DNA from: Magnetococcales bacterium
GTDB lineage: Bacteria; Pseudomonadota; Magnetococcia; Magnetococcales; Magnetaquicoccaceae
Direction: 5' to 3'
Length of the DNA stretch: 64,000 bases
Assembly (NCBI GenBank): GCA_015231755.1
Contig: JADGAZ010000007.1
Span: 1-64,000 of the forward strand
Both the position numbers and the translations under genes were made by a program. Below are positions 1-64,000 of the stretch, piece by piece (the first letter of the stretch is position 1; every line of letters starts with the position of its first letter). A model generated the notes under the pieces. That model did no database searches, had not been told where the DNA came from, and saw nothing but the letters and a program-made list of their open reading frames with translations.

Positions 1-798
1 TTCGTGATGGAACGGGGGGTGCCGCATATCGAAATGGCAGGTATCCATTATCGGGATCGTTTGCTGCGGCTGGAAAAATTGGTGTGGAGGCATGAGTTTG
101 GACATTACATAGATTATTGGCTTGATGGCTTCACGGAGGGTCCGATCAGCTTTCGGGATGGGGGTATGCGTCGTGCGGTGGTCATGGAGGGGCGGGCCAT
201 CGGGATGCGGGCTGGTCTGTTGGGATCCGGGGAGGGGCGCAGGCGCACGGTATTGGCCACCAACCGGGTTTTGTACGGGTTGCGTGAGGTTTGGCGGGGG
301 TTGGCGCCTCAGGCCCGTTCGGGTTGGATGGATGGGGAGTTGCGGGGGTTCGGGTTGACGTTGAATCAGGTGGAGGGGGCTTTGGAGGTGGATTTGGGGT
401 ATCGGGGATTTGAGGAGGATCCGGAGCGTTTGTTGATGTTGTTGGTCGCGTTGCGGCGCCGGGATGCTTTTTTATTCGGGGAGCAGGTTTTGGAGTGGGG
501 GCGGCGGCGTCATCAGGAGATGGGAATGGCGTTGATTGTGGCGGATTTGTTTGGGGCGTTGACGGGCAACGTGGTGGGGCGTGGTCATTCGGAGGGCTAT
601 TATCGGGACTCTCCGGCGCGGCGCGGGGGGGAGGCTTTTGCCAATGGTTTGGTTTTGTTGGGGGATGGCAATTTGTTTTGGAGTCGGGTGTTGATGGTTT
701 TGGCTCCCCGTTTTGCCGGACGGTTGATGGCGGTGTTGCGTGGGGCGGGTCAGGCTCCCCCGGAGCAGGCGGAGAGGTGTTCCCAGGCGTTCAGGTAA
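1..798 (+). CDS. 5'-truncated protein with an HEFGH zinc-peptidase-like motif
   Basis: The frame is open at the window edge, so the N-terminus lies outside; about 265 residues are visible. About 30 residues after the first in-frame GTG, the run HEFGHYIDYW fits the HExxH zinc-binding helix of metallopeptidases, and the flanking segment looks like a compact peptidase-type domain. The remaining 200 residues are charged and soluble, with no signal peptide or membrane segment and no family I recognise. The gene converges on the exonuclease gene and the two overlap tail to tail by about 50 nt. Metallopeptidase-like is what the motif supports; the substrate and biological role are unknown. Confidence 0.55.
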   Translation, partial: FVMERGVPHIEMAGIHYRDRLLRLEKLVWRHEFGHYIDYWLDGFTEGPISFRDGGMRRAVVMEGRAIGMRAGLLGSGEGRRRTVLATNRVLYGLREVWRGLAPQARSGWMDGELRGFGLTLNQVEGALEVDLGYRGFEEDPERLLMLLVALRRRDAFLFGEQVLEWGRRRHQEMGMALIVADLFGALTGNVVGRGHSEGYYRDSPARRGGEAFANGLVLLGDGNLFWSRVLMVLAPRFAGRLMAVLRGAGQAPPEQAERCSQAFR

Positions 799-1676
799 TC
801 CAGCAGGTGGGGTTTGACGACCGCTTCGCGGGTGATCATGTCCCGGGCGCGTTGTTGTTCGGTTTGGTAGTCGTCCGGGGAGATGAGGCCGGCGAAGTGG
901 GCCATGCGCAGCCAGACCAGATAGGTTGTTATCGCATCTCTTTCATTGTAGGCGATGATTTTATCCAATTGGCCATCGAGCCACATTTGGGGCACGTCGT
1001 CACCGGAGGCATCCATTTTTCCCGGGATGCCGGAGAGGACTGCCAGTTCGTGGAGGGACGGGGAGCCTTGGCCCCAGCCGGGGGCGGCGAAATCTTTCAA
1101 GTCGATGTGCCAGTCGCCGCCTTTGGCGAAGTAGTCCACGCCTTCCCAGGGTTTGGCGGGGCGGCGGGCGAAGCCGGGGGCTTGGATGCCCAGGCAGATG
1201 CCCCGTTGGGTGAGGATGCGCAGGTCTGCCGCCATGGAGTTGTAGCCCACCAATTGGGGGTGGCGTTCGCCGATGGCGGAGAGGAATTTCTGGATGATCT
1301 CTTTTTCGCTGGTTGGGGTTTGGGGATCTCGGGGCAGGGAGAGCAGCGACAGGGTGACCCGGCCATCCGAGTGGAGGTGGCGTTGGACGGCGGCGATGGA
1401 GACCATGCGGCACAGGATGGTTTTGAGGTACGGTTGGGGGTTTTCTTCCGTGGCGCCTCCGTTTTTCCACATGGTTTGCATGACTTCGTGGTCCGGGGTT
1501 TCTTCCGGCAGGTTATGCAGCAGGCGTCCGGCTTTGGGATCCGGGATCCATTCCGCGTCGAAGGCCCAGACCAATTTATGGATATTTTTGAACATGGGAT
1601 GGGTGGGTCCGGAGGCGGGAGGGATGGGGTTATGGGGGTGGGAGTGATCATAGCGGAACCCGTTCGGGGTTGTCAT
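750..1676 (-). CDS. PolB-type 3'-5' exonuclease (DnaQ-like fold)
   Basis: A 308-residue predicted 3'-5' exonuclease of the family related to the proofreading domain of B-family DNA polymerases. Motif I is FDAEW (residues about 38-42, with the metal-binding D and E), motif II lies around YNSMAADLR (about 143-151), and motif III is YNERDAITTYL near residue 240, giving the usual acidic set. It should act on single-stranded DNA or RNA ends in the cytoplasm, in repair or processing. The chosen ATG has no good Shine-Dalgarno and lies only 14 bp from a palindromic repeat. An internal Met (residue 28, position 1595) just before the conserved domain is a credible alternative start. The N-terminal 27 residues are His/Pro-rich and may not be translated. 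Confidence 0.85.
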   Translation of the reverse strand: MTTPNGFRYDHSHPHNPIPPASGPTHPMFKNIHKLVWAFDAEWIPDPKAGRLLHNLPEETPDHEVMQTMWKNGGATEENPQPYLKTILCRMVSIAAVQRHLHSDGRVTLSLLSLPRDPQTPTSEKEIIQKFLSAIGERHPQLVGYNSMAADLRILTQRGICLGIQAPGFARRPAKPWEGVDYFAKGGDWHIDLKDFAAPGWGQGSPSLHELAVLSGIPGKMDASGDDVPQMWLDGQLDKIIAYNERDAITTYLVWLRMAHFAGLISPDDYQTEQQRARDMITREAVVKPHLLDYLNAWEHLSACSGGA

Positions 1677-1690
1677 GTGCTTTTTTGACT

Positions 1691-1750
1691 ATTGAAAAAA
1701 AAGAGAGGGTCTGGGAGATGAATCTCCCAGACCCTCTCTTTTTTTTCAAT
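1691..1750. repeat. 60-bp perfect palindrome of the GGGTCTGGG family
   Basis: Two 29-bp arms are exact reverse complements around a 2-bp centre. Each arm begins ATTGAAAAAAAAGAGAGGGT and ends in CTGGGAGAT. The stem followed by a T-tract can act as a terminator in either direction, between the start of the exonuclease gene and the end of the feo operon. Related copies sit near 9.5, 44.6 and 62.6 kb, so it is a dispersed element rather than only a local terminator. Confidence 0.9.
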
Positions 1751-1788
1751 GGTTGGAACAGAAATTGGAGCGGATTGGAAGCCTTACC

Positions 1789-2025
1789 TTACCGATTGTC
1801 TGGGTCGCTGACCATCTTGATCGGAATGACCTTCGGGCTGGATTCCTGACAGGAACCCTTCCGCTGATCCCCGGATGAAGAACAACCTTCCCCTCCCCCA
1901 CATCCGCCACAACCGGAATCCGCCCCCGCCGACCGGGAAAACATCCGCTTTAGCCGCCTCAACATGTAAACCACACACCCCATCCCGATCAAAGTCAAAA
2001 GAACCGCATCCCAGGTGGCGTTCAT
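1789..2025 (-). CDS. FeoB-associated Cys-rich membrane protein
   Basis: A 78-residue protein with one N-terminal transmembrane helix (about residues 7-24), then a basic stretch (RRLKRMFSR) and a cysteine/glycine cluster (CGGCGGGEGC) before a polar tail. This is the layout of the small Cys-rich proteins encoded after feoB, thought to assist Fe2+ transport or sense iron, though their mechanism is not established. The ATG overlaps the feoB stop as ATGA, which argues for translational coupling; a second ATG nine bases upstream is possible. It is the last gene of the feoA-feoB operon. Confidence 0.75.
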   Translation of the reverse strand: MNATWDAVLLTLIGMGCVVYMLRRLKRMFSRSAGADSGCGGCGGGEGCSSSGDQRKGSCQESSPKVIPIKMVSDPDNR

Positions 2026-4157
2026 GACAACCATCGACCCACAGTCACAATCCCAAACGCCAAACTCCAGGCAATCCCCAACGAAAACACCACCGAGAAT
2101 CCAGCCCAATGCCATCCCCCCGCCTCACGCCGAATGGCGGCAACCGTGGCCAGACAAGGAGAATACAACAACGTGAACACCATGAACGCAAACGCAACCC
2201 GAGGCGGCATCGAACTGGAAAGCATCTTCTTGAGAGAGGCCGATTCCTCGGCTTTTTCCCGCTCCTCCGAATACAAAACCGCATAACTGGCCACCACCAC
2301 CTCCTTGGCCATCAAACCGGTCAGAATCGCCACCGTATCCCGCCAGGTCAACTCCAACGGCGCAAACATCGGAGCCGCCGCCCGGGCGATCCGCCCCAGA
2401 TGACTGTTGGACAATGCCTCCTGATCCCGCTGACGGGTCAACTGGGTGATGGCCTCCTGACGGGCCGGAGTCTCCGGAGTGGCCTGCAACCGCTCGATCT
2501 GACCCGCATAGTCCTGACTCCAGACGATCTCCTTGGGAAATTCTTTCAGAAACCATAACACTATGGAACCAATCAAGATTACACCAGCGATCTTGTTGAG
2601 GAAGTTCAAAGCGTTGTCCCACATGTGCCAAGTCAACGCCTTCAGGGTGGGCATGCGGTAAGGTGGCAACTCCATGATGAAACTCTCCGGCGCCCCCCGT
2701 GGCAACAGACGGTTGAGCAGCAAAGATCCTATCAACGCCATGGCCATGCTGATCAAATACATCAAAAAAACCATGCTGGCCGCATGCTCGCTGAAAAAAG
2801 CCCCGGCAAACAGGATGAATACCGGCAACCGGGCCGCGCACAACATGAAGGGATTGACCAAAATGGCGATCAATCGGGCACGGGGAGTCTCGATGGTACG
2901 GGTGGCCATCACCGCCGGAACATTGCACCCGAAACCGATCACCAAGGGAATCAACGCCTTGCCGTGCAACCCGAAGGTATGCATCAGCCGGTCCATCAGA
3001 AACGAAGCCCGGGTCAAATAACCGGTCTCGCTGAACATGGCCATGAAGAAAAATAAAATGACGATGTTGGGCAGAAAAACGATGGTGCCTCCAACCCCGG
3101 CGATCACCCCTTCCACCACCAGATCATGCACCATTCCCGTGGGCAGCCATCCCCCCACCATCTCCTTGACCCACCCCACACCCGCCTCGATCCAACCCAT
3201 GGGATACTCCCCCAGGGTGAAGGTGGTCTGGAACATCAACCACAAGAAAACAAAAAACAAGGGCATCCCCAACAGCGGATGCAGCAACAACCCGTCGAGA
3301 CGGGCCGTCCGGTCCGGAAGCGGCTCCCCGACAACCCCGGAACGGTCCACCACGGTGGTGATCAGTGTGTGGACATGAGCGTACCGGGCATCGGCGAACA
3401 ACATTTCACACTCACCGCCATGCTCGGCAGCCAGCGCATCCCGCTCCTGCTGGATCATCTCCAGCAACGAGGCATGATCCCCTTCGCGACGCAACAAGGC
3501 GTCATCCCCCTCCAGTAGCTTGATGGCCAGCCAGCGGACCTGATGCGGGGTCATGCGATCCGGATGAAATTGACGGATCTGCGCGCTCACCCGCTCCACC
3601 GCGGCCACCAGATGGTCGTCATAGTCGATGACCACCGGCTCCGGGGTCTGTTCGCTGCGGGACATTTCCAACAACGTGGCGCGCAACCGGTCCAATCCCT
3701 GACCCGTCACCCCGTTGACCTTGATCACCGGTCCCCCCAGATGACGGGATAACGCTTCGGCGTCGATCGACCACTGCTTGCGCTCCGCCTCGTCGATCAT
3801 GTTGAGCACAAACACCATGCGCCGTCCCATCTCCACCAACTGGGTGGTCAGGTAAAGCGCACGCTCCAGATTGCCCGAATCCAACACATTCACCCAGATG
3901 GAAGCCCGTTCGTCGTGAATGTAATCCCGGGCGCCACTCTCTTCCGGGGTTTGGGTGGTCAGGGCGTACAGACCCGGCAGATCCGCCAGACGGAAGGTCA
4001 CCCCCTCGTAATCGAAAGTGCGCTCCCGTACCGAAACCGTCACCCGGGGATAGTTGCCCACCGGATCGTTGCTGCGACAAAGACGATTGAAAATCGTCGT
4101 CTTGCCGCTGTTGGGATTGCCGATGAGGCCAACGGTTACGGTTGGTTCGGAAGTCAT
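2022..4157 (-). CDS. feoB: Ferrous iron transporter FeoB
   Basis: A 711-residue inner-membrane Fe2+ transporter. The N-terminal G domain shows GNPNSGKT (G1, near residue 10), DLPG (G3) and NMID (G4); a helical GDI-type spacer follows to about residue 260, then two Gate domains with hydrophobic helices in the C-terminal two thirds. The start chosen is the ATG immediately before TSEPTVTVGLIG, where the G domain begins; the open frame extends 67 codons further upstream, but that part is unlike FeoB. It follows feoA in a Fur-type iron operon and overlaps the Cys-rich gene. In magnetotactic bacteria FeoAB supplies iron for magnetite as well as for metabolism. Confidence 0.97.
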   Translation of the reverse strand: MTSEPTVTVGLIGNPNSGKTTIFNRLCRSNDPVGNYPRVTVSVRERTFDYEGVTFRLADLPGLYALTTQTPEESGARDYIHDERASIWVNVLDSGNLERALYLTTQLVEMGRRMVFVLNMIDEAERKQWSIDAEALSRHLGGPVIKVNGVTGQGLDRLRATLLEMSRSEQTPEPVVIDYDDHLVAAVERVSAQIRQFHPDRMTPHQVRWLAIKLLEGDDALLRREGDHASLLEMIQQERDALAAEHGGECEMLFADARYAHVHTLITTVVDRSGVVGEPLPDRTARLDGLLLHPLLGMPLFFVFLWLMFQTTFTLGEYPMGWIEAGVGWVKEMVGGWLPTGMVHDLVVEGVIAGVGGTIVFLPNIVILFFFMAMFSETGYLTRASFLMDRLMHTFGLHGKALIPLVIGFGCNVPAVMATRTIETPRARLIAILVNPFMLCAARLPVFILFAGAFFSEHAASMVFLMYLISMAMALIGSLLLNRLLPRGAPESFIMELPPYRMPTLKALTWHMWDNALNFLNKIAGVILIGSIVLWFLKEFPKEIVWSQDYAGQIERLQATPETPARQEAITQLTRQRDQEALSNSHLGRIARAAAPMFAPLELTWRDTVAILTGLMAKEVVVASYAVLYSEEREKAEESASLKKMLSSSMPPRVAFAFMVFTLLYSPCLATVAAIRREAGGWHWAGFSVVFSLGIAWSLAFGIVTVGRWLS

Positions 4158-4191
4158 GCCGGGGGCGCCTTGCTTTTTGATGTGGAGTGAT

Positions 4192-4461
4192 TCAGACCGC
4201 GGAAACCAGAATGTTTCTGGCGTCGTCGTTGCGCAGAGAAAGACGGTATCCCAGCAGGGTATAAATGCGGGGATCCCCCAGAGGGGCCTTGGTCTCCAAA
4301 GCGATCTCGTTGCCCCGCACCACCCCCAAAGCCATGAGACGCCTCTTGGCGATGGCATCCCCGATGAGACCTTCGATCCGGGCGGATCGGCCTGCGGGCA
4401 ATTCGGCCAGGGTGATGGATTTTTTTTCGGTGGCTGGAACGGCGGGCGTGGAATGATCCAT
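4192..4461 (-). CDS. feoA: Ferrous iron transport protein FeoA
   Basis: An 89-residue cytoplasmic SH3-like protein that works with FeoB. The conserved pattern runs from SITLAELPAG through LMALGVVRGNEIALE to the C-terminal RLSLRNDDARNILV. I chose the ATG before DHSTPAV because it has a GGAG Shine-Dalgarno and gives the usual FeoA length; the frame stays open 60 codons further upstream without FeoA similarity. It is the first gene of the operon, about 35 bp from feoB. Confidence 0.93.
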   Translation of the reverse strand: MDHSTPAVPATEKKSITLAELPAGRSARIEGLIGDAIAKRRLMALGVVRGNEIALETKAPLGDPRIYTLLGYRLSLRNDDARNILVSAV

Positions 4462-4520
4462 GGAAGATCTCCGAAGGGCGACGGTTGAAAGGTGCTTTAA
4501 GAGTCCGGATTCATAATGTA

Positions 4521-4539
4521 AATGAAAAGCACTCTCATT
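4521..4539 (-). promoter_or_regulatory. Candidate Fur box upstream of feoA
   Basis: Read on the minus strand the site is AATGAGAGTGCTTTTCATT, an AATGA/TCATT inverted repeat resembling the 19-bp Fur consensus. It lies 60-78 bp upstream of the feoA start in an AT-rich stretch. Iron-responsive repression of feo operons by Fur is common, so the position fits, but the central bases deviate from the consensus. Confidence 0.45.
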
Positions 4540-4637
4540 GTCAAGCGGGAACCCGGTGTCAACGATGGGTTTATTGCCTGGGAATCGACGGGGTGTGCTG
4601 GATGTGACGCGGGGTTTTTGATCCGGTCTTTGTGAAT

Positions 4638-6335
4638 TCATCCGACGCGATCGGTAAATGAATGTCTATTTTCAAGATCAGGGTGATAAACGGAAGCATT
4701 GTTTTTGCCGCTGCGTTTGACTTCATACAAGGCCAGATCGGCTTTGCGCAACAATTCATTGGGATCCATGTCGTGGAGGGGATAAAGCGCCACGCCAATA
4801 CTGCAACCGATACGGCAGGATTGGTCGGATATTATGAATTCCTGTCCCATGGCGTGAATAATTTTGCGTGCAACCACCAATACATCTTCTTCGTGGGCGA
4901 AGCCGACCAGAAGAACGCAGAATTCGTCTCCCCCCAGTCGGGCGACCCGATCCGACTCCCGCACGCACTCCACGATCCGTTGACAGGATTGAATCAACAA
5001 GGCATCCCCGGTCTGGTGTCCGAAGGTGTCGTTCACCTGCTTGAACCCGTCCAGATCGATGAACAACACCGCGCACAGCCGATTTTCCCGACGGCCCCGC
5101 ACCACTTCCCGACGACACTCTTCCAGGAAGGCCCGTCGGTTGAGCACGCCGGTGAGGGGATCGTACCGGGCCATTTTGGACAGATCCGACTCCAGGTGGT
5201 GGCGTTCCACGATGCCGGCCAGGGTATTGGCGGTGGCGTGCAGAAATTCCGCTTCTTCTTCGGGCAGGATGCGACCGTCCGGCACGAAAAGGTTGAGCAC
5301 GCCCAGCAGACGCTTGCGGGACAGAATGGGCAGGATATGGTGTCCATGGGGCTTGATGCCCGGAAACCGGCTCTCGTGGCGATGATCGAGTTGGGTGGTG
5401 AACAGCATCTGTTGGGTTTCGGCCACCCGCCCGCACAGACAGTGGCCCAGCGGAATGCTTCGGCAGTTTTCCACCAATGCCGGGGGCAGTTTGACCTGGG
5501 CGGCCAGATACAGATGATTTCCGGAGTCGTGCATCAGAAAAATCGCCCCTTTGGTTTCGACGGTCAACCAGGGCACGGCCAGGATGGTCTCCAGGGCCGA
5601 GGTGAGCATTTGCGTCAAGGTGATGGGGGTCAGGGACATTTCCAGCAAAGAGGAGATGGCCATGCGGGAAGTCAGCGCCCGTTGATTGCGTTCGTCGATT
5701 TGCCAGCGGGTCCGCACCTCCCGCATGGCCAGGATGCCGGAGGCGATTTGTTCCGTCACTTTGGTCAGATAGTGGACTTCCCCCTCCCGGAACGCCTGTT
5801 CCCGGTCGGCGTAAAGATTCAATACCGCGATCACCTGGTCGCCATCCATCACCGGCAGCGCCACGGAAGAGATCAATCCCATCTCGATCAGTCGCGCTTT
5901 CCAGGGGTGGAGGGTGGGATCGGAGGGAATGGAGGGGCAGACCTGTGGAACTCGGGTCCGCACCGCCCGACCGGTGGGACCGTGACCGATTTCCACCCGT
6001 TCCGACCAACTGACCTGCAACCCCTGAACATAATGGTTACCCGCTCCCGCCCAGGCCACCGGTTCCACGCGGCGGGCCTCATCGCGGTGGGGCACCCCGA
6101 TCCAGGCCAGACGATATCCCCCCTTGCGCACCACATGATTGCAGAAATGTCGAAACAGATCGGTCTCCGAGGTCGCCTGACTCAACGCCTGGGTGCAGCC
6201 GGTCACGGCATGCACGATGCGTTGGGCGCGTTTGAGTTCGTCTTCATGGCGTTGGAGTTGTTTTTTTAATTTATGAATCCGGTGTATCGCATGATGGTTG
6301 CACGGACACGGATTTTTCTTTTTGGAGGATTTCAT
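4638..6335 (-). CDS. GAF-GAF-GGDEF diguanylate cyclase
   Basis: A 565-residue soluble signalling protein. After a basic/coiled N-terminus (1-45) come two GAF sensor domains (about 45-205 and 225-385), then a GGDEF domain whose active site reads ARLGGDEFCVL near residue 490. The upstream metal/fold segment FIDLDGFKQVNDTFGH is present. The intact GGDEF predicts synthesis of cyclic di-GMP. No transmembrane segment is seen, so the GAF domains probably bind a cytoplasmic small molecule. The gene stands alone, convergent to nothing and with a long AT-rich leader upstream. Confidence 0.92.
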   Translation of the reverse strand: MKSSKKKNPCPCNHHAIHRIHKLKKQLQRHEDELKRAQRIVHAVTGCTQALSQATSETDLFRHFCNHVVRKGGYRLAWIGVPHRDEARRVEPVAWAGAGNHYVQGLQVSWSERVEIGHGPTGRAVRTRVPQVCPSIPSDPTLHPWKARLIEMGLISSVALPVMDGDQVIAVLNLYADREQAFREGEVHYLTKVTEQIASGILAMREVRTRWQIDERNQRALTSRMAISSLLEMSLTPITLTQMLTSALETILAVPWLTVETKGAIFLMHDSGNHLYLAAQVKLPPALVENCRSIPLGHCLCGRVAETQQMLFTTQLDHRHESRFPGIKPHGHHILPILSRKRLLGVLNLFVPDGRILPEEEAEFLHATANTLAGIVERHHLESDLSKMARYDPLTGVLNRRAFLEECRREVVRGRRENRLCAVLFIDLDGFKQVNDTFGHQTGDALLIQSCQRIVECVRESDRVARLGGDEFCVLLVGFAHEEDVLVVARKIIHAMGQEFIISDQSCRIGCSIGVALYPLHDMDPNELLRKADLALYEVKRSGKNNASVYHPDLENRHSFTDRVG

Positions 6336-6819
6336 GTTTCGTTTCCAACGATGGCGATTGAATTATAAAATTTGTTTGTCTATAAATGGATTTTGTCATG
6401 ACTTTGTTTGATCTGTTGGCCATGTTTCAAACAGTTTGATCTGTTGGTTTTGTAAAACTCAATTATGTTCTAAGAATGAGGATGCTGGCAACTGTAAAAC
6501 GGAGTGCCTGTTTGTCAGCATTATGATGACACGGGCAGGATTGCACGCTTTGTTTTGCATGGAAACCGGAGATTTGTTCTTGTGAATCTTTACAGGATTG
6601 GCTGTTGGACTGGTGGATCCGGCAGGATTTCTCAAAAAGAATGGGGAGATGATGATATGGGTTGGTTGTCGAATTTTCGCTCCGGTTAAGGGATGTCCGC
6701 TGGTGGCTGAGGTCAAATTGTGGGGGTGCCCTTGTGACCTGGGGGCATCGTGCCTATCTCATTCATCACAAGAACCTCTCTTTCCCCCGGTTTGACCCGA
6801 ACCACAAGGATCCAAGACC
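6336..6819. other. AT-rich intergenic region upstream of clpB
   Basis: No gene is convincing here; the short open frames lack coding character. The first part is AT-rich and contains a 14-bp direct repeat, GTTTGATCTGTTGG, at 6406 and 6434 (28-bp period), lying upstream of the cyclase gene. Nearer clpB, CTTGTGA at 6731 and CCTATCT at 6753 have the spacing of a weak heat-shock (sigma-32-like) promoter, but the match is poor. Confidence 0.4.
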
Positions 6820-9399
6820 ATGCAACAGGAACGTTTGACCACCAAATCCCAGGAGGCCTTGCAACATGCCATCGGTCTGGCGGCGGGCAAACGTCATCAG
6901 CGTTTGGAGCCTGAGCATCTCCTGACCGCGTTGCTGGAACAGCGGGATGGCATGATCCGTCCGATTCTGGAGAAACTGGGAGTGCCTTTGGTCCGGCTTG
7001 CCGAGGAGCTGAACCGGCTGCTGGAGCGGATTCCCCGGGTGGAGGGGGCGGGGGCGGATCAGGTGTTGTTTTCCCGGCGCATGCAGGCGTTGTGGGCCGA
7101 TTCGGACCGGCTCGCCCGGGAGATGCGGGATGCCTATGTCTCCACGGAACATTTTTTGTTGGCCATGGCCGAGGAGAAGGAGGGGGATCTGGCGCCGCTG
7201 CTCAAGCGTCTCGGGGTGACGGGGGAGGCGTTGCGGCGCACCTTGAGCGAGGTCACCGGCAATCGGCGGGTCACCTCCGCCGATCCGGAGAGCGGCTTTC
7301 AGGCGTTGGAAAAATACGGTCGCGATCTCACCGAATTGGCCCGTCGGGGTGAGCTGGATCCGGTGATCGGGCGCGACGACGAAATCCGGCGGGCGATTCA
7401 GGTGTTGTCCCGCCGCACCAAGAACAATCCGGTGCTCATCGGCGAAGCCGGGGTGGGCAAGACCGCGATTGTCGAGGGATTGGCGTTGCGGGTGGTGCGG
7501 GGCGACGTGCCGGAATCCCTCAAGGGGGTGCGTTTTGTCGGATTGGACATGGGCGCGTTGATCGCCGGCGCCAAGTATCGGGGAGAGTTCGAGGAGCGGC
7601 TCAAGGCGGTGTTGAACGAGGTGCGGGAGGCCAATGGTCGGGTGGTGCTGTTCATCGACGAAATGCATACCCTGGTGGGCGCGGGACGCACCGAGGGGGC
7701 CATGGACGCCTCCAATCTGCTCAAGCCCGCCCTGGCCCGGGGGGATTTGCACTGCGTGGGGGCCACCACCCTGGACGAATACCGCAAACATGTGGAAAAG
7801 GATCCGGCTTTGGCCCGTCGTTTTCAGCCGGTGATGGTGGGGGAACCCAGCGTGGAGGATGCGGTTTCGATTTTGCGGGGTCTCAAGGAGCGTTACGAGT
7901 TGCACCACGGGGTGCGCATCACCGACGGGGCCATCGTGGCGGCGGTGACCCTTTCCGACCGGTACATCACCGAGCGTTTTCTGCCGGACAAGGCCATCGA
8001 TCTGGTGGACGAGGCGGCGGCCCGCATTCGCATGGAGATCACCTCCAAGCCCCAGACCATCGATGAACTGGATCGGCGCATTTTGCAACTGGAGATCGAG
8101 CGTTCCGCCTTGTCCAAGGAGACGGATCCGGTCTCCCGGGAGCGTCTGGCGCAACTGGAACGGGATTTGGCCAACGACAAGGAGCGTTCCGCCGGTCTCA
8201 CTTTGCGCTGGCAGCAGGAGAAATCCCAGATCGACGCCGGACGCCGATTGAAAGAGACTCTGGAAAAATCCCGTCAGGAGTTGGAAGAGGCGGAACAGCG
8301 GGGGGATTTGAACCGGGCCGGGGAGCTGAAATACGGGGTGATTCCGGATTTGCAGCGGCGCATGCTCGAATCCGCCGCCGCCACCCCGGAGCGGGATCGG
8401 CTGTTGCGGGAAGAGGTGGGGGAAGAGGAGGTGGCCGCCGTGCTGGCCCGCTGGACCGGCATTCCGGTGGCCCGCATGCTGGAAGGGGAGCGGGACAAGC
8501 TGTTGGCCATGGAGTCCCGGCTCGCCAAACGGGTGGTGGGTCAGGAGGAGGCGTTGTCCGCGGTTTCCCGGGCGGTGCGGCGGGGACGGGCCGGCTTGGG
8601 AGATCCCAATCGTCCCATGGGTTCGTTTTTGTTTCTCGGCCCCACCGGGGTGGGCAAAACCGAACTCACCAAGGCGTTGGCGGATTTTCTGTTCGACGAC
8701 GATCGGGCCATGACCCGGCTGGATATGTCCGAATATATGGAAAAACACTCCGTGGCCCGCCTGATCGGCGCCCCTCCCGGTTATGTGGGGTTCGAGGATG
8801 GGGGACAGTTGACCGAGGCAGTGCGGCGGCGTCCCTACGGGGTGGTACTCCTTGACGAGATCGAAAAAGCCCATCCGGATGTGTTCAACGTGCTGTTGCA
8901 GATCCTCGACGACGGACGGCTCACCGATTCCCAGGGACGGGTGGTCAATTTCAAGAATTCGGTGATCATCCTTACCTCCAACATCGGTTCCGCCCATCTG
9001 GTCGCCACCCAGGAACAGACCCCGGAGCTGACCCGTGCCCGGGTGATGGCGGAATTGCGGCAGGCCTTCAAGCCGGAATTCCTCAATCGTCTCGACGAGA
9101 TCATCTTTTTTCACCGCCTGGAGGCCGGACAGATGGAATCGGTGGTGGAGATCCAACTGGATCGGATCCGTCAGGTTCTGGCCCGGCAGCGCATCACCCT
9201 GGAGTTGACCCCTGCGGCCCGGCAGTGGTTCGCCCGGGAGGGATTCGATCCCCACTACGGCGCCCGGCCTTTGAAACGGCTCATGCAGCGCCACTTGCAG
9301 GATCCTTTGGCCGAGGCGCTGCTGGCGGGAAAATGCCGTCCCGGCCAGACCGTCACCGCCGATGCCGACGCCAACGGGGTGAAATGGGACATGGGGTGA
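6820..9399 (+). CDS. clpB: ATP-dependent disaggregase ClpB
   Basis: An 859-residue Hsp100 chaperone that extracts polypeptides from aggregates together with DnaK. It has the N-terminal Clp repeat domain (1-145), NBD1 with GEAGVGKTA (about 207), the coiled-coil middle domain (about 410-530) that separates ClpB from ClpA/C, and NBD2 with GPTGVGKTE (about 608), closing with a D2-small domain. Sensor and Walker B acidic residues are in place ([21 protein letters not shown]). Length is normal for ClpB. An AAGGA Shine-Dalgarno lies 9 nt before the ATG. Confidence 0.98.
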
Positions 9400-9459
9400 A
9401 TCTCTCCCCTTTTGTCACTTGGACCGTTATGATAAGATGGTGGTCAACCTATCGAAATC

Positions 9460-9593
9460 ATTGAAAGAAAAGAAGGGGTCTGGGGGATTCGTCCCCCAGG
9501 GGTTTGCCTTTGATTCTTTAAGAAAAAATGAATCCTTTTCAGGGATTGAAACCCTGGGGGATGAATCCCCCAGACCCCCTTTTCTTTTTTAAT
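9460..9593. repeat. Nested palindromic repeat, GGGTCTGGG family
   Basis: The outer arms (ATTGAAAGAAAAGAAGGGGT with CTGGGGGAT, and AATCCCCCAGACCCCCTTTT with CTTTTTTAAT) are inverted, and inside them CCCCAGGGGTTT pairs with AAACCCTGGGG. The left half is almost the same as the copy at 44606. It can form a long cruciform or hairpin between clpB and the rloA-like gene, and may end clpB transcription. Confidence 0.8.
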
Positions 9594-9621
9594 AGTAGAT
9601 CTTTCACAGCGGATCGTTTGA

Positions 9622-10893
9622 ATGCTTATCGAATTCAGCGTCACCAACTACCTCTCCTTTTGCGAACGCCAGACCCTGAGCATGGCGGCCAGCAGTCAGT
9701 ATCGGGAAAATCCGGAAAACACCTTCGCTCCCGGTCTGCCCCGCATGCCCAAGTTGCTCAAATCCACCGTGATCTACGGTCCCAACGCCTCGGGCAAGAG
9801 CAACCTGATCCGGGCCGCGTTGTTCATGTGGGATTTTGTGCTCAACTCCTCCAAGGGTCAGGAGGGGGACATCATCGATGTGCATCCTTTTTTGCTCAAC
9901 AACAAAAACATGCAGGCTCCCAGCGTCTTCGAGATGATCTTCATCGAAGACGAGATTCGTTATCAATACGGCTTTGCCGTCACCCGGGAACGGGTCACCC
10001 ACGAATGGCTCATCGCCTATCCCAGCGGACGCCCCCAACGCTGGTTTGAACGCTATCTGGACGCGGAATCCGGCAAGGAGGTGTGGAACCTCCACAAGAA
10101 ATACATGCCCGGCAACCGGGAGGTGTGGCGGGATGCCACCCGCAAGAACGCCTTGTTTCTTTCCACCGCCATCCAGCTCAACAGCGCGTCGTTGCGTCCG
10201 GTGTTCGACTGGTTCGACAAACGGTTGCGGGTGTTCCGTCCCCATCTGGAGGTGAGCAAGGAGTTTTCCGCCTCGTTGTGCAAGGATGCGGAAGGATGCC
10301 TGAAAGTGTTGAAATTCCTCAATCAAGCCGACATGGACATCGAGGGGATCCGTCTGGAAAGCCGGTCGGTGGGGGATCTGGGCATGGAGGATCTTCCTCC
10401 GGAGGTGCGGGCCGCGCTGCAAAAAGAGATGTCCAGCACCATCGTCACCGAAGTGCGCTTTGAACGCTCCATGGCCGACACCGGCAAGCCGGTGCTGCTC
10501 CCCTGGGAGGCGGAGTCCAGAGGCACGCAGAAACTGTTCGCTTTGGCTTGGCCCTGGATGAACATTCTGGGACAGGGACGTGTGTTGTTCATGGACGAAA
10601 TGGATACCAGCCTGCACCATCATCTGGTGAAATTTCTGTTCGGCCTGATGCACGATGTCAACACCAACCAGCATCGGGCCCAACTGATCAGCACCACCCA
10701 CGACACCGCTTTGATGGATCCCGGGGCGTTCCGTCGGGATCAATTCTGGATGATGGAAAAAAGCGGGGATCGGTGCAGCGAACTGTATCCAATCTCCGAT
10801 TTCGACATCGAACAGGGTGAGCCGTTGCAACGTCGTTATCTGGAAGGCAATTTCGGAGCCATTCCGACCTTCAAAAGGTTCAAGGAGTTGTGA
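9622..10893 (+). CDS. RloA/AbiLi-type AAA ATPase
   Basis: A 423-residue ATPase of the COG1106 type (SMC/OLD-like AAA). The N-terminus MLIEFSVTNYLSFCERQTL is the typical ABC-like first strand; Walker A is YGPNASGKSN near residue 55, the signature-like segment is ESRGTQKLF near residue 296, Walker B is VLFMDEMDTS near residue 325, and the H-loop is STTHDTALM. The downstream gene overlaps it by 4 nt (GTGA) and encodes the RloB partner, so the pair forms a translationally coupled two-gene module. Such pairs occur near restriction loci and as the lactococcal AbiL abortive-infection system, so phage defence is the likely role. This has not been shown for this copy. Confidence 0.87.
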   Translation: MLIEFSVTNYLSFCERQTLSMAASSQYRENPENTFAPGLPRMPKLLKSTVIYGPNASGKSNLIRAALFMWDFVLNSSKGQEGDIIDVHPFLLNNKNMQAPSVFEMIFIEDEIRYQYGFAVTRERVTHEWLIAYPSGRPQRWFERYLDAESGKEVWNLHKKYMPGNREVWRDATRKNALFLSTAIQLNSASLRPVFDWFDKRLRVFRPHLEVSKEFSASLCKDAEGCLKVLKFLNQADMDIEGIRLESRSVGDLGMEDLPPEVRAALQKEMSSTIVTEVRFERSMADTGKPVLLPWEAESRGTQKLFALAWPWMNILGQGRVLFMDEMDTSLHHHLVKFLFGLMHDVNTNQHRAQLISTTHDTALMDPGAFRRDQFWMMEKSGDRCSELYPISDFDIEQGEPLQRRYLEGNFGAIPTFKRFKEL

Positions 10894-11597
10894 GCGTCTT
10901 GCCCAAGGAAGGGATCACCCGTGGCAACGCCTCCCGGATCCGGGAGCGGGCCGGACCCACGCTGGAGCGGGCCACTCCCCGCCGTCCTCCCCACGATCAT
11001 CATCTGTTGTTGGCCCCCGAGGCGGCCCTGGGTTATCTGGGCGCTCTGATCCTCGCTTTGGGCCTGGAAAAAAAGATTACCCTCGCCCCGTTGCCCCCCA
11101 TGGCGCTGTGGCTGAAAACCTGCCGGGAGCAGATCCGCCGTTTTGGACCCTTCATGCGGATCGATTGCCTGTTGGAGTGGGATGGAACGGATGCGGATGG
11201 CCTTCAGGAGGGCTGGGAAGCGTTCCGGGAGGAGCTTGGCGCCGCCACCGGAGTCCGGCCCCGGCTGGTTTGCTGTCGTCCGGTGTTCGAGTTGTGGATT
11301 CTGCTGCATTTTGAATCCCCGGGTCCGGAGTGGGACCACGGGGAGTGGGTGCGGGAACGGGTACGGCAATGCCTGGAGACCCTGCCGGATTCCGGATCCG
11401 CCTCGCTGTGGGTTCGCACCGCTCCCCGGTTGGGTCTGGCGGTGCGACGGTCCAGGGAGATGGCCCGTGTGCGTGTCGCCGGTGGTTCCGGGGATGACCG
11501 ACTGCCAGCCGTGCCCGGTACCCATCTGCACGAATGGATCTGCGGTTGGTACCGCATCGCCCGCTGTGATCTGCCCGCGGGCGACGGCGCGTCTTAG
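10890..11597 (+). CDS. RloB-like partner protein
   Basis: A 235-residue soluble protein that starts with GTG overlapping the stop of the ATPase gene, after an AAGGAG Shine-Dalgarno. The conserved stretch RPVFELWILLHFE (about 130-142) is the hallmark of RloB/AbiLii proteins, which are thought to be the effector, possibly nuclease-like, of the RloA/RloB module. The N-terminus (GNASRIRERAG) is basic. The C-terminus looks divergent. It belongs with the preceding ATPase as one toxin-like or abortive-infection unit. Confidence 0.75.
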   Translation: MSVLPKEGITRGNASRIRERAGPTLERATPRRPPHDHHLLLAPEAALGYLGALILALGLEKKITLAPLPPMALWLKTCREQIRRFGPFMRIDCLLEWDGTDADGLQEGWEAFREELGAATGVRPRLVCCRPVFELWILLHFESPGPEWDHGEWVRERVRQCLETLPDSGSASLWVRTAPRLGLAVRRSREMARVRVAGGSGDDRLPAVPGTHLHEWICGWYRIARCDLPAGDGAS

Positions 11598-11659
11598 AGC
11601 CGATCCGGCCTGAACGCGCCGCCATCCGTCTTGGCGGGTGGATCTTCGTCGAAATCAGA

Positions 11660-12277
11660 TCAATTCCCGTTGGCTTCCGGGGCGGGGTCCACGGCCTGGG
11701 GGGACTCTCCCTGGCCCTGCTGGAAAAAACGCCGCCGGACCCACAGCCCGATGAACAGCAGACCGATTCCGGTGAAGAAATAGATCTGGTAGTGCTTGAT
11801 CTTGTCCAGAAAAGCCTCCATGGCGTGTCCGAAGATGAATCCGCCATAGGCAAAGCTGATGGCCCAGACGATGGCGGCCAGGGCGTTGAGGATCACGAAG
11901 CGCAACGTGCGGATTTCGCTGGCCCCCAGGGCGAACGGGGTGACGTTGCGCACGCCGTAGACAAAACGGAATCCCAGAATGAACCAGGTGTCGAAGCGTT
12001 GCAGCAGATCCATCACCCGATCCGTGCGCCGTTTCCAGCTTTCGCTGCTGGTGCGTTTGACCAGCAGATGTCCCCAGCGGCGACCGATGAAAAAATAGAG
12101 TTGATCCCCGCAATAGGTGCCGGCAAACGACGACAGGATCACCATATTCAGGTCCAGCAATCCGGTCTTGGCCATGTATCCGGCCACCAGCACCATGGTT
12201 TCTCCTTCCAGGAAGGTGCCGACAAACAAGACGATGTAACCGTATTCGCGCAAAAAAGCTTCCAGCGTTTCCATCAT
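11660..12277 (-). CDS. DedA family membrane protein
   Basis: A 205-residue DedA/VTT (SNARE-associated) protein with the diagnostic FLEGETMVLVAGYMAKTG near residue 22 and FVYGVRNVTPFALG near residue 104, plus C-terminal membrane helices. Members of the family transport or flip phospholipids and undecaprenyl phosphate, or influence proton motive force. It starts with two adjacent ATG codons. It is separated by about 60 bp from the PstS-like gene upstream and could be cotranscribed with it. Confidence 0.92.
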   Translation of the reverse strand: MMETLEAFLREYGYIVLFVGTFLEGETMVLVAGYMAKTGLLDLNMVILSSFAGTYCGDQLYFFIGRRWGHLLVKRTSSESWKRRTDRVMDLLQRFDTWFILGFRFVYGVRNVTPFALGASEIRTLRFVILNALAAIVWAISFAYGGFIFGHAMEAFLDKIKHYQIYFFTGIGLLFIGLWVRRRFFQQGQGESPQAVDPAPEANGN

Positions 12278-12335
12278 GCGGTATCCGTTCCTTGTGACGT
12301 GATGGGAGGGTATGGGAGGACAGAGGGTGGCGGTT

Positions 12336-13238
12336 TCAAGGGGGCGGCGTGTAGCCGTTGCGGGTCAGGATCTCCTGGCCCGGGGCGCTGACGATCCACT
12401 CCAGGAATTTTTTGATTTCTCCTTGAGGTTCCCCCAGGGTGTACAGATACAAGGACCGGGACAAAGGATAGGTATGGTCCAGGGTGGAGGCGGCGGTGGG
12501 GGGCACGCAGGGGGCGTCGGTTTCGTGGAGTTTGGAGACGCACAGGGTCTTGACCGCGTTGGTGACGAAGGCCATGCCCGAATAGCCGATGGCGCAGGGC
12601 ATTTGCGCCACCATGTTCACCACCCCTTCGGAGGCGTCCAGGCTGAACAATTGCGGATCGAACTGTTCGTTTTTGTTGAGGATGGTCTGCCGGAAGAACA
12701 TGTAGGTGCCGGAGTTGTTCTTGCGGCTGATGGGTTGGATCTTTTGATCCGGACAGCCGGGAATGCGGACGCCGAGGGAACTCCAGGAGAGCAGGGGATT
12801 GCCTTTGCTGTAGATTTCGGTCAGTTGCGGCAGCGACAGCCCGTTGATGGGATTGGAGGGGTGGACCACGATCGAAACCGCATCCTGGGCCACCACGTGG
12901 GCGACCGGGATGGCGTGGGCATGTTTTTTGGCGAACAGTTGCAGCTCCCGCTCCCGCAACTGACGGCTGACGGAGGCGATCTCCACATGGCCGTTGAGCA
13001 GGGCGGCGACGCCGTTGCCCGATCCTCCCCCCGTCACCTCGATGCGGACATGGGGTTCCCGCTCCTGATAGAGCCGCACCCACTCCTTGAGCACCTTGGA
13101 CAGGGTGTCGGATCCTTTGATGCGGATCTGGGCATGGGGGGTGGAGCCTGAGGATTCGGAGGCCACCAGCAAACCCGGCAGCAGGATCACGCACAGCAGG
13201 AAGGTGGCAAAAAGCGTCGAGGGAGCTTTGGTTTTCAT
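12336..13238 (-). CDS. PstS-like phosphate-type substrate-binding protein
   Basis: A 300-residue exported protein. The signal peptide is about residues 1-27 (hydrophobic FATFLLCVILLPGLLVASE); the mature part opens with IRIKGSDTLSKVLKEW and has VTGGGSGNGVAALLNG and ISRKNNSGTYMFFRQ, the anion-binding loops of PstS-like periplasmic proteins. No pstC, pstA, pstB or phoU lies next to it, so it may serve a distant transporter, a sensor, or another oxyanion. The start is the ATG at the signal peptide; upstream codons of the open frame are not plausible. Confidence 0.88.
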   Translation of the reverse strand: MKTKAPSTLFATFLLCVILLPGLLVASESSGSTPHAQIRIKGSDTLSKVLKEWVRLYQEREPHVRIEVTGGGSGNGVAALLNGHVEIASVSRQLRERELQLFAKKHAHAIPVAHVVAQDAVSIVVHPSNPINGLSLPQLTEIYSKGNPLLSWSSLGVRIPGCPDQKIQPISRKNNSGTYMFFRQTILNKNEQFDPQLFSLDASEGVVNMVAQMPCAIGYSGMAFVTNAVKTLCVSKLHETDAPCVPPTAASTLDHTYPLSRSLYLYTLGEPQGEIKKFLEWIVSAPGQEILTRNGYTPPP

Positions 13239-13264
13239 GGTTGATCCCACCTGCCCTGTCAGTG

Positions 13265-15490
13265 TCAGGAGTGCGGTTGATCCGGAGTACACGGGATGTG
13301 ACGGGAGGTGGCCAACAATTCCGCCTCCATTTCCGGTGCCGCGACCCAGACCTGGGTGAGCGGGCCATCGAGGGCCAGGAGCGCTTCCAGGGATTCCCGT
13401 CCCCGTTGGCGGTCCGAATAGGCCAAAGGCTCGTCCAGGGCGATGAACCGGGCCGATTGGGAGCCGGAGCGGGCGGTGAGAGCCTGACACAGGGCCAGAC
13501 GCAGAGCCAGATTCACCTGGCGACGCACCCCGGTGGACAGCGCGGTCATGGGGATCGGGTCGTTTTGGGTGGCGGAGCCGATCTCTCCGTTGAGGGCGTC
13601 ATCCAGGCGCGGCGTGTGATAACGTCCCTGGGTGACCACAGGCACCAGTTGGGCCATCACCCGGTTCAACTCCGCCACGAACAGGGTGTGCAGCTCTCCT
13701 TCCGCCCCCTGGAGCAGCTTTCTGGCCAGGTCGCGGATGCCGATGGCGTGCCGATCCTGGTGATTTTCCGTTTCGCGGGCCGCCAGTTCGGCGTTCAGTC
13801 GGGACCGTTCCCGTCGTCTGGCCAGTTCGTGGGCCACTTCGGTGGCCACCCGGGTTGCCTGGGCCTGACGTGCGTTTTGCTCCTTTTCGGCCTCCAGGAT
13901 CCGGGTGGCGATCCGTTCCCGCAGGTCATTCTGTCCATCCAGGAAGATTTGCAACTGTTCGGACAGGGGGTTCAGCTCCCCGGCCAGCAGGGTTTCGTCC
14001 ATCAGGGGGGCACCCGCTTCCCGGGTCCAGCGGTTCAGGTCGTGGCGCCAGGGGGTGTTCTCCAGGGCGAGCAGTTGTTCCACCTGTTTTTTCAAAGGCT
14101 GGCTGGCAGCCTCGGGGATGGTGTCGATGGTGTGCCACGCCGTGGCCGCCTGGAGATCCTGTTGCGCCTTGTCCGCCATGGCCCCGCGGATGCGCATTCC
14201 GGCGAACCAGCGGGCGAGCAGATTCCACACCAGGAGCAACGAAAACAGTTCGGCGGTGTATACCAGCAACAGATTCGGCGCCCGATTCAAAAACGGCAGG
14301 GCGTTGGACAACAGAGGGGACAGCCAAGCGGGTAGCCGATCGTGCAGGATATGCTGCCACACCACCAGGGTGGCAAACCAACTGGCGAGACTCAACAGCA
14401 AAAACAAGGTGATGCGCCGACCCCGCAGGGCGCGCCGATCCCTGGCCCGCTGTTCCTTGTCCGTCAGTTCGGCCCGTTCCCGGGGGAGCGTGGGGGGATC
14501 GTCGGGATTCGGCGGGGCCGCCCCCAGCCAGCGCAACAGCCGATCCCGTTCCTCCTGGACCGTGGCCAGGATTTTTTCCAGACCCTCCAGCCGGGCCACC
14601 CAGCCCGCGTGCCATTGGCGCAACAAGGTGGCGGGGGGATCGATTGGACCCAAATGGTTCTCCAGACCCAGGGTTTCGATCTCCCGGAGTCCGTCATCCA
14701 GTCGGGCGCAATGGTTTTTCCACTCCGGCAGGCCGATGGCGGCGGGAGTCTGGATCAAGGGGGTGCAGGCGGACTCGATACGTTGTCCCGCCTGGACGAT
14801 TCCCGCTTCCAGCCCGGACCACCGGGCGATGGTGGCGTTGGCGGTGGCGACCTGGGCACAGGCCTGCTGGTGTTTTTCTTCCAGCCGGGCCCGGGTCGAT
14901 TCCTGGATGTTCAAGGTGACCAACGCGCTCCGCAGGGCCGCCTGTTGGTTTTGACGGGCTTCGATCTGTTGGGCGAGGGTTTGGCTTTCGGCGTCGAGGG
15001 AGGCTTCCAGCGCTTCGAGCCGGCTCACACCCGACAACGCCTTGATCGTGCCGCCGGGACGGCCATGGCGTCCCTGGGCCTGATAGAGGGTGTCCAGGTA
15101 TTCGGAAAAATCACAGCCGATGAGGGGGCTCATGGCCCAGTCCACCGCTTCGACCCCCGAGGCCAAAAGCTTGCCGTCACGGGTGAGGGTGGCCTGATGG
15201 TTGCCCTGGCGGTCGAGTTGACGTCGCAGGGTGTGCGGAATCCGGTCCGGACCGATGAAGTCCAGGGTGACCGAACCCTGATCCGCTCCCCAGCGGATCG
15301 CCTTGGGAAGATCGGCGCCGGACAACTGGACCGTGCGTCCGAACAGGGCCAGACAGAGGGTTTCCAGAATGGCCGACTTGCCGGATTCGTTCGGGCCGGT
15401 GATGAGAATGCCACCGCGCTCGGGCAGATCGTCGAGATTCAGATGCTCGAAGCGCAGAATGTTTTCGGATTGGAGCCGCCGGATGATCAT
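13265..15490 (-). CDS. SMC/YhaN-like ATPase with membrane anchor in the coiled coil
   Basis: A 741-residue RecF/SMC-type ATPase. Walker A is ITGPNESGKSAIL (near residue 35); the C-terminal half-site has GVRRQVNLALRLALCQ (signature-like, about 648) and RFIALDEPLAYSD (Walker B, about 680). The middle is coiled coil, interrupted by two strongly hydrophobic stretches (about residues 360-385 and 400-430). The molecule therefore looks membrane-tethered, as in YhaN-like ATPases, rather than a free SbcC. No SbcD-like nuclease gene is adjacent; only a 67-residue gene overlaps its start. DNA repair or DNA-membrane attachment is the likely area, but the function is unknown. Confidence 0.75.
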   Translation of the reverse strand: MIIRRLQSENILRFEHLNLDDLPERGGILITGPNESGKSAILETLCLALFGRTVQLSGADLPKAIRWGADQGSVTLDFIGPDRIPHTLRRQLDRQGNHQATLTRDGKLLASGVEAVDWAMSPLIGCDFSEYLDTLYQAQGRHGRPGGTIKALSGVSRLEALEASLDAESQTLAQQIEARQNQQAALRSALVTLNIQESTRARLEEKHQQACAQVATANATIARWSGLEAGIVQAGQRIESACTPLIQTPAAIGLPEWKNHCARLDDGLREIETLGLENHLGPIDPPATLLRQWHAGWVARLEGLEKILATVQEERDRLLRWLGAAPPNPDDPPTLPRERAELTDKEQRARDRRALRGRRITLFLLLSLASWFATLVVWQHILHDRLPAWLSPLLSNALPFLNRAPNLLLVYTAELFSLLLVWNLLARWFAGMRIRGAMADKAQQDLQAATAWHTIDTIPEAASQPLKKQVEQLLALENTPWRHDLNRWTREAGAPLMDETLLAGELNPLSEQLQIFLDGQNDLRERIATRILEAEKEQNARQAQATRVATEVAHELARRRERSRLNAELAARETENHQDRHAIGIRDLARKLLQGAEGELHTLFVAELNRVMAQLVPVVTQGRYHTPRLDDALNGEIGSATQNDPIPMTALSTGVRRQVNLALRLALCQALTARSGSQSARFIALDEPLAYSDRQRGRESLEALLALDGPLTQVWVAAPEMEAELLATSRHIPCTPDQPHS

Positions 15491-15690
15491 GCGGATGTCT
15501 CCCCAGGAGAGCGGGTGGTGTTCAGGCGGTTGAGCAGCAGTTCCGTGGCTTCCCGGAGTCTGGCGGCCTCGATGGAGCCTGTGGGATTGGGAAAGATTTC
15601 CAGCGCCTTGCGGCAGTGGGCTTCGAGAATGAACAACGGATCCTGGACGCGGAATGTGGCGCCGTTTGCGGACGGTTCAGGGAGGGACAT
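15487..15690 (-). CDS. Small helical protein coupled to the SMC-like ATPase
   Basis: A 67-residue, mostly helical, acidic-to-neutral protein without membrane segments (core DPLFILEAHCRKALEIF). Its stop overlaps the start of the ATPase gene (ATGA), and a GAGGTGA Shine-Dalgarno precedes its ATG, so it is a real coupled gene. I recognise no family. The tight coupling suggests a subunit or regulator of the ATPase. Confidence 0.65.
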   Translation of the reverse strand: MSLPEPSANGATFRVQDPLFILEAHCRKALEIFPNPTGSIEAARLREATELLLNRLNTTRSPGETSA

Positions 15691-15800
15691 CGGTTCACCT
15701 CGTGGCGGGCCGGGGGTCGTGAAGACGCAAAGAGGCTTGGATTGGAGATTCCGGGATCCATCTTATTCGTTTTGCGGTTCCGGGTAAACCCGGCATCTCA

Positions 15801-16940
15801 CTAGATGAGGCGGATCGGCTGAAAACCGTTGCCCGGTTCGCGGAAATTGGTCACCTGACCCCGGTAGACCCGGGCCGCGACCCCTAAAATCCGATCCCGG
15901 TAGACAAACAGGCGTATATCGGTTTTCAAGGGGGTGCCCTGGGGGTCCACCACGGTGAGGGAGGGGGGCACGTGACGTTGCACCAGGGTGGCGGCGGGGT
16001 CGAGGGAGTCGAAGCGGGCGCGGCTGATCTTGTCCCCCAGCAGCACTCCCCGTCCTCCGAATCCCTGGCAGGGTTTGAAGACCCAGCGTGCCCGCTCTTT
16101 CCAGACCTGGTTGCGGTCCCGTTGGTGGAGAAAGCGGGTTTCCGGCACGATGGAGGCGATGAAGGCCGCCTCTTCCGGGGAACATCCCAACCCGACCAGG
16201 GCCGCGGGATCCGACCAGACCACCAAGTGGCGTTTGTCCGCCAGCAGACCGTAGAGGCGGGGATTGGGGGTGAGGCAGACGGTACGGTTGAGCCAGGCGG
16301 CTTTCAGACCCGCGAGGGGTGGGCTTTCCAGGTAGAAATCGCAGTGGCGGTTGTAGATCAGATCCACCCGGTTTCCGGCGTGGAATACCCCGTCGGCGTT
16401 CATTTCCAGTTTGGACGGATCGAGAATGGCGCAGGGGCTACCGGCGGCGGTGAGCAGGGTGGCGCAGGCGACCATCTCCGGATACAGGAACTGGGCTTCC
16501 GGTTGGGCGTCCAGGATCACGATGCGCCGGGGTCTGGCCGCAGGATCGCCGCTGAAGCGGGCCATCTCTTCCCAAAAGGTTTCCAGCAGTCGGGTCTGAT
16601 GGGGATCTTCGAGGTCGAAGATCTCCGGGGGAAAGGTCGGACCCGGGGGGAAACAGGGATTCTGGGCGCAATGGGCCATGAGGGCGCCACCGGCATTGGT
16701 GTTGACCTCGATCAGGCGCGGTCCATCCGGGGTGAGATGAAAATCATAGCCCATCATCACCGCCTCGTGACCCGGATCGAACCGGGCGGTATCCGGGGTG
16801 TCCGGCAGGAGGCGGGGATGGTTCAGGGCCAGTCGGCGCAGGGCGCGGGTCAGCCGGATCATGTGGCGCAGATCCCGGCGGCGGATGGTGGCGTGGGGGC
16901 GGAGGGGATCCGGCTGCCAGGAAAGGGGGCTTGGGGTCAT
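15801..16940 (-). CDS. ATP-grasp-like protein of unknown substrate
   Basis: A 379-residue soluble protein. Features pointing to an ATP-grasp fold are RLIEVNTNAGGALM (about 93-106), the lysine-containing WVFKPCQGFGGRG glycine-rich loop (about 302-314), and the closing segment LKTDIRLFVYRDRILG. Conserved elements occur in an unusual order, as in circularly permuted ATP-grasp proteins. The start ATG overlaps the stop of the MFS gene (ATGA), so the two are coupled. The partner transporter suggests that it makes or ligates a small peptide-like compound that is exported or imported, but this is inference. Confidence 0.65.
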   Translation of the reverse strand: MTPSPLSWQPDPLRPHATIRRRDLRHMIRLTRALRRLALNHPRLLPDTPDTARFDPGHEAVMMGYDFHLTPDGPRLIEVNTNAGGALMAHCAQNPCFPPGPTFPPEIFDLEDPHQTRLLETFWEEMARFSGDPAARPRRIVILDAQPEAQFLYPEMVACATLLTAAGSPCAILDPSKLEMNADGVFHAGNRVDLIYNRHCDFYLESPPLAGLKAAWLNRTVCLTPNPRLYGLLADKRHLVVWSDPAALVGLGCSPEEAAFIASIVPETRFLHQRDRNQVWKERARWVFKPCQGFGGRGVLLGDKISRARFDSLDPAATLVQRHVPPSLTVVDPQGTPLKTDIRLFVYRDRILGVAARVYRGQVTNFREPGNGFQPIRLI

Positions 16941-18121
16941 GGAGCGGTCTCCGGTCGGGCGGCGAGCAGGTTGGCGGCGCGCTGGGAGGCCAGGGTGCCG
17001 ATGAGGGCGGCGAGTGCCAGAGTCAGGAACATGGCTGCGTGACCGAACCGTTGAAAGATCACCCCGGAGAGGGCCATGCCCAGTCCACCCCCCATGCCAT
17101 AGGAGAGGGCCGAAAGCCATCCCTGGGCCGTGGCCCTGGCCCGGGGCGGGGCGAAGTCGTGAACCCGGCGCACCGAGGAGACGTGAAAGGTGCCGAAGGT
17201 GAATCCGTGCAGCAGTTGGGCGCAGGCCAGCAGGATGATTTCCGTGGTGGTGGCGTACAGGGTCCAGCGGATCGTGGCCACCAGCAGAGAGAAGGTGAGC
17301 AGACGCGCCACTCCGAAGCGGGCCAGAATGGCCTGGGAGCGGTTCATCAGCAGCACTTCCGCCAACACGCCCACGGCCCACAGCAAGCCGATGGTGGTGC
17401 GGTTGAAGTCGTGTTGCTGCAGATGGAGGGACATGAAACCATAATAGCCCCCATGGGAGAACTGCATCATGGCGGCGCTGAAATAAAACCAGCGGACATC
17501 GTGGCGGGCGAACAGGGTGGTGAGGGGGATGCGTTCTCCCCGGGGAACCGGCATGCGGGGCATGCCGGTGGCGCACAGCACCGTGGCGCCCAGCAGCAAG
17601 GCGATGACCACCGGCACGACTTCCAGTCCCACCCGGTCGCTTAAGGGCCCCACCCCCAGGGAACACAGAATGAATCCCCAGGATCCCCACAGGCGCAACT
17701 GGCCATAGTCCCAACGGTGCGCCACCGCCAGTTCCATGGCGGTGGCGTCGGTCAGGGCCAAAGGCCCGGTATGAAAGATGCTGTAGACCACGGTGACCGC
17801 CAGAATCCACAGGGGTCCGGAATCCACAAAGAACAGACAGAAGGATCCCAAGGCGCCGACGCAGGTGGCCAGGATCACCGTGTTCCGGGAGCCCCGATCC
17901 GCCCATGCGGCCCACAGGGGCGGGGCGGGAATGCGGATCCATTGGGACAGGGCCGTCAACAGACCGATGGACTGGGCGCCGTATCCCAGACTGGCCAGAT
18001 GCAAGGGCCAATAGGGAATCCACACCCCCACCACCGCGAAGTAGCAGGCGTAGAATCCGGCGATGGGCCAGCGGGACGGAGTGGTCAACGGAAGGCGGAT
18101 GGGCCGGGCCGATGGGGTCAA
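16937..18121 (-). CDS. MFS_1-like transporter (HcaT/nucleoside symporter type)
   Basis: A 394-residue carrier with about 12 hydrophobic helices. The segment HRWDYGQLRLWGSWGF after helix 4 is characteristic of the MFS_1-like/LacY-related family that includes HcaT. There is no ATG at the correct place: the best start is a TTG whose TTGA overlaps the stop of the preceding DUF2782-type gene, and translation would rely on coupling because no Shine-Dalgarno is visible. It is followed by the overlapping ATP-grasp-like gene, giving a compact three-gene operon. The substrate is unknown. Confidence 0.82.
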   Translation of the reverse strand: MTPSARPIRLPLTTPSRWPIAGFYACYFAVVGVWIPYWPLHLASLGYGAQSIGLLTALSQWIRIPAPPLWAAWADRGSRNTVILATCVGALGSFCLFFVDSGPLWILAVTVVYSIFHTGPLALTDATAMELAVAHRWDYGQLRLWGSWGFILCSLGVGPLSDRVGLEVVPVVIALLLGATVLCATGMPRMPVPRGERIPLTTLFARHDVRWFYFSAAMMQFSHGGYYGFMSLHLQQHDFNRTTIGLLWAVGVLAEVLLMNRSQAILARFGVARLLTFSLLVATIRWTLYATTTEIILLACAQLLHGFTFGTFHVSSVRRVHDFAPPRARATAQGWLSALSYGMGGGLGMALSGVIFQRFGHAAMFLTLALAALIGTLASQRAANLLAARPETAP

Positions 18122-18546
18122 TAGCGGAACAGTACCCAGTGGGGGACGGCGATTTTGAGTTCGTAGCCGTTGGAGCGGGACTCGAACAGTCCATCCCCGT
18201 CGGTGTCGATGAGGTAGTAGGTCGGACCGTTGACCGGAATCACCTGGATCTGATAAATGGCCCCATGGGTCATGAATTCCCGTACCTGATTGCCCTGGGC
18301 GTCTTCGTATTTGCGGATGACGGTTTCGTGACCCGGATGGTCCGGATCCAGATTTTCCCGCAGTTCCGAAACCAACGGTCCTTTGGTGGGGATCGGCTGG
18401 GGGTCTCCCCGGTAGGTTTCGGCGGCCAGGGCGTTCTGGGCGGTCAGAAGCAGCAGCGCCAGCAGCGTGGAACACATCACCCGGTCGCGGCGGTCGCGGA
18501 GACGGGTTGGACCTTGGGCAACAAGAGAGGGTGATTGGGACTTCAT
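18118..18546 (-). CDS. DUF2782-type exported small protein
   Basis: A 142-residue protein with an N-terminal hydrophobic stretch (MCSTLLALLLLTAQNALA, residues 24-41) that reads as a signal peptide, followed by a globular part with YYLIDTDGDGLFESRSNG near the C-terminus. This matches the small periplasmic DUF2782 family that often sits beside polA. The ATG used has a GGGGAG Shine-Dalgarno; the internal Met at residue 24 would give a conventional signal peptide. Its start codon overlaps that of the divergent polA by two bases, so any promoters must lie inside the opposite gene. Confidence 0.75.
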   Translation of the reverse strand: MKSQSPSLVAQGPTRLRDRRDRVMCSTLLALLLLTAQNALAAETYRGDPQPIPTKGPLVSELRENLDPDHPGHETVIRKYEDAQGNQVREFMTHGAIYQIQVIPVNGPTYYLIDTDGDGLFESRSNGYELKIAVPHWVLFRY

Positions 18547-21448
18547 GACGACTCCCCGGCTGTTTCTGATGGATGGCTCCGGATTTTTGTACCGGGCGTT
18601 TTATGGCGTCAGGCCCCTTGCCAGACGCGACGGTTTTCCGACCAACGCCATTTTCGGCTTCTTGAAGATGATTCGCAAGGTGGTGCATGAACACAAGCCG
18701 GAATACCTGGCGATGGTGTTCGACGCGGGGGGGCCGGTTTTCCGTCATGGACTCTACCCCGAATACAAGGCCACCCGCCACGCCATGCCGGATGATCTGC
18801 GGGCGCAGATTCCGGTGATCCGACGGCTGGTGGCGGCTTGGAACATGCCGATCTTCGAGCAGATCGGCCACGAGGCCGATGATCTGATCGCCACTCTGGC
18901 CCGTTTGGGGGAGCGGGCGGGATGGGAGGTGGTGATCGTCACCGGGGACAAGGATCTCTCCCAGATGGTGTCGGAGCGGATCCGGATTTTCGATCCGGGC
19001 AAGGAGCGCTGGATCGGTCCGGCGGAGGTGGAAGAGCAATGGGGCGTGCCGGTCTCCCATCTCACCCAGGCCATGGCGCTGATCGGCGACACTTCGGACA
19101 ACATTCCCGGCGTGGCGGGGGTGGGCATCAAGACCGCGGCCAAGCTGATCCGCCAGTTCGGCGACCTGGAAAATCTGCTGGCCCATGCGGATCGGCTCAC
19201 CCAGCCGGCCTTGCGCAAGAACCTGATGGATCCGGAAACCGTGCGGCTGGCGCGGCTGTCGTTGCAACTGGTGACCGTGGATGACGGGATGGAACTGCCC
19301 TTCGATCCCGAGGCGTTGCGGCGTGGCATGCCGGATCTGGAGGCGTTGCGGGCGCTGTTGACCGAAATGGAGTTCGTCTCCGAATTGCGGGATCTGGAAC
19401 GCAGTCTGCCGGCGACCCCGGCAGCCTCTTCCCGGGGGATGTCGGCTGCGACTCCTCCATCCCCTGGGGAATCCCTTTTGCCCGGCACGTCGGAATCCCC
19501 TGGGGAAGCCCTTCTGCCCGACACGTCGGAATCCCCTGAGGAAGCCCTTCTGCCCGGCACGTCGGAATCCTCGGCCCCGACCTTGGAATCCTCCCCCGAA
19601 TCCCCTGCCGGGGAGGGGATGGAGGCGTCCGCGCCGTTTTCTTATCGGGCGGTGACCGACGAGGCGGGCTGGACCGCGTTTTTGACCGTCTTGCGGGGTC
19701 TGGGGGCTTTCGCCCTGGATACCGAAACCACCGGGCTGGATCCGGCGTTGGCGGAGCTGGTGGGGTTGTCGTTTTCCTGGCAAGGCGGGGAGGGGTATTA
19801 CATTCCGGTGGGGCATCGGCCCGAAACCTTGCCGGAGGGGCGGCAGTTGGACCGGGAGCGGGTGCTGGCGGACCTTGGGCCCATCCTGGAAGACCCCGGG
19901 GTGAAGAAGAGCGGTCAGAATTTACGGTTTGAATATGCCATGTTGCGTCGCTACGGCATTACCCTGGCCGGGATCGATCGGGATACTTTGTTGATTTCCG
20001 GTCTGTTGCACGGCGCGGGGCGGCGGCACAATCTGGATGCTCTGGCGTTGGCGGAGTTGGGGCGTCAGACCATCACCTTCAAGGAGGTGGCGGGGGTGGG
20101 CAAGAAGCAGGTCACCTTTGATCGGGTGGCTTTGGCCCAGGCGGTGCCTTATGCCTGCGAGGACGCGGAGATCGCTTGGCTGCTGGCGGAAAAGATGGCT
20201 CCGCAACTGGCGGCGATCCCTGCGATGGAGCGGTTGTACCGGACCATCGAGCTGCCGTTGATGCCGGTGCTTGGCGAGATGGAGCTGGCCGGCACCCTGG
20301 TGGATCGGGGGGCGTTGGGGGTGCTGACCGAGGATTTCACCCGGCGGCGGGAGGTGTTGACCGCCCGCATTCACGAGCTGGCCGGAGAGGTGTTCAACAT
20401 CAACTCCACCCAGCAGTTGGGGGAGATTCTGTTCGGTCGCATGGGCATCAAGGGGGGCAAGCGCACCAAGACCGGGTTTTCCACCGATGTGGAGGTGTTG
20501 ACCCGTCTGGCCGAAGCGGGGCACGAACTGCCGGAACAGGTGCTGGAGTACCGTTCCCTCACCAAGCTGCAATCCACCTACACCGACGCCTTGGCCGAAC
20601 GCATCGATCCGGCCAGCGGACGGATTCACACCCGTTTCAATCAGGCCGCCACCCTGACCGGACGGTTGTCCTCCTCGGATCCCAATTTGCAGAACATTCC
20701 CGTGCGCCGTCCCGAAGGCAAGGCGATCCGCGCCGCCTTTGTCGCCCCTCCCGGATGTGTCTTGCTTTCCGCCGACTACAGCCAGATCGAGTTGCGCTTG
20801 CTGGCCCACATGGGGGACATTCCCCGTCTGAAGCGCGCCTTCGATCAGGGTCTGGACATCCACGCCGCCACCGCCGCCGAGCTGTTCGGAGGCGATCCGG
20901 CCCAGGTGGATCCGGAGTCCCGCCGTCTGGCCAAGACCATCAATTTTGGCTTGATCTACGGCATGAGTCCGTATGGATTGGCCAAGCGGCTCAAGATTCC
21001 GGTGGGGGAGGCTTTTGCCTACATGGATTTGTATTTCCAGCGTTACGACGGGGTCAAGGCCCACATGGAACGCACCATCCGTTTTGCCCGGGAGCATGGT
21101 TATGTCGAGACCCTGGGGGGACGCCGCTGTTTCGTCGCCGACATCGACCACACCAACCGCACCCTGCGGGAGTTGGCGGAACGCACCGCCATCAACGCCC
21201 CCCTGCAAGGCTCCGCCGCCGACCTGATCAAGCTGGCCATGATCCGCCTGCACCACGCCTTGCGCCGGGAGTCCCTGGCCAGCCGCCTGATCCTCCAGGT
21301 ACACGACGAACTGGTCCTCGAAGTGCCTGAAACCGAACTGGAACAGGCCCAATCCCTGACCCGGGAAGCCATGGAACAGGCCCTGTCCCTGTCGGTGCCG
21401 CTGCGGGTGGATATGGGGGTGGGGAGGAACTGGGCGGAGGCGCATTGA
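18545..21448 (+). CDS. polA: DNA polymerase I
   Basis: A 967-residue PolI used for nick translation and gap filling. It has the 5'-3' exonuclease (1-290), a Ser/Pro/Glu-rich linker with three 12-residue repeats (308-343), the 3'-5' exonuclease (about 365-555) and the A-family polymerase (DYSQIELRLLAHMG near residue 747, HDELVLEVP near the end). In the proofreading domain motif I FALDTETTGLD is intact, but motif II reads GQNLRFEYAM where the metal-binding Asp (D424 of E. coli) is Glu; motif III YACEDAEIAW is intact. The start ATG follows GAGAGGGTGA and overlaps the divergent gene's start. Confidence 0.97.
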   Translation: MTTPRLFLMDGSGFLYRAFYGVRPLARRDGFPTNAIFGFLKMIRKVVHEHKPEYLAMVFDAGGPVFRHGLYPEYKATRHAMPDDLRAQIPVIRRLVAAWNMPIFEQIGHEADDLIATLARLGERAGWEVVIVTGDKDLSQMVSERIRIFDPGKERWIGPAEVEEQWGVPVSHLTQAMALIGDTSDNIPGVAGVGIKTAAKLIRQFGDLENLLAHADRLTQPALRKNLMDPETVRLARLSLQLVTVDDGMELPFDPEALRRGMPDLEALRALLTEMEFVSELRDLERSLPATPAASSRGMSAATPPSPGESLLPGTSESPGEALLPDTSESPEEALLPGTSESSAPTLESSPESPAGEGMEASAPFSYRAVTDEAGWTAFLTVLRGLGAFALDTETTGLDPALAELVGLSFSWQGGEGYYIPVGHRPETLPEGRQLDRERVLADLGPILEDPGVKKSGQNLRFEYAMLRRYGITLAGIDRDTLLISGLLHGAGRRHNLDALALAELGRQTITFKEVAGVGKKQVTFDRVALAQAVPYACEDAEIAWLLAEKMAPQLAAIPAMERLYRTIELPLMPVLGEMELAGTLVDRGALGVLTEDFTRRREVLTARIHELAGEVFNINSTQQLGEILFGRMGIKGGKRTKTGFSTDVEVLTRLAEAGHELPEQVLEYRSLTKLQSTYTDALAERIDPASGRIHTRFNQAATLTGRLSSSDPNLQNIPVRRPEGKAIRAAFVAPPGCVLLSADYSQIELRLLAHMGDIPRLKRAFDQGLDIHAATAAELFGGDPAQVDPESRRLAKTINFGLIYGMSPYGLAKRLKIPVGEAFAYMDLYFQRYDGVKAHMERTIRFAREHGYVETLGGRRCFVADIDHTNRTLRELAERTAINAPLQGSAADLIKLAMIRLHHALRRESLASRLILQVHDELVLEVPETELEQAQSLTREAMEQALSLSVPLRVDMGVGRNWAEAH
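19466..19573 (+). repeat. Three 36-bp tandem repeats inside polA linker
   Basis: Three in-frame copies encode GESLLPGTSESP, GEALLPDTSESP and EEALLPGTSESS. They lie in the low-complexity linker between the 5'-3' and 3'-5' exonuclease domains, where changes in length are likely to be tolerated. Confidence 0.9.
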
Positions 21449-21609
21449 GGGGGGGTGGTTCGCGGGGCGTATGGGGCTGAACGGTTGGTTTTTTGGTCCG
21501 GAGCCGGTTTCTGGCTTGGCCAATCGGAGAGATTGTGATTAACTTTCGGACGAAGAATACCGATTGAATCCCATGATGGTCAGGGTACCCATGTATAGGA
21601 GATGATCGG

Positions 21610-22389
21610 ATGTCACGGAACGCACCACTGAAAGAGATGGTCCTTGGGGTGGCTTTTGATCCTGTGAAGGATTTCAAATCTGTACATTATGGCTTGTTTT
21701 GGAATCGAATCCGGGAGAAGTTCCCCTTGTGTCAGGATGCGCCACCTTTGGCGCCTTCCGGTCGTGATGGATCAGTGTCCATCCATTTGACCCCTGTTTC
21801 GTTGCCGCGTGTGTGGTATATCAATCAGGCTGAGGACCGTTTGCTTCAGATTCAAGCGGATCGTTTTCTCGTCAACTGGAGAAAAAATGAACGCTCCGAG
21901 GTTTATGTCGGGTACGAAGCCTGTTTGGGATGGTTTCTGGAAGATTGGAATCTTTTTCAGCAATGGCTGGTTGAGGAAGGATTGGGTGAGGTCAAGTTGC
22001 AGCAGTTGGAGTTGAGTTATATCAATCAGGTTTCTCGTGAAGAGATGGATCGGGAAATGCGGCGTCTGGGAGATGTTTTCCCTGTGGTTCGTTTGTCCGA
22101 CTGGCCTGTGGAATCCGCCTTGCCTGTGCCGGAGAATTTTGCCTGTCAGTTCAGGATCGTTGCACCGGATCGTTCAGGAGAGATGTTGATCAAATTGGCA
22201 ACAGCGGTCAGGCATGTCGATCAAATGCCACTGATTCAAGTTTCTTTTCATGTGACTGTGCCCATTGTTGGCACGGATCCTGATTTGTTGAAGGAACAGT
22301 TTGATGCGGCGCACCATTGGATCAATTTTGCTTTCAAGAAAATGATTTCTGATTCGGCGCGCGAGACGATTTGGGAAAGGCACTCATGA
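21610..22389 (+). CDS. TIGR04255 family protein
   Basis: A 259-residue soluble protein with the features of the sporadically distributed TIGR04255 family: an N-terminal LKEMVLGVAFDP, then the central YINQAEDRLLQIQADRFLVNWRK-type strand pair (about 75-97) and QQLELSYINQV (about 138-148). The family has no established function; it occurs mostly in accessory regions with a small partner gene. The Shine-Dalgarno GGAG is 8 nt before ATG. Its base composition is visibly less GC-rich than that of polA and aat, and it is the first gene of a three-gene overlapping cassette, suggesting acquisition as a unit. Confidence 0.82.
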   Translation: MSRNAPLKEMVLGVAFDPVKDFKSVHYGLFWNRIREKFPLCQDAPPLAPSGRDGSVSIHLTPVSLPRVWYINQAEDRLLQIQADRFLVNWRKNERSEVYVGYEACLGWFLEDWNLFQQWLVEEGLGEVKLQQLELSYINQVSREEMDREMRRLGDVFPVVRLSDWPVESALPVPENFACQFRIVAPDRSGEMLIKLATAVRHVDQMPLIQVSFHVTVPIVGTDPDLLKEQFDAAHHWINFAFKKMISDSARETIWERHS

Positions 22390-23057
22390 AACCTTCAAAA
22401 ATGCTTGAGCATGCCATCGAGCAACCTTGTCCCCTTGAAGGCTTCTTCCTGGATTCTTGTTCTTTTAAATACAGGGAAGAACAAACGGATAAGGTTGATC
22501 GGGTTGTTCGTGGTATCAAGAATGGTCATGATGTCTGGGATGATCAGACTTGGGGACAGAACACTGTTGGAAAGCTTGAAAAGCAGGTTGAAACCACGAC
22601 TCCTCTTGCCGAGCGTGATCGGGTTGTCTTGCCAGAAGATCGTGTTCGTCGAATCATTGATGACGCCTCCCGCGATGCCTCGTTGCCATTCAAGGAGGAT
22701 CTGATTGCGGATTTGAATTATTTGTTGGAACCGGATCCCATGGATGAGGGGATACCGTTTTCTCCCGAAGCTTTGCAATTGTTTTTGGATTTTATGAGGC
22801 GGGCGGATTGGTTGAATGAACCACCCCGCTTGACGGCCGGGGTCAATGGTGGTTTGTGTGCCGGGTGGCAGAGATCCAAGAGTCATTACCTTTTTGTTTA
22901 TTTTATGCGGATCGGGGACATACAGTATATTGTCAAGCATCCGGATGCAGCGTATCAATCGGATCGACTCGCCAGTTCGTTGGACAGGGAGCAAAAAATG
23001 GCCCCATTATCTGCGGCCTTCAAGCTGTTTTGTTCGGGTGGTGCGCATGCCTCCTGA
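22386..23057 (+). CDS. Cassette protein 2, unknown
   Basis: A 223-residue soluble protein whose ATG overlaps the stop of the TIGR04255 gene (ATGA). The N-terminal half is charged and helical; the second half (from about residue 115: EALQLFLDFMRRADWLNEPPRL) resembles the small partner proteins that accompany TIGR04255 genes, with aromatic strands such as SHYLFVYFMRIGDIQYIV. I do not recognise a catalytic motif. The gene is coupled on both sides, and its last 11 nt overlap the next gene. Confidence 0.65.
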   Translation: MKPSKMLEHAIEQPCPLEGFFLDSCSFKYREEQTDKVDRVVRGIKNGHDVWDDQTWGQNTVGKLEKQVETTTPLAERDRVVLPEDRVRRIIDDASRDASLPFKEDLIADLNYLLEPDPMDEGIPFSPEALQLFLDFMRRADWLNEPPRLTAGVNGGLCAGWQRSKSHYLFVYFMRIGDIQYIVKHPDAAYQSDRLASSLDREQKMAPLSAAFKLFCSGGAHAS

Positions 23058-23520
23058 GAAGCTGTCTCTCTTGAGGGGGCAGGAGAAATTGCTCCGTTAC
23101 TGTAGAAGAAAATTTGTTCCCAGAGGTGAGGAGCGGGCAAGTCCGGGGGCGTTCATGCTGCAACCGACGGATCAAGGATTTCTTTCGACCAATTGGTTGG
23201 GGAAATATTCGGATCGTTCGGAGAGAGAGCAAGTTGCTTCGTGCGCGCGCGATTATTATGGGAAGGTGCCGATTGATTTCGATGAGAAAGAAAGAAAACG
23301 GCTGCGATTTGCCGTAATTCCGGTCGGCAAGACCACGGAGGCATTCTTGGCGCATGATTCTTTGCGCCTTGAGTTGGAGGCGTGGCATCTGCGACACGCG
23401 GTTGATCCTTCCTACGCTGGGTTGCTCGGTTTCCCCGAGGGGTTGCCCGAAGAGAACCTGGAGGCTGCGGCAAGGCTTTTGTGGGAGCAAACCGAAGAAC
23501 ACTACCCCGGAAATCTGTAA
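23047..23520 (+). CDS. Cassette protein 3, unknown
   Basis: A 157-residue protein starting inside the end of the preceding gene. It is basic in its first 40 residues (RGQEKLLRYCRRKFVPRGEE), then mixed, with the segment FLSTNWLGKYSDRSEREQV and a helical acidic C-terminus. No membrane segment or known motif is seen. The overlap, shared AT-richer composition and position make it the third part of the cassette. The weak Shine-Dalgarno (GGTGG) fits translation coupled to the upstream gene. Confidence 0.6.
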   Translation: MPPEKLSLLRGQEKLLRYCRRKFVPRGEERASPGAFMLQPTDQGFLSTNWLGKYSDRSEREQVASCARDYYGKVPIDFDEKERKRLRFAVIPVGKTTEAFLAHDSLRLELEAWHLRHAVDPSYAGLLGFPEGLPEENLEAAARLLWEQTEEHYPGNL

Positions 23521-23542
23521 CCCGCGACCCCCATTCCAAGCC

Positions 23543-24232
23543 ATGCCCATCTTCCGCCTCCCCCACGAACCCGTATTTCCCGATCCCGCTTTGGCCGGGC
23601 AGGAGGGGCTGTTGGCTGTGGGGGGGGATTTGTCGGTGCGGCGGTTGCTGGTGGCCTATGCCGAGGGGATTTTCCCCTGGTATTCCAAGGGGGAGCCGAT
23701 TCTGTGGTGGAGTCCGGATCCCCGGCTGGTGCTGGATCCGGCGGAGCTGCATGTCTCCCACAGTCTGCGCAAGACCTTGCGGCGGGGGACTTATGTGGTC
23801 ACCTTCGATTGCGCCTTCGCCCATGTGATCCGCGCCTGCGCCCGGGCCCGGGAGGCCAGCGGCACCTGGATCACCCGGGATATGGAACGGGCTTTCATTC
23901 GGCTGTACCGACTGGGACTGGCCCACTCCGCCGAGTCGTGGATCCTCGACGAGGAGACCGGTTCCTCCCAACTGGTGGGCGGGGTCTACGGTCTGGCTTT
24001 GGGGGCGGTTTTTTTTGGCGAGTCCATGTTTTCGGTCCAACCCGACGCTTCCAAGGTGGCTTTCGTCACCCTGGTGGACCATTTGGTGGCGTCGGGATTC
24101 GAGATGATCGATTGTCAAGTGGCCTCGGATCACATGTTGCGCTTTGGCGCCCGGGAGATTTCCCGGGAGCTGTTTTTGTCCCGCTTGCGTGCCGCGTTGC
24201 TCAAACCCCGTGGTGTGGGATCCTGGCGCTGA
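23543..24232 (+). CDS. aat: Leucyl/phenylalanyl-tRNA--protein transferase
   Basis: A 229-residue Aat enzyme, which adds Leu or Phe from charged tRNA to N-terminal Lys or Arg so that ClpS/ClpA degrades the protein. Signature segments are GLLAVGGDLSVRRLL, AEGIFPWYSKGEPILWWSPDPR (read as two overlapping parts) and SAESWILDEETG followed by GGVYGLALGAVFFGESMFS. Length is normal. The ATG directly before PIFRLP is the start; the open frame upstream of it runs through the preceding cassette gene and is not coding. It stands alone. Confidence 0.96.
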   Translation: MPIFRLPHEPVFPDPALAGQEGLLAVGGDLSVRRLLVAYAEGIFPWYSKGEPILWWSPDPRLVLDPAELHVSHSLRKTLRRGTYVVTFDCAFAHVIRACARAREASGTWITRDMERAFIRLYRLGLAHSAESWILDEETGSSQLVGGVYGLALGAVFFGESMFSVQPDASKVAFVTLVDHLVASGFEMIDCQVASDHMLRFGAREISRELFLSRLRAALLKPRGVGSWR

Positions 24233-24254
24233 CTGGGGTTGGGATCCGGATTTT

Positions 24255-24830
24255 TCAGGGTCGGGCGGCGTGGCTTTGGGATGGATTGGCCGGAGTCGGG
24301 GCTTCGGCGCGGGAGACGACCGGAGGGGTGCTGTTGGCGGTCGGAGGGGAAGATCTCAGCCAGCGGAAGCGGCGCAGCAGTCCGGTGATGGCGACCAGAA
24401 AGGCGGGCGGGGGCGGCTCCACCACGTGGATCGGACAGGTCAGGGGGGTGGAGGCGTGCTGCCAGGGAAACCAGCCGCTGTGAAGATCCCGGGCCGTGGC
24501 CGGGTCGGTGAGGATCAGGGTGGCTCCCCACTGGGCGGTGAGGAGCGCCATCTCTTTGGCCGGATGACCGGAGAGCAGCGAACAGGGCCACTCTCCGGCT
24601 CCGGCCTGGGCTACGGCGTTTTCCAGTCCCCCCAGCATGGAGGCCGCAGCACACCCGAAACGATCCTGGCTGGACAATTGTCCCGAGTCCGGAATCCAAC
24701 CCTGATCGAACAAAGCCACAAAGCGTAGCTGTGCCCGATGCAGCCGTGTCAGCGTGAGGGCTGTGCGGATCACCTGTTGCGGGTGGTCGTGCAGATCGAC
24801 AACGACGATGACGCGTGCGACGGGTTGCAT
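24255..24830 (-). CDS. Universal-stress-protein-like protein after TauE
   Basis: A 191-residue protein with a UspA-like fold: the first strand is VIVVVDLHDHP, a helix follows, then LRFVALF and later EMALLTAQWGATLILTDP, matching the typical HADLIVMG position. The ATP-binding GxxG loop is not clear, so it may not bind ATP. The C-terminal 45 residues are Pro/Ser-rich. It ends the operon (77-residue protein, TauE/SafE, this gene); a second Usp-like gene follows the SulP gene, so the arrangement is repeated. Confidence 0.7.
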   Translation of the reverse strand: MQPVARVIVVVDLHDHPQQVIRTALTLTRLHRAQLRFVALFDQGWIPDSGQLSSQDRFGCAAASMLGGLENAVAQAGAGEWPCSLLSGHPAKEMALLTAQWGATLILTDPATARDLHSGWFPWQHASTPLTCPIHVVEPPPPAFLVAITGLLRRFRWLRSSPPTANSTPPVVSRAEAPTPANPSQSHAARP

Positions 24831-24856
24831 GGTTTCCTCTTCGGATGGTGTTTTTT

Positions 24857-25927
24857 TCAGGTGGCAGGCTTGGGAGCCAGCGGGGCCGATTCCTGTGCGG
24901 CGGCGCGTCGTCCCTGGATCAGGGCGAACACGATGATCCCCGCACCCAACGCCAGGGCCAGAATCATGATCAAAAAGCTGGAATTTTTCATCAAGGTCAT
25001 GGTGGCGGGTTCCATGGGCGCCATCCATTGCAACTGGGCCAGATAGACCGGAATCACCAGGGCGCGACTGACCATCACCGTGAGCATGATCACGCCCATC
25101 ACCAGTTTGATCATGTAGGGTTTGACGTAGGTGGTGCCGATGGCTCCCAACTGAATGCCGAACAAGGAGCCGGCCAGGATGATCATGGCCAACCGGATGT
25201 CCACATAGCCGCTCCAGGCGAATTTGATGGTGCCCCCCAGACCCATGACGAAGGCGATCACCAGTTCGGTGGCGGAGGCCATGAGGCTGCTCATGCCCAG
25301 CACATAGATCTGGGCCGGGACGCCGATGAATCCGCCCACGGCGATGGTGGCCGCCAGCAGACCGGTGGCGAATCCCAACGGAATGGTGAACAGAATCGAG
25401 ATGCGGGTGCCCAGGCTGGAAAAATGGACCATGGTGCCGGGAATGTGGATGCTTTGCACCCACAAGGCGAGGCGACCGGGTTTTTCCTCTTCGGCGGTGC
25501 CGGAGCGCATGGTTTTAACGGTATCCCGCATGACGAAGCCGCCGACGATGCCCAGCACCACCACAAAGGCCACGGAGACGTACAGATTGGAGCCGATATC
25601 GCCGAAGCGTTGTTTGATCACCTCCTGGAAGTGGGCACCGGTGAGCACGCCGGCTTCGGCGGACAGACCCATGATCAATCCCATTTTGACATCCACCTGC
25701 CCATAGCGTGCCCGTTTGAGGGCTCCCACCAGGGCCTTGGGAAATTTGTGACACATGTTGCTGGCCACAGCGACGATTCCCGGAACCCCCAGACTCATCA
25801 TGGCCGGCGTGAGGACAAAGGCTCCCCCCGAGCCGATGAATCCGCTGACCAGTCCCCCGACAAATCCCACGATGAACAGATACAGTCCATTGGTCACATC
25901 CAACTGGATGAATTGAAGCGCTTCCAT
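24857..25927 (-). CDS. TauE/SafE family anion exporter
   Basis: A 356-residue inner-membrane protein with 8-9 predicted helices. The N-terminal repeat motif FIVGFVGGLVSGFIGSGGAF and the second repeat LGFATGLLAATIAVGGFIGV are the duplicated signatures of TauE/SafE (DUF81) proteins, which export sulfite, sulfoacetate and related organosulfur anions. A longer cytoplasmic loop lies between the repeats. With the adjacent SulP carrier and sulfur-globule genes elsewhere in the window, sulfite or sulfate handling during sulfur oxidation is likely; the exact substrate is not shown. Confidence 0.88.
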   Translation of the reverse strand: MEALQFIQLDVTNGLYLFIVGFVGGLVSGFIGSGGAFVLTPAMMSLGVPGIVAVASNMCHKFPKALVGALKRARYGQVDVKMGLIMGLSAEAGVLTGAHFQEVIKQRFGDIGSNLYVSVAFVVVLGIVGGFVMRDTVKTMRSGTAEEEKPGRLALWVQSIHIPGTMVHFSSLGTRISILFTIPLGFATGLLAATIAVGGFIGVPAQIYVLGMSSLMASATELVIAFVMGLGGTIKFAWSGYVDIRLAMIILAGSLFGIQLGAIGTTYVKPYMIKLVMGVIMLTVMVSRALVIPVYLAQLQWMAPMEPATMTLMKNSSFLIMILALALGAGIIVFALIQGRRAAAQESAPLAPKPAT

Positions 25928-25968
25928 GAGGCACGTTCCCTTTTGCTTGGTATCGAAACCGGATGGTT

Positions 25969-26202
25969 TCAGTTCTTGGCGCGAATCCCCAGACTTTCCC
26001 AGAACTCGCCGGTGAAACGGCCATGTACCAGGGAAAATGTGAAGGCGATCACCACAGGCAGGATGAAAAACCATCCGCCACGAGACGACCAGGCCAGAAC
26101 CGGCTGCTCGAAGATCAGGAGCAGGGCGTACAGGATCACCGACGCGCCTCCCCAGAGCAGGAGTTTGCCATAAGAACGTGTATCCGGTGGTGCCGATGCC
26201 AT
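25969..26202 (-). CDS. Small two-helix membrane protein, first gene of TauE operon
   Basis: A 77-residue protein with two hydrophobic helices (about 12-30 and 43-60) separated by a short loop (EQPVLAWSSRGG). No family name is certain. It is the first gene downstream of the 11-bp repeat array and lies 41 bp before the TauE/SafE gene, so it probably assists that transporter. Confidence 0.7.
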   Translation of the reverse strand: MASAPPDTRSYGKLLLWGGASVILYALLLIFEQPVLAWSSRGGWFFILPVVIAFTFSLVHGRFTGEFWESLGIRAKN

Positions 26203-26264
26203 GATTGTCTCCCGATTGTGCTAGGTTTTGATATTTTGTTGGCGGGAGAATATGTCAAACCAAA

Positions 26265-26319
26265 CGTTAAGCCAACGTTAAGCGAACGTTAAAAAGGTGT
26301 TAAGCGAACGTGAATGGCA
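26265..26319 (-). promoter_or_regulatory. Five 11-bp direct repeats, OmpR-type operator
   Basis: CGTTAA (or TGTTAA/CGTGAA) starts at 26265, 26276, 26287, 26298 and 26309, exactly 11 bp apart; units 1, 2 and 4 share the full pattern GTTAAGCSAA. One helical turn between direct half-sites is how PhoB/OmpR-type regulators bind. The array begins 63 bp upstream of the 77-residue membrane protein gene. The same periodic motif lies upstream of the SulP gene. Confidence 0.75.
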
Positions 26320-26340
26320 AAAAATTCCCTCAGCGTATCA

Positions 26341-26880
26341 TCATGGATCAGTTCCTGGTTTGGGGGTGTGGAAATCCGGCCAGAGCCGGACAAGCGGATC
26401 GCGACAGTGTTTCAACAGCGTTGCCAGCCGGGAGGGTGGCGCGGGCAGAGGGTGTACGGCACCGGTCAGGGGATGGGGAGGAAAGAGCCAAGCGGGGGCA
26501 TCGTCTCCGGTGATCCGTTTCAGTTCCGGTTGGGGGGCCAGGATCAGATCCGCGCCCCAGGAGGCGGAGAGTTCCGCCACGGCCCGATTGGCCGGTCCGG
26601 CGAGCAGTTTGAACGTCCAGCGGGGCATATCCAGGCGTTGGGCCAGTTGTTTGAAACGGTGTTCGAGGCACTCCTGGGTCCGTTGTTGCCATTGGGCCGG
26701 GGTCAGGAATGGCACGTGACAGCTTTCAAAGCCCAGACCGGTTTCCCCCATCAGGGTGACCCAGAGCAGATCCCGCACCCGGGAGCCGCTCAGGAGCTCC
26801 ATCACCTGTCGGGCGGTGGTTTCGCCGGCGGGCAAGGGATCGAGGATTGCGATCACCCGATAGTGGTGAGGTGTGTTCAT
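26341..26880 (-). CDS. Universal-stress-protein-like protein after SulP
   Basis: A 179-residue UspA-like protein beginning MNTPHHYRVIAILDPL, with AVAELSASWGADLILAPQPE as the conserved strand-turn before the nucleotide-binding loop and a Pro/Leu-rich C-terminus. It starts 4 bp after the SulP stop and is the second gene of that operon. The pairing of a Usp-like protein with each of two anion transporters suggests that they modulate the carriers, which is inference. Confidence 0.7.
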   Translation of the reverse strand: MNTPHHYRVIAILDPLPAGETTARQVMELLSGSRVRDLLWVTLMGETGLGFESCHVPFLTPAQWQQRTQECLEHRFKQLAQRLDMPRWTFKLLAGPANRAVAELSASWGADLILAPQPELKRITGDDAPAWLFPPHPLTGAVHPLPAPPSRLATLLKHCRDPLVRLWPDFHTPKPGTDP

Positions 26881-26884
26881 GTGT

Positions 26885-28702
26885 TCAGGCCGCCAACGGG
26901 GGGGCGGGCATGGCCACGAGCTGCCCTGGCCGGAGCGGTTCCTGGCTGATGGTGCCGCACTCTTTGAACAGCCGGTGGGTACACAGGGCGCAACCGGCGG
27001 GATCCATGCGGGCGAAAATGGCCTGGATCGCGTCTTCCTTGGAGGGGAACAGGTGTTCCGGGCCAATGGTCTGGAGAAATCCGCCTTTTTCCAGCAGAGT
27101 GCGGGGACTTTCCTTGAGCCGCACCAAAGAGAGGCTGCCTCCGGCGGCGCGGCGTTTGATGGACTCCTGGGCCAGGAATTCGGCGCCCGCCAGATCCACG
27201 AAATTGATCCCCGAAGCCACGATGATCAAGTGGGAGTCGGGTGTGGTATGGTTGTCCAGTTGTTTCTGGATGGGGCCGATGGCCGCGAAGAACAAGGAGC
27301 CGTCCACCCGGGCCACCTGGATGCGGGGGCAGGGTTCCCGAAGGGCGGCGGCGGTGAAGCGCCGTCTGGGATGGTCCGGATCCGGAACCCGGAAGACGAT
27401 GCGGGGATGGGAGGTGCGGGCCAGATGGATGCCCAAGGAGAGCATCACCCCCAGCAGAATGGCCAGTTCCAGATTGACGAACAAGGTGGCCAGAAAGGTG
27501 GACAGCAGGATCACGCTTTCCGCACGGCTGGCGTGGAGGGTTTTGTGGATGTGATGCCAATCGATCAAACCCCAGGCCACCAGGAACAGCACTCCGGCCA
27601 TGGCGGCGTGGGGCAGGAGTTGGGCCAGGGGGGCCACCAGGGTGACCAGACCGATGAGGATCAGTCCGGAGGCGGCGGCGGCGATGGGGGTTTTGGCGCC
27701 GGCTTCGATGTTGAGACCGCTGCGGTTGAAGGATCCGGTGGCCACATAAGCCGAAAAGAAGCTGCCGCACAGATTGGAGAGTCCCTGGGCGATGAACTCC
27801 TGATCCGAGTCCAGGTTCTGTCCGGAACGCAGGGCCATGGCCCGGGCGATGGAGATGGCTTCGGTGAGGGCCAGCAGGGTGACGGCGATCACACCCGGAG
27901 CCAGGGCCCGCAGGGTGGCCAGGGAGAGATCCGGGGTGGACAGGGGAGGCAGGGAGGCGGAGAGGGCCTCCACATGGGTGATGCCGGTGGGCGTGGTGGA
28001 CACGGATTCCAGGATCCAGGCGATCAGGGTGCCGGCGCCCATGGCCACGATCATGTAGGGAACCCGGGGCAGCCAGCGGCGGCACAGGATGCCGGCCAGC
28101 AGGGTGACGGCCCCCACGGTGGTGATGAACGGATTGATATGGCCGATCTGCCGCGCCAGGATCATGAGGGTGTGGATAAAATCGCTGCCCTGGGGAATGG
28201 GAATGCCGAAGAAGTGGTGGATCTGGTTGGCGGCGATCAGCAGGGCGGCTCCGGAGGTGAAGCCGATCACCACGGAGTGGGAGATGAAGTTGACCAGCAC
28301 CCCCAGTCGCAGCAGGCCCAGGGCGAACTGGGTCACGCCCACCAGGAAGGTCAGGGTCAGGGCCAGTTGCACATAGGCGGCGCTCCCCGGTTCGGCCAGG
28401 GGGGCGAGCAGGGAGAACAGCACGATGGAAGCGGCGGTGGTGGGACCGGAGACCAGATGCCACGAAGAACCGAACAGGGCGGCCACGATGGCGGGAATCA
28501 TGCCGGCGTACAGACCGTAGACCGGAGGCATGCCGGCGATGGCGGCAAAGGCCACCCCTTGGGGCAATACCACGATGGCTCCGGTGATGCCGGCGATCAG
28601 GTCGGCTTTGACGGTTTCCGGGGTGACCCGATACCACCATTTCAGGGGGGGAAAGAGGATGGGACCGAGTTTGCCGGATGATCGAACCGCAGGCATGGAC
28701 AT
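26885..28702 (-). CDS. SulP family anion transporter with STAS domain
   Basis: A 605-residue SLC26/SulP transporter. The N-terminal block LIAGITGAIVVLPQGVAFAA and MPPVYGLYAG are signature; about 10-12 helices follow to residue 430. The C-terminal STAS domain (about 450-560) contains IVASGINFVDLAGAEFL. The extra C-terminal tail has CALCTHRLFKEC, a possible metal or redox site. SulP proteins carry sulfate, bicarbonate or other anions. Downstream is a Usp-like gene, and upstream lies a four-copy 11-bp repeat array shared with the TauE operon. Confidence 0.93.
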   Translation of the reverse strand: MSMPAVRSSGKLGPILFPPLKWWYRVTPETVKADLIAGITGAIVVLPQGVAFAAIAGMPPVYGLYAGMIPAIVAALFGSSWHLVSGPTTAASIVLFSLLAPLAEPGSAAYVQLALTLTFLVGVTQFALGLLRLGVLVNFISHSVVIGFTSGAALLIAANQIHHFFGIPIPQGSDFIHTLMILARQIGHINPFITTVGAVTLLAGILCRRWLPRVPYMIVAMGAGTLIAWILESVSTTPTGITHVEALSASLPPLSTPDLSLATLRALAPGVIAVTLLALTEAISIARAMALRSGQNLDSDQEFIAQGLSNLCGSFFSAYVATGSFNRSGLNIEAGAKTPIAAAASGLILIGLVTLVAPLAQLLPHAAMAGVLFLVAWGLIDWHHIHKTLHASRAESVILLSTFLATLFVNLELAILLGVMLSLGIHLARTSHPRIVFRVPDPDHPRRRFTAAALREPCPRIQVARVDGSLFFAAIGPIQKQLDNHTTPDSHLIIVASGINFVDLAGAEFLAQESIKRRAAGGSLSLVRLKESPRTLLEKGGFLQTIGPEHLFPSKEDAIQAIFARMDPAGCALCTHRLFKECGTISQEPLRPGQLVAMPAPPLAA

Positions 28703-28754
28703 GTTGAGACATCTCCCTTGTGAGTATTGTTTGGGGAGAGTCTGGACCGTGTTC

Positions 28755-28798
28755 GGTTAAGAGATGGTGAGGATTGGGTTAACGCAGGGTTAAAGGAT
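28755..28798 (-). promoter_or_regulatory. Four 11-bp repeats upstream of SulP gene
   Basis: GGTTAA starts at 28755, 28777 and 28788, with a degenerate GGTGAG at 28766, again spaced exactly 11 bp. The array begins 53 bp from the SulP start, close to the 63 bp seen for the TauE operon, and its last unit overlaps the stop codon of the kinase gene. The probable binder is the OmpR-type regulator encoded just upstream. Confidence 0.7.
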
Positions 28799-30055
28799 TA
28801 AAAATCGTATCACGGCGGTGGTGCCGACACCCTCCTGGCCGGTGAGTTCCAGGGACCAGCCGTAGCGGTCGCAGATGCGCTTGACCAGGGTGAGGCCGAT
28901 GCCGGATCCCTGATGGTTGGTGAGGTGGCGCGGCAGCAACGAATCGTTTTGTCGGGTTCCCATTCCCCGTCCGCTGTCGCGGATGGTCAGGGTGGTGGTG
29001 TCCTGGGTGATGTCGATGGTGCCCTGGTCGGTGTAGGCGAAGGCATTGCGGATCAGGTTGGCGATGGCGATGAAGAGCAATCCCCGGTCCGCGGCGAGGG
29101 TGAGGGTGGGATCGGTGGCGATGGTGACGCGGATCGGTTTGTTTTTCAATAAGAAACGGTGTTTTTCCACCGCCTCGCTGACGGTTTCCGCCACACAGGC
29201 GTGTTCTTCCAGAGAGAGGGAGCGCTCCTCGCGGGCCATCAGCAGCAGGGCGGCTCCCATTTCGGCCATGTCCCGGGCGGCCCGGTCCACCCGGTCCACG
29301 CGACTTTTTTGTTTGTCGGAGAGGGTCTCGTCGGCCTGGAGGATTTCGGCGGCCCCCAGGATCACCGCCAGAGAGGTGCGCAGTTCGTGGCTGAGGTCGG
29401 CGGTGAAGGCCCGTTCCCGCTCCATGAAGGCCCGGATGCGCGCCAGATGCAGATCAAACGCATGGGCCAACTCCCACACTTCGTCGTGGGAGAAGTCATC
29501 CGCCAGTCGCAGGGACCAGACATCCGGTTGACGGTGTTTGACCCGTTTGGCCAGTTCGGTGACCGGCGCGATCACCAGTCCCACCAGCCAGAATCCCCCG
29601 CCGGCGGAAATCAGCACGATCACCAGAATGCTGATGGCGATCAGCAGCAGAAAACGTTGCTCCCGTTTTTGCAGCAGGGAGGTGTCGTAAAGAAAAAAAT
29701 AACGGGTCTCCTGCTGATCGGTCACCGCCACCCGATAGGAGAGTTCTCCGATGATCAGGTCGTGGCGTCCCGGAGTCAGGGAGGCCAGGTAGTGGGGGAG
29801 TTCGTCGCGACTGGCGCCTTTGTCCAGCACGTAGCCGTGCAAAGTGACGGTCCGGGGGGGCAGGGAGTGGGGATTGCGGGCGCGACGGGCGAAGAAGTCG
29901 TCGAGTTCGGCGGTGAGGGTTTCGTCGATGAGGCGTACACTCAGATCGTGGGTGGCCAGCAGCAGGGAAAGGGCCATCAGAATGCCCACCATGGCCCCGA
30001 AGGCGGCGAACGCCAGAGCCACCCGGGAACGCAGATCAAGCCGTCGGTGCATCAC
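28790..30055 (-). CDS. Sensor histidine kinase (QseC-like)
   Basis: A 421-residue inner-membrane kinase: helix 1 (about 12-33), a periplasmic sensor of about 100 residues, helix 2 (about 135-160), HAMP, HisKA with FTADLSHELRTSLAVILG (phospho-acceptor His near residue 223) and HATPase_c with LIRNAFAYTDQGT and IRDSGRGMG. It overlaps the response regulator gene by 20 nt, so the two are translated together. The sensor region resembles no specific binding domain I can name. The genes it controls are probably the neighbouring sulfur-anion transporters. Confidence 0.93.
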   Translation of the reverse strand: MMHRRLDLRSRVALAFAAFGAMVGILMALSLLLATHDLSVRLIDETLTAELDDFFARRARNPHSLPPRTVTLHGYVLDKGASRDELPHYLASLTPGRHDLIIGELSYRVAVTDQQETRYFFLYDTSLLQKREQRFLLLIAISILVIVLISAGGGFWLVGLVIAPVTELAKRVKHRQPDVWSLRLADDFSHDEVWELAHAFDLHLARIRAFMERERAFTADLSHELRTSLAVILGAAEILQADETLSDKQKSRVDRVDRAARDMAEMGAALLLMAREERSLSLEEHACVAETVSEAVEKHRFLLKNKPIRVTIATDPTLTLAADRGLLFIAIANLIRNAFAYTDQGTIDITQDTTTLTIRDSGRGMGTRQNDSLLPRHLTNHQGSGIGLTLVKRICDRYGWSLELTGQEGVGTTAVIRFLIL

Positions 30056-30740
30056 GGCGGGCCAGACAGTAGCCGATACCCCGCAGGGTGTGGAGCAGGG
30101 GGGCGCCGTGACCGGGTTGGTCGATGGCGGAGCGCAGGGTGTGCATGTGGACCCTCAAGGCGTCGCTGTCCGGGGGAAAGTCGCCCCAGACCGCCTGTTC
30201 GATATCCCGGCGCGCCACCACCCCGGGGGAACGCAACATGAGCAGTTCGAGAATTTTCAAAGGGATGGTCGGCAGTTCCAGGGCGCGGGATCCCCGGCGC
30301 GCCAGCAGGGTATCGAGGTTGTATTCCAGATCCTCCACCTGGAGCACCCGCTGTGTCAACCGACCGCTGGCCCGTTTGGTCAAAGCCAGGATGCGCAGTT
30401 CCAGTTCTTTGAGTTCAAAGGGTTTGACCAGATAATCATCCGCTCCGCTGGCGAATCCCGCCACTTTGTCGTCCAGGGTGGCCCGGGCGGTGAGCATGAT
30501 CACCGGAGCGGAGCCTCCCGCCTCGTGACGCAGTTTGCGGCACAAGGTGATGCCATCCATTCCCGGCAGCATCAGGTCGAGCACCAGAATGTCGTAGGGG
30601 TTGACCAGGGCCAGATGCAATCCGGTGACCCCATCCATGGCCACATCCACCACATGGCCCTTCTCTTCGAAGTAGTCGGCGAGGTTGGCCGCCAAGTCGG
30701 CGTGGTCTTCGATGAACAGGATGCGCAAGGGGGTATGCAT
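30036..30740 (-). CDS. OmpR/PhoB-type response regulator
   Basis: A 234-residue regulator. The receiver (1-120) has the acidic pocket ED near residue 11, the phosphorylatable Asp in DILVLDLMLPGMDG near residue 54, and the switch residues T and K (MLTARA, LVKPFE). The C-terminal winged-helix domain (130-228) is the Trans_reg_C type. The ATG before HTPLRILFIED is the natural start; the extra upstream codons are not part of the receiver fold. It is first in the RR-HK operon and is the likely binder of the 11-bp repeat arrays. Confidence 0.94.
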   Translation of the reverse strand: MHTPLRILFIEDHADLAANLADYFEEKGHVVDVAMDGVTGLHLALVNPYDILVLDLMLPGMDGITLCRKLRHEAGGSAPVIMLTARATLDDKVAGFASGADDYLVKPFELKELELRILALTKRASGRLTQRVLQVEDLEYNLDTLLARRGSRALELPTIPLKILELLMLRSPGVVARRDIEQAVWGDFPPDSDALRVHMHTLRSAIDQPGHGAPLLHTLRGIGYCLARRDAPTA

Positions 30741-30825
30741 GGTCGACAAGGATAGTCGGTTTTTGTCTGCGGGCCAAGAGGGATCGTGGTGATCGAAAGA
30801 CCGTGCCGGAAAGGCATGGAACCGG

Positions 30826-33162
30826 TCAGTGTACCCCACGACTGCGTAGATAGGGGGCGTAGCGCAGGTCGGTGCCTTTGATGTGGTTGATCAGCCAGTC
30901 CCGGAGGAAGTGGAGAATTTCCAGCCCGACGATCTCTTCCCCCTGCTGCAACTGGGTGCGGAATTGCAGCACCTCGTTGACCAGTTTGGCATGTTTTTGC
31001 AGGTGTTCGGCCCGGTCCGGATAGTCGTGCTGGGTGAACAGCACCTCTTCCCGTTTGAAATGGGTGGCGGTGTAGTCGATCAGGCCATCGAGAATGGTGT
31101 TGACCTGGGCCTGACCCTGACCGGTCTTGATGGCGTGATAGATCCGATTGATCATCTCCACCAACACCCGGTGATCCTCGTCCAACTGGGCGATTCCCAG
31201 GTAAAGACTGGAGTTCCAGGTTACCAGTTCCAGGTGTTTGGCCCTGTCTCCGGTTTCCACCAGATAGAGCTGATCCAGCAGTTTGAACAGGGTTCGGCGT
31301 TGTTGATGGATGGGGGCCAGGGGATCCGAATCCCCAGCGTGGAACTCCGGGCGGAGCGTCTCGTCCACCAACCGGTGCAGATGTTCGTGACTGGCGATGA
31401 CTTCGTCCATCAGCGGCAGGGGCTGGTTCAGGCTGCGCTGGAAGGTGTGCATCCAGCGGCAGAAATCACAGGTTTTCGGGGTGAGAGCCGGCTTCTCGCC
31501 ACCGCGACGGCTCTGTTCCAACTGTTGCATCCAGTCAAGATGAAAGCGTTTTTTCTCCTGGATGGAAAAGAGGGCATTCTCCACCTGGATGCCCCGTTTG
31601 GCGCTGTCCAGGGCCTGGCTGGTTTCCGCCATGCTTTCGATCAGCAGGGCCGCGTGCTGGATCACCCCCTTGAGGTGATCCATGGAGTCGGTGGATTGCA
31701 GCATCAGTTTCTGCACGTCCACCGAGGAGATGAAGATTTTTTCCACCGCGTCTCGCACGGATTGACTGCTCTCCTGGGCGGCCAGGATTTCGTCCACCAC
31801 CTTGCAGGCTTCCTGGGCGATTTTTTGTGCGGAGCCGGCGATGGTGGCGGTCTCTCCGGCGGTGTTGCGGGCCAGTTCCGCCACTGCCGTGGCCGAGTGG
31901 GCGAGGGCGTCCACCTGACCGGTGACCTCCTCGGACAGATGGGCCACCTGGGTGACCGCGGCCACGGCGGTCTCCATGGAGCCGTTTTGTTGATCGATCA
32001 GCTCCAGGATTTCGCCATTGAACTGGGAAACGATGCGGATCGCCTGATCCAGTTGCTGGGTGCTGGAGAGGGTATCTCCGGCCCGTTTCTGGATGTTCTG
32101 GATCAACTGGGAGATGGTGTTGGTGGCGGTGGCGGTCTGGTTGGCCAGTTCTTTGACCTCTCCGGCCACCACGGCGAAGCCCCGGCCCGCATCCCCGGCT
32201 CCGGCGGCCTCGATGGCGGCGTTGAGGGCCAGCATGTTGGTCTGACTGGCGATGGTGTCGATCACATCCACCATGGATTGGATCTGGGCGGCGGCTTCCG
32301 CCAGTTCGTCCATGCGCACCGCGTTGTCCTTGGAAAGCTGTTCGGCGGCGGAGGTTTCCGTTTCCGCCTGCTGGCAGCGTTCGGTGATGGTCTGCATGCC
32401 CTGACGGATATCCTGGAACGCCTGACTCACCGAATGGGTGGTGGTGTCGATGGAGTTCAGATGGGTCTCCACATCCCCCAGATGGCTGCGCATGGTGTCG
32501 GAGGTGTCGGCCATGATTTCGGCATTGCGGCTGGTGATCTCCGAGGAGTGGGCAATGGCGGAGACATTGTCCGACAACCGCGTGGAGGCGGCCCGGATGC
32601 TCTCCATGTTGAGGGTCACCTGTTCGATGCCGGTTTTGACTTGCAGGGTTTCCGAGTCGAGCTGATTGTTTTCGTTGACCACCCGGTTGGACAGTTCCAG
32701 GGTGGTGGTGGAGTCCGCATCCAGGCTGGATTTGGCGTTCAGCAGCGCCTCGGTGATCCCTTTGGCGGTTTCCGATTGCAAATCGATGGTGTGGATCATG
32801 TGGGCCAGGCTGCCGATCATGGTGTTGACCCGGGCCCCGATGATGGCCAACTCCGGGCCGAATTCGTGTTCGATGCGCTGTTGCAGGTCTCCCGTGGCCA
32901 GATTGTCGAGTGTGACGATCAATTTTTGAAATTGTTTTTGGAGGTTCCGGTAACCGAGGAGCATGCCCACGGTCAACAATCCGGAAACCAGACCCATGCC
33001 CCCCACCAGCCAGCGGGGGCCGCAGCCGGGAATCACCCAAAGCAGCCACACCGACAACACAAAAACCACTCCCATTCCGATGCAACCGAGCAGAATGATC
33101 GTCAGAATGCCCATGGAGCGGAGCATCCGGGGAGACAATGGCGTCAGTGGCGTGTTGAACAC
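30826..33162 (-). CDS. Chemoreceptor with CZB and C-terminal hemerythrin domains
   Basis: A 778-residue methyl-accepting protein. Two helices at the N-terminus (about 15-40, 48-68) have almost no periplasmic loop between them; HAMP follows, then a long signalling coiled coil with the conserved hairpin tip [20 protein letters not shown] near 315. After it a CZB zinc-binding domain (CDFCRWMH, about 575, and [12 protein letters not shown]) and a hemerythrin domain ([49 protein letters not shown]) with all iron ligands. It should sense oxygen inside the cell for aerotaxis, fitting a microaerophile. The start is a GTG with a GGGAAG Shine-Dalgarno. Confidence 0.95.
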
Positions 33163-33222
33163 AATATGCTTCCCTTGAGGCGAATTTCTTTGGGGTGATC
33201 CGCGTGCAACAGTCGAACCGGG

Positions 33223-34506
33223 TTACGCATTGTAACGGGGAGCCTGGAGGCATTCCGGCAGGGTGTTGAAGAAATCGCTGTAGCGGGTTTGGGCGTATTT
33301 CTGAGAGGTGAGGCAGACATATTTGGCCATTTCCGCCTCTTCGGACAACAGCGAGACCACCCGATGATCCAGCATGCCGCTTTTGACCTGATCTTGAATG
33401 ATTTCCAAAGCCTTTTCGATCTCCATGCCTTTCCGGTAGGGTCGGTCTTCGATCAGGGCCGTGAAGATGTCCGCCACCGCGAGGATTTTGGCTCCCAGGG
33501 GGATCTGCTGGGAGTCGAGACGATAGGGATATCCGGAGCCGTCCAGGCGTTCGTGATGAAAGGCGCACCAATCCACCAATCCGGGGAGTTCTTTCAAGGG
33601 GGCGAGGATCTTGCGGGTGAGATAGGCGTGGGGTTTGACCTGATTGAACTCTTCGGCGGTCAATTTGCCGTTTTTGTTGATCAGTTCGGTGGGGACGCCC
33701 AGTTTGCCGATATCGTGCAGAAAACCGGCGATCATCATCATCTGGCATTCGTTTTGGGAAAAGCCCACCAGATTGGCCAGCCACTCCGCCACCGCCGACA
33801 CCCCACTGGAGTGGGTCGCGGTGAACGAGCAGCGAAAGTCGATCAACCGGGCCATGAACCAGGAAAATTCGACCAGATTCAACAAACTCCAGTCTGCGTG
33901 GATTTCCGGTATGTTGCGGAACGCATGATCGCTCTGGGTGGCGGAGAGCAGTTCCAGCCAGAAGCTCTCCTTGGCGGATTGCTGGTGGAAGGCGTCGATC
34001 ACCAAAGGGGAAAACACCGTGCCGGACAGGGGCAGCACCTTGTCGCGAATCGGTCCGGCCTGTTCCAAAAGATTGCGCGAATAGTCCACCAGCACATCGA
34101 TGCGATCCGCCAGATGCAGGATGTGGGCGGCTTCCGGGATGGCGTCGTCGCTGTCCGAGTAGAAGTTCCAGGGGTGGTGGTGATAGCGCACCACATCCGC
34201 GACCGAGGAGAACAGAGGGAAATCCTTGAGATGGTTGTACCCCATCTCGGCGTGGACATGGTGATTTTTCTCTTCAAAGTCCAGGGCGCGTTTGCGGTCC
34301 AGCAGGCTCATGGCGCCGATGTCGTGCAGACTGGCGGACAGCACGATCAAGGAGAGGCGGTCGGGAGAGGTCTCCATGGCCCGTCCCAGGGCGTAAGACA
34401 GATAGGCGACCCGCTGGTGATGACCCATGATGACCGGACTGACCATATCCATGGCGCGGGAGATGGATGTGGTTAGATCGAGTACGTTGATCATGAATCG
34501 TTGCAT
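33223..34506 (-). CDS. Double HD-domain protein with HD-GYP phosphodiesterase
   Basis: A 427-residue soluble protein. The first HD domain (about 25-190) has LHDIGAMSL and YHHHPW but no GYP motif. The second (about 225-400) has FLHDIGKLGVP, HHERLDGSGYP and VADIFTALIEDRPYR, the full HD-GYP signature of cyclic di-GMP phosphodiesterases. The ATG at MQRFMINVLD has an AAAGGAA Shine-Dalgarno; a longer frame is open upstream but lacks this signal. No receiver domain is present, unlike many family members. It may be regulated by the upstream FNR-like site. Confidence 0.88.
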   Translation of the reverse strand: MQRFMINVLDLTTSISRAMDMVSPVIMGHHQRVAYLSYALGRAMETSPDRLSLIVLSASLHDIGAMSLLDRKRALDFEEKNHHVHAEMGYNHLKDFPLFSSVADVVRYHHHPWNFYSDSDDAIPEAAHILHLADRIDVLVDYSRNLLEQAGPIRDKVLPLSGTVFSPLVIDAFHQQSAKESFWLELLSATQSDHAFRNIPEIHADWSLLNLVEFSWFMARLIDFRCSFTATHSSGVSAVAEWLANLVGFSQNECQMMMIAGFLHDIGKLGVPTELINKNGKLTAEEFNQVKPHAYLTRKILAPLKELPGLVDWCAFHHERLDGSGYPYRLDSQQIPLGAKILAVADIFTALIEDRPYRKGMEIEKALEIIQDQVKSGMLDHRVVSLLSEEAEMAKYVCLTSQKYAQTRYSDFFNTLPECLQAPRYNA

Positions 34507-35078
34507 GAATATTCCTTTATGCAATAAGCGGATTTGATCGATAATGTCGCCCGATTGATACTGAAAGTCGTTTTTGTTTGTGATGGAAATGATGCATTCC
34601 TGTACAGCCATTCAAAATATACGTTAGCAGCTTCTTGACGACAATGCAACCATCGTCTGAACATTTTTTGTAGTCAATATAACGACATAACAGACTGTAA
34701 ATATTTCTGCGTCCTGTTTGTATAACTTTTAAGATACATGAATCCGGAAAAGTCTGAAAACCGATTGATTCAAATCCCGGGTTTAATTTTGATCCGGATC
34801 AAGATTGGCCGGAGTCTGCTTTGAGTTCAGGTTTTTCTGTCGAGCCAATGAGTGATCGAATTTTCAGCAAAATTGGCAAAAAAAAGTGAAACGTTTTACT
34901 GGTTGCGGTGATTTGGCGGGCAAAGGGTGTGTGAGTTTATATTGATAGAAGTTGTGATGGGGAGGGAATTGAAAAATTATTGAACGGTACGATAATTGCA
35001 TTGTCTTGCTCCCGATGCGGTCCCCCGCAGCGGGCAGCGTTTGAAAATTGACAGCTTGAAAAAATGAGGATGACCAAA
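34507..35078. other. AT-rich divergent intergenic region
   Basis: Between the HD-GYP gene and the J-domain gene, over 500 bp carry no convincing gene. It is much richer in A and T than the surroundings. It contains the perfect TTGAT-N4-ATCAA site listed separately, and probably promoters for both divergent genes. Confidence 0.6.
34789..34802. promoter_or_regulatory. Perfect FNR/ANR-type palindrome
   Basis: TTGATCCGGATCAA is a perfect dyad matching the FNR consensus TTGAT-N4-ATCAA. It lies about 280 bp from both divergent starts, in the AT-rich region. Oxygen control of either the HD-GYP gene or the J-domain/TPR/mamK stretch would suit a microaerophilic organism. The distance from the starts is longer than usual. 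Confidence 0.55.
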
Positions 35079-36632
35079 ATGAACTTTCCCATTCCCTGGC
35101 GAACGGTTTCCACGGATCCCTCCCCCATCGCGCCCGCCAGACGGGTGGAAGAGGCGGTATTGCCTCCGGGGATGCGGCGGGTGAAGAGTACCTGCAAGGC
35201 GTGCGGCAAGTCGTTGGGCATCAAGTATCCGGAGGCGGTCACCTGCTGGAAGGTGCAGTGTCCCTCTTGTGGTCAGGTGATCGCCATCGAGCTGGTGGGG
35301 GGGCGGAAGTGTCTGGTCTTCAACGTCCAGGGGCGGCGGACCGTGGAGCGGATCGGTTTGACCGATCAGCGGCGGCGTTTTTTTCGCGCCCGCTGTTTCG
35401 TCTGCGACGAGACCCTGGTGGTGCCGGAGAGCGAAGCGGGTCGTCTGCGGGGATGTCATGGTTGCGGGTTGGAGTACACGGTGCGGGAAGAAGGCGAGGT
35501 CTATTACGAGACCGCGGTGCGCATCAACGACGAGATGACCACCTATCGGGAGAAGGTGCAGGAGTCTTCCGGTTATCTGACCAACAAGAACACCGCTTTT
35601 TTTCTCGGTGAGGAGCCGGGTCCGGGCCAGAAGGGGGGGCGGAGCGGGATCGAGCCGAGCGCGACCCTGTTGGCATTGCGGCGGGAAAGCGAGCAGTTGC
35701 GGGTGGATTATCGTCAGGCGTTGGCGGAAAAGGAGGCTTTGACCCGCAAGCTGGCCCAGGAGCAGGAACGGGTGAGCGCCTTGGAAAACGGAGCGGAAGC
35801 GGGGCTGGAGGTTTGTGTCACCGGGTTGCAGGCCCGGCTCGCCGAATTGGTCCGGGAGCGGGACCGGATCGGGGAGGAGCGGGATGTGTTGCAAAACCGG
35901 ATGCAGGCCCACAACGAGGCGTTGCGCGCTCTGGATGAGGAGTTGGCCAAACGGGCCCGGTTGGAGAGTCGGCTGACCCAGTTGGAAGCGTCATTGCGTC
36001 GCAGCGAGGAGAGCGTCGAGGTGTTGCGGCGGGAGCGGGACGGGGCGCGTCTGGTTTTGCAGGCGAGCGAGACCGCCCAGGCCCAGGCCAAAGAGGGGTT
36101 GCGTCAGGCGTTGGAGGAGCGCAAGGGGTTGGAGGCCCGTCTGCTGGCGGCCCGCGAAGCGGTGGCGCGCCTGGAAGAGCGGTTGGCCCGGGCCGATCAG
36201 GGGAGTGGATCGGTTCACGGGGCGCGGTTGCGGGAGTTGGAGGCGGAAAACGCCCGTCTGGCCGCCCGTGTGGCGGAAGGCGAGCGGTTGTTGCAGCGGG
36301 CCCGGGATCTGGAGCGGGAGGTGGAACGGTTGCGGGCTCCGGGAGCCGGGGAGATGACCGAGTTGGAGGAGGGGGAGAGCTGGTATTGCGAGGAGGGGCA
36401 GGAGGGATGCATCCGGGCCGACAGCGAAGTGGGCATGGCCCGTCGTGTTCTGGGGCTCAAGGGGCAACCCACGGTGGCGCGTATCAAGACCGCGTTCCGG
36501 CGACGGGTGAAACGTTATCATCCCGACAGGGTTACCTCTTTGGGGTTGGACCTGCGGGATCTGGCCCACAAGAAGATGCAGGAGATCAACCGGGCCTATG
36601 GCCTTTTGATGAAAGAGTACGGCAATGGATAG
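35079..36632 (+). CDS. Double zinc-ribbon, coiled-coil protein with C-terminal J domain
   Basis: A 517-residue cytoplasmic protein of unusual order. The N-terminus holds two treble-clef/zinc-ribbon pairs, CKAC...CPSC (about 38-67) and CFVC...CHGC (about 108-133). A Glu/Arg/Ala-rich coiled coil runs from about 200 to 420. The end is a J domain with the HPD motif in RVKRYHPDRV (about 482) and helix III/IV MQEINRAYGLLMKEYG. It should recruit DnaK to an unknown client. I chose the ATG with GAGG 8 nt upstream; two in-frame ATGs lie 9 and 15 nt earlier with weaker signals. It overlaps the next gene by 8 nt. Confidence 0.8.
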   Translation: MNFPIPWRTVSTDPSPIAPARRVEEAVLPPGMRRVKSTCKACGKSLGIKYPEAVTCWKVQCPSCGQVIAIELVGGRKCLVFNVQGRRTVERIGLTDQRRRFFRARCFVCDETLVVPESEAGRLRGCHGCGLEYTVREEGEVYYETAVRINDEMTTYREKVQESSGYLTNKNTAFFLGEEPGPGQKGGRSGIEPSATLLALRRESEQLRVDYRQALAEKEALTRKLAQEQERVSALENGAEAGLEVCVTGLQARLAELVRERDRIGEERDVLQNRMQAHNEALRALDEELAKRARLESRLTQLEASLRRSEESVEVLRRERDGARLVLQASETAQAQAKEGLRQALEERKGLEARLLAAREAVARLEERLARADQGSGSVHGARLRELEAENARLAARVAEGERLLQRARDLEREVERLRAPGAGEMTELEEGESWYCEEGQEGCIRADSEVGMARRVLGLKGQPTVARIKTAFRRRVKRYHPDRVTSLGLDLRDLAHKKMQEINRAYGLLMKEYGNG

Positions 36633-37986
36633 ACGCAAGCGTTGGATTTCCTGGTTGGGAGCGGGGTTGCTGTGCGGGGTGGCCTGGGCCGGGGAGCCGG
36701 TGGGAGGCGACGGGGCCGATCCTTTGGAGACCGGTCGGGCCTTGTCCCGGGCCGGAGCGCATGCCCGGGCGGTGGAGGCTTTCACCCAGGTGTTGCAGGG
36801 CAAAGACAGAGGCCCGGAACGGCGTCTCGGGGCGCTGGAGGGTCGGTGCGAGGCGTTGACCCGGCAATCGTTGCTCGAAAAGCGTGGGGAGTTGGCCTTG
36901 CGGGCCGTGGAGGACTGTTCCGAACGGCTCCGGTCGGAGTCGGGTGTGGCGCGGATCTGGCGTTTGCGGGGTTTGGCCCGACTGGCCGCCGGTCAGCCCG
37001 AACAGGCGTTGATCAATTTCAACCACGCCTTGCGGCTGGAACCGGATGACCGCTTGACCTTGCGGGATCGGGGGGTGGTGTTGCTGGGTCTGGGGCGGTT
37101 GGCCGAGGCCGAGGGGGATTTTCAGCGGGTGGCCCGTCTGGATCCGGATCAGGCGTGGAACCATTTCAACCGGGGACTGGTGCTGGCGCGTAACGGTCGG
37201 GTGGCGGAGGCGGCGGAGGCGTGGCGCGCCTTCGTGCGGGTCCGTGGGGAGGGATCCAGGGAGTGGCTGGCCCAGGTGGTGGCCCGTCCCGGGGGGGATC
37301 CCGACTCCAGGCGGGTGTTCGAGGCCATGGAGCGCACCGAGCCCGCGGGAGATTCTCCCCAGGGGCGGGGCGATCCGGCTTCGACAGCAGCGGCCACGGC
37401 ATCCCCGTCCGCCACTCCGGCTGCGACTCCGACAGCCACGGCCACCTCGTCTCCGTCCCCCCCCTCTTCGGGCGCCGCTCCGGCTGCGTCCGTGTCCGTC
37501 ACTCCGGCTGCGACCGCCACGGCCTCTTCGTCTTCGTCACCCGCTCCATCCCCGTCTTCTTCGGCAACCCCCTCCGAGACCCCGGCTGCGTCCGCGGCGG
37601 CCTCTCCGGCTTCGGCTGGGACTCCGGCCCCGTCGCCAGCCCCGCCCAGTGCCGTGGCGGCTTCCGAGGGCACGGGCAAGAACAAACTCCCTCCAGGTGG
37701 CGTGGCCCCATCGGCGACAGCTCCCACCAAAACAACCCTTCCGGCCTCGGCCAACGGTTATGAGGTGCGATTGGGTTCGTTTCAGGATCGGGGTAACCTG
37801 GAAGCCACGGTGCGCTCCTTGAGTCGTCTGGGTTTGACCGCCCGGGAAGAGGAGGTCACGGTGGGCGAGCGGCTGTTTTATCGTCTGGTGGCCGGACCGT
37901 TCGCCGACGAGGCCGAAGCCCGTTCGGTCATGGAACGGGCCGCCAAATTGCCCGGGGTACATCCGGAACCGGTGCGCGCCCGTTGA
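36625..37986 (+). CDS. Exported TPR protein with C-terminal SPOR domain
   Basis: A 453-residue periplasmic protein: signal peptide (about 1-22), TPR repeats (about 30-215, with ALINFNHALRLEPDDRLTLR), a long Ala/Pro/Ser/Thr-rich linker (about 245-370), and a SPOR domain (about 375-450: GYEVRLGSFQDRGNLEA to LFYRLVAGPFADEAEAR) that binds denuded septal peptidoglycan. It is coupled by an 8-nt overlap to the J-domain gene and precedes mamK by 360 bp. Septal targeting fits division or cell-envelope organisation; the mamK proximity hints at filament or chain partition, which is speculation. Confidence 0.85.
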   Translation: MDRRKRWISWLGAGLLCGVAWAGEPVGGDGADPLETGRALSRAGAHARAVEAFTQVLQGKDRGPERRLGALEGRCEALTRQSLLEKRGELALRAVEDCSERLRSESGVARIWRLRGLARLAAGQPEQALINFNHALRLEPDDRLTLRDRGVVLLGLGRLAEAEGDFQRVARLDPDQAWNHFNRGLVLARNGRVAEAAEAWRAFVRVRGEGSREWLAQVVARPGGDPDSRRVFEAMERTEPAGDSPQGRGDPASTAAATASPSATPAATPTATATSSPSPPSSGAAPAASVSVTPAATATASSSSSPAPSPSSSATPSETPAASAAASPASAGTPAPSPAPPSAVAASEGTGKNKLPPGGVAPSATAPTKTTLPASANGYEVRLGSFQDRGNLEATVRSLSRLGLTAREEEVTVGERLFYRLVAGPFADEAEARSVMERAAKLPGVHPEPVRAR

Positions 37987-38345
37987 TTTTTACATCAAAA
38001 GAGCCAGAAACCCGGCTTTTCATGGGTGGTCGGTCTGGCGCGCCGGGAAAAAATCCGTTAATCTGATCCGATGGCCGATTCCACACGGAAAAAACCTTGA
38101 AAACCTGCCCGATGGTCGGGTGTTTTGCACCAGGGGATGATCCGGCTTGCCTTGATGCCGAAGGCGGTCTTGCACCGTGACGGGATCCACGCCATAATTT
38201 CCAGCAGATTGAAGGCGTTCGGTCTCTCGTCAGGGTTGGCCCGACGCCGGGAAGGAAAACGGATTGGATATTCACGGGATCGGGAAGTGGTTCCCGGTCA
38301 TTGCGACTTTTGGCGGACGGTCACGTGCGCAGTCGGGAGGCAGTC
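37987..38345. other. Non-coding gap before mamK
   Basis: No open frame here looks coding. I see no strong terminator or regulator box; a GGGAGG Shine-Dalgarno appears just before the mamK ATG. It probably holds the mamK promoter. Confidence 0.5.
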
Positions 38346-39383
38346 ATGACGAGCGGGAATGGCGGTAGGGCATTGCTTTTGGGCATAGACATGGGCACGG
38401 CGCGGACCGCGGTGGTGAGCAACCGGCAATACAAGGCGCTGGTGAGTTCCGTGGTCGGTTATCCCAGAGACATCATCGGGGTGAAGATCCTCAATCGCAC
38501 CCAGGTGATCGGTGCCGAGGCGATCGAAATGCGCTCCTGTCTGGATCTGCATTTTCCGTTGCAAGACGGGGTGCTGAAAGAGGCCAGCGACAAGGATCTG
38601 GAAGCGGCCCAGGAACTGCTGAAACATATCATCGCACTGGCGGATCCCAAATCCGGAGACAAAATCTGCGGCATCATCGGGGTTCCGGCCCGGGCTTCGG
38701 TCTCCAACAAGGGGCAGTTGCTCAAGATCGCCGGGGAACTCATGGATATCGCCATGGTGGTCTCCGAGCCGTTCATGGTGGCCTACGGCCTGAATCGACT
38801 CAACAACGCCATCGTGATCGACGTGGGCGCCGGAACCATCGACCTGTGCGCCCTGCGGGGCACGGTGCCGGGTCCGGAAAATCAGTTGAGCATCCTCAAG
38901 GGGGGCAACTACATCGACCGGCTTTTGGAGGCCGCGATCCGCGACGCCTACGCCGGGGTGCAGATCGATCGTTATCTGGCCCAGGCCATCAAGGAGCAGT
39001 ATGCCTTTGTCGGCGAGCCGCAACAGCGTGTGGTGGTGCCCTTGCGGGTCAACGGCAAGCCGGCGGAGGTGGATGTCACCGACGCGGTGCGGGTGACTTG
39101 CGAAACCATCGTGGTGGATATCGTCGAAAACATCAAACGCATGCTGCCGTTGTTCGATCCGGAAAACCAGTCCGCGGCCTTGGCCAATCTGATCCTGGCG
39201 GGCGGGGGTTCCCGCATCCGGGGTCTGGGCGCCATGATCGAGTCCCAGTTGCGGGACTACGGCCAAGTAAAGGTGACCACGGTGGAAGACCCGGAGTTCG
39301 CCGGCGCGGACGGGGCGTTGCGTCTGGCCATGGAACTTCCGCCGGAATATTGGGATCAGATCGGGGAGAAGGTGGGGCAGTGA
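38346..39383 (+). CDS. mamK: MamK, bacterial actin of magnetosome chains
   Basis: A 345-residue actin-superfamily ATPase. Phosphate-1 is LLLGIDMGTARTAVVSN, the SVVGYPRD stretch follows as in MamK, and IGVPARAS, VVSEPFMVAYGL (with the catalytic-type Glu), IDVGAGTIDLCALRGTVPGP (phosphate-2) and LILAGGGSRIRGL (adenosine motif) are all there, together with the C-terminal ALRLAMELPPEYW. I judge these residues to match MamK rather than MreB, ParM or MamK-unrelated actins. MamK forms filaments that align and partition magnetosomes. It starts after a GGGAGG site. No mamE, mamB or mamM is present in this window, so this is either a dispersed mamK or a paralogue outside the main cluster. Confidence 0.93.
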   Translation: MTSGNGGRALLLGIDMGTARTAVVSNRQYKALVSSVVGYPRDIIGVKILNRTQVIGAEAIEMRSCLDLHFPLQDGVLKEASDKDLEAAQELLKHIIALADPKSGDKICGIIGVPARASVSNKGQLLKIAGELMDIAMVVSEPFMVAYGLNRLNNAIVIDVGAGTIDLCALRGTVPGPENQLSILKGGNYIDRLLEAAIRDAYAGVQIDRYLAQAIKEQYAFVGEPQQRVVVPLRVNGKPAEVDVTDAVRVTCETIVVDIVENIKRMLPLFDPENQSAALANLILAGGGSRIRGLGAMIESQLRDYGQVKVTTVEDPEFAGADGALRLAMELPPEYWDQIGEKVGQ

Positions 39384-39480
39384 CGGGGTGGAAGAAAGGC
39401 CGGGATTTCGGCGTATCGGTTGCCGATGCCGGTTGTCTTTGGCGGTTTTTTCTGATTCATCCTTGAAGGAGAAGGGGTTT

Positions 39481-39803
39481 GTGGAATCCTGGAATCGACC
39501 CAAGAGAAATTCTTTTAATCCGAAAAGAAAAATGCGTCCTGCGCCGCAGAGTGAGCAGGATCAGATTTTTCTGAATGCGTTGGCGGCACGGGTGGGTTAT
39601 GGAGGCAACCCGGAACACAAACGCAATCCAGGTGATTTTGGTTTGACACCACCCAGCCATCCAAGACCCGACAAGACGTTGTGCGATCAGGTGGGAATTT
39701 TTACCCGGGCAGCGGCTTTGTGCCTGCTCAGGACAGGAATCAAGAGGGGTTTCGGCAGGAAGTGCTGAACCGATGGAACAAAACAAAGTGTGAAAAGTCA
39801 TGA
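39481..39803 (+). pseudogene. Decayed small gene (NPEHK-type family), internal deletion with frameshift
   Basis: From a GTG with an AAGGAGAAGG site, the frame reads the N-terminal part (LNALAARVGYGGNPEHK, PRPDKTLCDQ, ALCLLRTGIKRG) and then stops early at 39768. A different frame carries what looks like the expected C-terminal end, GFRQEVLNRW, and ends in a TGA that overlaps the ATG of the next gene as ATGA. I infer that a central segment was lost and the two ends joined out of frame. A conservative reading is simply a short hypothetical protein ending at 39768. Confidence 0.55.
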
Positions 39804-41119
39804 GCGGATCTTTTGTCTTCTCGCCTGAGTGGTCGCTTACAGATTTCGGTCCTGAAGAAATGCGACGGACCTCGGGCACTTTGTCCATCAATCTGAACGA
39901 TCGTCTGGTGACACGGGTGGAAGAGGCATTGTCCAGGTCGGTCCGCACGACGGTACGGGTATCCTGCTATCCCCTGGCTCTTTGGTTCGCATCCTCGTGG
40001 TGGCGTTTGTGCTGGGAGTTGGCTCCATCATGGAGAAAATCCCAGACCGATTGGTCCTTGTCGCATGAGATGAGCAGTGCGGGTCATGGTTATCTCTGGC
40101 CACCCATGCGTTTTGAATCGGATGGCGAGATGGTGAGTGTCAGCTGTCAGTCTGCGCTTTCTTCCGGACACGAACCGATCCGTTATTTGACTGAGTTTCG
40201 TGATGTCGCCATTCCTGTACCTGTACTGACAGCAGCCATTGAGTCGTTCGTGCAAACGGTTTTGGCCCGCCTGGAAGTCGTTGGGATCCAAGACACGGAG
40301 TTGCACGCGCTTTGGCAGGAGCTGTCGAATGAAAGACGGGATCCAAGAATCGCGCTTTATCGCAAGCTGGAGGCCGGGCTTGGTTTTGATCCGGATGACG
40401 CGCCAGAAGATATTGTTGATTTTTTTATGGGATTGAGTGCGGAAGCGGGGAAGGCGGCGGTTGGGGAGTTGGCTGCGGCTTGTGCAAGCAGGGACTCTTC
40501 TTTTGTATGGGATGCGCTTGACAAGAGCAGGAGTTCCGGGGGCGTGCCCGGCAGTTTCTCCGAGCTTAGAACATTAAAGATAAAAAACACCCGTCATGAT
40601 TTTCCCTGGGATCGGGGCAGACAGTTGGCACGGGCAGCGCGCTGCGCCATGGGTCATGGGAATGATCCGATTTCAGACAAGAATCTTTGTGACCTGCTGG
40701 GTTTGCGGGAAGCGGAGTTGACCGACAGCGCGTCTCCCCCCGTGGATGCTTTGCCTTGGAGTCTGGCCATTCGGGAACCGCAGCGGGATGAGGCGCGTTT
40801 GCTGTTTCGGCGCAAGCACCGGTGTGGGCGGCGATTTGAAATGGCGCGGTGGTTGGGTGATTTTCTGGCCGACCCCCAGGAGCGGTGGTTTCCGGCAACG
40901 GATACCAAGACAGCCCGTCAGAAGCAACAACGCGCCTTTGCCGCCGAATATCTGGCTCCGATCGATGAATTGGGCGCCTTTCTGGGAGAGGCGATCACCG
41001 ACGAAGAGCGTATTGAAGAGGCCGGAAGGCATTTTGGCGTCTCGGCTCTCACGGTCAAAAGTCACTTGGCCAACCATGGTCTGGTGCATCCGGACGAGGT
41101 GAGGACTCCCTCTTATTGA
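39800..41119 (+). CDS. ImmA/IrrE-like protein with degenerate peptidase motif
   Basis: A 439-residue soluble protein. In the C-terminal part, CGRRFEMARWLGDFLAD (about 338-354) lies where ImmA/IrrE peptidases have RF..AHELGH, but the zinc-binding His residues are gone. The end, FGVSALTVKSHLANHGLV, is the closing helix-turn-helix-like segment of that fold. The N-terminal 280 residues contain no motif I know. Its start overlaps the ancestral stop of the decayed upstream gene, so the two were once a coupled pair. It is probably an accessory-island gene; a regulatory or immunity role is a guess. Confidence 0.7.
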   Translation: MSGSFVFSPEWSLTDFGPEEMRRTSGTLSINLNDRLVTRVEEALSRSVRTTVRVSCYPLALWFASSWWRLCWELAPSWRKSQTDWSLSHEMSSAGHGYLWPPMRFESDGEMVSVSCQSALSSGHEPIRYLTEFRDVAIPVPVLTAAIESFVQTVLARLEVVGIQDTELHALWQELSNERRDPRIALYRKLEAGLGFDPDDAPEDIVDFFMGLSAEAGKAAVGELAAACASRDSSFVWDALDKSRSSGGVPGSFSELRTLKIKNTRHDFPWDRGRQLARAARCAMGHGNDPISDKNLCDLLGLREAELTDSASPPVDALPWSLAIREPQRDEARLLFRRKHRCGRRFEMARWLGDFLADPQERWFPATDTKTARQKQQRAFAAEYLAPIDELGAFLGEAITDEERIEEAGRHFGVSALTVKSHLANHGLVHPDEVRTPSY

Positions 41120-41125
41120 TGCGTT

Positions 41126-42172
41126 TCATTCCCCTGCGGTTTTGGGTGCCGCCAGTGCGGCCTTGAGTTCCCGGCGGATCTGTTTCAATCCCGGCTCTTC
41201 GTTTTTGGGGAAGGGGATCGGGCGGCACAGGCGCAGACACTTCAACCCCACCCGGGCGGTGAACAGGGCATTGCTGGCCGCCTGACCCGCGCTGGCCAGG
41301 GCCACTCCCGCCAGAGTCTCCCCCAACGCCTCGCTGGCGGATTTGGCGAGTACCTCTCCGGCCCCGGCGGCCAGCATTCCTTCCGCCAGATGACGCATCA
41401 GCACCACGGTTCCCGCCGGTCCGGGACGCAGACCGTAGATGGTCGCGATCTCCCGCATCATGCGGGTATTGCGCCACAAGAACAGCAGCGCGTCCAGAAT
41501 CGCCAACGGACTCAGCACCGCCAGAAAGGCCGCCGAGGCGGCGTGACGGCCAATCACCCGCAAGGCCGCCTCATCCAGGGGACGCAGGGCGCGGGAGGAG
41601 AAGAGTTCCAGCATCTCCCGGTCTCCCAGATGGGCTTGATTCATGGCCCGGAAGGCTTCCAGGGAGTCCCGCAGTTCCGGGCGATGGCCGTGCTGGTCCG
41701 TCAACTGGGCAATCAGAGGCTGGGCATTGCCGAAAGAACCCCCGGACATCAGCCGCGCCGCCTCGCTGCGTATCGCCCCCTGGGCCCGCAGTTCCCGCAG
41801 GGCCAGGAACTCCCGTGTCACCGCCGTGACCAGCAAAGTCAGCAGCACCGCGATCAATCCCGAGAAAAAGACCCCCAACACCACATGCAGACGGAACTGA
41901 TTCACCAGAAACAGGGCGCTTTCCTCCAGAATGAGTCCGGTCAGAAGCAGGGTCGCGCTCCAGAAAAACCAGCGCCAGCGCCGTCCGGAGTGGGTGAAGG
42001 CCAGCTCTTCCGGGGTGGGATCGGGATCCAGGATCTCTTCTTCGGGTTCCGGGGGGTGGTTTTCGTGTTCGGTCAGGGGCAGACAGACCGGACCTGTGGC
42101 ACGGGGGGTCTCTTCCGGAGGCGGCTCCGGGGACAGCTCCACAGGTGGGGTCCAGCGGGGGCGCAGATTCAT
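41126..42172 (-). CDS. ycjF: YcjF/DUF697 membrane protein
   Basis: A 348-residue inner-membrane protein of the YcjF type (DUF697). The first 80 residues are Pro/Glu-rich cytoplasmic. Two hydrophobic helices (about 88-110, 117-140) come next, then a helical domain and the DUF697 region with AAFLAVLSPLAILDALLFLW and MMREIATIYGLRPG (about 210-250). Its start overlaps the YcjX stop (ATGA), as in the usual ycjX-ycjF pair. In E. coli ycjXF is linked to the phage-shock response; the biochemical role is not settled. Confidence 0.88.
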   Translation of the reverse strand: MNLRPRWTPPVELSPEPPPEETPRATGPVCLPLTEHENHPPEPEEEILDPDPTPEELAFTHSGRRWRWFFWSATLLLTGLILEESALFLVNQFRLHVVLGVFFSGLIAVLLTLLVTAVTREFLALRELRAQGAIRSEAARLMSGGSFGNAQPLIAQLTDQHGHRPELRDSLEAFRAMNQAHLGDREMLELFSSRALRPLDEAALRVIGRHAASAAFLAVLSPLAILDALLFLWRNTRMMREIATIYGLRPGPAGTVVLMRHLAEGMLAAGAGEVLAKSASEALGETLAGVALASAGQAASNALFTARVGLKCLRLCRPIPFPKNEEPGLKQIRRELKAALAAPKTAGE

Positions 42173-43611
42173 CGCAGTTTATCTCCCAGCAAAAATTCCA
42201 AAGCCTGATCCATGCGGATGTGGGGTGGCGTGGGGCTTTCGGCATCCGGCGGACGGCGTGGCTCGAACTCCATGAAATGAAAACGATGGGTATCCCACTC
42301 TTCGGGGTCGGGGAGGGTTTCCGGGATTTCGCCGGGAAACAGCAAAGTCTCTTTTTCCCGCCCCTTGGGGGTGCCCTGAACAAAAGAAAGGCGTCGTCCG
42401 TTGTGATCCCGCACCACGGTACGGGTGCAGCGCAACGAGGCCAGGGACTGGCTTTGGATCTCCACCCCCAGAAACGAGGCGTCGTTGGCCGAACGGGCCA
42501 CCAACCGACGCAACAGCCGTTCCATGTTGTGATGCTGATTGGCGGCCACATAGTCGGCCTTGGTGGCGGCGAACAGCAGACGGTCGATGCGGGGACTGAA
42601 CAGCCGGGTCAACAGGCTGGAAGGACCATGGCGGAAATTTTCCAGAATGGCTTCCAGGGAGGTGTGCATGTCGGCAAAGGCGGTCGGCCCCCGGTTGAGG
42701 GCTCCCAGCAGGTCCAGCAGCACGATCTGACGGTCGAAACGGGAGAAATGACGCTTGAGAAATCCTTCGGCTACCAGTTTGAGATAGGAGTCGAAACGTC
42801 TGGCCATGGCCTCGCGGATGGATCCGGCGGGAGAGCCTTCCGGACCCGGCGGGGGCAGAGGACAGAAGGTGAGCAGCGGCGCCCCCTTGAGGTCGCCGGG
42901 AATGGTGAAGCGTCCGGGTTGCAGAAAGCTCAATCCCACCTTGGGATGTTTGCAGGCCATGAGAAATTCGGTATAACTCTCCGCCGCGCCACGCATGATC
43001 TCTTCGCTGGCGGGTTCCGCCGGGTTCAAGGCGGCCAGATGATCGCGCCAGCGACCGGAAAGGGTACGCCGTGGCTCCTCTTCGCACAGTTTCAAGGTCA
43101 GCTCCGACCAGGAGTCGAAGGAGTGCTTGAGCATGGGCAGATCCAGCAGCCACTCGCCGGGATAGTCGATGACATCCAGGTAGAGGGTGGAGGAGGCGGA
43201 AAGCTTGCTGCTCAACAGTCCGGCGGGACGGAAGCGGATGGCCAGACGGATTTCGCTCAAGGCCTCGGTGGGCATGGGCCAGGCGGGCTTGTTGGCCAGC
43301 AGGGTGCGGATGTGACGCTCGTAGGGAAAAGCGGGAATGTCCAGATCCGGTTGCATCATGATCCGGGTGCCCAGCAGACGGTTTTCTTCCGCCGCCTTCA
43401 GCCCCGGCAGGTTGGAACCTTGCAGGGCGTGCAGCAGATGATGGATCAAGGTGGTGGTGAAAACCGTCTTGCCGCTTTGGTTCAGGCCGGTGACCGCCAG
43501 TCGCACCGTGCGATCCAGGGTGAGATGGAGCCAGTCATCCAGTTGGGTGCCCGCCTGATTGACATGACGGGTGAGTCGTTCCGGGTTCCAATCCTTGAAG
43601 GGATTTTTCAT
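42169..43611 (-). CDS. ycjX: YcjX family P-loop GTPase/ATPase
   Basis: A 480-residue YcjX (DUF463) protein. The P-loop is VTGLNQSGKTVFTTTLIHHL (about 39-58), the DxxG-like site is VIDYPGEWLLDLP (about 155-167), and the C-terminal part has the LFAATKADYVAANQHHNM segment (about 351-368) corresponding to NKxD. Members are compared to dynamin-like or Rag GTPases. The gene overlaps both neighbours by 4 nt, giving an operon with the MotB-like gene before it and ycjF after it. That a channel-type pair leads the operon is unusual. Confidence 0.92.
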   Translation of the reverse strand: MKNPFKDWNPERLTRHVNQAGTQLDDWLHLTLDRTVRLAVTGLNQSGKTVFTTTLIHHLLHALQGSNLPGLKAAEENRLLGTRIMMQPDLDIPAFPYERHIRTLLANKPAWPMPTEALSEIRLAIRFRPAGLLSSKLSASSTLYLDVIDYPGEWLLDLPMLKHSFDSWSELTLKLCEEEPRRTLSGRWRDHLAALNPAEPASEEIMRGAAESYTEFLMACKHPKVGLSFLQPGRFTIPGDLKGAPLLTFCPLPPPGPEGSPAGSIREAMARRFDSYLKLVAEGFLKRHFSRFDRQIVLLDLLGALNRGPTAFADMHTSLEAILENFRHGPSSLLTRLFSPRIDRLLFAATKADYVAANQHHNMERLLRRLVARSANDASFLGVEIQSQSLASLRCTRTVVRDHNGRRLSFVQGTPKGREKETLLFPGEIPETLPDPEEWDTHRFHFMEFEPRRPPDAESPTPPHIRMDQALEFLLGDKLR

Positions 43612-44405
43612 GGTTTGATCGTGGGCTGACGTGGAAGGGGTGGGGAAGGATGATGGGCGTCACCGGTCGGGGAACTCCCCGGAGCCGGAGCGGATCCGAT
43701 CCATTTGAGGGTGGCGTTTTCCTGTTTCAGGCGTTCCAGTTCTCGGTTGAGCCGGGTCACCTCGTCGGACAGGGGGCGCTGTTGCGGCTCCGAGGTCGCT
43801 GCCGGCGGAGCCGCGACAGGTAGAGTCGCGCCACCGTTGCGACTGGTGAGGGCGTTCAGGTCGTGGCCCATCTGAACGATCCGATTCTCCCGCTCCTGGA
43901 GTCTGGCTTCCAACTCCACCCGCAGACGGCGCGCCTCCCCGGTCTCCCGGGTCGCCTCCTCGATGCGGGTGTTCAGGCGGGCGATTTCGGTTTGCAGACG
44001 GTCGATGCGGGCGGTCTGGCCTTCCTGTTCGGCTTCCGCCAGCACAGGGGGGGATGCGGCGTTTTTATCCCCTTTCCACTGTTTCAGCATGGCGGCGTTG
44101 CGGGCGGTCAGATCCGCCACCTCGCCTCGCAACAAGGCCACTCCGGTCCATTCCGCCGCACGGGAAGAGGGAGGCGTGGTCTCCCAGTCCTCCAGACGGC
44201 CCGCTCCCTGGCTATCCCCTTGAATCAGACCCTGAATCCGTCCCTCCCGCACCTGGAGTTTGGCGGTCAATTCGGCATTGAGGGACTTCAGACGGCGTGT
44301 CTCCGCCTCGACGGGTTCCTGGGTAGCGAGCTGGGGCAGGGCGCTCACCAGAATCACCACCAGAAAGACCATCCCCATCAAAAGATCAAACCATAATATC
44401 CGCAT
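43608..44405 (-). CDS. MotB/ZorB-like single-helix coiled-coil protein
   Basis: A 265-residue protein beginning MRILWFDLLMGMVFLVVILV: one N-terminal helix with an Asp near its start, as in MotB, ExbD and ZorB where that Asp carries protons. The rest is a coiled coil in two blocks (about 35-80 and 120-240, e.g. ETRRLKSLNAELTAKLQVRE), ending in a short Pro/Ser tail. No OmpA-type peptidoglycan-binding domain is present. The ATG before RILWFD is the likely start; longer versions lack a leader. It overlaps the ycjX start as ATGA. Confidence 0.65.
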   Translation of the reverse strand: MRILWFDLLMGMVFLVVILVSALPQLATQEPVEAETRRLKSLNAELTAKLQVREGRIQGLIQGDSQGAGRLEDWETTPPSSRAAEWTGVALLRGEVADLTARNAAMLKQWKGDKNAASPPVLAEAEQEGQTARIDRLQTEIARLNTRIEEATRETGEARRLRVELEARLQERENRIVQMGHDLNALTSRNGGATLPVAAPPAATSEPQQRPLSDEVTRLNRELERLKQENATLKWIGSAPAPGSSPTGDAHHPSPPLPRQPTIKP

Positions 44406-44634
44406 ACCCAACCCGATGTTACCACTTCTTTGGAAGGTTATGATCGGTGCCCAAGGGCTTCGTTCCTGGACCCCACCAGGGGGATGATCCCCCTGGACCC
44501 GCAATTGTTTTGGAATGATGGATCCTGCCAAAGTGGAATCCGAGGGATTCATCTCCCAGAATCTGTTCTTTATATAATCATTACTGTTTTTCAGTTACTA
44601 AAACTATTGAAAAAAAAGAGGGGGTCTGGGGGAT
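44406..44634. repeat. Palindromic repeat cluster, GGGTCTGGG family
   Basis: Two elements lie here. CCAGGGGGATGATCCCCCTGG at about 44476-44496 is a perfect hairpin. From 44606 the run ATTGAAAAAAAAGAGGGGGT, CTGGGGGATTCATCCCCCAG repeats the left half of the 9.46-kb copy; it continues into the ZorA-like gene, supplying that gene's last codons and stop. The gap splits an otherwise compact operon and may attenuate it. Confidence 0.75.
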
Positions 44635-46236
44635 TCATCCCCCAGGGTTTGTCCTTTTCCCAGCCCCCCGTGAGCGCATGAATTGGTCGAACAATCGGGG
44701 CAGTTCTTTTTTTTCGGGTTCGGGTTCCGGGGTGATCAGGAGTGAGTCGGCCCGGTCCCGGTCCAGGCCCGAGAGCATCTGGGAGACCACCTGTTGATTG
44801 TTTTGCGCCAGGCGGTTGAGCAGGGCTTCCGCCGAGCGGGAGAAGGTGCCTTCCATGCGGGTGTTGAAGTGTTCCACCGCGTGGACCAGGCTTTCCACCG
44901 CCTCCCGACCGGCGCGGATCGATCCTTCGCTGGCGCGGCGGGTTTCGTTGGCCAGGGCGCTCAGGCCGTTGAGGCTTTCGGATTGTTTTTCCAGGGCGCG
45001 GGCCGCCAGTTCCATGCGATCGATGATGCGCATCCAGGATTCTTGTTCCGGGCGGCTCAGGTGTTGCGAGCCGTCCACGGTTCGGGCGCCACCCGGTTGC
45101 AGCTCCCGGGCCAGATGATGGGCCAGTTCCCGGGCCAGATGGCGTCCCTCGTCCCGCAGGGATTCGATCATCGGGCGCCATACGGCGGGATCCGGGGCGG
45201 AAGCCGGAGCCGTCGCCACCCAGTGGGTCACTTCGCCTTCCCGGGGGAGGGCTTCCGGCAGGGGGGCGTGACTGCTCTCCAGGATGGGTTGCAGGCTTTG
45301 GGTCAGGGATTCCAGCAGGTGTCCGAGCCGTTTGCCCTCGTTCAGCAAGGTGGCGTTCAGGGTGCGCAGCTCCGCCGTGTTTTCTTTGGGATCCGGCAGG
45401 CGGGTTTGGATCAGGGTGAGCAGCTTGTGGTTTTCCGCCCGCAACGCCTGGATCAACGGCTCCAGGGTGGCGGTGGAGAGGGTGACAGCCAGGGGGGCGG
45501 GTTCGGCTTCCGGCGCGACAGGGTGACGGAGGCGATCCATGGCGGTCATCTGTTCGTGGGCCAGGCGTTCCGGGGTGATGAACACCAGCCGGATGGCGAG
45601 TTGGTCGCACCACAGCTCCAGCTCTTTTTCGAGGCGCCGTTGCCACACCCGGGTACGCCATCCCAGCAACCAGGCGGACAAAAATCCGGCGATCGAGGCG
45701 AGAAATTTGAGGGATGCCATGGCCAACACCCCCCGCAGGGCCATGCGCACCGTCTCCGGATCCCCGGAGAGCAGGCCCCGGGAGGCGTAATGCAGCGCTC
45801 CCACCAGTCCCACGAAGGTGAAAAGCAAGCCGGATCCCGCCAGATGGGTGGGCAGGGTTTGCAGGCGTTGCGCCCGGGGGTGATGGGCGGTGAGGGGGGC
45901 GAGGCGGAAAAACCGATCGGGTCGTTGACCATACAAAATCATGGTTCCGGGGGATTCGGTGGGAATCCAGGTGGCGGTGAAGTGACGCCAGGCTTTGGCC
46001 AGATCCGGCAGCACGTTCAATCCGGCGTCCAGATGGGGCAGATGGGGGGGGAATTCCGCAGGGGAATCCGGGGTTTCGTCGAGCAGTTGCCGGGCCAGTC
46101 GGATCTGGGCCAACAGGGGATCCAGGTAGGTGTCCCGGGCGAACCACCATGCCGCCCCGGCCCACAGGGGGATCAGCAGGGCCGGAATCCACGGGGCGAA
46201 CGGGTGATTGACGACGGTGACGATCCACTCGAACAT
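44635..46236 (-). CDS. ZorA/MotA-like membrane channel protein
   Basis: A 533-residue protein. An N-terminal helix (about 14-32) is followed by a cytoplasmic stretch and then the paired helices LAGSGLLFTFVGLVGALHYA (about 131-150) and LAMASLKFLASIAGFLSAWL (about 170-190), which correspond to the conserved ion-channel helices of MotA/TolQ/ExbB/ZorA. The C-terminal 300 residues are helical/coiled with many Glu, Arg and Leu, resembling the long intracellular tail of ZorA. Together with the MotB-like gene it suggests a proton-driven stator. ZorC, ZorD and ZorE are absent. The last residues (NPGG) are encoded by the palindromic repeat. Confidence 0.65.
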   Translation of the reverse strand: MFEWIVTVVNHPFAPWIPALLIPLWAGAAWWFARDTYLDPLLAQIRLARQLLDETPDSPAEFPPHLPHLDAGLNVLPDLAKAWRHFTATWIPTESPGTMILYGQRPDRFFRLAPLTAHHPRAQRLQTLPTHLAGSGLLFTFVGLVGALHYASRGLLSGDPETVRMALRGVLAMASLKFLASIAGFLSAWLLGWRTRVWQRRLEKELELWCDQLAIRLVFITPERLAHEQMTAMDRLRHPVAPEAEPAPLAVTLSTATLEPLIQALRAENHKLLTLIQTRLPDPKENTAELRTLNATLLNEGKRLGHLLESLTQSLQPILESSHAPLPEALPREGEVTHWVATAPASAPDPAVWRPMIESLRDEGRHLARELAHHLARELQPGGARTVDGSQHLSRPEQESWMRIIDRMELAARALEKQSESLNGLSALANETRRASEGSIRAGREAVESLVHAVEHFNTRMEGTFSRSAEALLNRLAQNNQQVVSQMLSGLDRDRADSLLITPEPEPEKKELPRLFDQFMRSRGAGKRTNPGG

Positions 46237-46273
46237 GGGGGTTGAGGCTCCTGGCGCGACAGTGTTTTTTTAT

Positions 46274-47152
46274 TTAAGAGGGATCGGATTCCAGGGCGTG
46301 CCAGCGCCGGAACGCCTCACCCACCACGGCCTTGACGTGGGGATAGTAGCCGCCATAGCGTTCCCGCAGGGAACCGGTGGCCAGTCCTTCGTCGGTGGCC
46401 GAGGCCAGAGCCTGGGCATTGGGCAGCACCTGCTCGAACACCGGAATCTGCAACCGTTCGGCCATGGCGTGGACCCAGGGAATGTTGCGTTGGTACTGCT
46501 GACCCCGTTTGTCCGCCCGGTTGAGGAGCATGCCCAGGCATACGGGTCGTTTGCCATCGCCTTGTTCCCGGGCGTAGCGGATCATTTCCACGGTATCGGG
46601 CATGGCGTCGATGGAGAAGCGGGAGACTTCCACCGGGCTGATCACCGAATCGCTCATGATCAGGCCGTTGACTGCCAGCAGGTTGCGTGCGTCGATGTTG
46701 CCGGGCAGATCCAGCAAGGCGATGTCGAAGGATTGGGCCAGCAGGGGTTTGAGCCGGTCCCGGAGGATGGTGAGGCGATGGAGGGGATTGGCCTCGAAGG
46801 CGAAGGCGCTGTTTTTGTCCGAGATCATCACCCCCACCTCGGAAACCGGGGTGGCTCTTCCCTTGACCGTGCCTTTGGGACGGGTGAACACACAGGATTC
46901 CAGGGCCACCGTGCGTCCCAGATCCAGATCCCGGGCCAGGGGGCCGAGGGTGTGGCCCGAGGCTCGGGCCTGGGCCAGTCCCGCGCTTCCCAGCAGGGAG
47001 GCTCCGCAGGAACCCTGGGCATCCAGATCCAGCACCACCACCTTCATGGGGCGGCCCCGCACCGCCAAAGACGCCAAAAAATCGGCCATGAACACGGCGA
47101 GCGTCGATTTCCCGACACCGCCTTTGTTGTTGTAGATGGCGATGGTGTACAT
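46274..47152 (-). CDS. ParA/MinD-family ATPase (first copy)
   Basis: A 292-residue ATPase. The deviant Walker A is IYNNKGGVGKSTLAVFMADF at the N-terminus, with the signature Lys, then VVLDLDAQGSCGASL as Walker A' and IALLDLPGNIDARNLLAVN as Walker B. No ParB or parS-like gene is near. It lies 37 bp upstream of the ZorA-like gene, reading the same way, and probably belongs to that operon. The family positions plasmids, protein clusters and organelles; the cargo here is unknown. Confidence 0.9.
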   Translation of the reverse strand: MYTIAIYNNKGGVGKSTLAVFMADFLASLAVRGRPMKVVVLDLDAQGSCGASLLGSAGLAQARASGHTLGPLARDLDLGRTVALESCVFTRPKGTVKGRATPVSEVGVMISDKNSAFAFEANPLHRLTILRDRLKPLLAQSFDIALLDLPGNIDARNLLAVNGLIMSDSVISPVEVSRFSIDAMPDTVEMIRYAREQGDGKRPVCLGMLLNRADKRGQQYQRNIPWVHAMAERLQIPVFEQVLPNAQALASATDEGLATGSLRERYGGYYPHVKAVVGEAFRRWHALESDPS

Positions 47153-47255
47153 CGAATCAGGCCTGTAGGGTGATGGGAGGGTGTTGCCGGATTGGCATGA
47201 GCATTGCGTTAATCTCTCTCGATTCCATTGTCACCCAACCTCGAAGGAGACCGCC

Positions 47256-47447
47256 ATGAGCCGTGAAATCCAGGCATTGCAAGAAAAGGTGAACTTCCTG
47301 CGTCAAACCCCCCACGTCTATGACATCGTTTCCGCCCATTGTGGCGTCAGGGATCTGACCAATCTGAAAGGAATCAGCCCCAACGCCATGCAGCGGGTTC
47401 AGCGGTATGTGGATTATTATTATGGGATTTTCGCTTATCCCTATTGA
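47256..47447 (+). CDS. 63-residue protein between two ParA loci
   Basis: A short protein with a GAAGGAGA Shine-Dalgarno before its ATG. It is soluble, helical at first (MSREIQALQEKVNFLRQTP), then LKGISPNAMQRVQRYVDYYYG and an aromatic end. No family is recognised. It is divergent from the first ParA gene and convergent with the heptad protein, in an otherwise tight region, which argues that it is real; partner proteins of ParA ATPases are often this small. Confidence 0.6.
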   Translation: MSREIQALQEKVNFLRQTPHVYDIVSAHCGVRDLTNLKGISPNAMQRVQRYVDYYYGIFAYPY

Positions 47448-47468
47448 GCTTCGGATGGGTCGTGATCG

Positions 47469-48197
47469 TCACCAGGGCATGAAGCGGTTGATGAAGCTCA
47501 TGGGTCGCGTGGCGCCGCTCATGTCGTAACTCATGGAGTTCATGGTTCCGGCCATGTTGTGGACCGCCTGTCCCATGACCGCGACATTTTGACTGATGGG
47601 GGTCAGAACGGTCAATTTCTGGTTGATGTCGGACATGGTTTTGTCCATGCTCTTGATATTGCCGGTGAGGGAGGCGACATTCTGGTTCATGCCCGCGACA
47701 TTGCCGTTCATGGTATTGATGGATGAGGTCATGTTTTCCATGTTTTCGGCCATGTTTTGCATGTCCACGGACATGGTTTCCATGTTGTCGCTGATGTATT
47801 CCAGATGGGTGGACATCACCTCCATGTTATTGGAGAGTTGGCTGATGTTGTTGGACAGGCTTCCCATGTTCACCCCCATCTTGGGATCGATGGAGGAGGC
47901 CATGGTGCGTATATCCTGGGTGAGGCTGTAGATCAGGAAAAAACCGTACATGGCCAGAATGATGAACGCGAACAGCGACGGATAGACGATCAATTCCCAG
48001 CGTCGTGCGCTTTTGTCGAAGCTTTTGGCAAAATCCGACAGGATCATGGCCGAGCATTCGCCGCACTCCCGGTATCGACCGGCGGGGACGATGGGCATGT
48101 TGGGCGGCATAATCCTGGCCTGTGGGGCTGGTTTTCCGTCCATCGGCTCGGGATGGCTGGAACCCCTGGAGGGCTGCGGATTGGGGTTGTCCGACAT
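47469..48197 (-). CDS. Membrane-anchored heptad-repeat protein
   Basis: A 242-residue protein. The cytoplasmic-type N-terminus (1-65) is Pro-rich with a CGEC motif near residue 47 and positive charges; one helix follows (about 70-92). From about residue 110 the sequence is a run of seven-residue units such as NNMEVMS, DNMETMS, ENMENMT, GNVAGMN and GNIKSMD, with Met/Ile/Leu at fixed positions. This predicts a regular coiled coil of about 11 heptads. Similar Met/Asn-rich proteins occur in sulfur oxidisers, from memory. It follows ParA copy 2 by 14 bp. A tether between ParA and a membrane cargo is a reasonable guess. Confidence 0.7.
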   Translation of the reverse strand: MSDNPNPQPSRGSSHPEPMDGKPAPQARIMPPNMPIVPAGRYRECGECSAMILSDFAKSFDKSARRWELIVYPSLFAFIILAMYGFFLIYSLTQDIRTMASSIDPKMGVNMGSLSNNISQLSNNMEVMSTHLEYISDNMETMSVDMQNMAENMENMTSSINTMNGNVAGMNQNVASLTGNIKSMDKTMSDINQKLTVLTPISQNVAVMGQAVHNMAGTMNSMSYDMSGATRPMSFINRFMPW

Positions 48198-48211
48198 GGA
48201 TCAGGCTCCTT

Positions 48212-48883
48212 CTAGGATGAACGCGACTCCGATGGACGATCGGAGGAGAGTAGCTCCGGATAGAGCGTGCCGGCGAGATCCAGGAACTCCTGGGATGCCT
48301 TGCCGCCAGGCGCCAACTCGAATACCGCTCTGCCTTCGCTGAACGAGCGACGGTAGGCGGTGCGCTGACAGATCCGGGTCTTCAAAATGGTCACACCCGG
48401 CAGTGTGGCCAACGCCGCTTCGGTTTCATCCGACTCTCGCAACATCGGATGGGTATCGGCACGATTCACGAACAGACAAATTTCCGGTCTGCGGGATCGG
48501 GCCGAGGCCGTTTCTTTGACAATTTCCAGAAAACGGGCCGTGGACCAGACATCCGCCTGACTTGGAGGCACCGGAACCAGAATCCGATCCGCCTGACCGA
48601 TGGCCTGACGCATGGCCCACAGGTTGGAAGCGCCCACATCCACCAGGGCTTCTCCTTTGTGATTGGCCATGATCCGGGCCGGATCGCTTTCGGAGCGGAA
48701 CACCTTCACATCCGGTGTCACGCCTTCTTCCCGTCGCACTTCGATGGCATCGCTCAAGGTGGCCTGGGGATCCAGATCGAAGGTCACCACGTCGATGCCA
48801 CGACGGGCCAGCCACACGGCCAGATTGAAGGTGATCGTGCTTTTGCCGCAGCCGCCTTTGAGGTTACCTACGACGGTGATCAT
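48212..48883 (-). CDS. ParA-family ATPase (second copy)
   Basis: A 223-residue orphan ParA/McdA-type ATPase. It begins MITVVGNLKGGCGKSTITFN (deviant Walker A), with VVTFDLDPQATLSDAIEVR (A') and EALVDVGASNLWAM (Walker B region). The start has an AAGGAA Shine-Dalgarno; the open frame extends 85 codons further upstream without family similarity. It lacks the N-terminal DNA-binding domain of plasmid ParA. It sits between the heptad protein and the sulfur-globule proteins. Small ParA proteins in sulfur-oxidising and carboxysome bacteria place large cargos along the nucleoid. Confidence 0.92.
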   Translation of the reverse strand: MITVVGNLKGGCGKSTITFNLAVWLARRGIDVVTFDLDPQATLSDAIEVRREEGVTPDVKVFRSESDPARIMANHKGEALVDVGASNLWAMRQAIGQADRILVPVPPSQADVWSTARFLEIVKETASARSRRPEICLFVNRADTHPMLRESDETEAALATLPGVTILKTRICQRTAYRRSFSEGRAVFELAPGGKASQEFLDLAGTLYPELLSSDRPSESRSS

Positions 48884-49002
48884 GCGTTCCTTTTTTGTTT
48901 CGGTCCAAGCGAGGTCGAGGGCGAATTCCGAGGCTATCTTTTTACGCAATAACTGTCCGGAATTCAAGTGTACACTCGACGGATGCACGTGCCGCGACGG
49001 AC

Positions 49003-49034
49003 AAAAAAAAGGGGCGACCCCGTGGAGCCGCCCC
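49003..49034 (-). terminator. Rho-independent terminator after sulfur-globule genes
   Basis: On the minus strand a GGGGCG stem pairs with CGCCCC around a 12-nt loop and is followed by eight T. It lies 35 bp after the stop of the first globule gene and separates it from the ParA gene. Confidence 0.85.
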
Positions 49035-49068
49035 AGATCGAACCGTCCGTTACCGGAGCAGGGTCGTT

Positions 49069-49563
49069 TTACTTGCCAGCCGGAGCAGCCTCGGGAGCGG
49101 GCGCGCCTTGCGGACCGGCCATGGGAGGAGCACCCCACGCGCCGGGAGGAGGCGGCGGATAGCCGTAGCCATAACCAGGACCGCCATAACCATAGCCGGG
49201 GCCGCCCCAGTTGTTGCCGTTGTTCCAGCCATTGTTCCAGCCGTTGTTGTTGTTCCAGCCGTTGGAATTGTTCCAGTTGTTGTTGCCGTTGCCATTGCCG
49301 CTGCCATTGCCGGCCACGTCACCGCCCATGTTGAAACCGAAGTTGCCATTGGCGCGGCCATTGCCACTGCCATTGCCAGCTCCGTTGTTGGCCCAGTTGT
49401 TGCCCCAGTTGTTGCTGTTGTTGTTGCCCCAACCATTGTTGCCCCAACCGTTATTATTGCCCCAACCCGGGCCACCCCACCAAGCGGAAGCATCCGGCGC
49501 GGTCAGCAGGGCGCCGCCACCGATCAGGACCGCAACCGCCAGCACCTTCATACCATTTTTCAT
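49069..49563 (-). CDS. Sulfur-globule-type WGN-rich envelope protein 1
   Basis: A 164-residue exported protein: signal peptide (about 1-26, ending TAPDASA), then Trp/Gly/Asn repeats (AWWGGPGWGNNNGWGNNGWG), the short unrepeated block NGNFGFNMGGDVAGNGSG, more NNW repeats, and a Gly/Tyr/Pro end. This is the composition and layout of the Sgp proteins that coat periplasmic sulfur globules in purple sulfur bacteria. The Shine-Dalgarno GGAG precedes the ATG. The second globule gene lies 48 bp upstream. Confidence 0.85.
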   Translation of the reverse strand: MKNGMKVLAVAVLIGGGALLTAPDASAWWGGPGWGNNNGWGNNGWGNNNSNNWGNNWANNGAGNGSGNGRANGNFGFNMGGDVAGNGSGNGNGNNNWNNSNGWNNNNGWNNGWNNGNNWGGPGYGYGGPGYGYGYPPPPPGAWGAPPMAGPQGAPAPEAAPAGK

Positions 49564-49611
49564 TGTATTCTCCAGTTCGAAATTATTGAGGGGCGCTTCG
49601 TGGTCAATCCC

Positions 49612-50043
49612 TTACCACCAGCCGCCGGGGCCCCAGCTGCCGGGTCCCCAGCCGCCAGGTCCACCGTTCCAGGGACCGCCCCCAAAGGGCCCCCAGCCGT
49701 TGTTGTTGTTCCATCCGTTATGATTGTTCCAGCCGTTGTTGTTCCAGCCGTTGTTGTTCCAGTCGTTGTTGCCGTTCCAAAGATTGTTGGCCCAGCCGTC
49801 CACGTCGCCATCAACGCTGAAGGTGAAATTGCCTTTGGCACGGCCATTGCCATTGCCGTTGCCCCAACCGTTGTTGCCCCAATTGTTTCCCCAATTGTTA
49901 TTGCCCCAACCATTGTTGTCCCAATTGTTGTTGCCCCAACCATTGTCCCAGGGACCCCACCAGGCGGAGGCGGTTTCGGGAAGGGCGTGACCCAGGGCGG
50001 TGAGAACACCGGCCAGGGCAAGAATGCGAGCGGTTCTTTTCAT
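49612..50043 (-). CDS. Sulfur-globule-type WGN-rich envelope protein 2
   Basis: A 143-residue protein with a signal peptide ending ALPETASA, followed by AWWGPWDNGWGNNNWDN-type repeats, then the same type of block (KGNFTFSVDGDVDG) as in the neighbouring protein and a long run of NNGWNN units with a GPG/W end. The paired genes, each with this internal block, look like a duplication. Both should be exported and form the globule shell or matrix. Confidence 0.85.
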   Translation of the reverse strand: MKRTARILALAGVLTALGHALPETASAWWGPWDNGWGNNNWDNNGWGNNNWGNNWGNNGWGNGNGNGRAKGNFTFSVDGDVDGWANNLWNGNNDWNNNGWNNNGWNNHNGWNNNNGWGPFGGGPWNGGPGGWGPGSWGPGGWW

Positions 50044-50090
50044 ATTAAGCTCCTTGTCCCACTAGAAAAGTTGACAGACCTGGACGCTTC

Positions 50091-50807
50091 CTACCACCAG
50101 TTGCCCCGACGTGACCCGTTGGACCAGGGGGCGTAAGCCCTTGGCGCAGAGGGATCTTCCGGAGGTGGTGGGCCATATGCCGCTGCCGGGTCCTGACGGT
50201 CGTAATAGGAGGGGTCATGCCAGCGCCGCTCCGCATTGGGATCCTGTGGGGGTTCGTGGCTCTCCCAGGGAGCCAGTCCGGCCCCGTAATAGCCCCGTCC
50301 CCGATACCAGTTTTGATCCGCCGCCCAGCCATAAGGTCCAGGTTCGTTCCAATTGCTGCTAGGGGCTGGATAGCGGTGTGTTCCGTAGGGACCACCCCAC
50401 ATTTCCGTTTCCAGATAGGGGTTGCCCCGATCCGCACCCCAGGGGTCATACAAGGGGACGTAACGCAACACTTCCCGGGGTTCGCCCCGTGCGTTGCTGT
50501 TGTCCCGGTCGCGGTTGCGCTGGGCATCCACCGACGGACTGCCGCGGGAGTCGCCGCGCCAATTTTCGTTGGCGTCCGTCCGGTCCGGCGCATTTTTCAT
50601 TTCACGCATGAAGGATCCCATGAACTTCCCCATGCGTTCACCCATCACCGTCGCATCACCTTGGTCCGCGATGCCCACCATGCCCGGAGACAAGGCGGTC
50701 ATATCCGGGGTCATGCCACCGGCATTTCCTTGGGTCGGTATGGCCATCCAGAGCACACCGACAGCCAGCAGGTAAAGATTTTTTTTATTTTGCAAGGATT
50801 TCCTCAT
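50091..50807 (-). CDS. Exported Pro/Tyr/Asp-rich protein
   Basis: A 238-residue protein with a signal-type N-terminus (MRKSLQNKKNLYLLAVGVLW, cleavage near NAGG) and a body rich in Pro, Trp, Tyr, Asp and Arg, ending PWSNGSRRGNWW. No known domain. The ATG used lacks a strong Shine-Dalgarno, and a longer frame (18 more codons) is open. It precedes the globule genes in the same direction and is probably an accessory globule or envelope component. Confidence 0.6.
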   Translation of the reverse strand: MRKSLQNKKNLYLLAVGVLWMAIPTQGNAGGMTPDMTALSPGMVGIADQGDATVMGERMGKFMGSFMREMKNAPDRTDANENWRGDSRGSPSVDAQRNRDRDNSNARGEPREVLRYVPLYDPWGADRGNPYLETEMWGGPYGTHRYPAPSSNWNEPGPYGWAADQNWYRGRGYYGAGLAPWESHEPPQDPNAERRWHDPSYYDRQDPAAAYGPPPPEDPSAPRAYAPWSNGSRRGNWW

Positions 50808-51016
50808 GGCGCACCGATTGACTGTTGGCCCGAAAACGGAAGCGATCGGACAAGAGTTCATTAAACCATAATATCAACCTGCGCCACAGTGAAACCAGGG
50901 AATAAATCCGTCATCGGCATTTATTTGTATATTATTAAGTTCTAATAAACCCTTTCCGAACGCTTTGCAAGGGAAATTATCCGTATTGGGCGTTTTTTCA
51001 AGGGGGCGGCGACTCG

Positions 51017-51742
51017 CTAAGGAGTCGATGGCCCGGTTGGCGGGGAATTTCCGCCTGCCGAAGGGGGAGTCTGCGGGGTGGAATCCAGGGCGGTTTTTTG
51101 AAAATTTTCTGGAATGACGAAGAGTTCCGATGGCTGTGGTCCCTCCTGGATATGGCTCAGTTCCACCGAAAGACCATCGGCGTACTGTTCCCGGATCGCC
51201 ATGCCCAAACGGGGGTCGATCCAGAGATGGGCCTGGAGGCTTTCCCGGTTGTCGGGTCCACGCATGCGGATCTCCCAGTGCAGGGTGCGGCGACCTTCCA
51301 GATTTTCCATACCCACTTGGCGGCAGATCAGGCTTTTGTCGTGACGGCAGGGACTGTTGGCCTCATCCGGCAGGGGAGGGCGGGCCGGTTCGACTCCGGT
51401 GCGTTCGGTGTAGCTCTTCTGGGACGGGATCAGGGTCCAAACCGTCTTGCGGGCGGTATGGTGGATCATGACCACCGCCACGCCGTTGCGTTGACTCTCG
51501 CCACGGATCCCTTCCGGAGAGACATACATTCGCCCCCGGGTTTGCATCTTTTTGTCCAACCGGGTGCGGGTGACATCGGCGGAAAATGAAACCATGACCG
51601 GGGGCGCGGCTTCGGCGGCTTCGGCCCCGCACGCGATTTCCGGCGTGATCCCCCCCAACAGGCCTATCAACGCCAGGGCTGCCATCCCCTGAAACAATCC
51701 CTGCGGTTTCCTGCGGACCTTTTGTGTTGTGCGGATGGTCAT
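51017..51742 (-). CDS. Exported lipoprotein-carrier-like protein (DUF4412-type)
   Basis: A 241-residue protein. The signal peptide lies at about 18-39 (GMAALALIGLLGGITPEIACG). The mature part has paired strands of the LolA/LolB-like kind: VMVSFSADVTRTRLDKKMQTRGRM-type opening, VAVVMIHHTARKTVWTLIPSQKSY, and a later AHLWIDPRLGMAIREQYAD. That is the pattern of DUF4412 proteins, which are related to outer-membrane lipoprotein sorting proteins. The C-terminus is Pro/Ser-rich. It may bind a lipid or hydrophobic ligand delivered by the nearby RND pump. Confidence 0.65.
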   Translation of the reverse strand: MTIRTTQKVRRKPQGLFQGMAALALIGLLGGITPEIACGAEAAEAAPPVMVSFSADVTRTRLDKKMQTRGRMYVSPEGIRGESQRNGVAVVMIHHTARKTVWTLIPSQKSYTERTGVEPARPPLPDEANSPCRHDKSLICRQVGMENLEGRRTLHWEIRMRGPDNRESLQAHLWIDPRLGMAIREQYADGLSVELSHIQEGPQPSELFVIPENFQKTALDSTPQTPPSAGGNSPPTGPSTP

Positions 51743-51748
51743 CTCTTT

Positions 51749-52516
51749 TTAACGCTCCTCGGGCCAATAACGGTTGCGGCCCGGTTCATCCCAGTAACGA
51801 TCATCCCCCCGTTGTCCCCACCAGCGATCCTCCTGGCGGGGCGGCTCCCGGGGCGGAAGAGGGTCCAGGGTGGACCGGTCATCCCGGAGGGCGCCGGAGG
51901 AGTCCCGGTTCCAATCCGTTCGCGCCGGGGCGTACTCCTTCTGATACGGCCCATCCCAGAAAGCGGGCGGAGAGCGTGGATCCCGGTCATCCCGAGGCGG
52001 GGAACGGTAGGCGTCCGGGGAGGTCGGAGAGCGTGGATCCCGGTCATCCCGAGGCGGGGAACGGTAGGCGTCCGGGGGGGGATAACGGCGCTCATCGACG
52101 GGTGGCAAGGGGCCATCCGACCAGCGCTCAAAGCCGGGATTGGCGGAGGACGCGGCAGGGGGGCGGATCGGATCCCGTTCCTCGGCAGGGGGGTAGCGAT
52201 CCGATTCGGAGGGAATCGCTCCCCAGGGGCGATTGCGTTCCGACAAATGTTGCTGGTAGCGATCCGGTTTCCAGATGGGAGGGGTTGCCCTTTGGGGTTC
52301 CGAGCCGTTGGGCTGGGGTTTGTTTGGCCATCGGGCCACCGGTTCGTCGTCGTCCCAGGACTGACGGCGGGGCGGTTCGGGCCGGATCTTGAATGGACTG
52401 CGTTCCGGGTCGGCGCGATAGACCCCCGATGACCAGTTGGCATCCTCTTCCGCGTGGCCGGATGTGGCCAGTCCGAGCAGCAGGGTCATGGCCATGAGCC
52501 GGATGGTACGCGCCAT
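51749..52516 (-). CDS. Exported Pro/Arg/Asp-rich low-complexity protein
   Basis: A 255-residue protein with a signal peptide (MARTIRLMAMTLLLGLATSG, cut near HAEE). The rest is disordered, rich in Pro, Arg, Asp and Trp (WWGQRGDDRYWDEPGRN at the end). It contains a 19-residue direct repeat, PDAYRSPPRDDRDPRSP. The stop lies 6 bp from the next gene in the same direction. No catalytic feature. It resembles the 50.8-kb protein in composition. Confidence 0.6.
   Translation of the reverse strand: MARTIRLMAMTLLLGLATSGHAEEDANWSSGVYRADPERSPFKIRPEPPRRQSWDDDEPVARWPNKPQPNGSEPQRATPPIWKPDRYQQHLSERNRPWGAIPSESDRYPPAEERDPIRPPAASSANPGFERWSDGPLPPVDERRYPPPDAYRSPPRDDRDPRSPTSPDAYRSPPRDDRDPRSPPAFWDGPYQKEYAPARTDWNRDSSGALRDDRSTLDPLPPREPPRQEDRWWGQRGDDRYWDEPGRNRYWPEER
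51974..52087 (-). repeat. 57-bp in-frame tandem duplication
   Basis: GCGTGGATCCCGGTCATCCC recurs at 51974 and 52031, with a 57-bp period (19 codons). It repeats PDAYRSPPRDDRDPRSP within the exported low-complexity protein, and the copies are almost identical, so the event is recent. Confidence 0.8.
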
Positions 52517-52578
52517 CGCGCCCGATGCCTGACCATCAAACCGAAAAATGGGCTGCCCGGTGCCTGTGTTCAAACGCA

Positions 52579-53271
52579 TCACCTCCAGGGAGTGCTGTCC
52601 TGACCGTACCATTCCCCCGTCGGATTCCACCCGTCGGCACTCTCCGGCTGGGTGAGTGGGCCGGAAGGCAAGGTCAACGTGCCCCGTGGCACTGTCCGCT
52701 CCAGATCCATCTCCTCCTCCAGACCGGACGCGGCTCCGGGTGCGGGTCTGCGGGGATCGAGTCCCGGAGGCGGGGAGGCTGAAGGGGTCTCTCCGATGAA
52801 ATAGGGATCATCCAGAATTTCCCGGGAACGGGCGGCCTCCCCAGCGGGTTTGGTTCCAGCCGGGCGGCTCTCCTGGAGACCGGGGCCCGGGTCGTTGGTG
52901 CGTCCTTGAGCCGGCGGTTCCGCCACGGTCCCTTTGGATCGGTTCTGGGGCGGAGGGGATTTGGTGGTTGGATTGCCGTTCCCGGCGGTCGATCCCGGGG
53001 GACGGTTGCGGGGAGGTGCCGCTTCATCCGGGGGGCCGTCCAGGAGATTCAGGGCCATCATGTATCCTCTGGACCCGTTGATCCGGGACTCAGGTTCCCC
53101 GTCGCGGATGGGGACCGGAGCCGGACCAGGCTGACTGGCCCTGGATTCCATCGGGATGTCGCCTCGTTCCCCGGAGGTGCGGGGAAGGTCGGAGGCCGAC
53201 AGCGGTTTGACGGCCAGCAGCAGGGTCGCCGTGGCGACTCCCCAGATCCATCCGTGCGCGTTTGGTTTCAT
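52579..53271 (-). CDS. Exported Pro/Gly-rich protein before the RND gene
   Basis: A 230-residue protein with a signal peptide (about 1-26, ending LSASD) and a disordered body rich in Pro, Gly, Arg and Ser. It contains SRGYMMALNLLDGPPDE and a Glu-rich stretch (EEEMDLERT) near the C-terminus. Its start lies 1 bp from the RND gene's stop, so it is in that operon. No known family. Confidence 0.6.
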   Translation of the reverse strand: MKPNAHGWIWGVATATLLLAVKPLSASDLPRTSGERGDIPMESRASQPGPAPVPIRDGEPESRINGSRGYMMALNLLDGPPDEAAPPRNRPPGSTAGNGNPTTKSPPPQNRSKGTVAEPPAQGRTNDPGPGLQESRPAGTKPAGEAARSREILDDPYFIGETPSASPPPGLDPRRPAPGAASGLEEEMDLERTVPRGTLTLPSGPLTQPESADGWNPTGEWYGQDSTPWR

Positions 53272-53272
53272 G

Positions 53273-56200
53273 TCAGGATTCGCCCCCCCGGGATTCGTCC
53301 TTGATGTGGTCGTTTTTCAGCCGGATGCCCCGTCGGGCGGGAGCCTTGGCCGGTTTGGATTCGTCGCGGCCCTCCCCGGAACCGGCGGTGACCGGAGCGG
53401 TTTGGGACTCTTCCCCCCCGGCGGAGGTCGCCGGCACGGGAGCCGTTTCGGGCTGGGCGGCGTCACGGGATTCCGTCGGATCCAGCACCACGGGGGGCTG
53501 GGGCGGCGGCGTCACGGGGCGGGGCCGGGGTTTGGATTTGGCCTTGGGAGGGAAAAAGTGCAGCCAGATGGTCCGCATCAATCCCTGACGCTTGATCGTC
53601 TGGGGCCGGACCGGAGCCTTCACGGTTGGTGCCCCGGAGGAAGGCAGATCCGCTTCGCAGGCGGCGTCCCGCATTCCCATGACGGATTGCGGGGAGTATT
53701 CGGGATGGATGAAGGCGTGACTGGCGCTCACACACCCCAGCGGAATCACCAGCAGGGTCAACAGGGTGGAAACCAGGGAGCCGAACAGCAGCGAGATGGC
53801 CATGCCCTGAAAGATGAAGTCGCCCAGGATCACGCTGGAACCGGCCACCAGGGCCAAGGCCGTGATGATGATGGGCCGGGTGCGGGCCTTGCAGGAGAGA
53901 ATCACCGCATCCCGCACGCTGGTGCCCCGCAGGATCTCCTGTTGGGCGAAATCCACCAACAGGATCGAGTTGCGCACGATGATCCCCGCCAGCGCGATGA
54001 AACCGATCATCGATGTGGCGGTGAACTTGGCGTTCATCATCCAGTGGCCCGGCAGAATGCCCAGCAGGGTCAAGGGGATCGGCGCCATGATCACGGCGGG
54101 CAACATGAAATTGCCGAATTCCCATACCACCAGCATGTAGATCAGGATCAAGGCTACACCAAACGCCAGACCCATATCCCGGAAGGTCTCATAGGTGATG
54201 GTCCACTCGCCGGTCCACTCGAAGGCTGACTGGGTGTAGCTTTTGGGCGGACCCATCATTTCGCCGCTGATTTTCACCCCGTCGGGAGCGGTGTAATCTT
54301 TCAACATTTTTTCCACGTCCATCATGCCGTAGATGGGCGCGTCCAGCCGTCCTTCCACTTCGGCGGTCACGTATTCCACTGGGCGTAGATCCTTGTGGAA
54401 GATGATCGGATCGTGGGGCTGCTTGACGAAGCGACCCAGTTCACCCAACGGCACGGTTTTGCCCTGGGGGGTGCTGATGGGCAGATCCCCCAGGCTGGAG
54501 ATGTTGGAACGCACCTCCATGGGCACCTGGATCACGATATAGGTGGGTTCCAGCACGCTGCCCCGCTTCACATCCCCCAACTGGGCGCCACCCATGGCCA
54601 TGCCCAGATTGCGGTTGATGGCGTCCACGGTGATGCCACGGCGTACCGCTTTTTCCGTATCCACCTCGAAGCGCCAGATTTCGTAAGGCTCCCGCATGTA
54701 GGTGTCCACATCCACCAGGGAGGGGGATTTGCGGAACATCGCTTCCATGTCCCTGGCCAGACGGCGACGGGTTTCCGCATCCGGCCCGGTCACTTCCGCC
54801 ACCACCGATTGCAGCACCGGCGGTCCTGGAGGCATCTCCACCACCTCGATGCGACCTCCCAATTCGGCGGCCAGAGGGGTGAGGAGTCGACGGGCGTTGA
54901 TGGCGATGTCGTGGCTGGTGCGGGCCCGTTTGCTCTTGTGGAGCAGTTGCACCTGGATATCCGCGTGCCAGGAGTCCTGACGCAGATAGTAGTGACGCAC
55001 CATGCCGTTGAAATTGAAGGGCGAAGCCGTGCCGATGTAGGTTTGCAGGGCGGTGATTTCCGGGATTTGATCCTTGAGGGCCAGGGTCATGCGTTGGGCC
55101 AGATTGGCGGTCTTGGGCATGGCCGTGCCTTCCGGCAGGTTGATGACCACGTTGAATTCCGGCTTGTTGTCCAACGGCATGATCTTCACCGTCACCCCGG
55201 TGGTGTAGAACAGCACCATGGTCAGGAAGAACAGTCCCACCAGCGCGAAGAGAAAACCGTAGCCTTTGATCTTGCTGTCCAGCAGTGAGGGAATGATCCA
55301 GCGGAAGAACCGTTCCAGCCGTTCGGAGCCTTTGAGTTCCTTGTCCGAGTGGTGGTGCAAGGAGCGCATGCTCGGTTTGATCAACTGGGCCAGCCAGGGG
55401 GTGAAAATGAAGGCCGCGAACAACGAAAAAACCATGGCCACCGATCCCAACGCCGGAATCGGCAGCATGTACGGTCCCATCATGCCCCGCACGAAGCCCA
55501 TGGGCAGCAGGGCGGCGATCACGGTGAAGGTGGCCAGGATGGTGGGATTGCCCACCTCCCGCACCGCGTCGATGGAGATCAGGTGGCAACATTTGTCTTC
55601 CAGGAGCCAGCGCCGGTAGATGTTTTCCACCACCACGATGGCGTCGTCCACCAGAATGCCGATGGAGAAGATCAAGGCGAACAGGCTCACCCGGTCGATG
55701 GTGTAACCCATGATCAAGGCGGCGAAGACGGTCATCAAGATGACCACCGGGATCACGATCAAGGTCACGGTGGCGGGCTTGAAGCCCAGGGTGTACCACA
55801 CCAGCAAGGTGACCGCCAGGGTGGCGATCATCAGTTTGAACAGCAGTTCGTTGACTTTTTCGTTGGCGGTTTCGCCATAGTTGCGGGTCACGGCCACATG
55901 GACGTTGCTGGGGATCAGACGGCCTTTCAGTTCTTCGACCTTGGCCAGCACCCCGTTGGCCACGGTGACGCCGTTGGCGCCTTTTTTCTTGGCGATGGCG
56001 ATGGTCACCGCCGGGGCCTGTTCGGCCTTGAGTCCTTTGGCATCCACCGCGGCCTTGCCGGTGGTGTAGGTGACCATGCGGTTGGTCTCTTCCGGACCGG
56101 AATAGACCTCCGCCACATCCCGTACCCGGATCGGATTGTCCCCCTGGGTGCCCACCATGAGGCGGGCCACGTCGTGGGCGTTTTTCAGAAAGGAGCCGGA

Positions 56201-56956
56201 GTAGACCTGGAAGCCCTGATCGGCGGATTCCACGCTGCCCAGTCCTTTTTCGCTGTTGGCGGTGCGGATGGTCTGGGCGATTTGGTCGAGGCTGATGCCG
56301 AATCCGTTGAGCCGTTCCGGGGAGACTTCGACCCGGATCTGTTCCGGCCTTCCGCCCACCACGAATCCCTGACTGGCGTTTTCCACCTCGTTGAGTTTCT
56401 GAAGCACATCCAACGACAAAATCCGCAAGGCCGAGTCATCCACGTCGTTGGACCACAAGGTCAAGGTGACCACCGGCACGTCATCCACCGCCTTGGGTTT
56501 GACCAAAGGCTTCATCACGTCCGGTGGCATGAGATCCATGTTGGATTCCATCTTGTCGTACAACTTGACCAAGGACGCCTCCATGTCCTCGCCCACGTTG
56601 AACTCCACCGTGACCATGGCCTGTCCCCGCAGGGATGCGGAGTAGACATGCTTCACTCCCTTGATCTCGCTCATGATCCGTTCCATGGGTTCCGCCACCA
56701 GGGAGGAAACCTGATCCGCCGAGGCGCCCGTGTAGCGGACGAAGATGTCCACCATCGGCACCGAAATCTGGGGATCTTCCTGTCTGGGGGTGAGGATCAG
56801 TCCCATGATGCCCATGGCCAGACAGGCGAACAGCAGCAGGGGCGAAAGCGGCGAATGGATGAAGATCTTGGCCATGGATCCCGCCACCCCGAGATCGTGT
56901 CGCATGGTGGTCGGGATGGGAGGTGGGGTGAGGGATTCTTTGCTGGTCGTCGTCAT
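53273..56956 (-). CDS. RND-family inner-membrane efflux transporter
   Basis: A 1227-residue transporter. Helix 1 is about residue 35-52; the periplasmic porter domain follows, with RQEDPQISVPMVDIFVRYTG and the familiar gate GFVVGGRPEQIRVEV. Helices 2-6 include ILVDDAIVVVENIYRRW (the conserved Asp pair for proton relay), and the second half repeats the pattern with IGFIALAGIIVRNSILLVDF. Pattern and motifs fit HAE1/AcrB-like RND pumps. The C-terminal 140 residues after the last helix are cytoplasmic, Pro/Lys-rich and unusual. The adaptor gene lies upstream; no outer-membrane channel gene is seen. Confidence 0.93.
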   Translation of the reverse strand: MTTTSKESLTPPPIPTTMRHDLGVAGSMAKIFIHSPLSPLLLFACLAMGIMGLILTPRQEDPQISVPMVDIFVRYTGASADQVSSLVAEPMERIMSEIKGVKHVYSASLRGQAMVTVEFNVGEDMEASLVKLYDKMESNMDLMPPDVMKPLVKPKAVDDVPVVTLTLWSNDVDDSALRILSLDVLQKLNEVENASQGFVVGGRPEQIRVEVSPERLNGFGISLDQIAQTIRTANSEKGLGSVESADQGFQVYSGSFLKNAHDVARLMVGTQGDNPIRVRDVAEVYSGPEETNRMVTYTTGKAAVDAKGLKAEQAPAVTIAIAKKKGANGVTVANGVLAKVEELKGRLIPSNVHVAVTRNYGETANEKVNELLFKLMIATLAVTLLVWYTLGFKPATVTLIVIPVVILMTVFAALIMGYTIDRVSLFALIFSIGILVDDAIVVVENIYRRWLLEDKCCHLISIDAVREVGNPTILATFTVIAALLPMGFVRGMMGPYMLPIPALGSVAMVFSLFAAFIFTPWLAQLIKPSMRSLHHHSDKELKGSERLERFFRWIIPSLLDSKIKGYGFLFALVGLFFLTMVLFYTTGVTVKIMPLDNKPEFNVVINLPEGTAMPKTANLAQRMTLALKDQIPEITALQTYIGTASPFNFNGMVRHYYLRQDSWHADIQVQLLHKSKRARTSHDIAINARRLLTPLAAELGGRIEVVEMPPGPPVLQSVVAEVTGPDAETRRRLARDMEAMFRKSPSLVDVDTYMREPYEIWRFEVDTEKAVRRGITVDAINRNLGMAMGGAQLGDVKRGSVLEPTYIVIQVPMEVRSNISSLGDLPISTPQGKTVPLGELGRFVKQPHDPIIFHKDLRPVEYVTAEVEGRLDAPIYGMMDVEKMLKDYTAPDGVKISGEMMGPPKSYTQSAFEWTGEWTITYETFRDMGLAFGVALILIYMLVVWEFGNFMLPAVIMAPIPLTLLGILPGHWMMNAKFTATSMIGFIALAGIIVRNSILLVDFAQQEILRGTSVRDAVILSCKARTRPIIITALALVAGSSVILGDFIFQGMAISLLFGSLVSTLLTLLVIPLGCVSASHAFIHPEYSPQSVMGMRDAACEADLPSSGAPTVKAPVRPQTIKRQGLMRTIWLHFFPPKAKSKPRPRPVTPPPQPPVVLDPTESRDAAQPETAPVPATSAGGEESQTAPVTAGSGEGRDESKPAKAPARRGIRLKNDHIKDESRGGES

Positions 56957-57052
56957 GGTCCGCGCTTCCGGGTCTCTTGGGTTCAAGGCCGTCGATGGGA
57001 GAGGGAGGAGCCTGACCGGCGGGCATTGGCCACGCCGGTCATGCGGATGGGA

Positions 57053-58240
57053 TCAGTGCTGCTTTTCCAGTTTTTTGCCCGCCGGTTGGGTGGACGAGGG
57101 ATTCCAGTCCGTGGCCATGCCGCTGGGTGGAGTGGAGAGGATCCGTTCTCCGATGGACAGTCCCGACAACACGCTGACGGATTTGTCGTCCACGAAGCCT
57201 CCCAGACGGATCATGCGCAGGGCCGGTTCGCCGCCGCCCCGTTGGTCCGGGGCCACCAGCACCGCCGGCAGGCTGCCCCGCCAGATCACAGCCGACTTGG
57301 GCACGATGGGGAGATTTTTCACCGGTGTGGTGACATCCGGAATCATCACTTCGGCGTACATGCCGGGTCCACCCGGGGCGTCCTTGGGCAGGTCGAGCTT
57401 GACCGTGACCGTGTGACGCTGGGAGTCGGCCATGGGATAGATCTGGGCCACACGGGTTTCGATGCGGGTATCTCCCACGTCGAGTTTGGCCGGGATGGTC
57501 ATATCCTTCTGGATGCCCGGCATGAGGCGGGCCGGGATATCCACCTTGATTTGCAGATGGCGGGTGTCGGAGAAGGTGAGCAGTGGCATGCCGGGTTGCA
57601 CGGTATTGCCTTTTTCGATGTGTTTGGCCACGATCACCCCGGAAAACGGCGCGATGGATTTGGTATCCCGCAGTTTGGCTTCGAGTTCCTGGAGTTTGGC
57701 CTGGGCCTGGGTGCGGGCCGACTGGGCCTGATCGATCTGGGTGCCCTGGTTGTAGATGCGGGCGCGACGGGAGAGTTCCGGGTTGTCCAGACCCACCATG
57801 CTGCTCATGGGGCGGGTGACCATGTAGTCGAGCATGCGGGGCATGCCCATGCCGGTGTTGTCGGCTCCGCCGTAGTCCGAGCCGCTGTAGACCTGACGGG
57901 TGTATTGCACCCGGGCGTTTTTCCAGTTGATGTCCGCCGCGTCCAGGGCGGCCTGGGCCGAACGGCGCATGGCCAGCAGATCGTCGTTGTCCAGGGCCAC
58001 CAGAACCGTACCGCTTTTGAACCAGTCCCCTTCCACGCCGGCCAGATATTCCACCCGTCCCGGCATTTGGGCCGTGAAGGAGACCTCCTTGAAGGGGACC
58101 ACCGTTCCGCCCAGTGTGGTGGTGGCGCCGATGGATCCGGCTTCGACCGTGATGATGTTCCCTTCGGCCCGTGCTTGCGGCGCGGCCAGAGTCACCACGA
58201 GCGCGGAAAGAAGCGCGGTGAGCGTTTTTTTGCTTGTCAT
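57053..58240 (-). CDS. RND periplasmic adaptor (membrane-fusion protein)
   Basis: A 395-residue adaptor with a signal peptide (about 1-25), barrel-sandwich hybrid halves (VPFKEVSFTAQMPGRVEYLA near 48 and SIAPFSGVIVAKHIEKGNTV near 190), a helical hairpin between them (about 95-185), then beta-barrel and membrane-proximal parts ending before residue 395. The hairpin contains an insertion, GSDYGGADNTGMGMPRMLDY, that is not usual. The gene precedes the RND pump by about 95 bp. Confidence 0.93.
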   Translation of the reverse strand: MTSKKTLTALLSALVVTLAAPQARAEGNIITVEAGSIGATTTLGGTVVPFKEVSFTAQMPGRVEYLAGVEGDWFKSGTVLVALDNDDLLAMRRSAQAALDAADINWKNARVQYTRQVYSGSDYGGADNTGMGMPRMLDYMVTRPMSSMVGLDNPELSRRARIYNQGTQIDQAQSARTQAQAKLQELEAKLRDTKSIAPFSGVIVAKHIEKGNTVQPGMPLLTFSDTRHLQIKVDIPARLMPGIQKDMTIPAKLDVGDTRIETRVAQIYPMADSQRHTVTVKLDLPKDAPGGPGMYAEVMIPDVTTPVKNLPIVPKSAVIWRGSLPAVLVAPDQRGGGEPALRMIRLGGFVDDKSVSVLSGLSIGERILSTPPSGMATDWNPSSTQPAGKKLEKQH

Positions 58241-58326
58241 GACGTGCGTGCCCCCTTGACCGTGCGAGAAGACCCCGGCTTGGCAAGGCCGGGGTGTGTG
58301 CGAGCAAACCGTGGCAAAACCGATGA

Positions 58327-58722
58327 TTACACCCGTCCCATCACCGTGAAGGACTTGATGAACGGTCCGGCCATGCGGGGATCCTTGATCATCGCGCCAT
58401 AGTCACCCACCTCGAACTTGAGTTTACGGGTGGTGTAGGCCATGCCCAGTCCCATCATGCCCAATCCTTTTTCGATCCATTTGCCCCAGTTCTCTTCGCT
58501 GGCGCGCAGATCCCAGTTGATTTCCTCTCCGGAAAACGCACCGCTTTTGACTGCTTTGCCACCTTCGATCACCAGCACCCCCCGTGGTGCGGCCTCGCCT
58601 TCGATTCCATAGGCGATGGTGGAATTGAAACCGATTTTGGCCAGGGCATCGCCCAGTTCGGGTTCGTTGTTCCATTCGGTCTGGAAACGATTCATCCATT
58701 GCGCGGAAAACAGATCGGACAT
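58327..58722 (-). CDS. SCP2 sterol-carrier-type protein
   Basis: A 131-residue soluble protein with the SCP2 pattern: TEWNNEPELGDALAKIGFNS at the start, then beta-strands (AAPRGVLVIEGGKAVKSGA), WDLRASEENWGKWIEKGL and YTTRKLKFEVGDYGAMIKD. SCP2-like proteins bind lipids or fatty acyl chains. The AGGAG Shine-Dalgarno confirms the start. It precedes the adaptor and RND genes, so the operon may handle a lipid or other hydrophobic compound. Confidence 0.85.
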   Translation of the reverse strand: MSDLFSAQWMNRFQTEWNNEPELGDALAKIGFNSTIAYGIEGEAAPRGVLVIEGGKAVKSGAFSGEEINWDLRASEENWGKWIEKGLGMMGLGMAYTTRKLKFEVGDYGAMIKDPRMAGPFIKSFTVMGRV

Positions 58723-58943
58723 ATGTTTGATTCTCCTTTGTATTTTCTTTTATTTGGGTGCAAGTTCCGCGTGATCCGACCGGGTCGGTGTCACGAATTC
58801 AGCGCCCGGTGACTCCCGTACCGGGTCTTTGTTCACAAATAGCCCTGGATTATAAGAGAATCCTGTTCTTTTCGCCAATCCTTTTTGATTGTGTGGTGTT
58901 CGATCCTTGCGGGCAAGGGGTGATCGGCGGGAACCGGTTCTTT

Positions 58944-59714
58944 TTAAACGATGATGCGTCGGGAGATGTGTTTGACGGCCAAGGGAAAGAACACGGCGGC
59001 GCTCACCAGCAGCACCCCCAGGTGCCATAATGGATTATCGAAGGGCAGACCGGTGGTCAAGGGGCGGATCAGGGCCACCACATGGGTCAGGGGCAACAAC
59101 TCCGTCGCCACACGCAAGGGCGCCGGGAGGGTTTCCAGGGGATAGAAGACCCCGCAGAACAAAAACATGGGTGTGATGACCAGAGTGAAATAATACATAA
59201 AAAAATCGTAATTGGGTGAGATCGCCGTCATGATCATCCCCAGGGAGCCGAACACCACCCCGGACAAAAACACCACCGGCAGGGCCAGTACGGCGGTGGA
59301 GGCGGGAATGGCGCCCATGATCGCCCCCACCAGCAGGATGGCCGATCCGGAAAACAAGGATTTGGTCGCCGCCCAGCTCACTTCGCCGGCCACGATGTCG
59401 GCGATGCCTACCGGCGTGGCCAGCATGGCGTGAAAGGTCTGCTGACGGGTCATGCGGGTGAATCCCCCGTAGATCGCCTCGAAGGTGGCGGCGTTCATGG
59501 AGTTGGAAGCCAGAATGCCGGCGGTCAGATAGACCGGATACGATACCGGCCCCATGGACTCCACATAGCGTCCCAGTCCGTAGCCCATGCCGAGCAGATA
59601 CAAAAACGGCTCGCCCAGATTGCCCACCAGGGATGAGGCGGCATTCTTGCGCCAGACCATCAGATGGCGGCGCCATACCTGGATGAACAAAAGCGTGGGC
59701 AGAAATCGGTTCAT
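58944..59714 (-). CDS. ABC-2 type transporter permease, NodJ-like
   Basis: A 256-residue permease with six helices; features include SLVGNLGEPFLYLLGMGYGLG, FHAMLATPVGIADIVAGE and MFLFCGVFYPLETLP, as in NodJ/ABC-2 permeases that export lipo-oligosaccharides or drugs. The GAGGTGATG before the ATG fits a gene that once followed another closely. No ATP-binding protein gene is adjacent, so the ATPase is elsewhere or lost. Confidence 0.88.
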   Translation of the reverse strand: MNRFLPTLLFIQVWRRHLMVWRKNAASSLVGNLGEPFLYLLGMGYGLGRYVESMGPVSYPVYLTAGILASNSMNAATFEAIYGGFTRMTRQQTFHAMLATPVGIADIVAGEVSWAATKSLFSGSAILLVGAIMGAIPASTAVLALPVVFLSGVVFGSLGMIMTAISPNYDFFMYYFTLVITPMFLFCGVFYPLETLPAPLRVATELLPLTHVVALIRPLTTGLPFDNPLWHLGVLLVSAAVFFPLAVKHISRRIIV

Positions 59715-60098
59715 CGGGTCATCACCTCGGCGGTCCCCCAGGGGATCGGGAACGGTTGAAAGGGGTGGAACGGAAAGGGATGGGCGGTTTGCCCTCCAGG
59801 CGGGTCTGGTTTTTCGGTGGTCGGGATCGGGAGAGAGGCTTTTTATTGGGAAGGGCCTCTGTCAAAATTGGCATCATAGCCGTTTGTCGGCCTTTCAGGA
59901 AGCGATTCCGGGGGTTGGTTTTGGCTTGAAGGGGTCGATGGTGGGGTTGATGATTCGGTCCCGGGTGTGGCGGTCCGGGTGTGGGGCGTGGATTGCGATC
60001 TTTTGAGGTGGTCGATCCGGGGTCGAAGGTGTTAGGCTTAAAGCCTTTGGACAGCGATCATCGGGCCGTACGGTCTGTGTTTCGGGAGGGTAACGATC
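59715..60098. other. Gap between ABC permease and small exported genes
   Basis: No convincing gene. An inverted repeat AGAGGC/GCCTCT lies at about 59832-59855, and there is a pyrimidine/purine-rich stretch after it. It should hold divergent promoters for the permease and the FATPPA protein. Confidence 0.45.
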
Positions 60099-60485
60099 AT
60101 GCGTGTCACAGGTGCAGCCTGGATGGTGTGCGGGGTGTTGCTGCTGGCCTCGGGGGAGATCGCCGCCGAGGAGAGTGGCCAGAGCGGGGCTTCCGGGAAC
60201 AAAACCAGCGAATCCACCTCTGCCTCCACCCCGGTCGGAACAGAACACCCCCCGGCCACCACCACCCCGGCCACCACCACTCCGGCTTCCACCACCACCC
60301 CGGCCACTTCCGGCACTCCGGCCAGCGCCACGCCCGCCCCCCCGGGTTCCACTCCAGCCACGGCCTATGCCACCCCCCCGGTCTTCGCCACCCCTCCCGC
60401 TTTCGCCACGCCCCCGGCCTTCGCCACCCCTCCCGCCTTCGCCGCTCCCCCGGCTTTTGCCACCCCTTTGGTCCCTGCCCGTTGA
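60099..60485 (+). CDS. Exported low-complexity protein with FATPPA repeats
   Basis: A 128-residue protein with a signal peptide (about 1-23, ending GEIAAEE), then Thr/Ser/Pro/Ala-rich sequence and a near-perfect run of six-residue units (FATPPA, FAAPPA, FATPLV) at residues about 95-125. No globular domain is visible. Coding is supported by the signal peptide and the repeat frame but not by homology. Confidence 0.5.
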   Translation: MRVTGAAWMVCGVLLLASGEIAAEESGQSGASGNKTSESTSASTPVGTEHPPATTTPATTTPASTTTPATSGTPASATPAPPGSTPATAYATPPVFATPPAFATPPAFATPPAFAAPPAFATPLVPAR

Positions 60486-60603
60486 GGAGGCAAAGGGGGG
60501 TATTTTCGCAACGTGGACGTGGTGGGGCAAACCGGCTACACTGTGCCATCCTGACGCCCAATCTGAAACCTGATTTTTTGGCCCGGAGTGGCGAAATCGT
60601 ATC

Positions 60604-61116
60604 GTGATCATGCCCGTCAAACCTTTTGATGTCTTGATTCTGTCGTCCCTGGTGGGGTGGCTGTGTTGCGGCGTGGCCGGTGCGGGGGGGGGCGAGGTCA
60701 CCTCGGAGGCCCAGCGTTCCTGCCTGCTGGAGCATGTCAAGTCTGCCAGAAGCGCCCTGGCCGCCCAGCATCTGCAACAAGCCTGCGCCCGCCGTTTCCC
60801 TCCCGAGTCCAGATCCCCTTCCCTGGAGATCGGACCGGAGCGGGAAGACGAACTCCACGCCTATGACCAATGCCTGTTTCGCCATCTGTCCGGGGTACAA
60901 AACGATGCCAGCGCCCAGGCCATGGAGCAGTTTTGTCACGATCAGTTTCATCCCGGGGAGTCGGCGGTCAACCGTCCCGTCCGAACCGATGGACTGTTGG
61001 AACTGCTCAATCGGATCGACCGTCCCTCGAAAAGTCGGGAGTCCCAACCCGCATCCGCTCCGGTGATCGACGGAGAGACGTTTGTTCCGTTGGCACCTGC
61101 CAAGGCCGGTCGCTGA
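60604..61116 (+). CDS. Exported duplicated four-cysteine protein
   Basis: A 170-residue protein with a signal peptide (about 1-27). Two similar units follow: CLLEHVKSARSALAAQHLQQ with AC nearby, and CLFRHLSGVQNDASAQAMEQ with FC, each with the pattern C-x2-H/L...A-x-x-x-x-C. This pairing suggests an internal duplication of the four-cysteine type small exported protein (VF_A0006-like). A disordered tail (about 125-170) is Pro/Ser-rich. It lies about 40 bp before the amidase gene. Confidence 0.65.
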   Translation: MIMPVKPFDVLILSSLVGWLCCGVAGAGGGEVTSEAQRSCLLEHVKSARSALAAQHLQQACARRFPPESRSPSLEIGPEREDELHAYDQCLFRHLSGVQNDASAQAMEQFCHDQFHPGESAVNRPVRTDGLLELLNRIDRPSKSRESQPASAPVIDGETFVPLAPAKAGR

Positions 61117-61153
61117 CCGGTGGCCATTGACCTCGCATCAGGGTAAATCCATC

Positions 61154-61891
61154 GTGTACGTCTCTGTGCTGTATACCGTGTTGGCTGTGTTGGCTGTGGT
61201 GTTTTCACAGGATCTGTGGGCAGGCTCTTGCGACTGTTCCGTGGCGGTGGATGTGGGGCATGCCCTCTTTTCCGCCGGTGCCACCAGCGCCCGGGGCAAG
61301 CCGGAATATGAATTCAACCTCTCCATGGGTACCTTGATCCACGACGAGTTGATCAAAAATGGCCTCTCCCGTAGTTTTCTCATCGTCAACCCGCCGGGAC
61401 TCAAGGATCGGGTGCGCATCGCCGAGGAAAAACAGGCGGATCTGTTCGTGTCGGTGCATCACGATTCCGTGCAGTCGTTTTATCTGCGCAACTGGACCGT
61501 CGATGGCAAAAATCAGAGATATTGTGATTTGTTCCGGGGATATTCCATTCTGCTCTCCCCCAAGGGGTTGCAGTATTCCACCAGTCTGGAACTGGCCCAG
61601 ATGATCGGCAGACGGTTCCGCGCCGCCGGATTTCTTCCCGCTTATCATCACTCGAAGAATATTCCCGGTGGCCGTCACAACATGATCGATGAGGAACTGG
61701 GCATCTATCAGTTCGATAATCTGGTGGTCTTGAAATATGCCGTGATGCCCGCCATCCTGATCGAATTCGGCGTAATCGTGCATCGGGACGAGGAACTTCA
61801 GTTGCAACAGCCGGAAACCCGGGACAAACTGGTGAAAGGTGTGGTGGAGGGCATTCAGGAGTTCAACGTGCGCCACTGTCTGTCCCGCTGA
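61154..61891 (+). CDS. N-acetylmuramoyl-L-alanine amidase (AmiC/Amidase_3 type)
   Basis: A 245-residue periplasmic hydrolase. After an N-terminal signal-like helix (about 2-25) the fold opens VAVDVGHALFSAGATSARG (zinc His near residue 35), then EYEFNLSMG with the Glu ligand, and LFVSVHHDS with the second His. A C-terminal EFGVIVHRDEE completes the active site (Glu). It cuts the peptide stem from muramic acid. The start is a GTG with AGGG upstream; the longer open frame begins in the preceding gene. Confidence 0.85.
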   Translation: MYVSVLYTVLAVLAVVFSQDLWAGSCDCSVAVDVGHALFSAGATSARGKPEYEFNLSMGTLIHDELIKNGLSRSFLIVNPPGLKDRVRIAEEKQADLFVSVHHDSVQSFYLRNWTVDGKNQRYCDLFRGYSILLSPKGLQYSTSLELAQMIGRRFRAAGFLPAYHHSKNIPGGRHNMIDEELGIYQFDNLVVLKYAVMPAILIEFGVIVHRDEELQLQQPETRDKLVKGVVEGIQEFNVRHCLSR

Positions 61892-61957
61892 CGCGCTGCT
61901 GCGGTTTGTTCCGCTGATTTTTTAGGGTCAACGTCTTGCATTTTTGGAGAAATCGAT

Positions 61958-62431
61958 ATGAAACAAGGACCGCTTTTCGCCCTGGCTTTGCTGTTGGCCG
62001 CTGTTCCCGCCCTCCGGACCGCCCAGGCTGAAGTTCTCGCCACCGTGGATACCGTCTTCAAGCTTCTCGGCCCGGATGACAAGATCGTCATCGAGGCCTT
62101 CGACGACCCCAAGGTGGAAGGGGTCGCCTGTCATCTGAGCCGGGCCAAACGGGGAGGGGTCGCGGGGGGGCTCGGCTTGGCCGAAGACACCTCCGACGCC
62201 TCCATCGCCTGTCGGCAGATCGGTCCCATCGTCATGAAGGACGATCTCAAGGATGGAGAGTCGGTTTTTTCCAAGAGCACCTCCCTGCTGTTCAAGAAAA
62301 TGCAGGTGGTACGCTTCCTCGACAAGAAACGGAATACCTTGGTTTATCTCGTCTATTCCGACAAGCTCATCGAAGGATCCCCGAAAAACTCCATCTCCAC
62401 GGTTCCGGTCATGCCCTGGCGCAAGGATTGA
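61958..62431 (+). CDS. creA: CreA family periplasmic protein
   Basis: A 157-residue exported protein: signal peptide (about 1-24), then [50 protein letters not shown] and the end [10 protein letters not shown], all of which match CreA, which is conserved but of unknown function. Two conserved cysteines lie at about 58 and 84. It is the last plus-strand gene before the hairpins and pckA. Confidence 0.95.
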
Positions 62432-62451
62432 TGGGTGGGGCTGGCAAGGGG

Positions 62452-62488
62452 GGGTCTGGGTTTTTCAAAAGGCGAAAAACCCAGACCC
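62452..62488 (+). terminator. Long hairpin after creA (GGGTCTGGG stem)
   Basis: GGGTCTGGGTTTTTC and its exact complement form a 15-bp stem around the 7-nt loop AAAAGGC. It starts 20 bp after the creA stop and could end transcription from creA or act as part of the palindromic repeat family. Confidence 0.65.
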
Positions 62489-62590
62489 TCCAAGGCGGCG
62501 CGCTGCGCTTTTTTCGTGAAAGGATGCGAAAAAAGCGTGTTTGAAAAGTGCGCTTGAAAACAAAGTCAAAGGCCAAAGCAAAGGCAAGAC

Positions 62591-62628
62591 CCTGGGAGAA
62601 GAATCTCCCAGGCCCTCACTTTTTTTTC
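62591..62628 (+). terminator. Stem-loop plus T-tract facing pckA
   Basis: CCTGGGAGA pairs with TCTCCCAGG around AGAA, then T-rich sequence and TTTTTTTTCAATGG. The last part matches the flank of the 1691-bp palindrome, so it belongs to the same dispersed family while serving as a terminator for the plus strand. Confidence 0.7.
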
Positions 62629-62673
62629 AATGGTTTCAAGGATGCGGTGTCTGGATTTGGATCCGGATCGGGG

Positions 62674-64000
62674 CTAACGCTGCACCGGTCCGCCGGACAA
62701 AATCTCCTGGGGTACTCGATTGGCGAATTTCTCGGCGAAATTGGCTACGAACCGGTCCGCCAACTGACGGGCCTGGGCATCGTAACGGGCCGGATCCTTC
62801 CAGGTGGTGCGGGGATTCAGATGCATGGGATCCACGTTGGTGATCTCGATGGGCACCTCGAAACCGAAGGTCGGATCGATCCGGGTGGGCACATGATCCA
62901 GATGACCGTCGAAGATCCGGTCGATGATCGCCCGGGTCTCCTGAATCGGCATGCGGAAGCCTTCCCCGTAGGGACCGCCGGTCCAACCGGTGTTGATCAG
63001 CCAGCATTTGGCCTGGGTCTGTTGCAGCTTCTTGCCCAGCAGCGTGGCGTACACCACCGGATCCAACGCCATGAACGGCTCCCCGAAACAGGCGGAAAAG
63101 GTGGTGGTCGGCTCGGTGACGCCCCGTTCCGTTCCCGCCAGCTTGGCGGTGTAACCGGACAGGAAATGATACATGGTCTGTTCGATGGTCAAGCGGGCCA
63201 CCGGCGGCATGATGCCGAAGGCGTCCGCGGTCAACAAGATGACGTTGGAAGGATGTCCCCCGTGGCCGCTGAGCTGGATCCGGGGCAACGACGCCAATGG
63301 ATAGGCGGCGCGGGTGTTTTCCGTCAAGGTGTGATCGTCCAGATTGACCCGTCGGGAGACCGGATCCATGATGACGTTTTCCAACACCGTGCCGAACCGG
63401 CGGGTACAGTTCCAGATGTCCGGCTCCGCCTGGGGATGCAGACGGATCACCTTGGCGTAACATCCCCCTTCCAGATTGAACACCCCGTTGTCCGACCAGC
63501 CATGCTCGTCGTCACCGATCATGCGGCGGCGGGGATCCGTGGACAAGGTGGTCTTGCCGGTGCCCGACAGACCAAAGAAAATGGCCACATCATCCTGTTC
63601 GCCGATGTTGGCGCTGCAATGCATGGACAACACGCCCTGCAAGGGGAGCAGATAGTTCATCAGGGTGAAGACCGCTTTTTTGTTTTCTCCGGCGTAACCG
63701 GTGCCGCCGATGAGGGCTTCCCGGCGTCCCAGATGCAGCAGGATGAAGGCTTCCGAACGGGTGCCGTCCACCTCGGGCACCGCCAGGAAACCTCCGGCGT
63801 TGATCAGGGTGAAATCCGGTTGCATCACCTTTTCGCAAGGCGAGGCCGGGTGGATGAACAGATTGCGGGCGAACAGGGATTGCCACGCCTGGGTGGTGAC
63901 GATCCGCACCCGGCGTTGATACTGGGGATCCGCCCCCACGCGACAATCCTGCACGAACAGTTCCCGGTCCTGGAGATAGGCGGTGACCCGGGTACGGAGC
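62674..64000 (-). CDS. pckA: Phosphoenolpyruvate carboxykinase (ATP), 5'-truncated
   Basis: The frame runs off the window edge, so the N-terminus is missing; about 440 residues of the usual 530 are present. Upstream of the first in-frame GTG the sequence still reads canonical PckA (AYLQDRELFVQDCRVGAD). It has the kinase-1a P-loop FFGLSGTGKTTLSTDP, the metal motif DDEHGWSDNGVFNLEGG, and LINTGWTGGPYG. The enzyme makes phosphoenolpyruvate from oxaloacetate using ATP, the first step of gluconeogenesis. Hairpins lie just after its stop. Confidence 0.97.
   Translation of the reverse strand, partial: LRTRVTAYLQDRELFVQDCRVGADPQYQRRVRIVTTQAWQSLFARNLFIHPASPCEKVMQPDFTLINAGGFLAVPEVDGTRSEAFILLHLGRREALIGGTGYAGENKKAVFTLMNYLLPLQGVLSMHCSANIGEQDDVAIFFGLSGTGKTTLSTDPRRRMIGDDEHGWSDNGVFNLEGGCYAKVIRLHPQAEPDIWNCTRRFGTVLENVIMDPVSRRVNLDDHTLTENTRAAYPLASLPRIQLSGHGGHPSNVILLTADAFGIMPPVARLTIEQTMYHFLSGYTAKLAGTERGVTEPTTTFSACFGEPFMALDPVVYATLLGKKLQQTQAKCWLINTGWTGGPYGEGFRMPIQETRAIIDRIFDGHLDHVPTRIDPTFGFEVPIEITNVDPMHLNPRTTWKDPARYDAQARQLADRFVANFAEKFANRVPQEILSGGPVQR

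Follow-up and report, generated by a model that had tools for sequence, protein, structure and literature searches.

The stretch of DNA that we analysed, referred to here as the window, is 64,000 nucleotides long and carries a mamK gene preceded by J-domain and TPR-SPOR genes and followed by a gene without a recognised domain and an operon (41126-47152) of YcjF-, YcjX-, ZorB-, ZorA- and ParA-like genes (Table 1).

Table 1. Genes in and around the mamK locus of the window
Feature	Position	Strand	Remarks
Zinc-ribbon, coiled-coil, J-domain protein	35064..36632	+	Single-copy, family-wide gene
TPR-SPOR protein	36625..37986	+	8-bp overlap with the J-domain gene, with which it travels
mamK, native lineage (by tree placement), extra copy outside the magnetosome cluster	38346..39383	+	345 aa
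439-aa protein, no Pfam/NCBIfam match	39800..41119	+	Of the compared loci, only that of the close relative G011 has a homologue
DUF697 protein (YcjF-like)	41126..42172	-	Adjoins the native cluster of G004 and G007
YcjX-like (DUF463) protein	42169..43611	-	Adjoins the native cluster of G004 and G007
ZorB/MotB-like membrane protein	43608..44552	-	Channel aspartate conserved (ILWFDLLMGMVF)
ZorA/MotA/ExbB-like membrane protein, cytoplasmic helical tail	44635..46236	-	PADLOC ZorA, E=4e-24
ParA/MinD-like ATPase	46274..47152	-	Adjoins the native cluster of G004, G005 and G007, and also the UR-1-type orphan mamK

The mamK product scored 506.8 bits against the NCBIfam MamK model, above the curated cutoff of 400, as against 192.7 bits for BeeR (below the cutoff of 530) and 69 bits for Pfam MreB_Mbl, and its best matches in a sequence search of the PDB were the MamK filament structures 5JYG/5LJV (E ~1e-120). 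The equivalents of the catalytic residues Asp161 and Glu143, mutation of which is said to abolish MamK ATPase activity (PMC5059902), are both retained. We placed the protein in an 88-row tree, to which a collection of named genomes contributed 77 rows; it fell within a 27-row clade (SH-aLRT 100) comprising MamK of Magnetococcia, Alpha- and Gammaproteobacteria, and others, apart from the MamK-like proteins of other phyla. The grouping with MreB or Alp actins that the original prediction had named as fatal to it was not recovered; the tree contained no MreB row, and the separation from MreB is therefore one of scores. Profile score, sequence matches to solved structures, and tree position thus uphold the MamK identity that had been proposed, and the ORF is, as judged from its sequence, a true MamK. 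As had also been claimed, no core mam genes were found within the 64-kb window, and the gene lies outside a magnetosome gene cluster; cluster location is not a strict criterion for MamK, because both AMB-1 and UR-1 have mamK outside the cluster.

Magnetosome genes elsewhere in the genome

A search of the whole genome (3.84 Mb in 44 contigs; 97.8% complete) disclosed three MamK proteins, on contigs C7 (the window), C12, and C22. The last of these contigs carries a full magnetosome cluster with its own mamK, in the order mamF-H-I-E-[666-aa protein]-K-F-L-M-N-O-P-A-Q-B-S-T. MamH, MamQ, MamM, and MamO are each encoded once, all on C22, which also holds the best MamB match, and no extra native copy of MamH, MamQ, MamM, or MamO emerged from the whole-genome search. 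The window mamK is consequently an extra copy in an organism with a magnetosome cluster, in agreement with one of the options originally offered, that of a second mamK-like gene; another, that the strain had lost the remaining genes, fails as worded because the C22 cluster is complete but survives in a different form, in that a native cluster was apparently lost and replaced. A MamZ-like gene is situated on a separate contig (C6:38026-39252), and the magnetosome set is therefore partly dispersed.

Genes adjoining mamK and candidate partners

The TPR-SPOR and J-domain genes lie upstream of mamK as first described, but the suggestion that these neighbours indicate filament handling at division was not sustained: the J-domain gene is present in one copy in all 18 family genomes, including two without a detected mamK, and adjoins mamK in 5 of them. 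The division link is unsupported because the J-domain gene occurs in every family genome, and we rejected the J-domain/TPR-SPOR pair as MamK partners, this gene being found throughout the family and in most genomes lying apart from mamK. In families f6 and f14 (L083:4401-5408 and L096:3521-4855), a TPR protein whose end looks SPOR-like by eye is found beside ZorB, a gene bearing the Maq signature described below, and an orphan mamK.

Downstream, the ZorA-like protein is predicted to possess the MotA/ExbB-type membrane core and cytoplasmic tail that characterise ZorA; the best PDB matches of the predicted model (mean pLDDT of 62, with a low-confidence tail) were ZorA structures 8QYD/8VVN, and the profile match to 8VVN gave an E value of 2e-9. 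The pair resembles Zorya ZorAB (PMC11890865) in this putative fold and in the channel aspartate kept by the partner but differs in sitting with ParA, YcjX, and YcjF genes and in its ZorB-like member, in which no OmpA or peptidoglycan-binding domain was found. Genes related to this operon flank clusters in several families, and across the class, with cluster-borne and orphan mamK pooled, ZorA- and ZorB-like hits were enriched approximately 16-fold near mamK (32/73 and 41/99, respectively, within 30 kb, versus ≤2.6% by area). A ZorA/ZorB-like pair also flanks the full cluster on C22 (C22:44416-49282; L010:9417-14283), and strong ZorA and ZorB matches at C1:305282-308259, away from any mamK, possibly represent a true Zorya system. 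The case for partnership of the ZorA/ZorB pair adjoining the C12 mamK was weakened, because a similar pair lies apart from mamK in G037, a complete genome, and its ZorB does so in G004 too. The account of the UR-1 island notes MotB and apolipoprotein-domain genes and does not name ZorAB (PMC6783814). Our literature search on MamK with MotA/ExbB, or magnetosomes with TolQ/ExbB, found no relevant paper.

These surroundings could be taken to mean that the orphan mamK has acquired a new, nonmagnetosome job in division or polarity or in conjunction with the adjacent ZorAB-like/ParA membrane motor: TPR-SPOR, ParA, and ZorAB-like genes adjoin it, ZorA/ZorB-like genes are enriched near mamK in the class, and constraint on the orphans is relaxed relative to that on cluster mamK. 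We regard such a change of role as unlikely, since the J-domain operon is independent of mamK, ZorAB-like genes flank clusters as well, and all mamK-bearing genomes of the class that are at least 90% complete also have a MamM or MamO match, so that no mamK-only, nonmagnetotactic genome was seen among them.

The protein at the Maq1 position on C22 (C22:36407-38407; L010:1408-3408) and its relatives share a 36-residue end signature, VPVExLGxGIxxxLGDxVGGVV. This signature is class-wide, occurring in 27/27 good genomes, and 58 of its 74 strong hits lie within 1.5 kb of a mamK; maq1 has been described as exclusive to "Ca. Magnetaquicoccaceae," with homologues in HHB-1 (PMC12791574). Farther afield, proteins approximately 40% identical to MamK from Planctomycetota, Poseidoniales, Methanoperedens, and others (L137-L197) form a separate large clade.

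Two mamK lineages and the site of a native cluster

MamK was sought in 48 genomes of the class, 27 of them of good quality, nearly all of the genomes compared being drafts or MAGs; it was present in every good-quality genome, many of which have two to three copies. The MamK tree groups the window copy with the cluster-borne mamK of G004, G006, and G007, which represent a sister genus, in a clade of 21 rows (100/99), and this clade also takes in two long-branch copies from the truA site described below (G008_C143 and G013_C52), which fall outside the C12 clade. The C22 type belongs to a 17-row clade (100/98) common to families f9, f11, and f12 and to G044 of f14, with family f4 as its sister. 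Orphan copies therefore group with the cluster-borne mamK of relatives and apart from the cluster mamK of their own genome, and the window MamK is 71% identical to the cluster-borne MamK of the sister genus and 53% identical to that of C22. Constraining all MamK rows of the family to one clade cost 107 log units and was rejected; the MamM tree divides the family in the same fashion, its one-clade constraint being rejected with a p of 1e-4, and the swap is thus seen in another cluster gene. The GC content of the C22 cluster is 0.56, versus 0.60 to 0.63 in the other stretches of the same genome that were measured, and the GC3 values of the mamK genes on C7, C12, and C22 are 0.81, 0.78, and 0.70, respectively. 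The MamK and MamM trees agree in pointing to an original, "native" cluster of the family and to a different, lower-GC cluster, common to other families, in most of its present members; by their placement, the extra mamK genes of the family are of the native lineage. Transfer of magnetosome genes in Magnetaquicoccaceae has already been inferred in an earlier report (PMC6783814).

Positional evidence points in the same direction. In G016, a member of the same genus, the truA-x20 site is occupied by mamF-H-I-E-[Maq]-K-F-L-Q-S-T-F, and the MamK of this native cluster is 82% identical to that of the window; mamM/N/O/P/A are missing from it and the completeness of the genome is 77%, and it may therefore be eroding or have been misassembled. 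At the truA site, the siblings of G016 have a single, isolated mamK with a ZorA/ZorB pair behind it, x20 being recognised in most of them, and the C12 mamK is located at this former cluster site. UR-1 and two relatives have their orphan mamK behind a Maq-like gene that diverges from ParA-ZorA-ZorB; this ParA<->[Maq-like]->mamK order recurs next to the native cluster of G004 and G007, and the shared motif LVELALMFDL backs the match, placing these orphans too at a former cluster site. The window mamK is at neither site, and derivation from the native cluster therefore needs a duplication; the most fitting interpretation is that it arose as a second copy of the native gene.

A different history would dispense with replacement altogether: the ancestor of the order may have possessed two mamK lineages, of which families lost one or the other while the cluster always remained in place, as the two to three mamK copies in many families and the older orphan clade common to f6, f7, and f14 might suggest. 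We find this quite improbable. MamM, which has no second copy in the family and is the only cluster gene besides mamK so treed, splits likewise; G004, G006, and G007 lack a C22-type copy and have the native type within the cluster; the GC content of the C22 cluster is deviant; and positional traces of the native cluster persist.

Selection and a proposed origin for the extra mamK

Pairwise dN/dS ratios were 0.065 to 0.14 for the window-type (C7-type) mamK, 0.09 to 0.14 for the C12 type, and 0.02 to 0.05 for cluster mamK; the orphan copies are under purifying selection, and their higher ratios indicate that constraint upon them is weaker. In the C12 MamK (L011:10287-11324) and its orthologues in G011 and G009, Ala replaces the catalytic Glu that all other MamK copies compared in the class keep. 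This substitution suggests that, of the three MamKs of the genome, two probably hydrolyse ATP and the third, that of C12, is probably a partner with slow or modulating action, an arrangement comparable to MamK and MamK-like in AMB-1. The AMB-1 MamK-like protein reportedly carries an active-site change comparable to that of C12 and still acts with MamK. G044, which also has a C22-type cluster, encodes a very divergent MamK with altered phosphate-binding residues on C87 (L097:2497-3606) that is possibly a decaying native copy. That the window mamK is itself a functionless relic in decay, a view to which the orphan dN/dS ratios of two to four times those of cluster mamK and the condition of the G044 copy lend some colour, is very hard to reconcile with an intact ORF, retained catalytic residues, and dN/dS ratios far below 1 across the genus.

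We consider it likely that the window encodes an additional, functional MamK that was inherited vertically from the native cluster, was kept after replacement of that cluster, and is probably engaged in chain positioning. The native cluster of the genus would have been replaced by the horizontally acquired C22 cluster, and native-lineage mamK would have stayed, one copy in place at the truA site on C12 and a second as the duplicate that now stands beside the J-domain/TPR-SPOR operon. Counting against this account are the duplication that it needs for the window copy, the incompleteness of G016 and of its native cluster, the position of the two long-branch truA copies outside the C12 clade, and the weaker constraint on the orphans. 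The window MamK most likely assembles into an actin-like filament and probably works with the C22 MamK to position or segregate magnetosome chains; a filament-forming, cooperating MamK is favoured by the constrained sequence and by the parallel with AMB-1 MamK-like.

Extra mamK genes outside the cluster are already known (PMC2818848, PMC6783814). The MamK-like protein of AMB-1 (PMC2818848) is likewise a second MamK outside the main cluster, with 54.5% identity to the cluster copy versus 53% here, but its gene shares an islet with further mam genes and was judged to be laterally acquired, whereas here the orphan would be the resident lineage and the cluster the newcomer, and the catalytic change affects the C12 copy and leaves that of the window unaltered. 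The second mamK of "Ca. Magnetaquicoccus inordinatus" UR-1 (contig RXIU01000185; PMC6783814) is from the same family and the same native clade, is 67% identical, and also occupies a contig without core mam genes; it differs in lying behind a Maq-like gene by ParA-ZorAB-like genes, whereas the window copy lies by the J-domain/TPR-SPOR genes and has no Maq neighbour. The available text of that report does not connect the extra gene with cluster replacement (PMC6783814). Several mamK copies are also found in "Ca. Etaproteobacteria," where copy number was correlated with chain form, and the portions available of that study do not explain origin or site (PMC9840458). The retention of a resident mamK after cluster replacement is, to the extent that the available parts of these sources (PMC2818848, PMC6783814, PMC9840458) allow comparison, new here.

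More tentatively, and as a possibility rather than an expectation, cluster swapping may have occurred at least twice in one family, with synthesis genes being exchangeable and a host-matched actin being kept, perhaps because it is tied to a host ParA/ZorAB-like motor. Our reading offers an account of where the extra mamK genes of magnetotactic cocci came from, provides a natural test of whether organelle synthesis genes and cytoskeleton evolve as separate modules, and brings forward two class-wide candidates for MamK partners, namely the protein bearing the Maq signature and a ZorAB-like membrane motor.

What the first reader, a model, noticed from the sequence alone, without database searches (positions are those of the whole stretch)
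41126..47152. A possible stator-plus-GTPase membrane machine: ParA, ZorA/MotA-like, MotB-like, YcjX and YcjF
Five minus-strand genes in order are a ParA ATPase, a large ZorA/MotA-like channel protein, a single-helix protein with a MotB-type Asp and a coiled coil but no peptidoglycan-binding domain, YcjX and YcjF. The last three overlap by ATGA. From the families: MotA/MotB-like pairs use ion flow to drive a tail; YcjX is a P-loop protein, and ycjXF relates to membrane stress. The combination with ParA is not one I know. Inference: an energised, spatially positioned membrane complex, perhaps with a defence or organelle role.
Basis: partly seen in the sequence, partly recalled or inferred. Interest (0 to 1): 0.85.

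Follow-up and report, generated by a model that had tools for sequence, protein, structure and literature searches.

The report
Magnetosome-linked ZorAB motor module with ParA
In an uncultured magnetotactic coccus, five linked genes encode a ZorAB-type ion-channel motor pair, a positioning ATPase and a membrane GTPase pair; relatives carry the same genes inside or beside their magnetosome gene clusters, which points to a possible motor or anchor for the cell's magnetic organelles.

Summary
The five genes are real, in the stated order, and conserved. The 'MotA-like' protein is a ZorA homologue: its family profile matches cryo-EM ZorA chains at 4.6e-17. The 'MotB-like' protein keeps the membrane Asp but has lost the ZorB wall-binding domain, which relatives retain. 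Similar ParA-ZorA-ZorB-YcjX-YcjF clusters occur throughout 'Ca. Magnetaquicoccaceae' (Magnetococcales), with some components missing in some genomes.

A curated-level mamK lies 1.7 kb beyond ycjF. In genus g2 the module is divergent from core mamD/F/H/E genes or from a second mamK. In Magnetococcus marinus MC-1 and four relatives, zorA-zorB-p192 homologues directly follow mamT in the mamAB operon. The window's genome has three mamK genes, each near its own ZorA/ZorB pair. Of 75 ZorA-like loci, 31 lie within 20 kb of a mamK, against 1.4 expected.

Best reading: a detached offshoot of a magnetosome gene cluster, probably an ion-driven membrane motor or anchor coupled to MamK, with ParA giving position. 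A defence role is disfavoured: near-universal in the order, no Zorya effectors, no wall-binding domain. The function is inferred. No held paper links Zorya-type proteins, or YcjX, to magnetosomes.

The parts
46274..47152 (-). ParA1: ParA/MipZ-type ATPase. Orthologues (E<=1e-40) only in 17 of 48 Magnetococcales genomes and in 0 of 350 other Pseudomonadota.
44635..46236 (-). ZorA' : ZorA-type channel subunit, 533 aa, with channel helices around T140 (45817-45819) and S181 (45694-45696) and a short coiled-coil tail
43608..44552 (-). ZorB' : MotB/ZorB-type single-helix subunit with Asp56 (44385-44387) and a coiled coil; the periplasmic ZorB domain is lost, while g2 and G035 relatives keep it
42169..43611 (-). 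YcjX P-loop protein (DUF463), the only copy in the genome
41126..42172 (-). YcjF (TIGR01620/DUF697) membrane protein
38301..39383 (+). MamK2: MamK-family actin, 506 bits against a cut-off of 400; in one supported clade with module-linked and core-cluster mamK genes of the family
47469..48197 (-). ccTM: single membrane helix plus long coiled coil; conserved beside ParA1 in genus g1 (accessory, uncertain)
48212..48960 (-). Second ParA (NCBIfam ParA_partition 138 bits, cut-off 180), conserved beside ccTM in genus g1 (accessory, uncertain)
36625..37986 (+). TPR/SPOR protein, conserved beside mamK2 in genus g1 (accessory, uncertain)
35064..36632 (+). Coiled-coil DnaJ-domain protein, conserved beside mamK2 in genus g1 (accessory, uncertain)

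Best explanation
The module is a detached, specialised descendant of the zorA-zorB-p192 tail of a magnetosome gene cluster (supported by gene order and trees). It gained a dedicated ParA upstream of zorA and ycjX-ycjF between zorB and p192. ZorA' and ZorB' most likely form a ZorAB/MotAB-like pentamer:dimer channel in the inner membrane (inferred from homology to solved ZorAB), in which ion flow past Asp56 drives movement of ZorA' and its coiled-coil tail. ParA1 most likely places the complex in the cell, YcjX/YcjF act as its membrane NTPase partner, and the load is the MamK2 filament and through it the magnetosomes (inferred from linkage). It would thus position or tether magnetosomes in cocci that lack mamJ and mamY. 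The loss of the wall-binding domain in the window's genus means its ZorB' cannot be fixed to peptidoglycan in the usual way; it may use its coiled coil or another partner.
For: ZorA family profile hits PDB ZorA chains 8qyh, 8qyy, 8qyk and 8vvn at 4.6e-17 to 1.8e-16. Module order recurs across the genus and family, with exceptions. In G023, G024, G025 and G026 the module is divergent from mamD-like/mamF/mamH/mamE. In UR-1-like G020-G022 only mamK2 plus parA-zorA-zorB-ycjF is found, with no other mam-gene match within the 7-20 kb examined. In MC-1 (G037), G038, G039, G007 and G014, zorA-zorB follows mamT on the same strand; mamT, S, B, Q, O and M pass curated cut-offs in MC-1. G035 and G026 carry zorB-ycjX-ycjF-p192. 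Three mamK genes of the window's genome each lie near a ZorA/ZorB pair. 31 of 75 ZorA-like loci lie within 20 kb of mamK versus 1.4 expected. MamK and ZorA trees agree in placing the window's genes near those of G007/G014. A membrane Asp is present in the genus relatives whose ZorB' N-terminus was read.
Against: No experiment. Linkage to mamK is not uniform: in G027 the module sits on a 94-kb contig without mamK, in G028 it is about 23 kb away, and in G031 no MamK was found although the assembly is incomplete. Components drop out: no zorB in the G027/G032 module, no zorA in G023, no ycjX in G020-G022. The mamT-linked copies of G007/G014 lack the membrane acid and the TM3 serine, so not every member can be ion-driven. 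The single structure prediction was too poor to use. Related genomes inflate the linkage count.
Confidence: 0.55

Rival explanations
1. A Zorya-like anti-phage system in which ParA and YcjXF replace the usual effectors, sitting in the magnetosome island as part of a defence-rich region.
For: ZorA/ZorB ancestry. A separate ZorA-ZorB-ZorC set followed by a 1121-aa gene in the ZorD position occurs in Magnetococcales (L062), and a ZorABC set lies beside the core cluster of the window's own genome.
Against: No ZorC/D/E/F/G among the module and adjacent proteins scanned. The wall-binding domain, essential in Zorya I and II (PMC11890865), is lost, and the tail, also essential there, is short. The ZorA family is found in 45 of 48 Magnetococcales against 14 of 350 other Pseudomonadota, unlike a sporadic defence gene. 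ParA1 had no match in the phage collection and ZorA' only one weak match among plasmids. In MC-1 the genes sit at the end of the mamAB operon.
Confidence: 0.12
2. A general membrane-energy or envelope-stress module, or a cell-pole, division or flagellar positioning module, that only shares a genomic island with mamK.
For: YcjXF belongs to the phage-shock/membrane-stress regulon in enterobacteria (knowledge of the family). ParA-type ATPases position many cargoes. YcjXF pairs occur away from this module in other families. Some genomes have the module far from mamK.
Against: Repeated, differently arranged linkage of ZorA/ZorB genes to mamK or mam operons. In UR-1-like genomes mamK2 is retained together with the module and with no other mam-gene match nearby.
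Confidence: 0.22
3. A relic of an older magnetosome cluster, replaced by a second transferred cluster, which lingers without a present role in magnetosomes.
For: The window's genome has a different, probably transferred core cluster with another MamK clade; transfer of the island in this family is proposed in PMC6783814.
Against: All genes are intact and under purifying selection (dN/dS 0.05 for YcjX, 0.07 for MamK2, 0.17 for ParA1, about 0.34 for ZorA'/ZorB'), and the membrane Asp is conserved.
Confidence: 0.08

Closest known systems
Zorya ZorA-ZorB motor (type I; PDB 8QYD/8QYH/8VVN)
   Same: ZorA channel fold over most of its N-terminal region, membrane Asp in ZorB; g2 and G035 relatives keep the ZorB periplasmic domain
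   Different: No ZorC/D/E/F/G partner, short ZorA tail, no ZorB wall-binding domain in the window's genus; joined to ParA, YcjXF and mamK
zorA-zorB-p192 genes after mamT in the mamAB operon of Magnetococcus marinus MC-1 and relatives (not described under these names in the papers read)
   Same: Same ZorA family (A1), ZorB homologue, magnetosome context
   Different: No ParA or YcjXF; ZorA of 1700-2200 aa in MC-1-type genomes; lies in the core operon rather than apart
MamK magnetoskeleton (MamK, MamJ, MamY) of Magnetospirillum
   Same: MamK actin next to the module
   Different: mamJ and mamY are reported absent from Magnetococcales (PMC6783814); a motor pair and ParA are not part of the known magnetoskeleton
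YcjX-YcjF of the phage-shock regulon
   Same: Full-length homologues, adjacent and overlapping
   Different: No Psp proteins among the flanking genes scanned; inserted behind zorB
ZorABC beside mamD in 'Ca. Magnetaquicoccus inordinatus' UR-1 (noted in PMC6783814 as EH-signature, MotB and apolipoprotein-domain genes)
   Same: ZorA/ZorB pair beside the magnetosome cluster; the window's genome has one too
   Different: Different ZorA clade, has ZorC, no ParA or YcjXF

Membership tests
Zorya defence system | ZorA channel subunit | tested here: met
   NF033914 4.1e-23 but below its cut-off; PADLOC ZorA1 4.4e-24; PDB ZorA 4.6e-17 by family profile
Zorya defence system | ZorB with membrane Asp | tested here: met
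   Asp56 in the single helix, conserved in the genus
Zorya defence system | ZorB periplasmic peptidoglycan-binding domain | tested here: not met
   No match with a ZorB C-domain profile, filters off; present in g2, G035, f6 and MC-1 homologues
Zorya defence system | Long ZorA cytoplasmic tail | tested here: inconclusive
   533 aa in the window, 293-398 aa frames in g2, against 696-729 aa in solved full-length type I ZorA; a coiled coil remains
Zorya defence system | Effector ZorC+ZorD, ZorE or ZorF+ZorG | tested here: not met
   PADLOC scan of the module, ccTM and second ParA finds none
Zorya defence system | Anti-phage activity | not testable with these tools
   needs an experiment
Flagellar MotAB stator | MotA/ExbB Pfam domain and OmpA-type MotB domain | tested here: not met
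   No MotA/TolQ/ExbB or OmpA Pfam match; best matches are ZorA
Magnetosome gene cluster component | Located with core mam genes | tested here: inconclusive
   In the window only mamK was found, the core cluster being on another contig; met in G023-G026 and, for zorAB, in MC-1-type genomes
ParA partition system | ParA ATPase | tested here: met
   AAA_31 and CbiA above cut-off, Walker A invariant
ParA partition system | Adjacent ParB/adaptor and parS | tested here: inconclusive
   No ParB Pfam match among neighbouring proteins scanned; parS sites not searched
YcjX/YcjF families | Full-length match above curated cut-off | tested here: met
   PF04317 556.8 bits; TIGR01620 220.4 bits against 160
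Phage-shock (psp) module | PspF/PspA/PspB/PspC neighbours | tested here: not met
   No such Pfam match among flanking proteins scanned
MamK family | NCBIfam MamK above cut-off | tested here: met
   506.5 bits against 400

The most novel reading that the evidence does not exclude
Magnetotactic cocci move or hold their magnetosomes with ion-driven rotary motors of the ZorAB kind acting on MamK actin filaments, one motor type per MamK paralogue, and in Magnetaquicoccaceae such a motor is placed by its own ParA. This would be a membrane rotary motor working on an intracellular bacterial organelle and its cytoskeleton.
Probability: 0.3. Interest if true: 0.95.

Novelty: new variant of a known kind. 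Interest (0 to 1): 0.78.

Why it matters
How magnetotactic cocci arrange and anchor magnetosomes without MamJ and MamY is open: reports discuss MamK copy number, maq1 and mamC but give no mechanism (PMC6783814, PMC12791574). A set of ZorAB-type motors tied to mamK gives named, testable candidates. It also suggests that ZorAB machinery, known from phage defence, has been used for organelle biology, so automatic 'Zorya' calls in magnetotactic genomes may be wrong.

Tried and rejected
Structure prediction of ZorA' with a two-sequence alignment gave mean pLDDT 47 and was not used. Considered and rejected: flagellar stator (no MotA match), mobile defence island (phage and plasmid searches essentially empty), chance neighbourhood (order conserved across a family). 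No held paper contains magnetosome plus Zorya or magnetosome plus YcjX. The passages read of papers on Magnetococcales clusters do not name ZorAB homologues; UR-1's second mamK contig of 7,100 bp is reported without comment on its ParA/ZorA/ZorB/YcjF neighbours in the text read. The FCR-1 paper (PMC11950176) is not held, and Schubbe 2009 was not read.
Full report
Observation. Their identities are ParA (AAA_31 2.5e-17), a ZorA homologue (NCBIfam ZorA_1 4.1e-23 over residues 43-233; PADLOC ZorA1 4.4e-24), a one-helix protein with Asp56 and a coiled coil, YcjX (556.8 bits) and YcjF (220.4 bits, cut-off 160). The gap between ParA and ZorA' is 37 bp and between ZorA' and ZorB' 82 bp; the last two junctions are ATGA overlaps. 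Against the closest relative G030, dN/dS is 0.17 (ParA1), 0.34 (ZorA'), 0.34 (ZorB'), 0.05 (YcjX), 0.24 (YcjF) and 0.07 (MamK).

What the channel pair is. A profile of 23 family members (A1) matches solved ZorA chains over positions 21-235 (E 4.6e-17 and similar) and nothing else credible in the PDB. The printed alignment pairs the TM2 threonine (T140) and the TM3 serine (S181) with the T and S of ZorA. A membrane Asp is present in the window protein and in the genus relatives whose N-terminus could be read; more distant homologues have Asp or Glu, except G007 and G014. The ZorB periplasmic domain is found in g2 (1.9e-38, 2.3e-26), f6 (2.6e-23) and MC-1 (5.8e-27) homologues and by similarity in G035, but not in the window or in six further complete genus copies even with filters off. 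It was therefore lost within the genus.

Who carries it. The window lies in a 3.84-Mb genome in an order represented by 48 held genomes. G020 is evidently 'Ca. Magnetaquicoccus inordinatus' UR-1: two of its contigs, 44,671 and 7,100 bp, match the lengths of the mam and second-mamK contigs in PMC6783814. The family f1 is therefore 'Ca. Magnetaquicoccaceae', order Magnetococcales; the record title of G026 also says Magnetococcales. G037 is taken as Magnetococcus marinus MC-1 from its single 4,719,581-bp contig (size recalled) and its mamAB gene order. ParA1 orthologues at E<=1e-40 occur in 17 of 48 Magnetococcales and 0 of 350 other Pseudomonadota. The ZorA family profile finds a match at E<=1e-15 in 45 of 48 and in 14 of 350; matches outside are probably ordinary Zorya. 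Besides the window, the order ParA-ZorA-ZorB-YcjX-YcjF is complete on one contig in five genus genomes (G028, G029, G030, G031, G036) and consistent with contig breaks in G033. In G034 it is split over two contigs, in G035 ParA1 was not found, and in G027 and G032 zorB is missing.

Magnetosome context. A mamK above the curated cut-off (506 vs 400 bits) lies 1.7 kb past ycjF. In G023, G024, G025 and G026 the module is divergent from a mamD-like gene, mamF, mamH and mamE; mamH is above cut-off in G026 (603.5 vs 300), mamE is the best equivalog match though below cut-off, and the mamD-like match is weak. In the UR-1-like genomes G020, G021 and G022 it is divergent from a second mamK, with no other mam-gene match on the 7-20 kb examined. 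In MC-1 the mamAB operon runs mamQ-mamB-mamS-mamT-zorA-zorB-p192 on one strand; mamT, S, B, Q, O and M pass their curated cut-offs and mamA is slightly below. G038, G039, G007 and G014 have zorA-zorB after mamT as well. G026 and G035 have zorB-ycjX-ycjF-p192, which fits insertion of ycjXF between zorB and p192 and makes the window's module an offshoot of this magnetosome operon tail.

Three mamK genes, three motor pairs. In the window's own genome, mamK1 lies in the core cluster (C22) near a divergent ZorABC (ZorA1 4.7e-46, ZorB1 3.2e-65, ZorC1 6.9e-52). mamK2 is that of the window. mamK3 (C12) is followed by ZorA3 (ZorA1 8.6e-58), a CHAD-domain protein and ZorB3 (ZorB1 1.9e-65). The mamK3-ZorA3 pairing recurs in G027, G028, G030, G032 and G036. 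Across the order, 31 of 75 ZorA-like loci lie within 20 kb of a mamK versus 1.4 expected from genome sizes; the nominal probability (1e-30) is not literal because genomes are related and assemblies fragmented.

Trees. The window's MamK belongs to a 20-row family clade (SH-aLRT 99) that includes mamK2 beside the module in g2, mamK3, and the core-cluster mamK of G023, G025, G026 and G035. It is next to the core-cluster mamK of G007/G014 (91). The core-cluster mamK of the window's genome is in a separate clade. The genus ZorA' likewise groups with the mamT-linked ZorA of G007/G014 (88), but the g2 module ZorA' falls with a second g2 ZorA instead (91), so the ZorA history is not fully resolved. 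A simple reading is that an older cluster carrying mamK2 and this module was replaced by a transferred one in part of the family (transfer proposed in PMC6783814), and mamK2 plus the module were retained.

Mechanism. Shown: gene identity, conservation, channel residues, linkage. Inferred from solved ZorAB (5:2, ion-driven, tail and wall binding needed for defence; PMC11890865): a pentamer-dimer channel powered by ion flow. Inferred from linkage: its load is MamK2 and the magnetosomes. Inferred from family knowledge: ParA1 provides position and YcjXF acts at the membrane. UR-1 and the cultured FCR-1, both of this family, have clustered rather than chained magnetosomes (PMC6783814, PMC12791574), so a role in clustering or polar placement is an obvious test. 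Against a universal motor: the mamT-linked copies of G007/G014 lack the acid and the serine and may be passive anchors.

Verdict. Observation confirmed; interpretation partly supported and extended. Not a Zorya member, because a defining domain and the effectors were tested and not met, though it may work like ZorAB.

Noticed in passing
L064 (own genome C22) 9417-15554: ZorA-ZorB-ZorC set divergent from mamD-like/mamF/mamH/mamE; no ZorD found next to it. UR-1's counterpart was described in PMC6783814 only as apolipoprotein-domain, MotB and EH-signature genes.
   Followed up: partly
L094 (own genome C12) 9287-16595: Gene run mamK3 - ZorA3 (1294 aa) - CHAD-domain protein - ZorB3, also seen in several genus relatives.
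   Followed up: partly
L044 11697-12275; L053 4358-4960; L246 1713-2543; L057 about 12000-12593: p192, an uncharacterised protein family without Pfam match, follows zorB in MC-1-type magnetosome operons and follows ycjF in G026 and G035.
   Followed up: partly
window 47469-48960: Coiled-coil membrane protein and a second ParA, conserved next to ParA1 in genus g1 but not seen in g2.
   Followed up: partly
window 49069-50043: Two adjacent small proteins rich in Asn-Gly-Trp repeats (WGNNNGWGNN type).
   Followed up: no
L038 5568-9533, L043 9865-13431, L039 3919-8691: Proteins of 1200-1600 aa with similar-looking N-termini lie upstream of long ZorA-family genes in families f6, f14 and genus g2.
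   Followed up: no
G027 C81 (L036), G032 C83 (L035), G023 C153 (L083): Module variants lacking zorB (G027, G032) or zorA (G023).
   Followed up: partly
L044 10735-11700, L051 4511-5500: mamT-linked ZorB homologues without an acidic residue in the membrane helix, paired with ZorA lacking the TM3 serine; possibly unpowered.
   Followed up: partly
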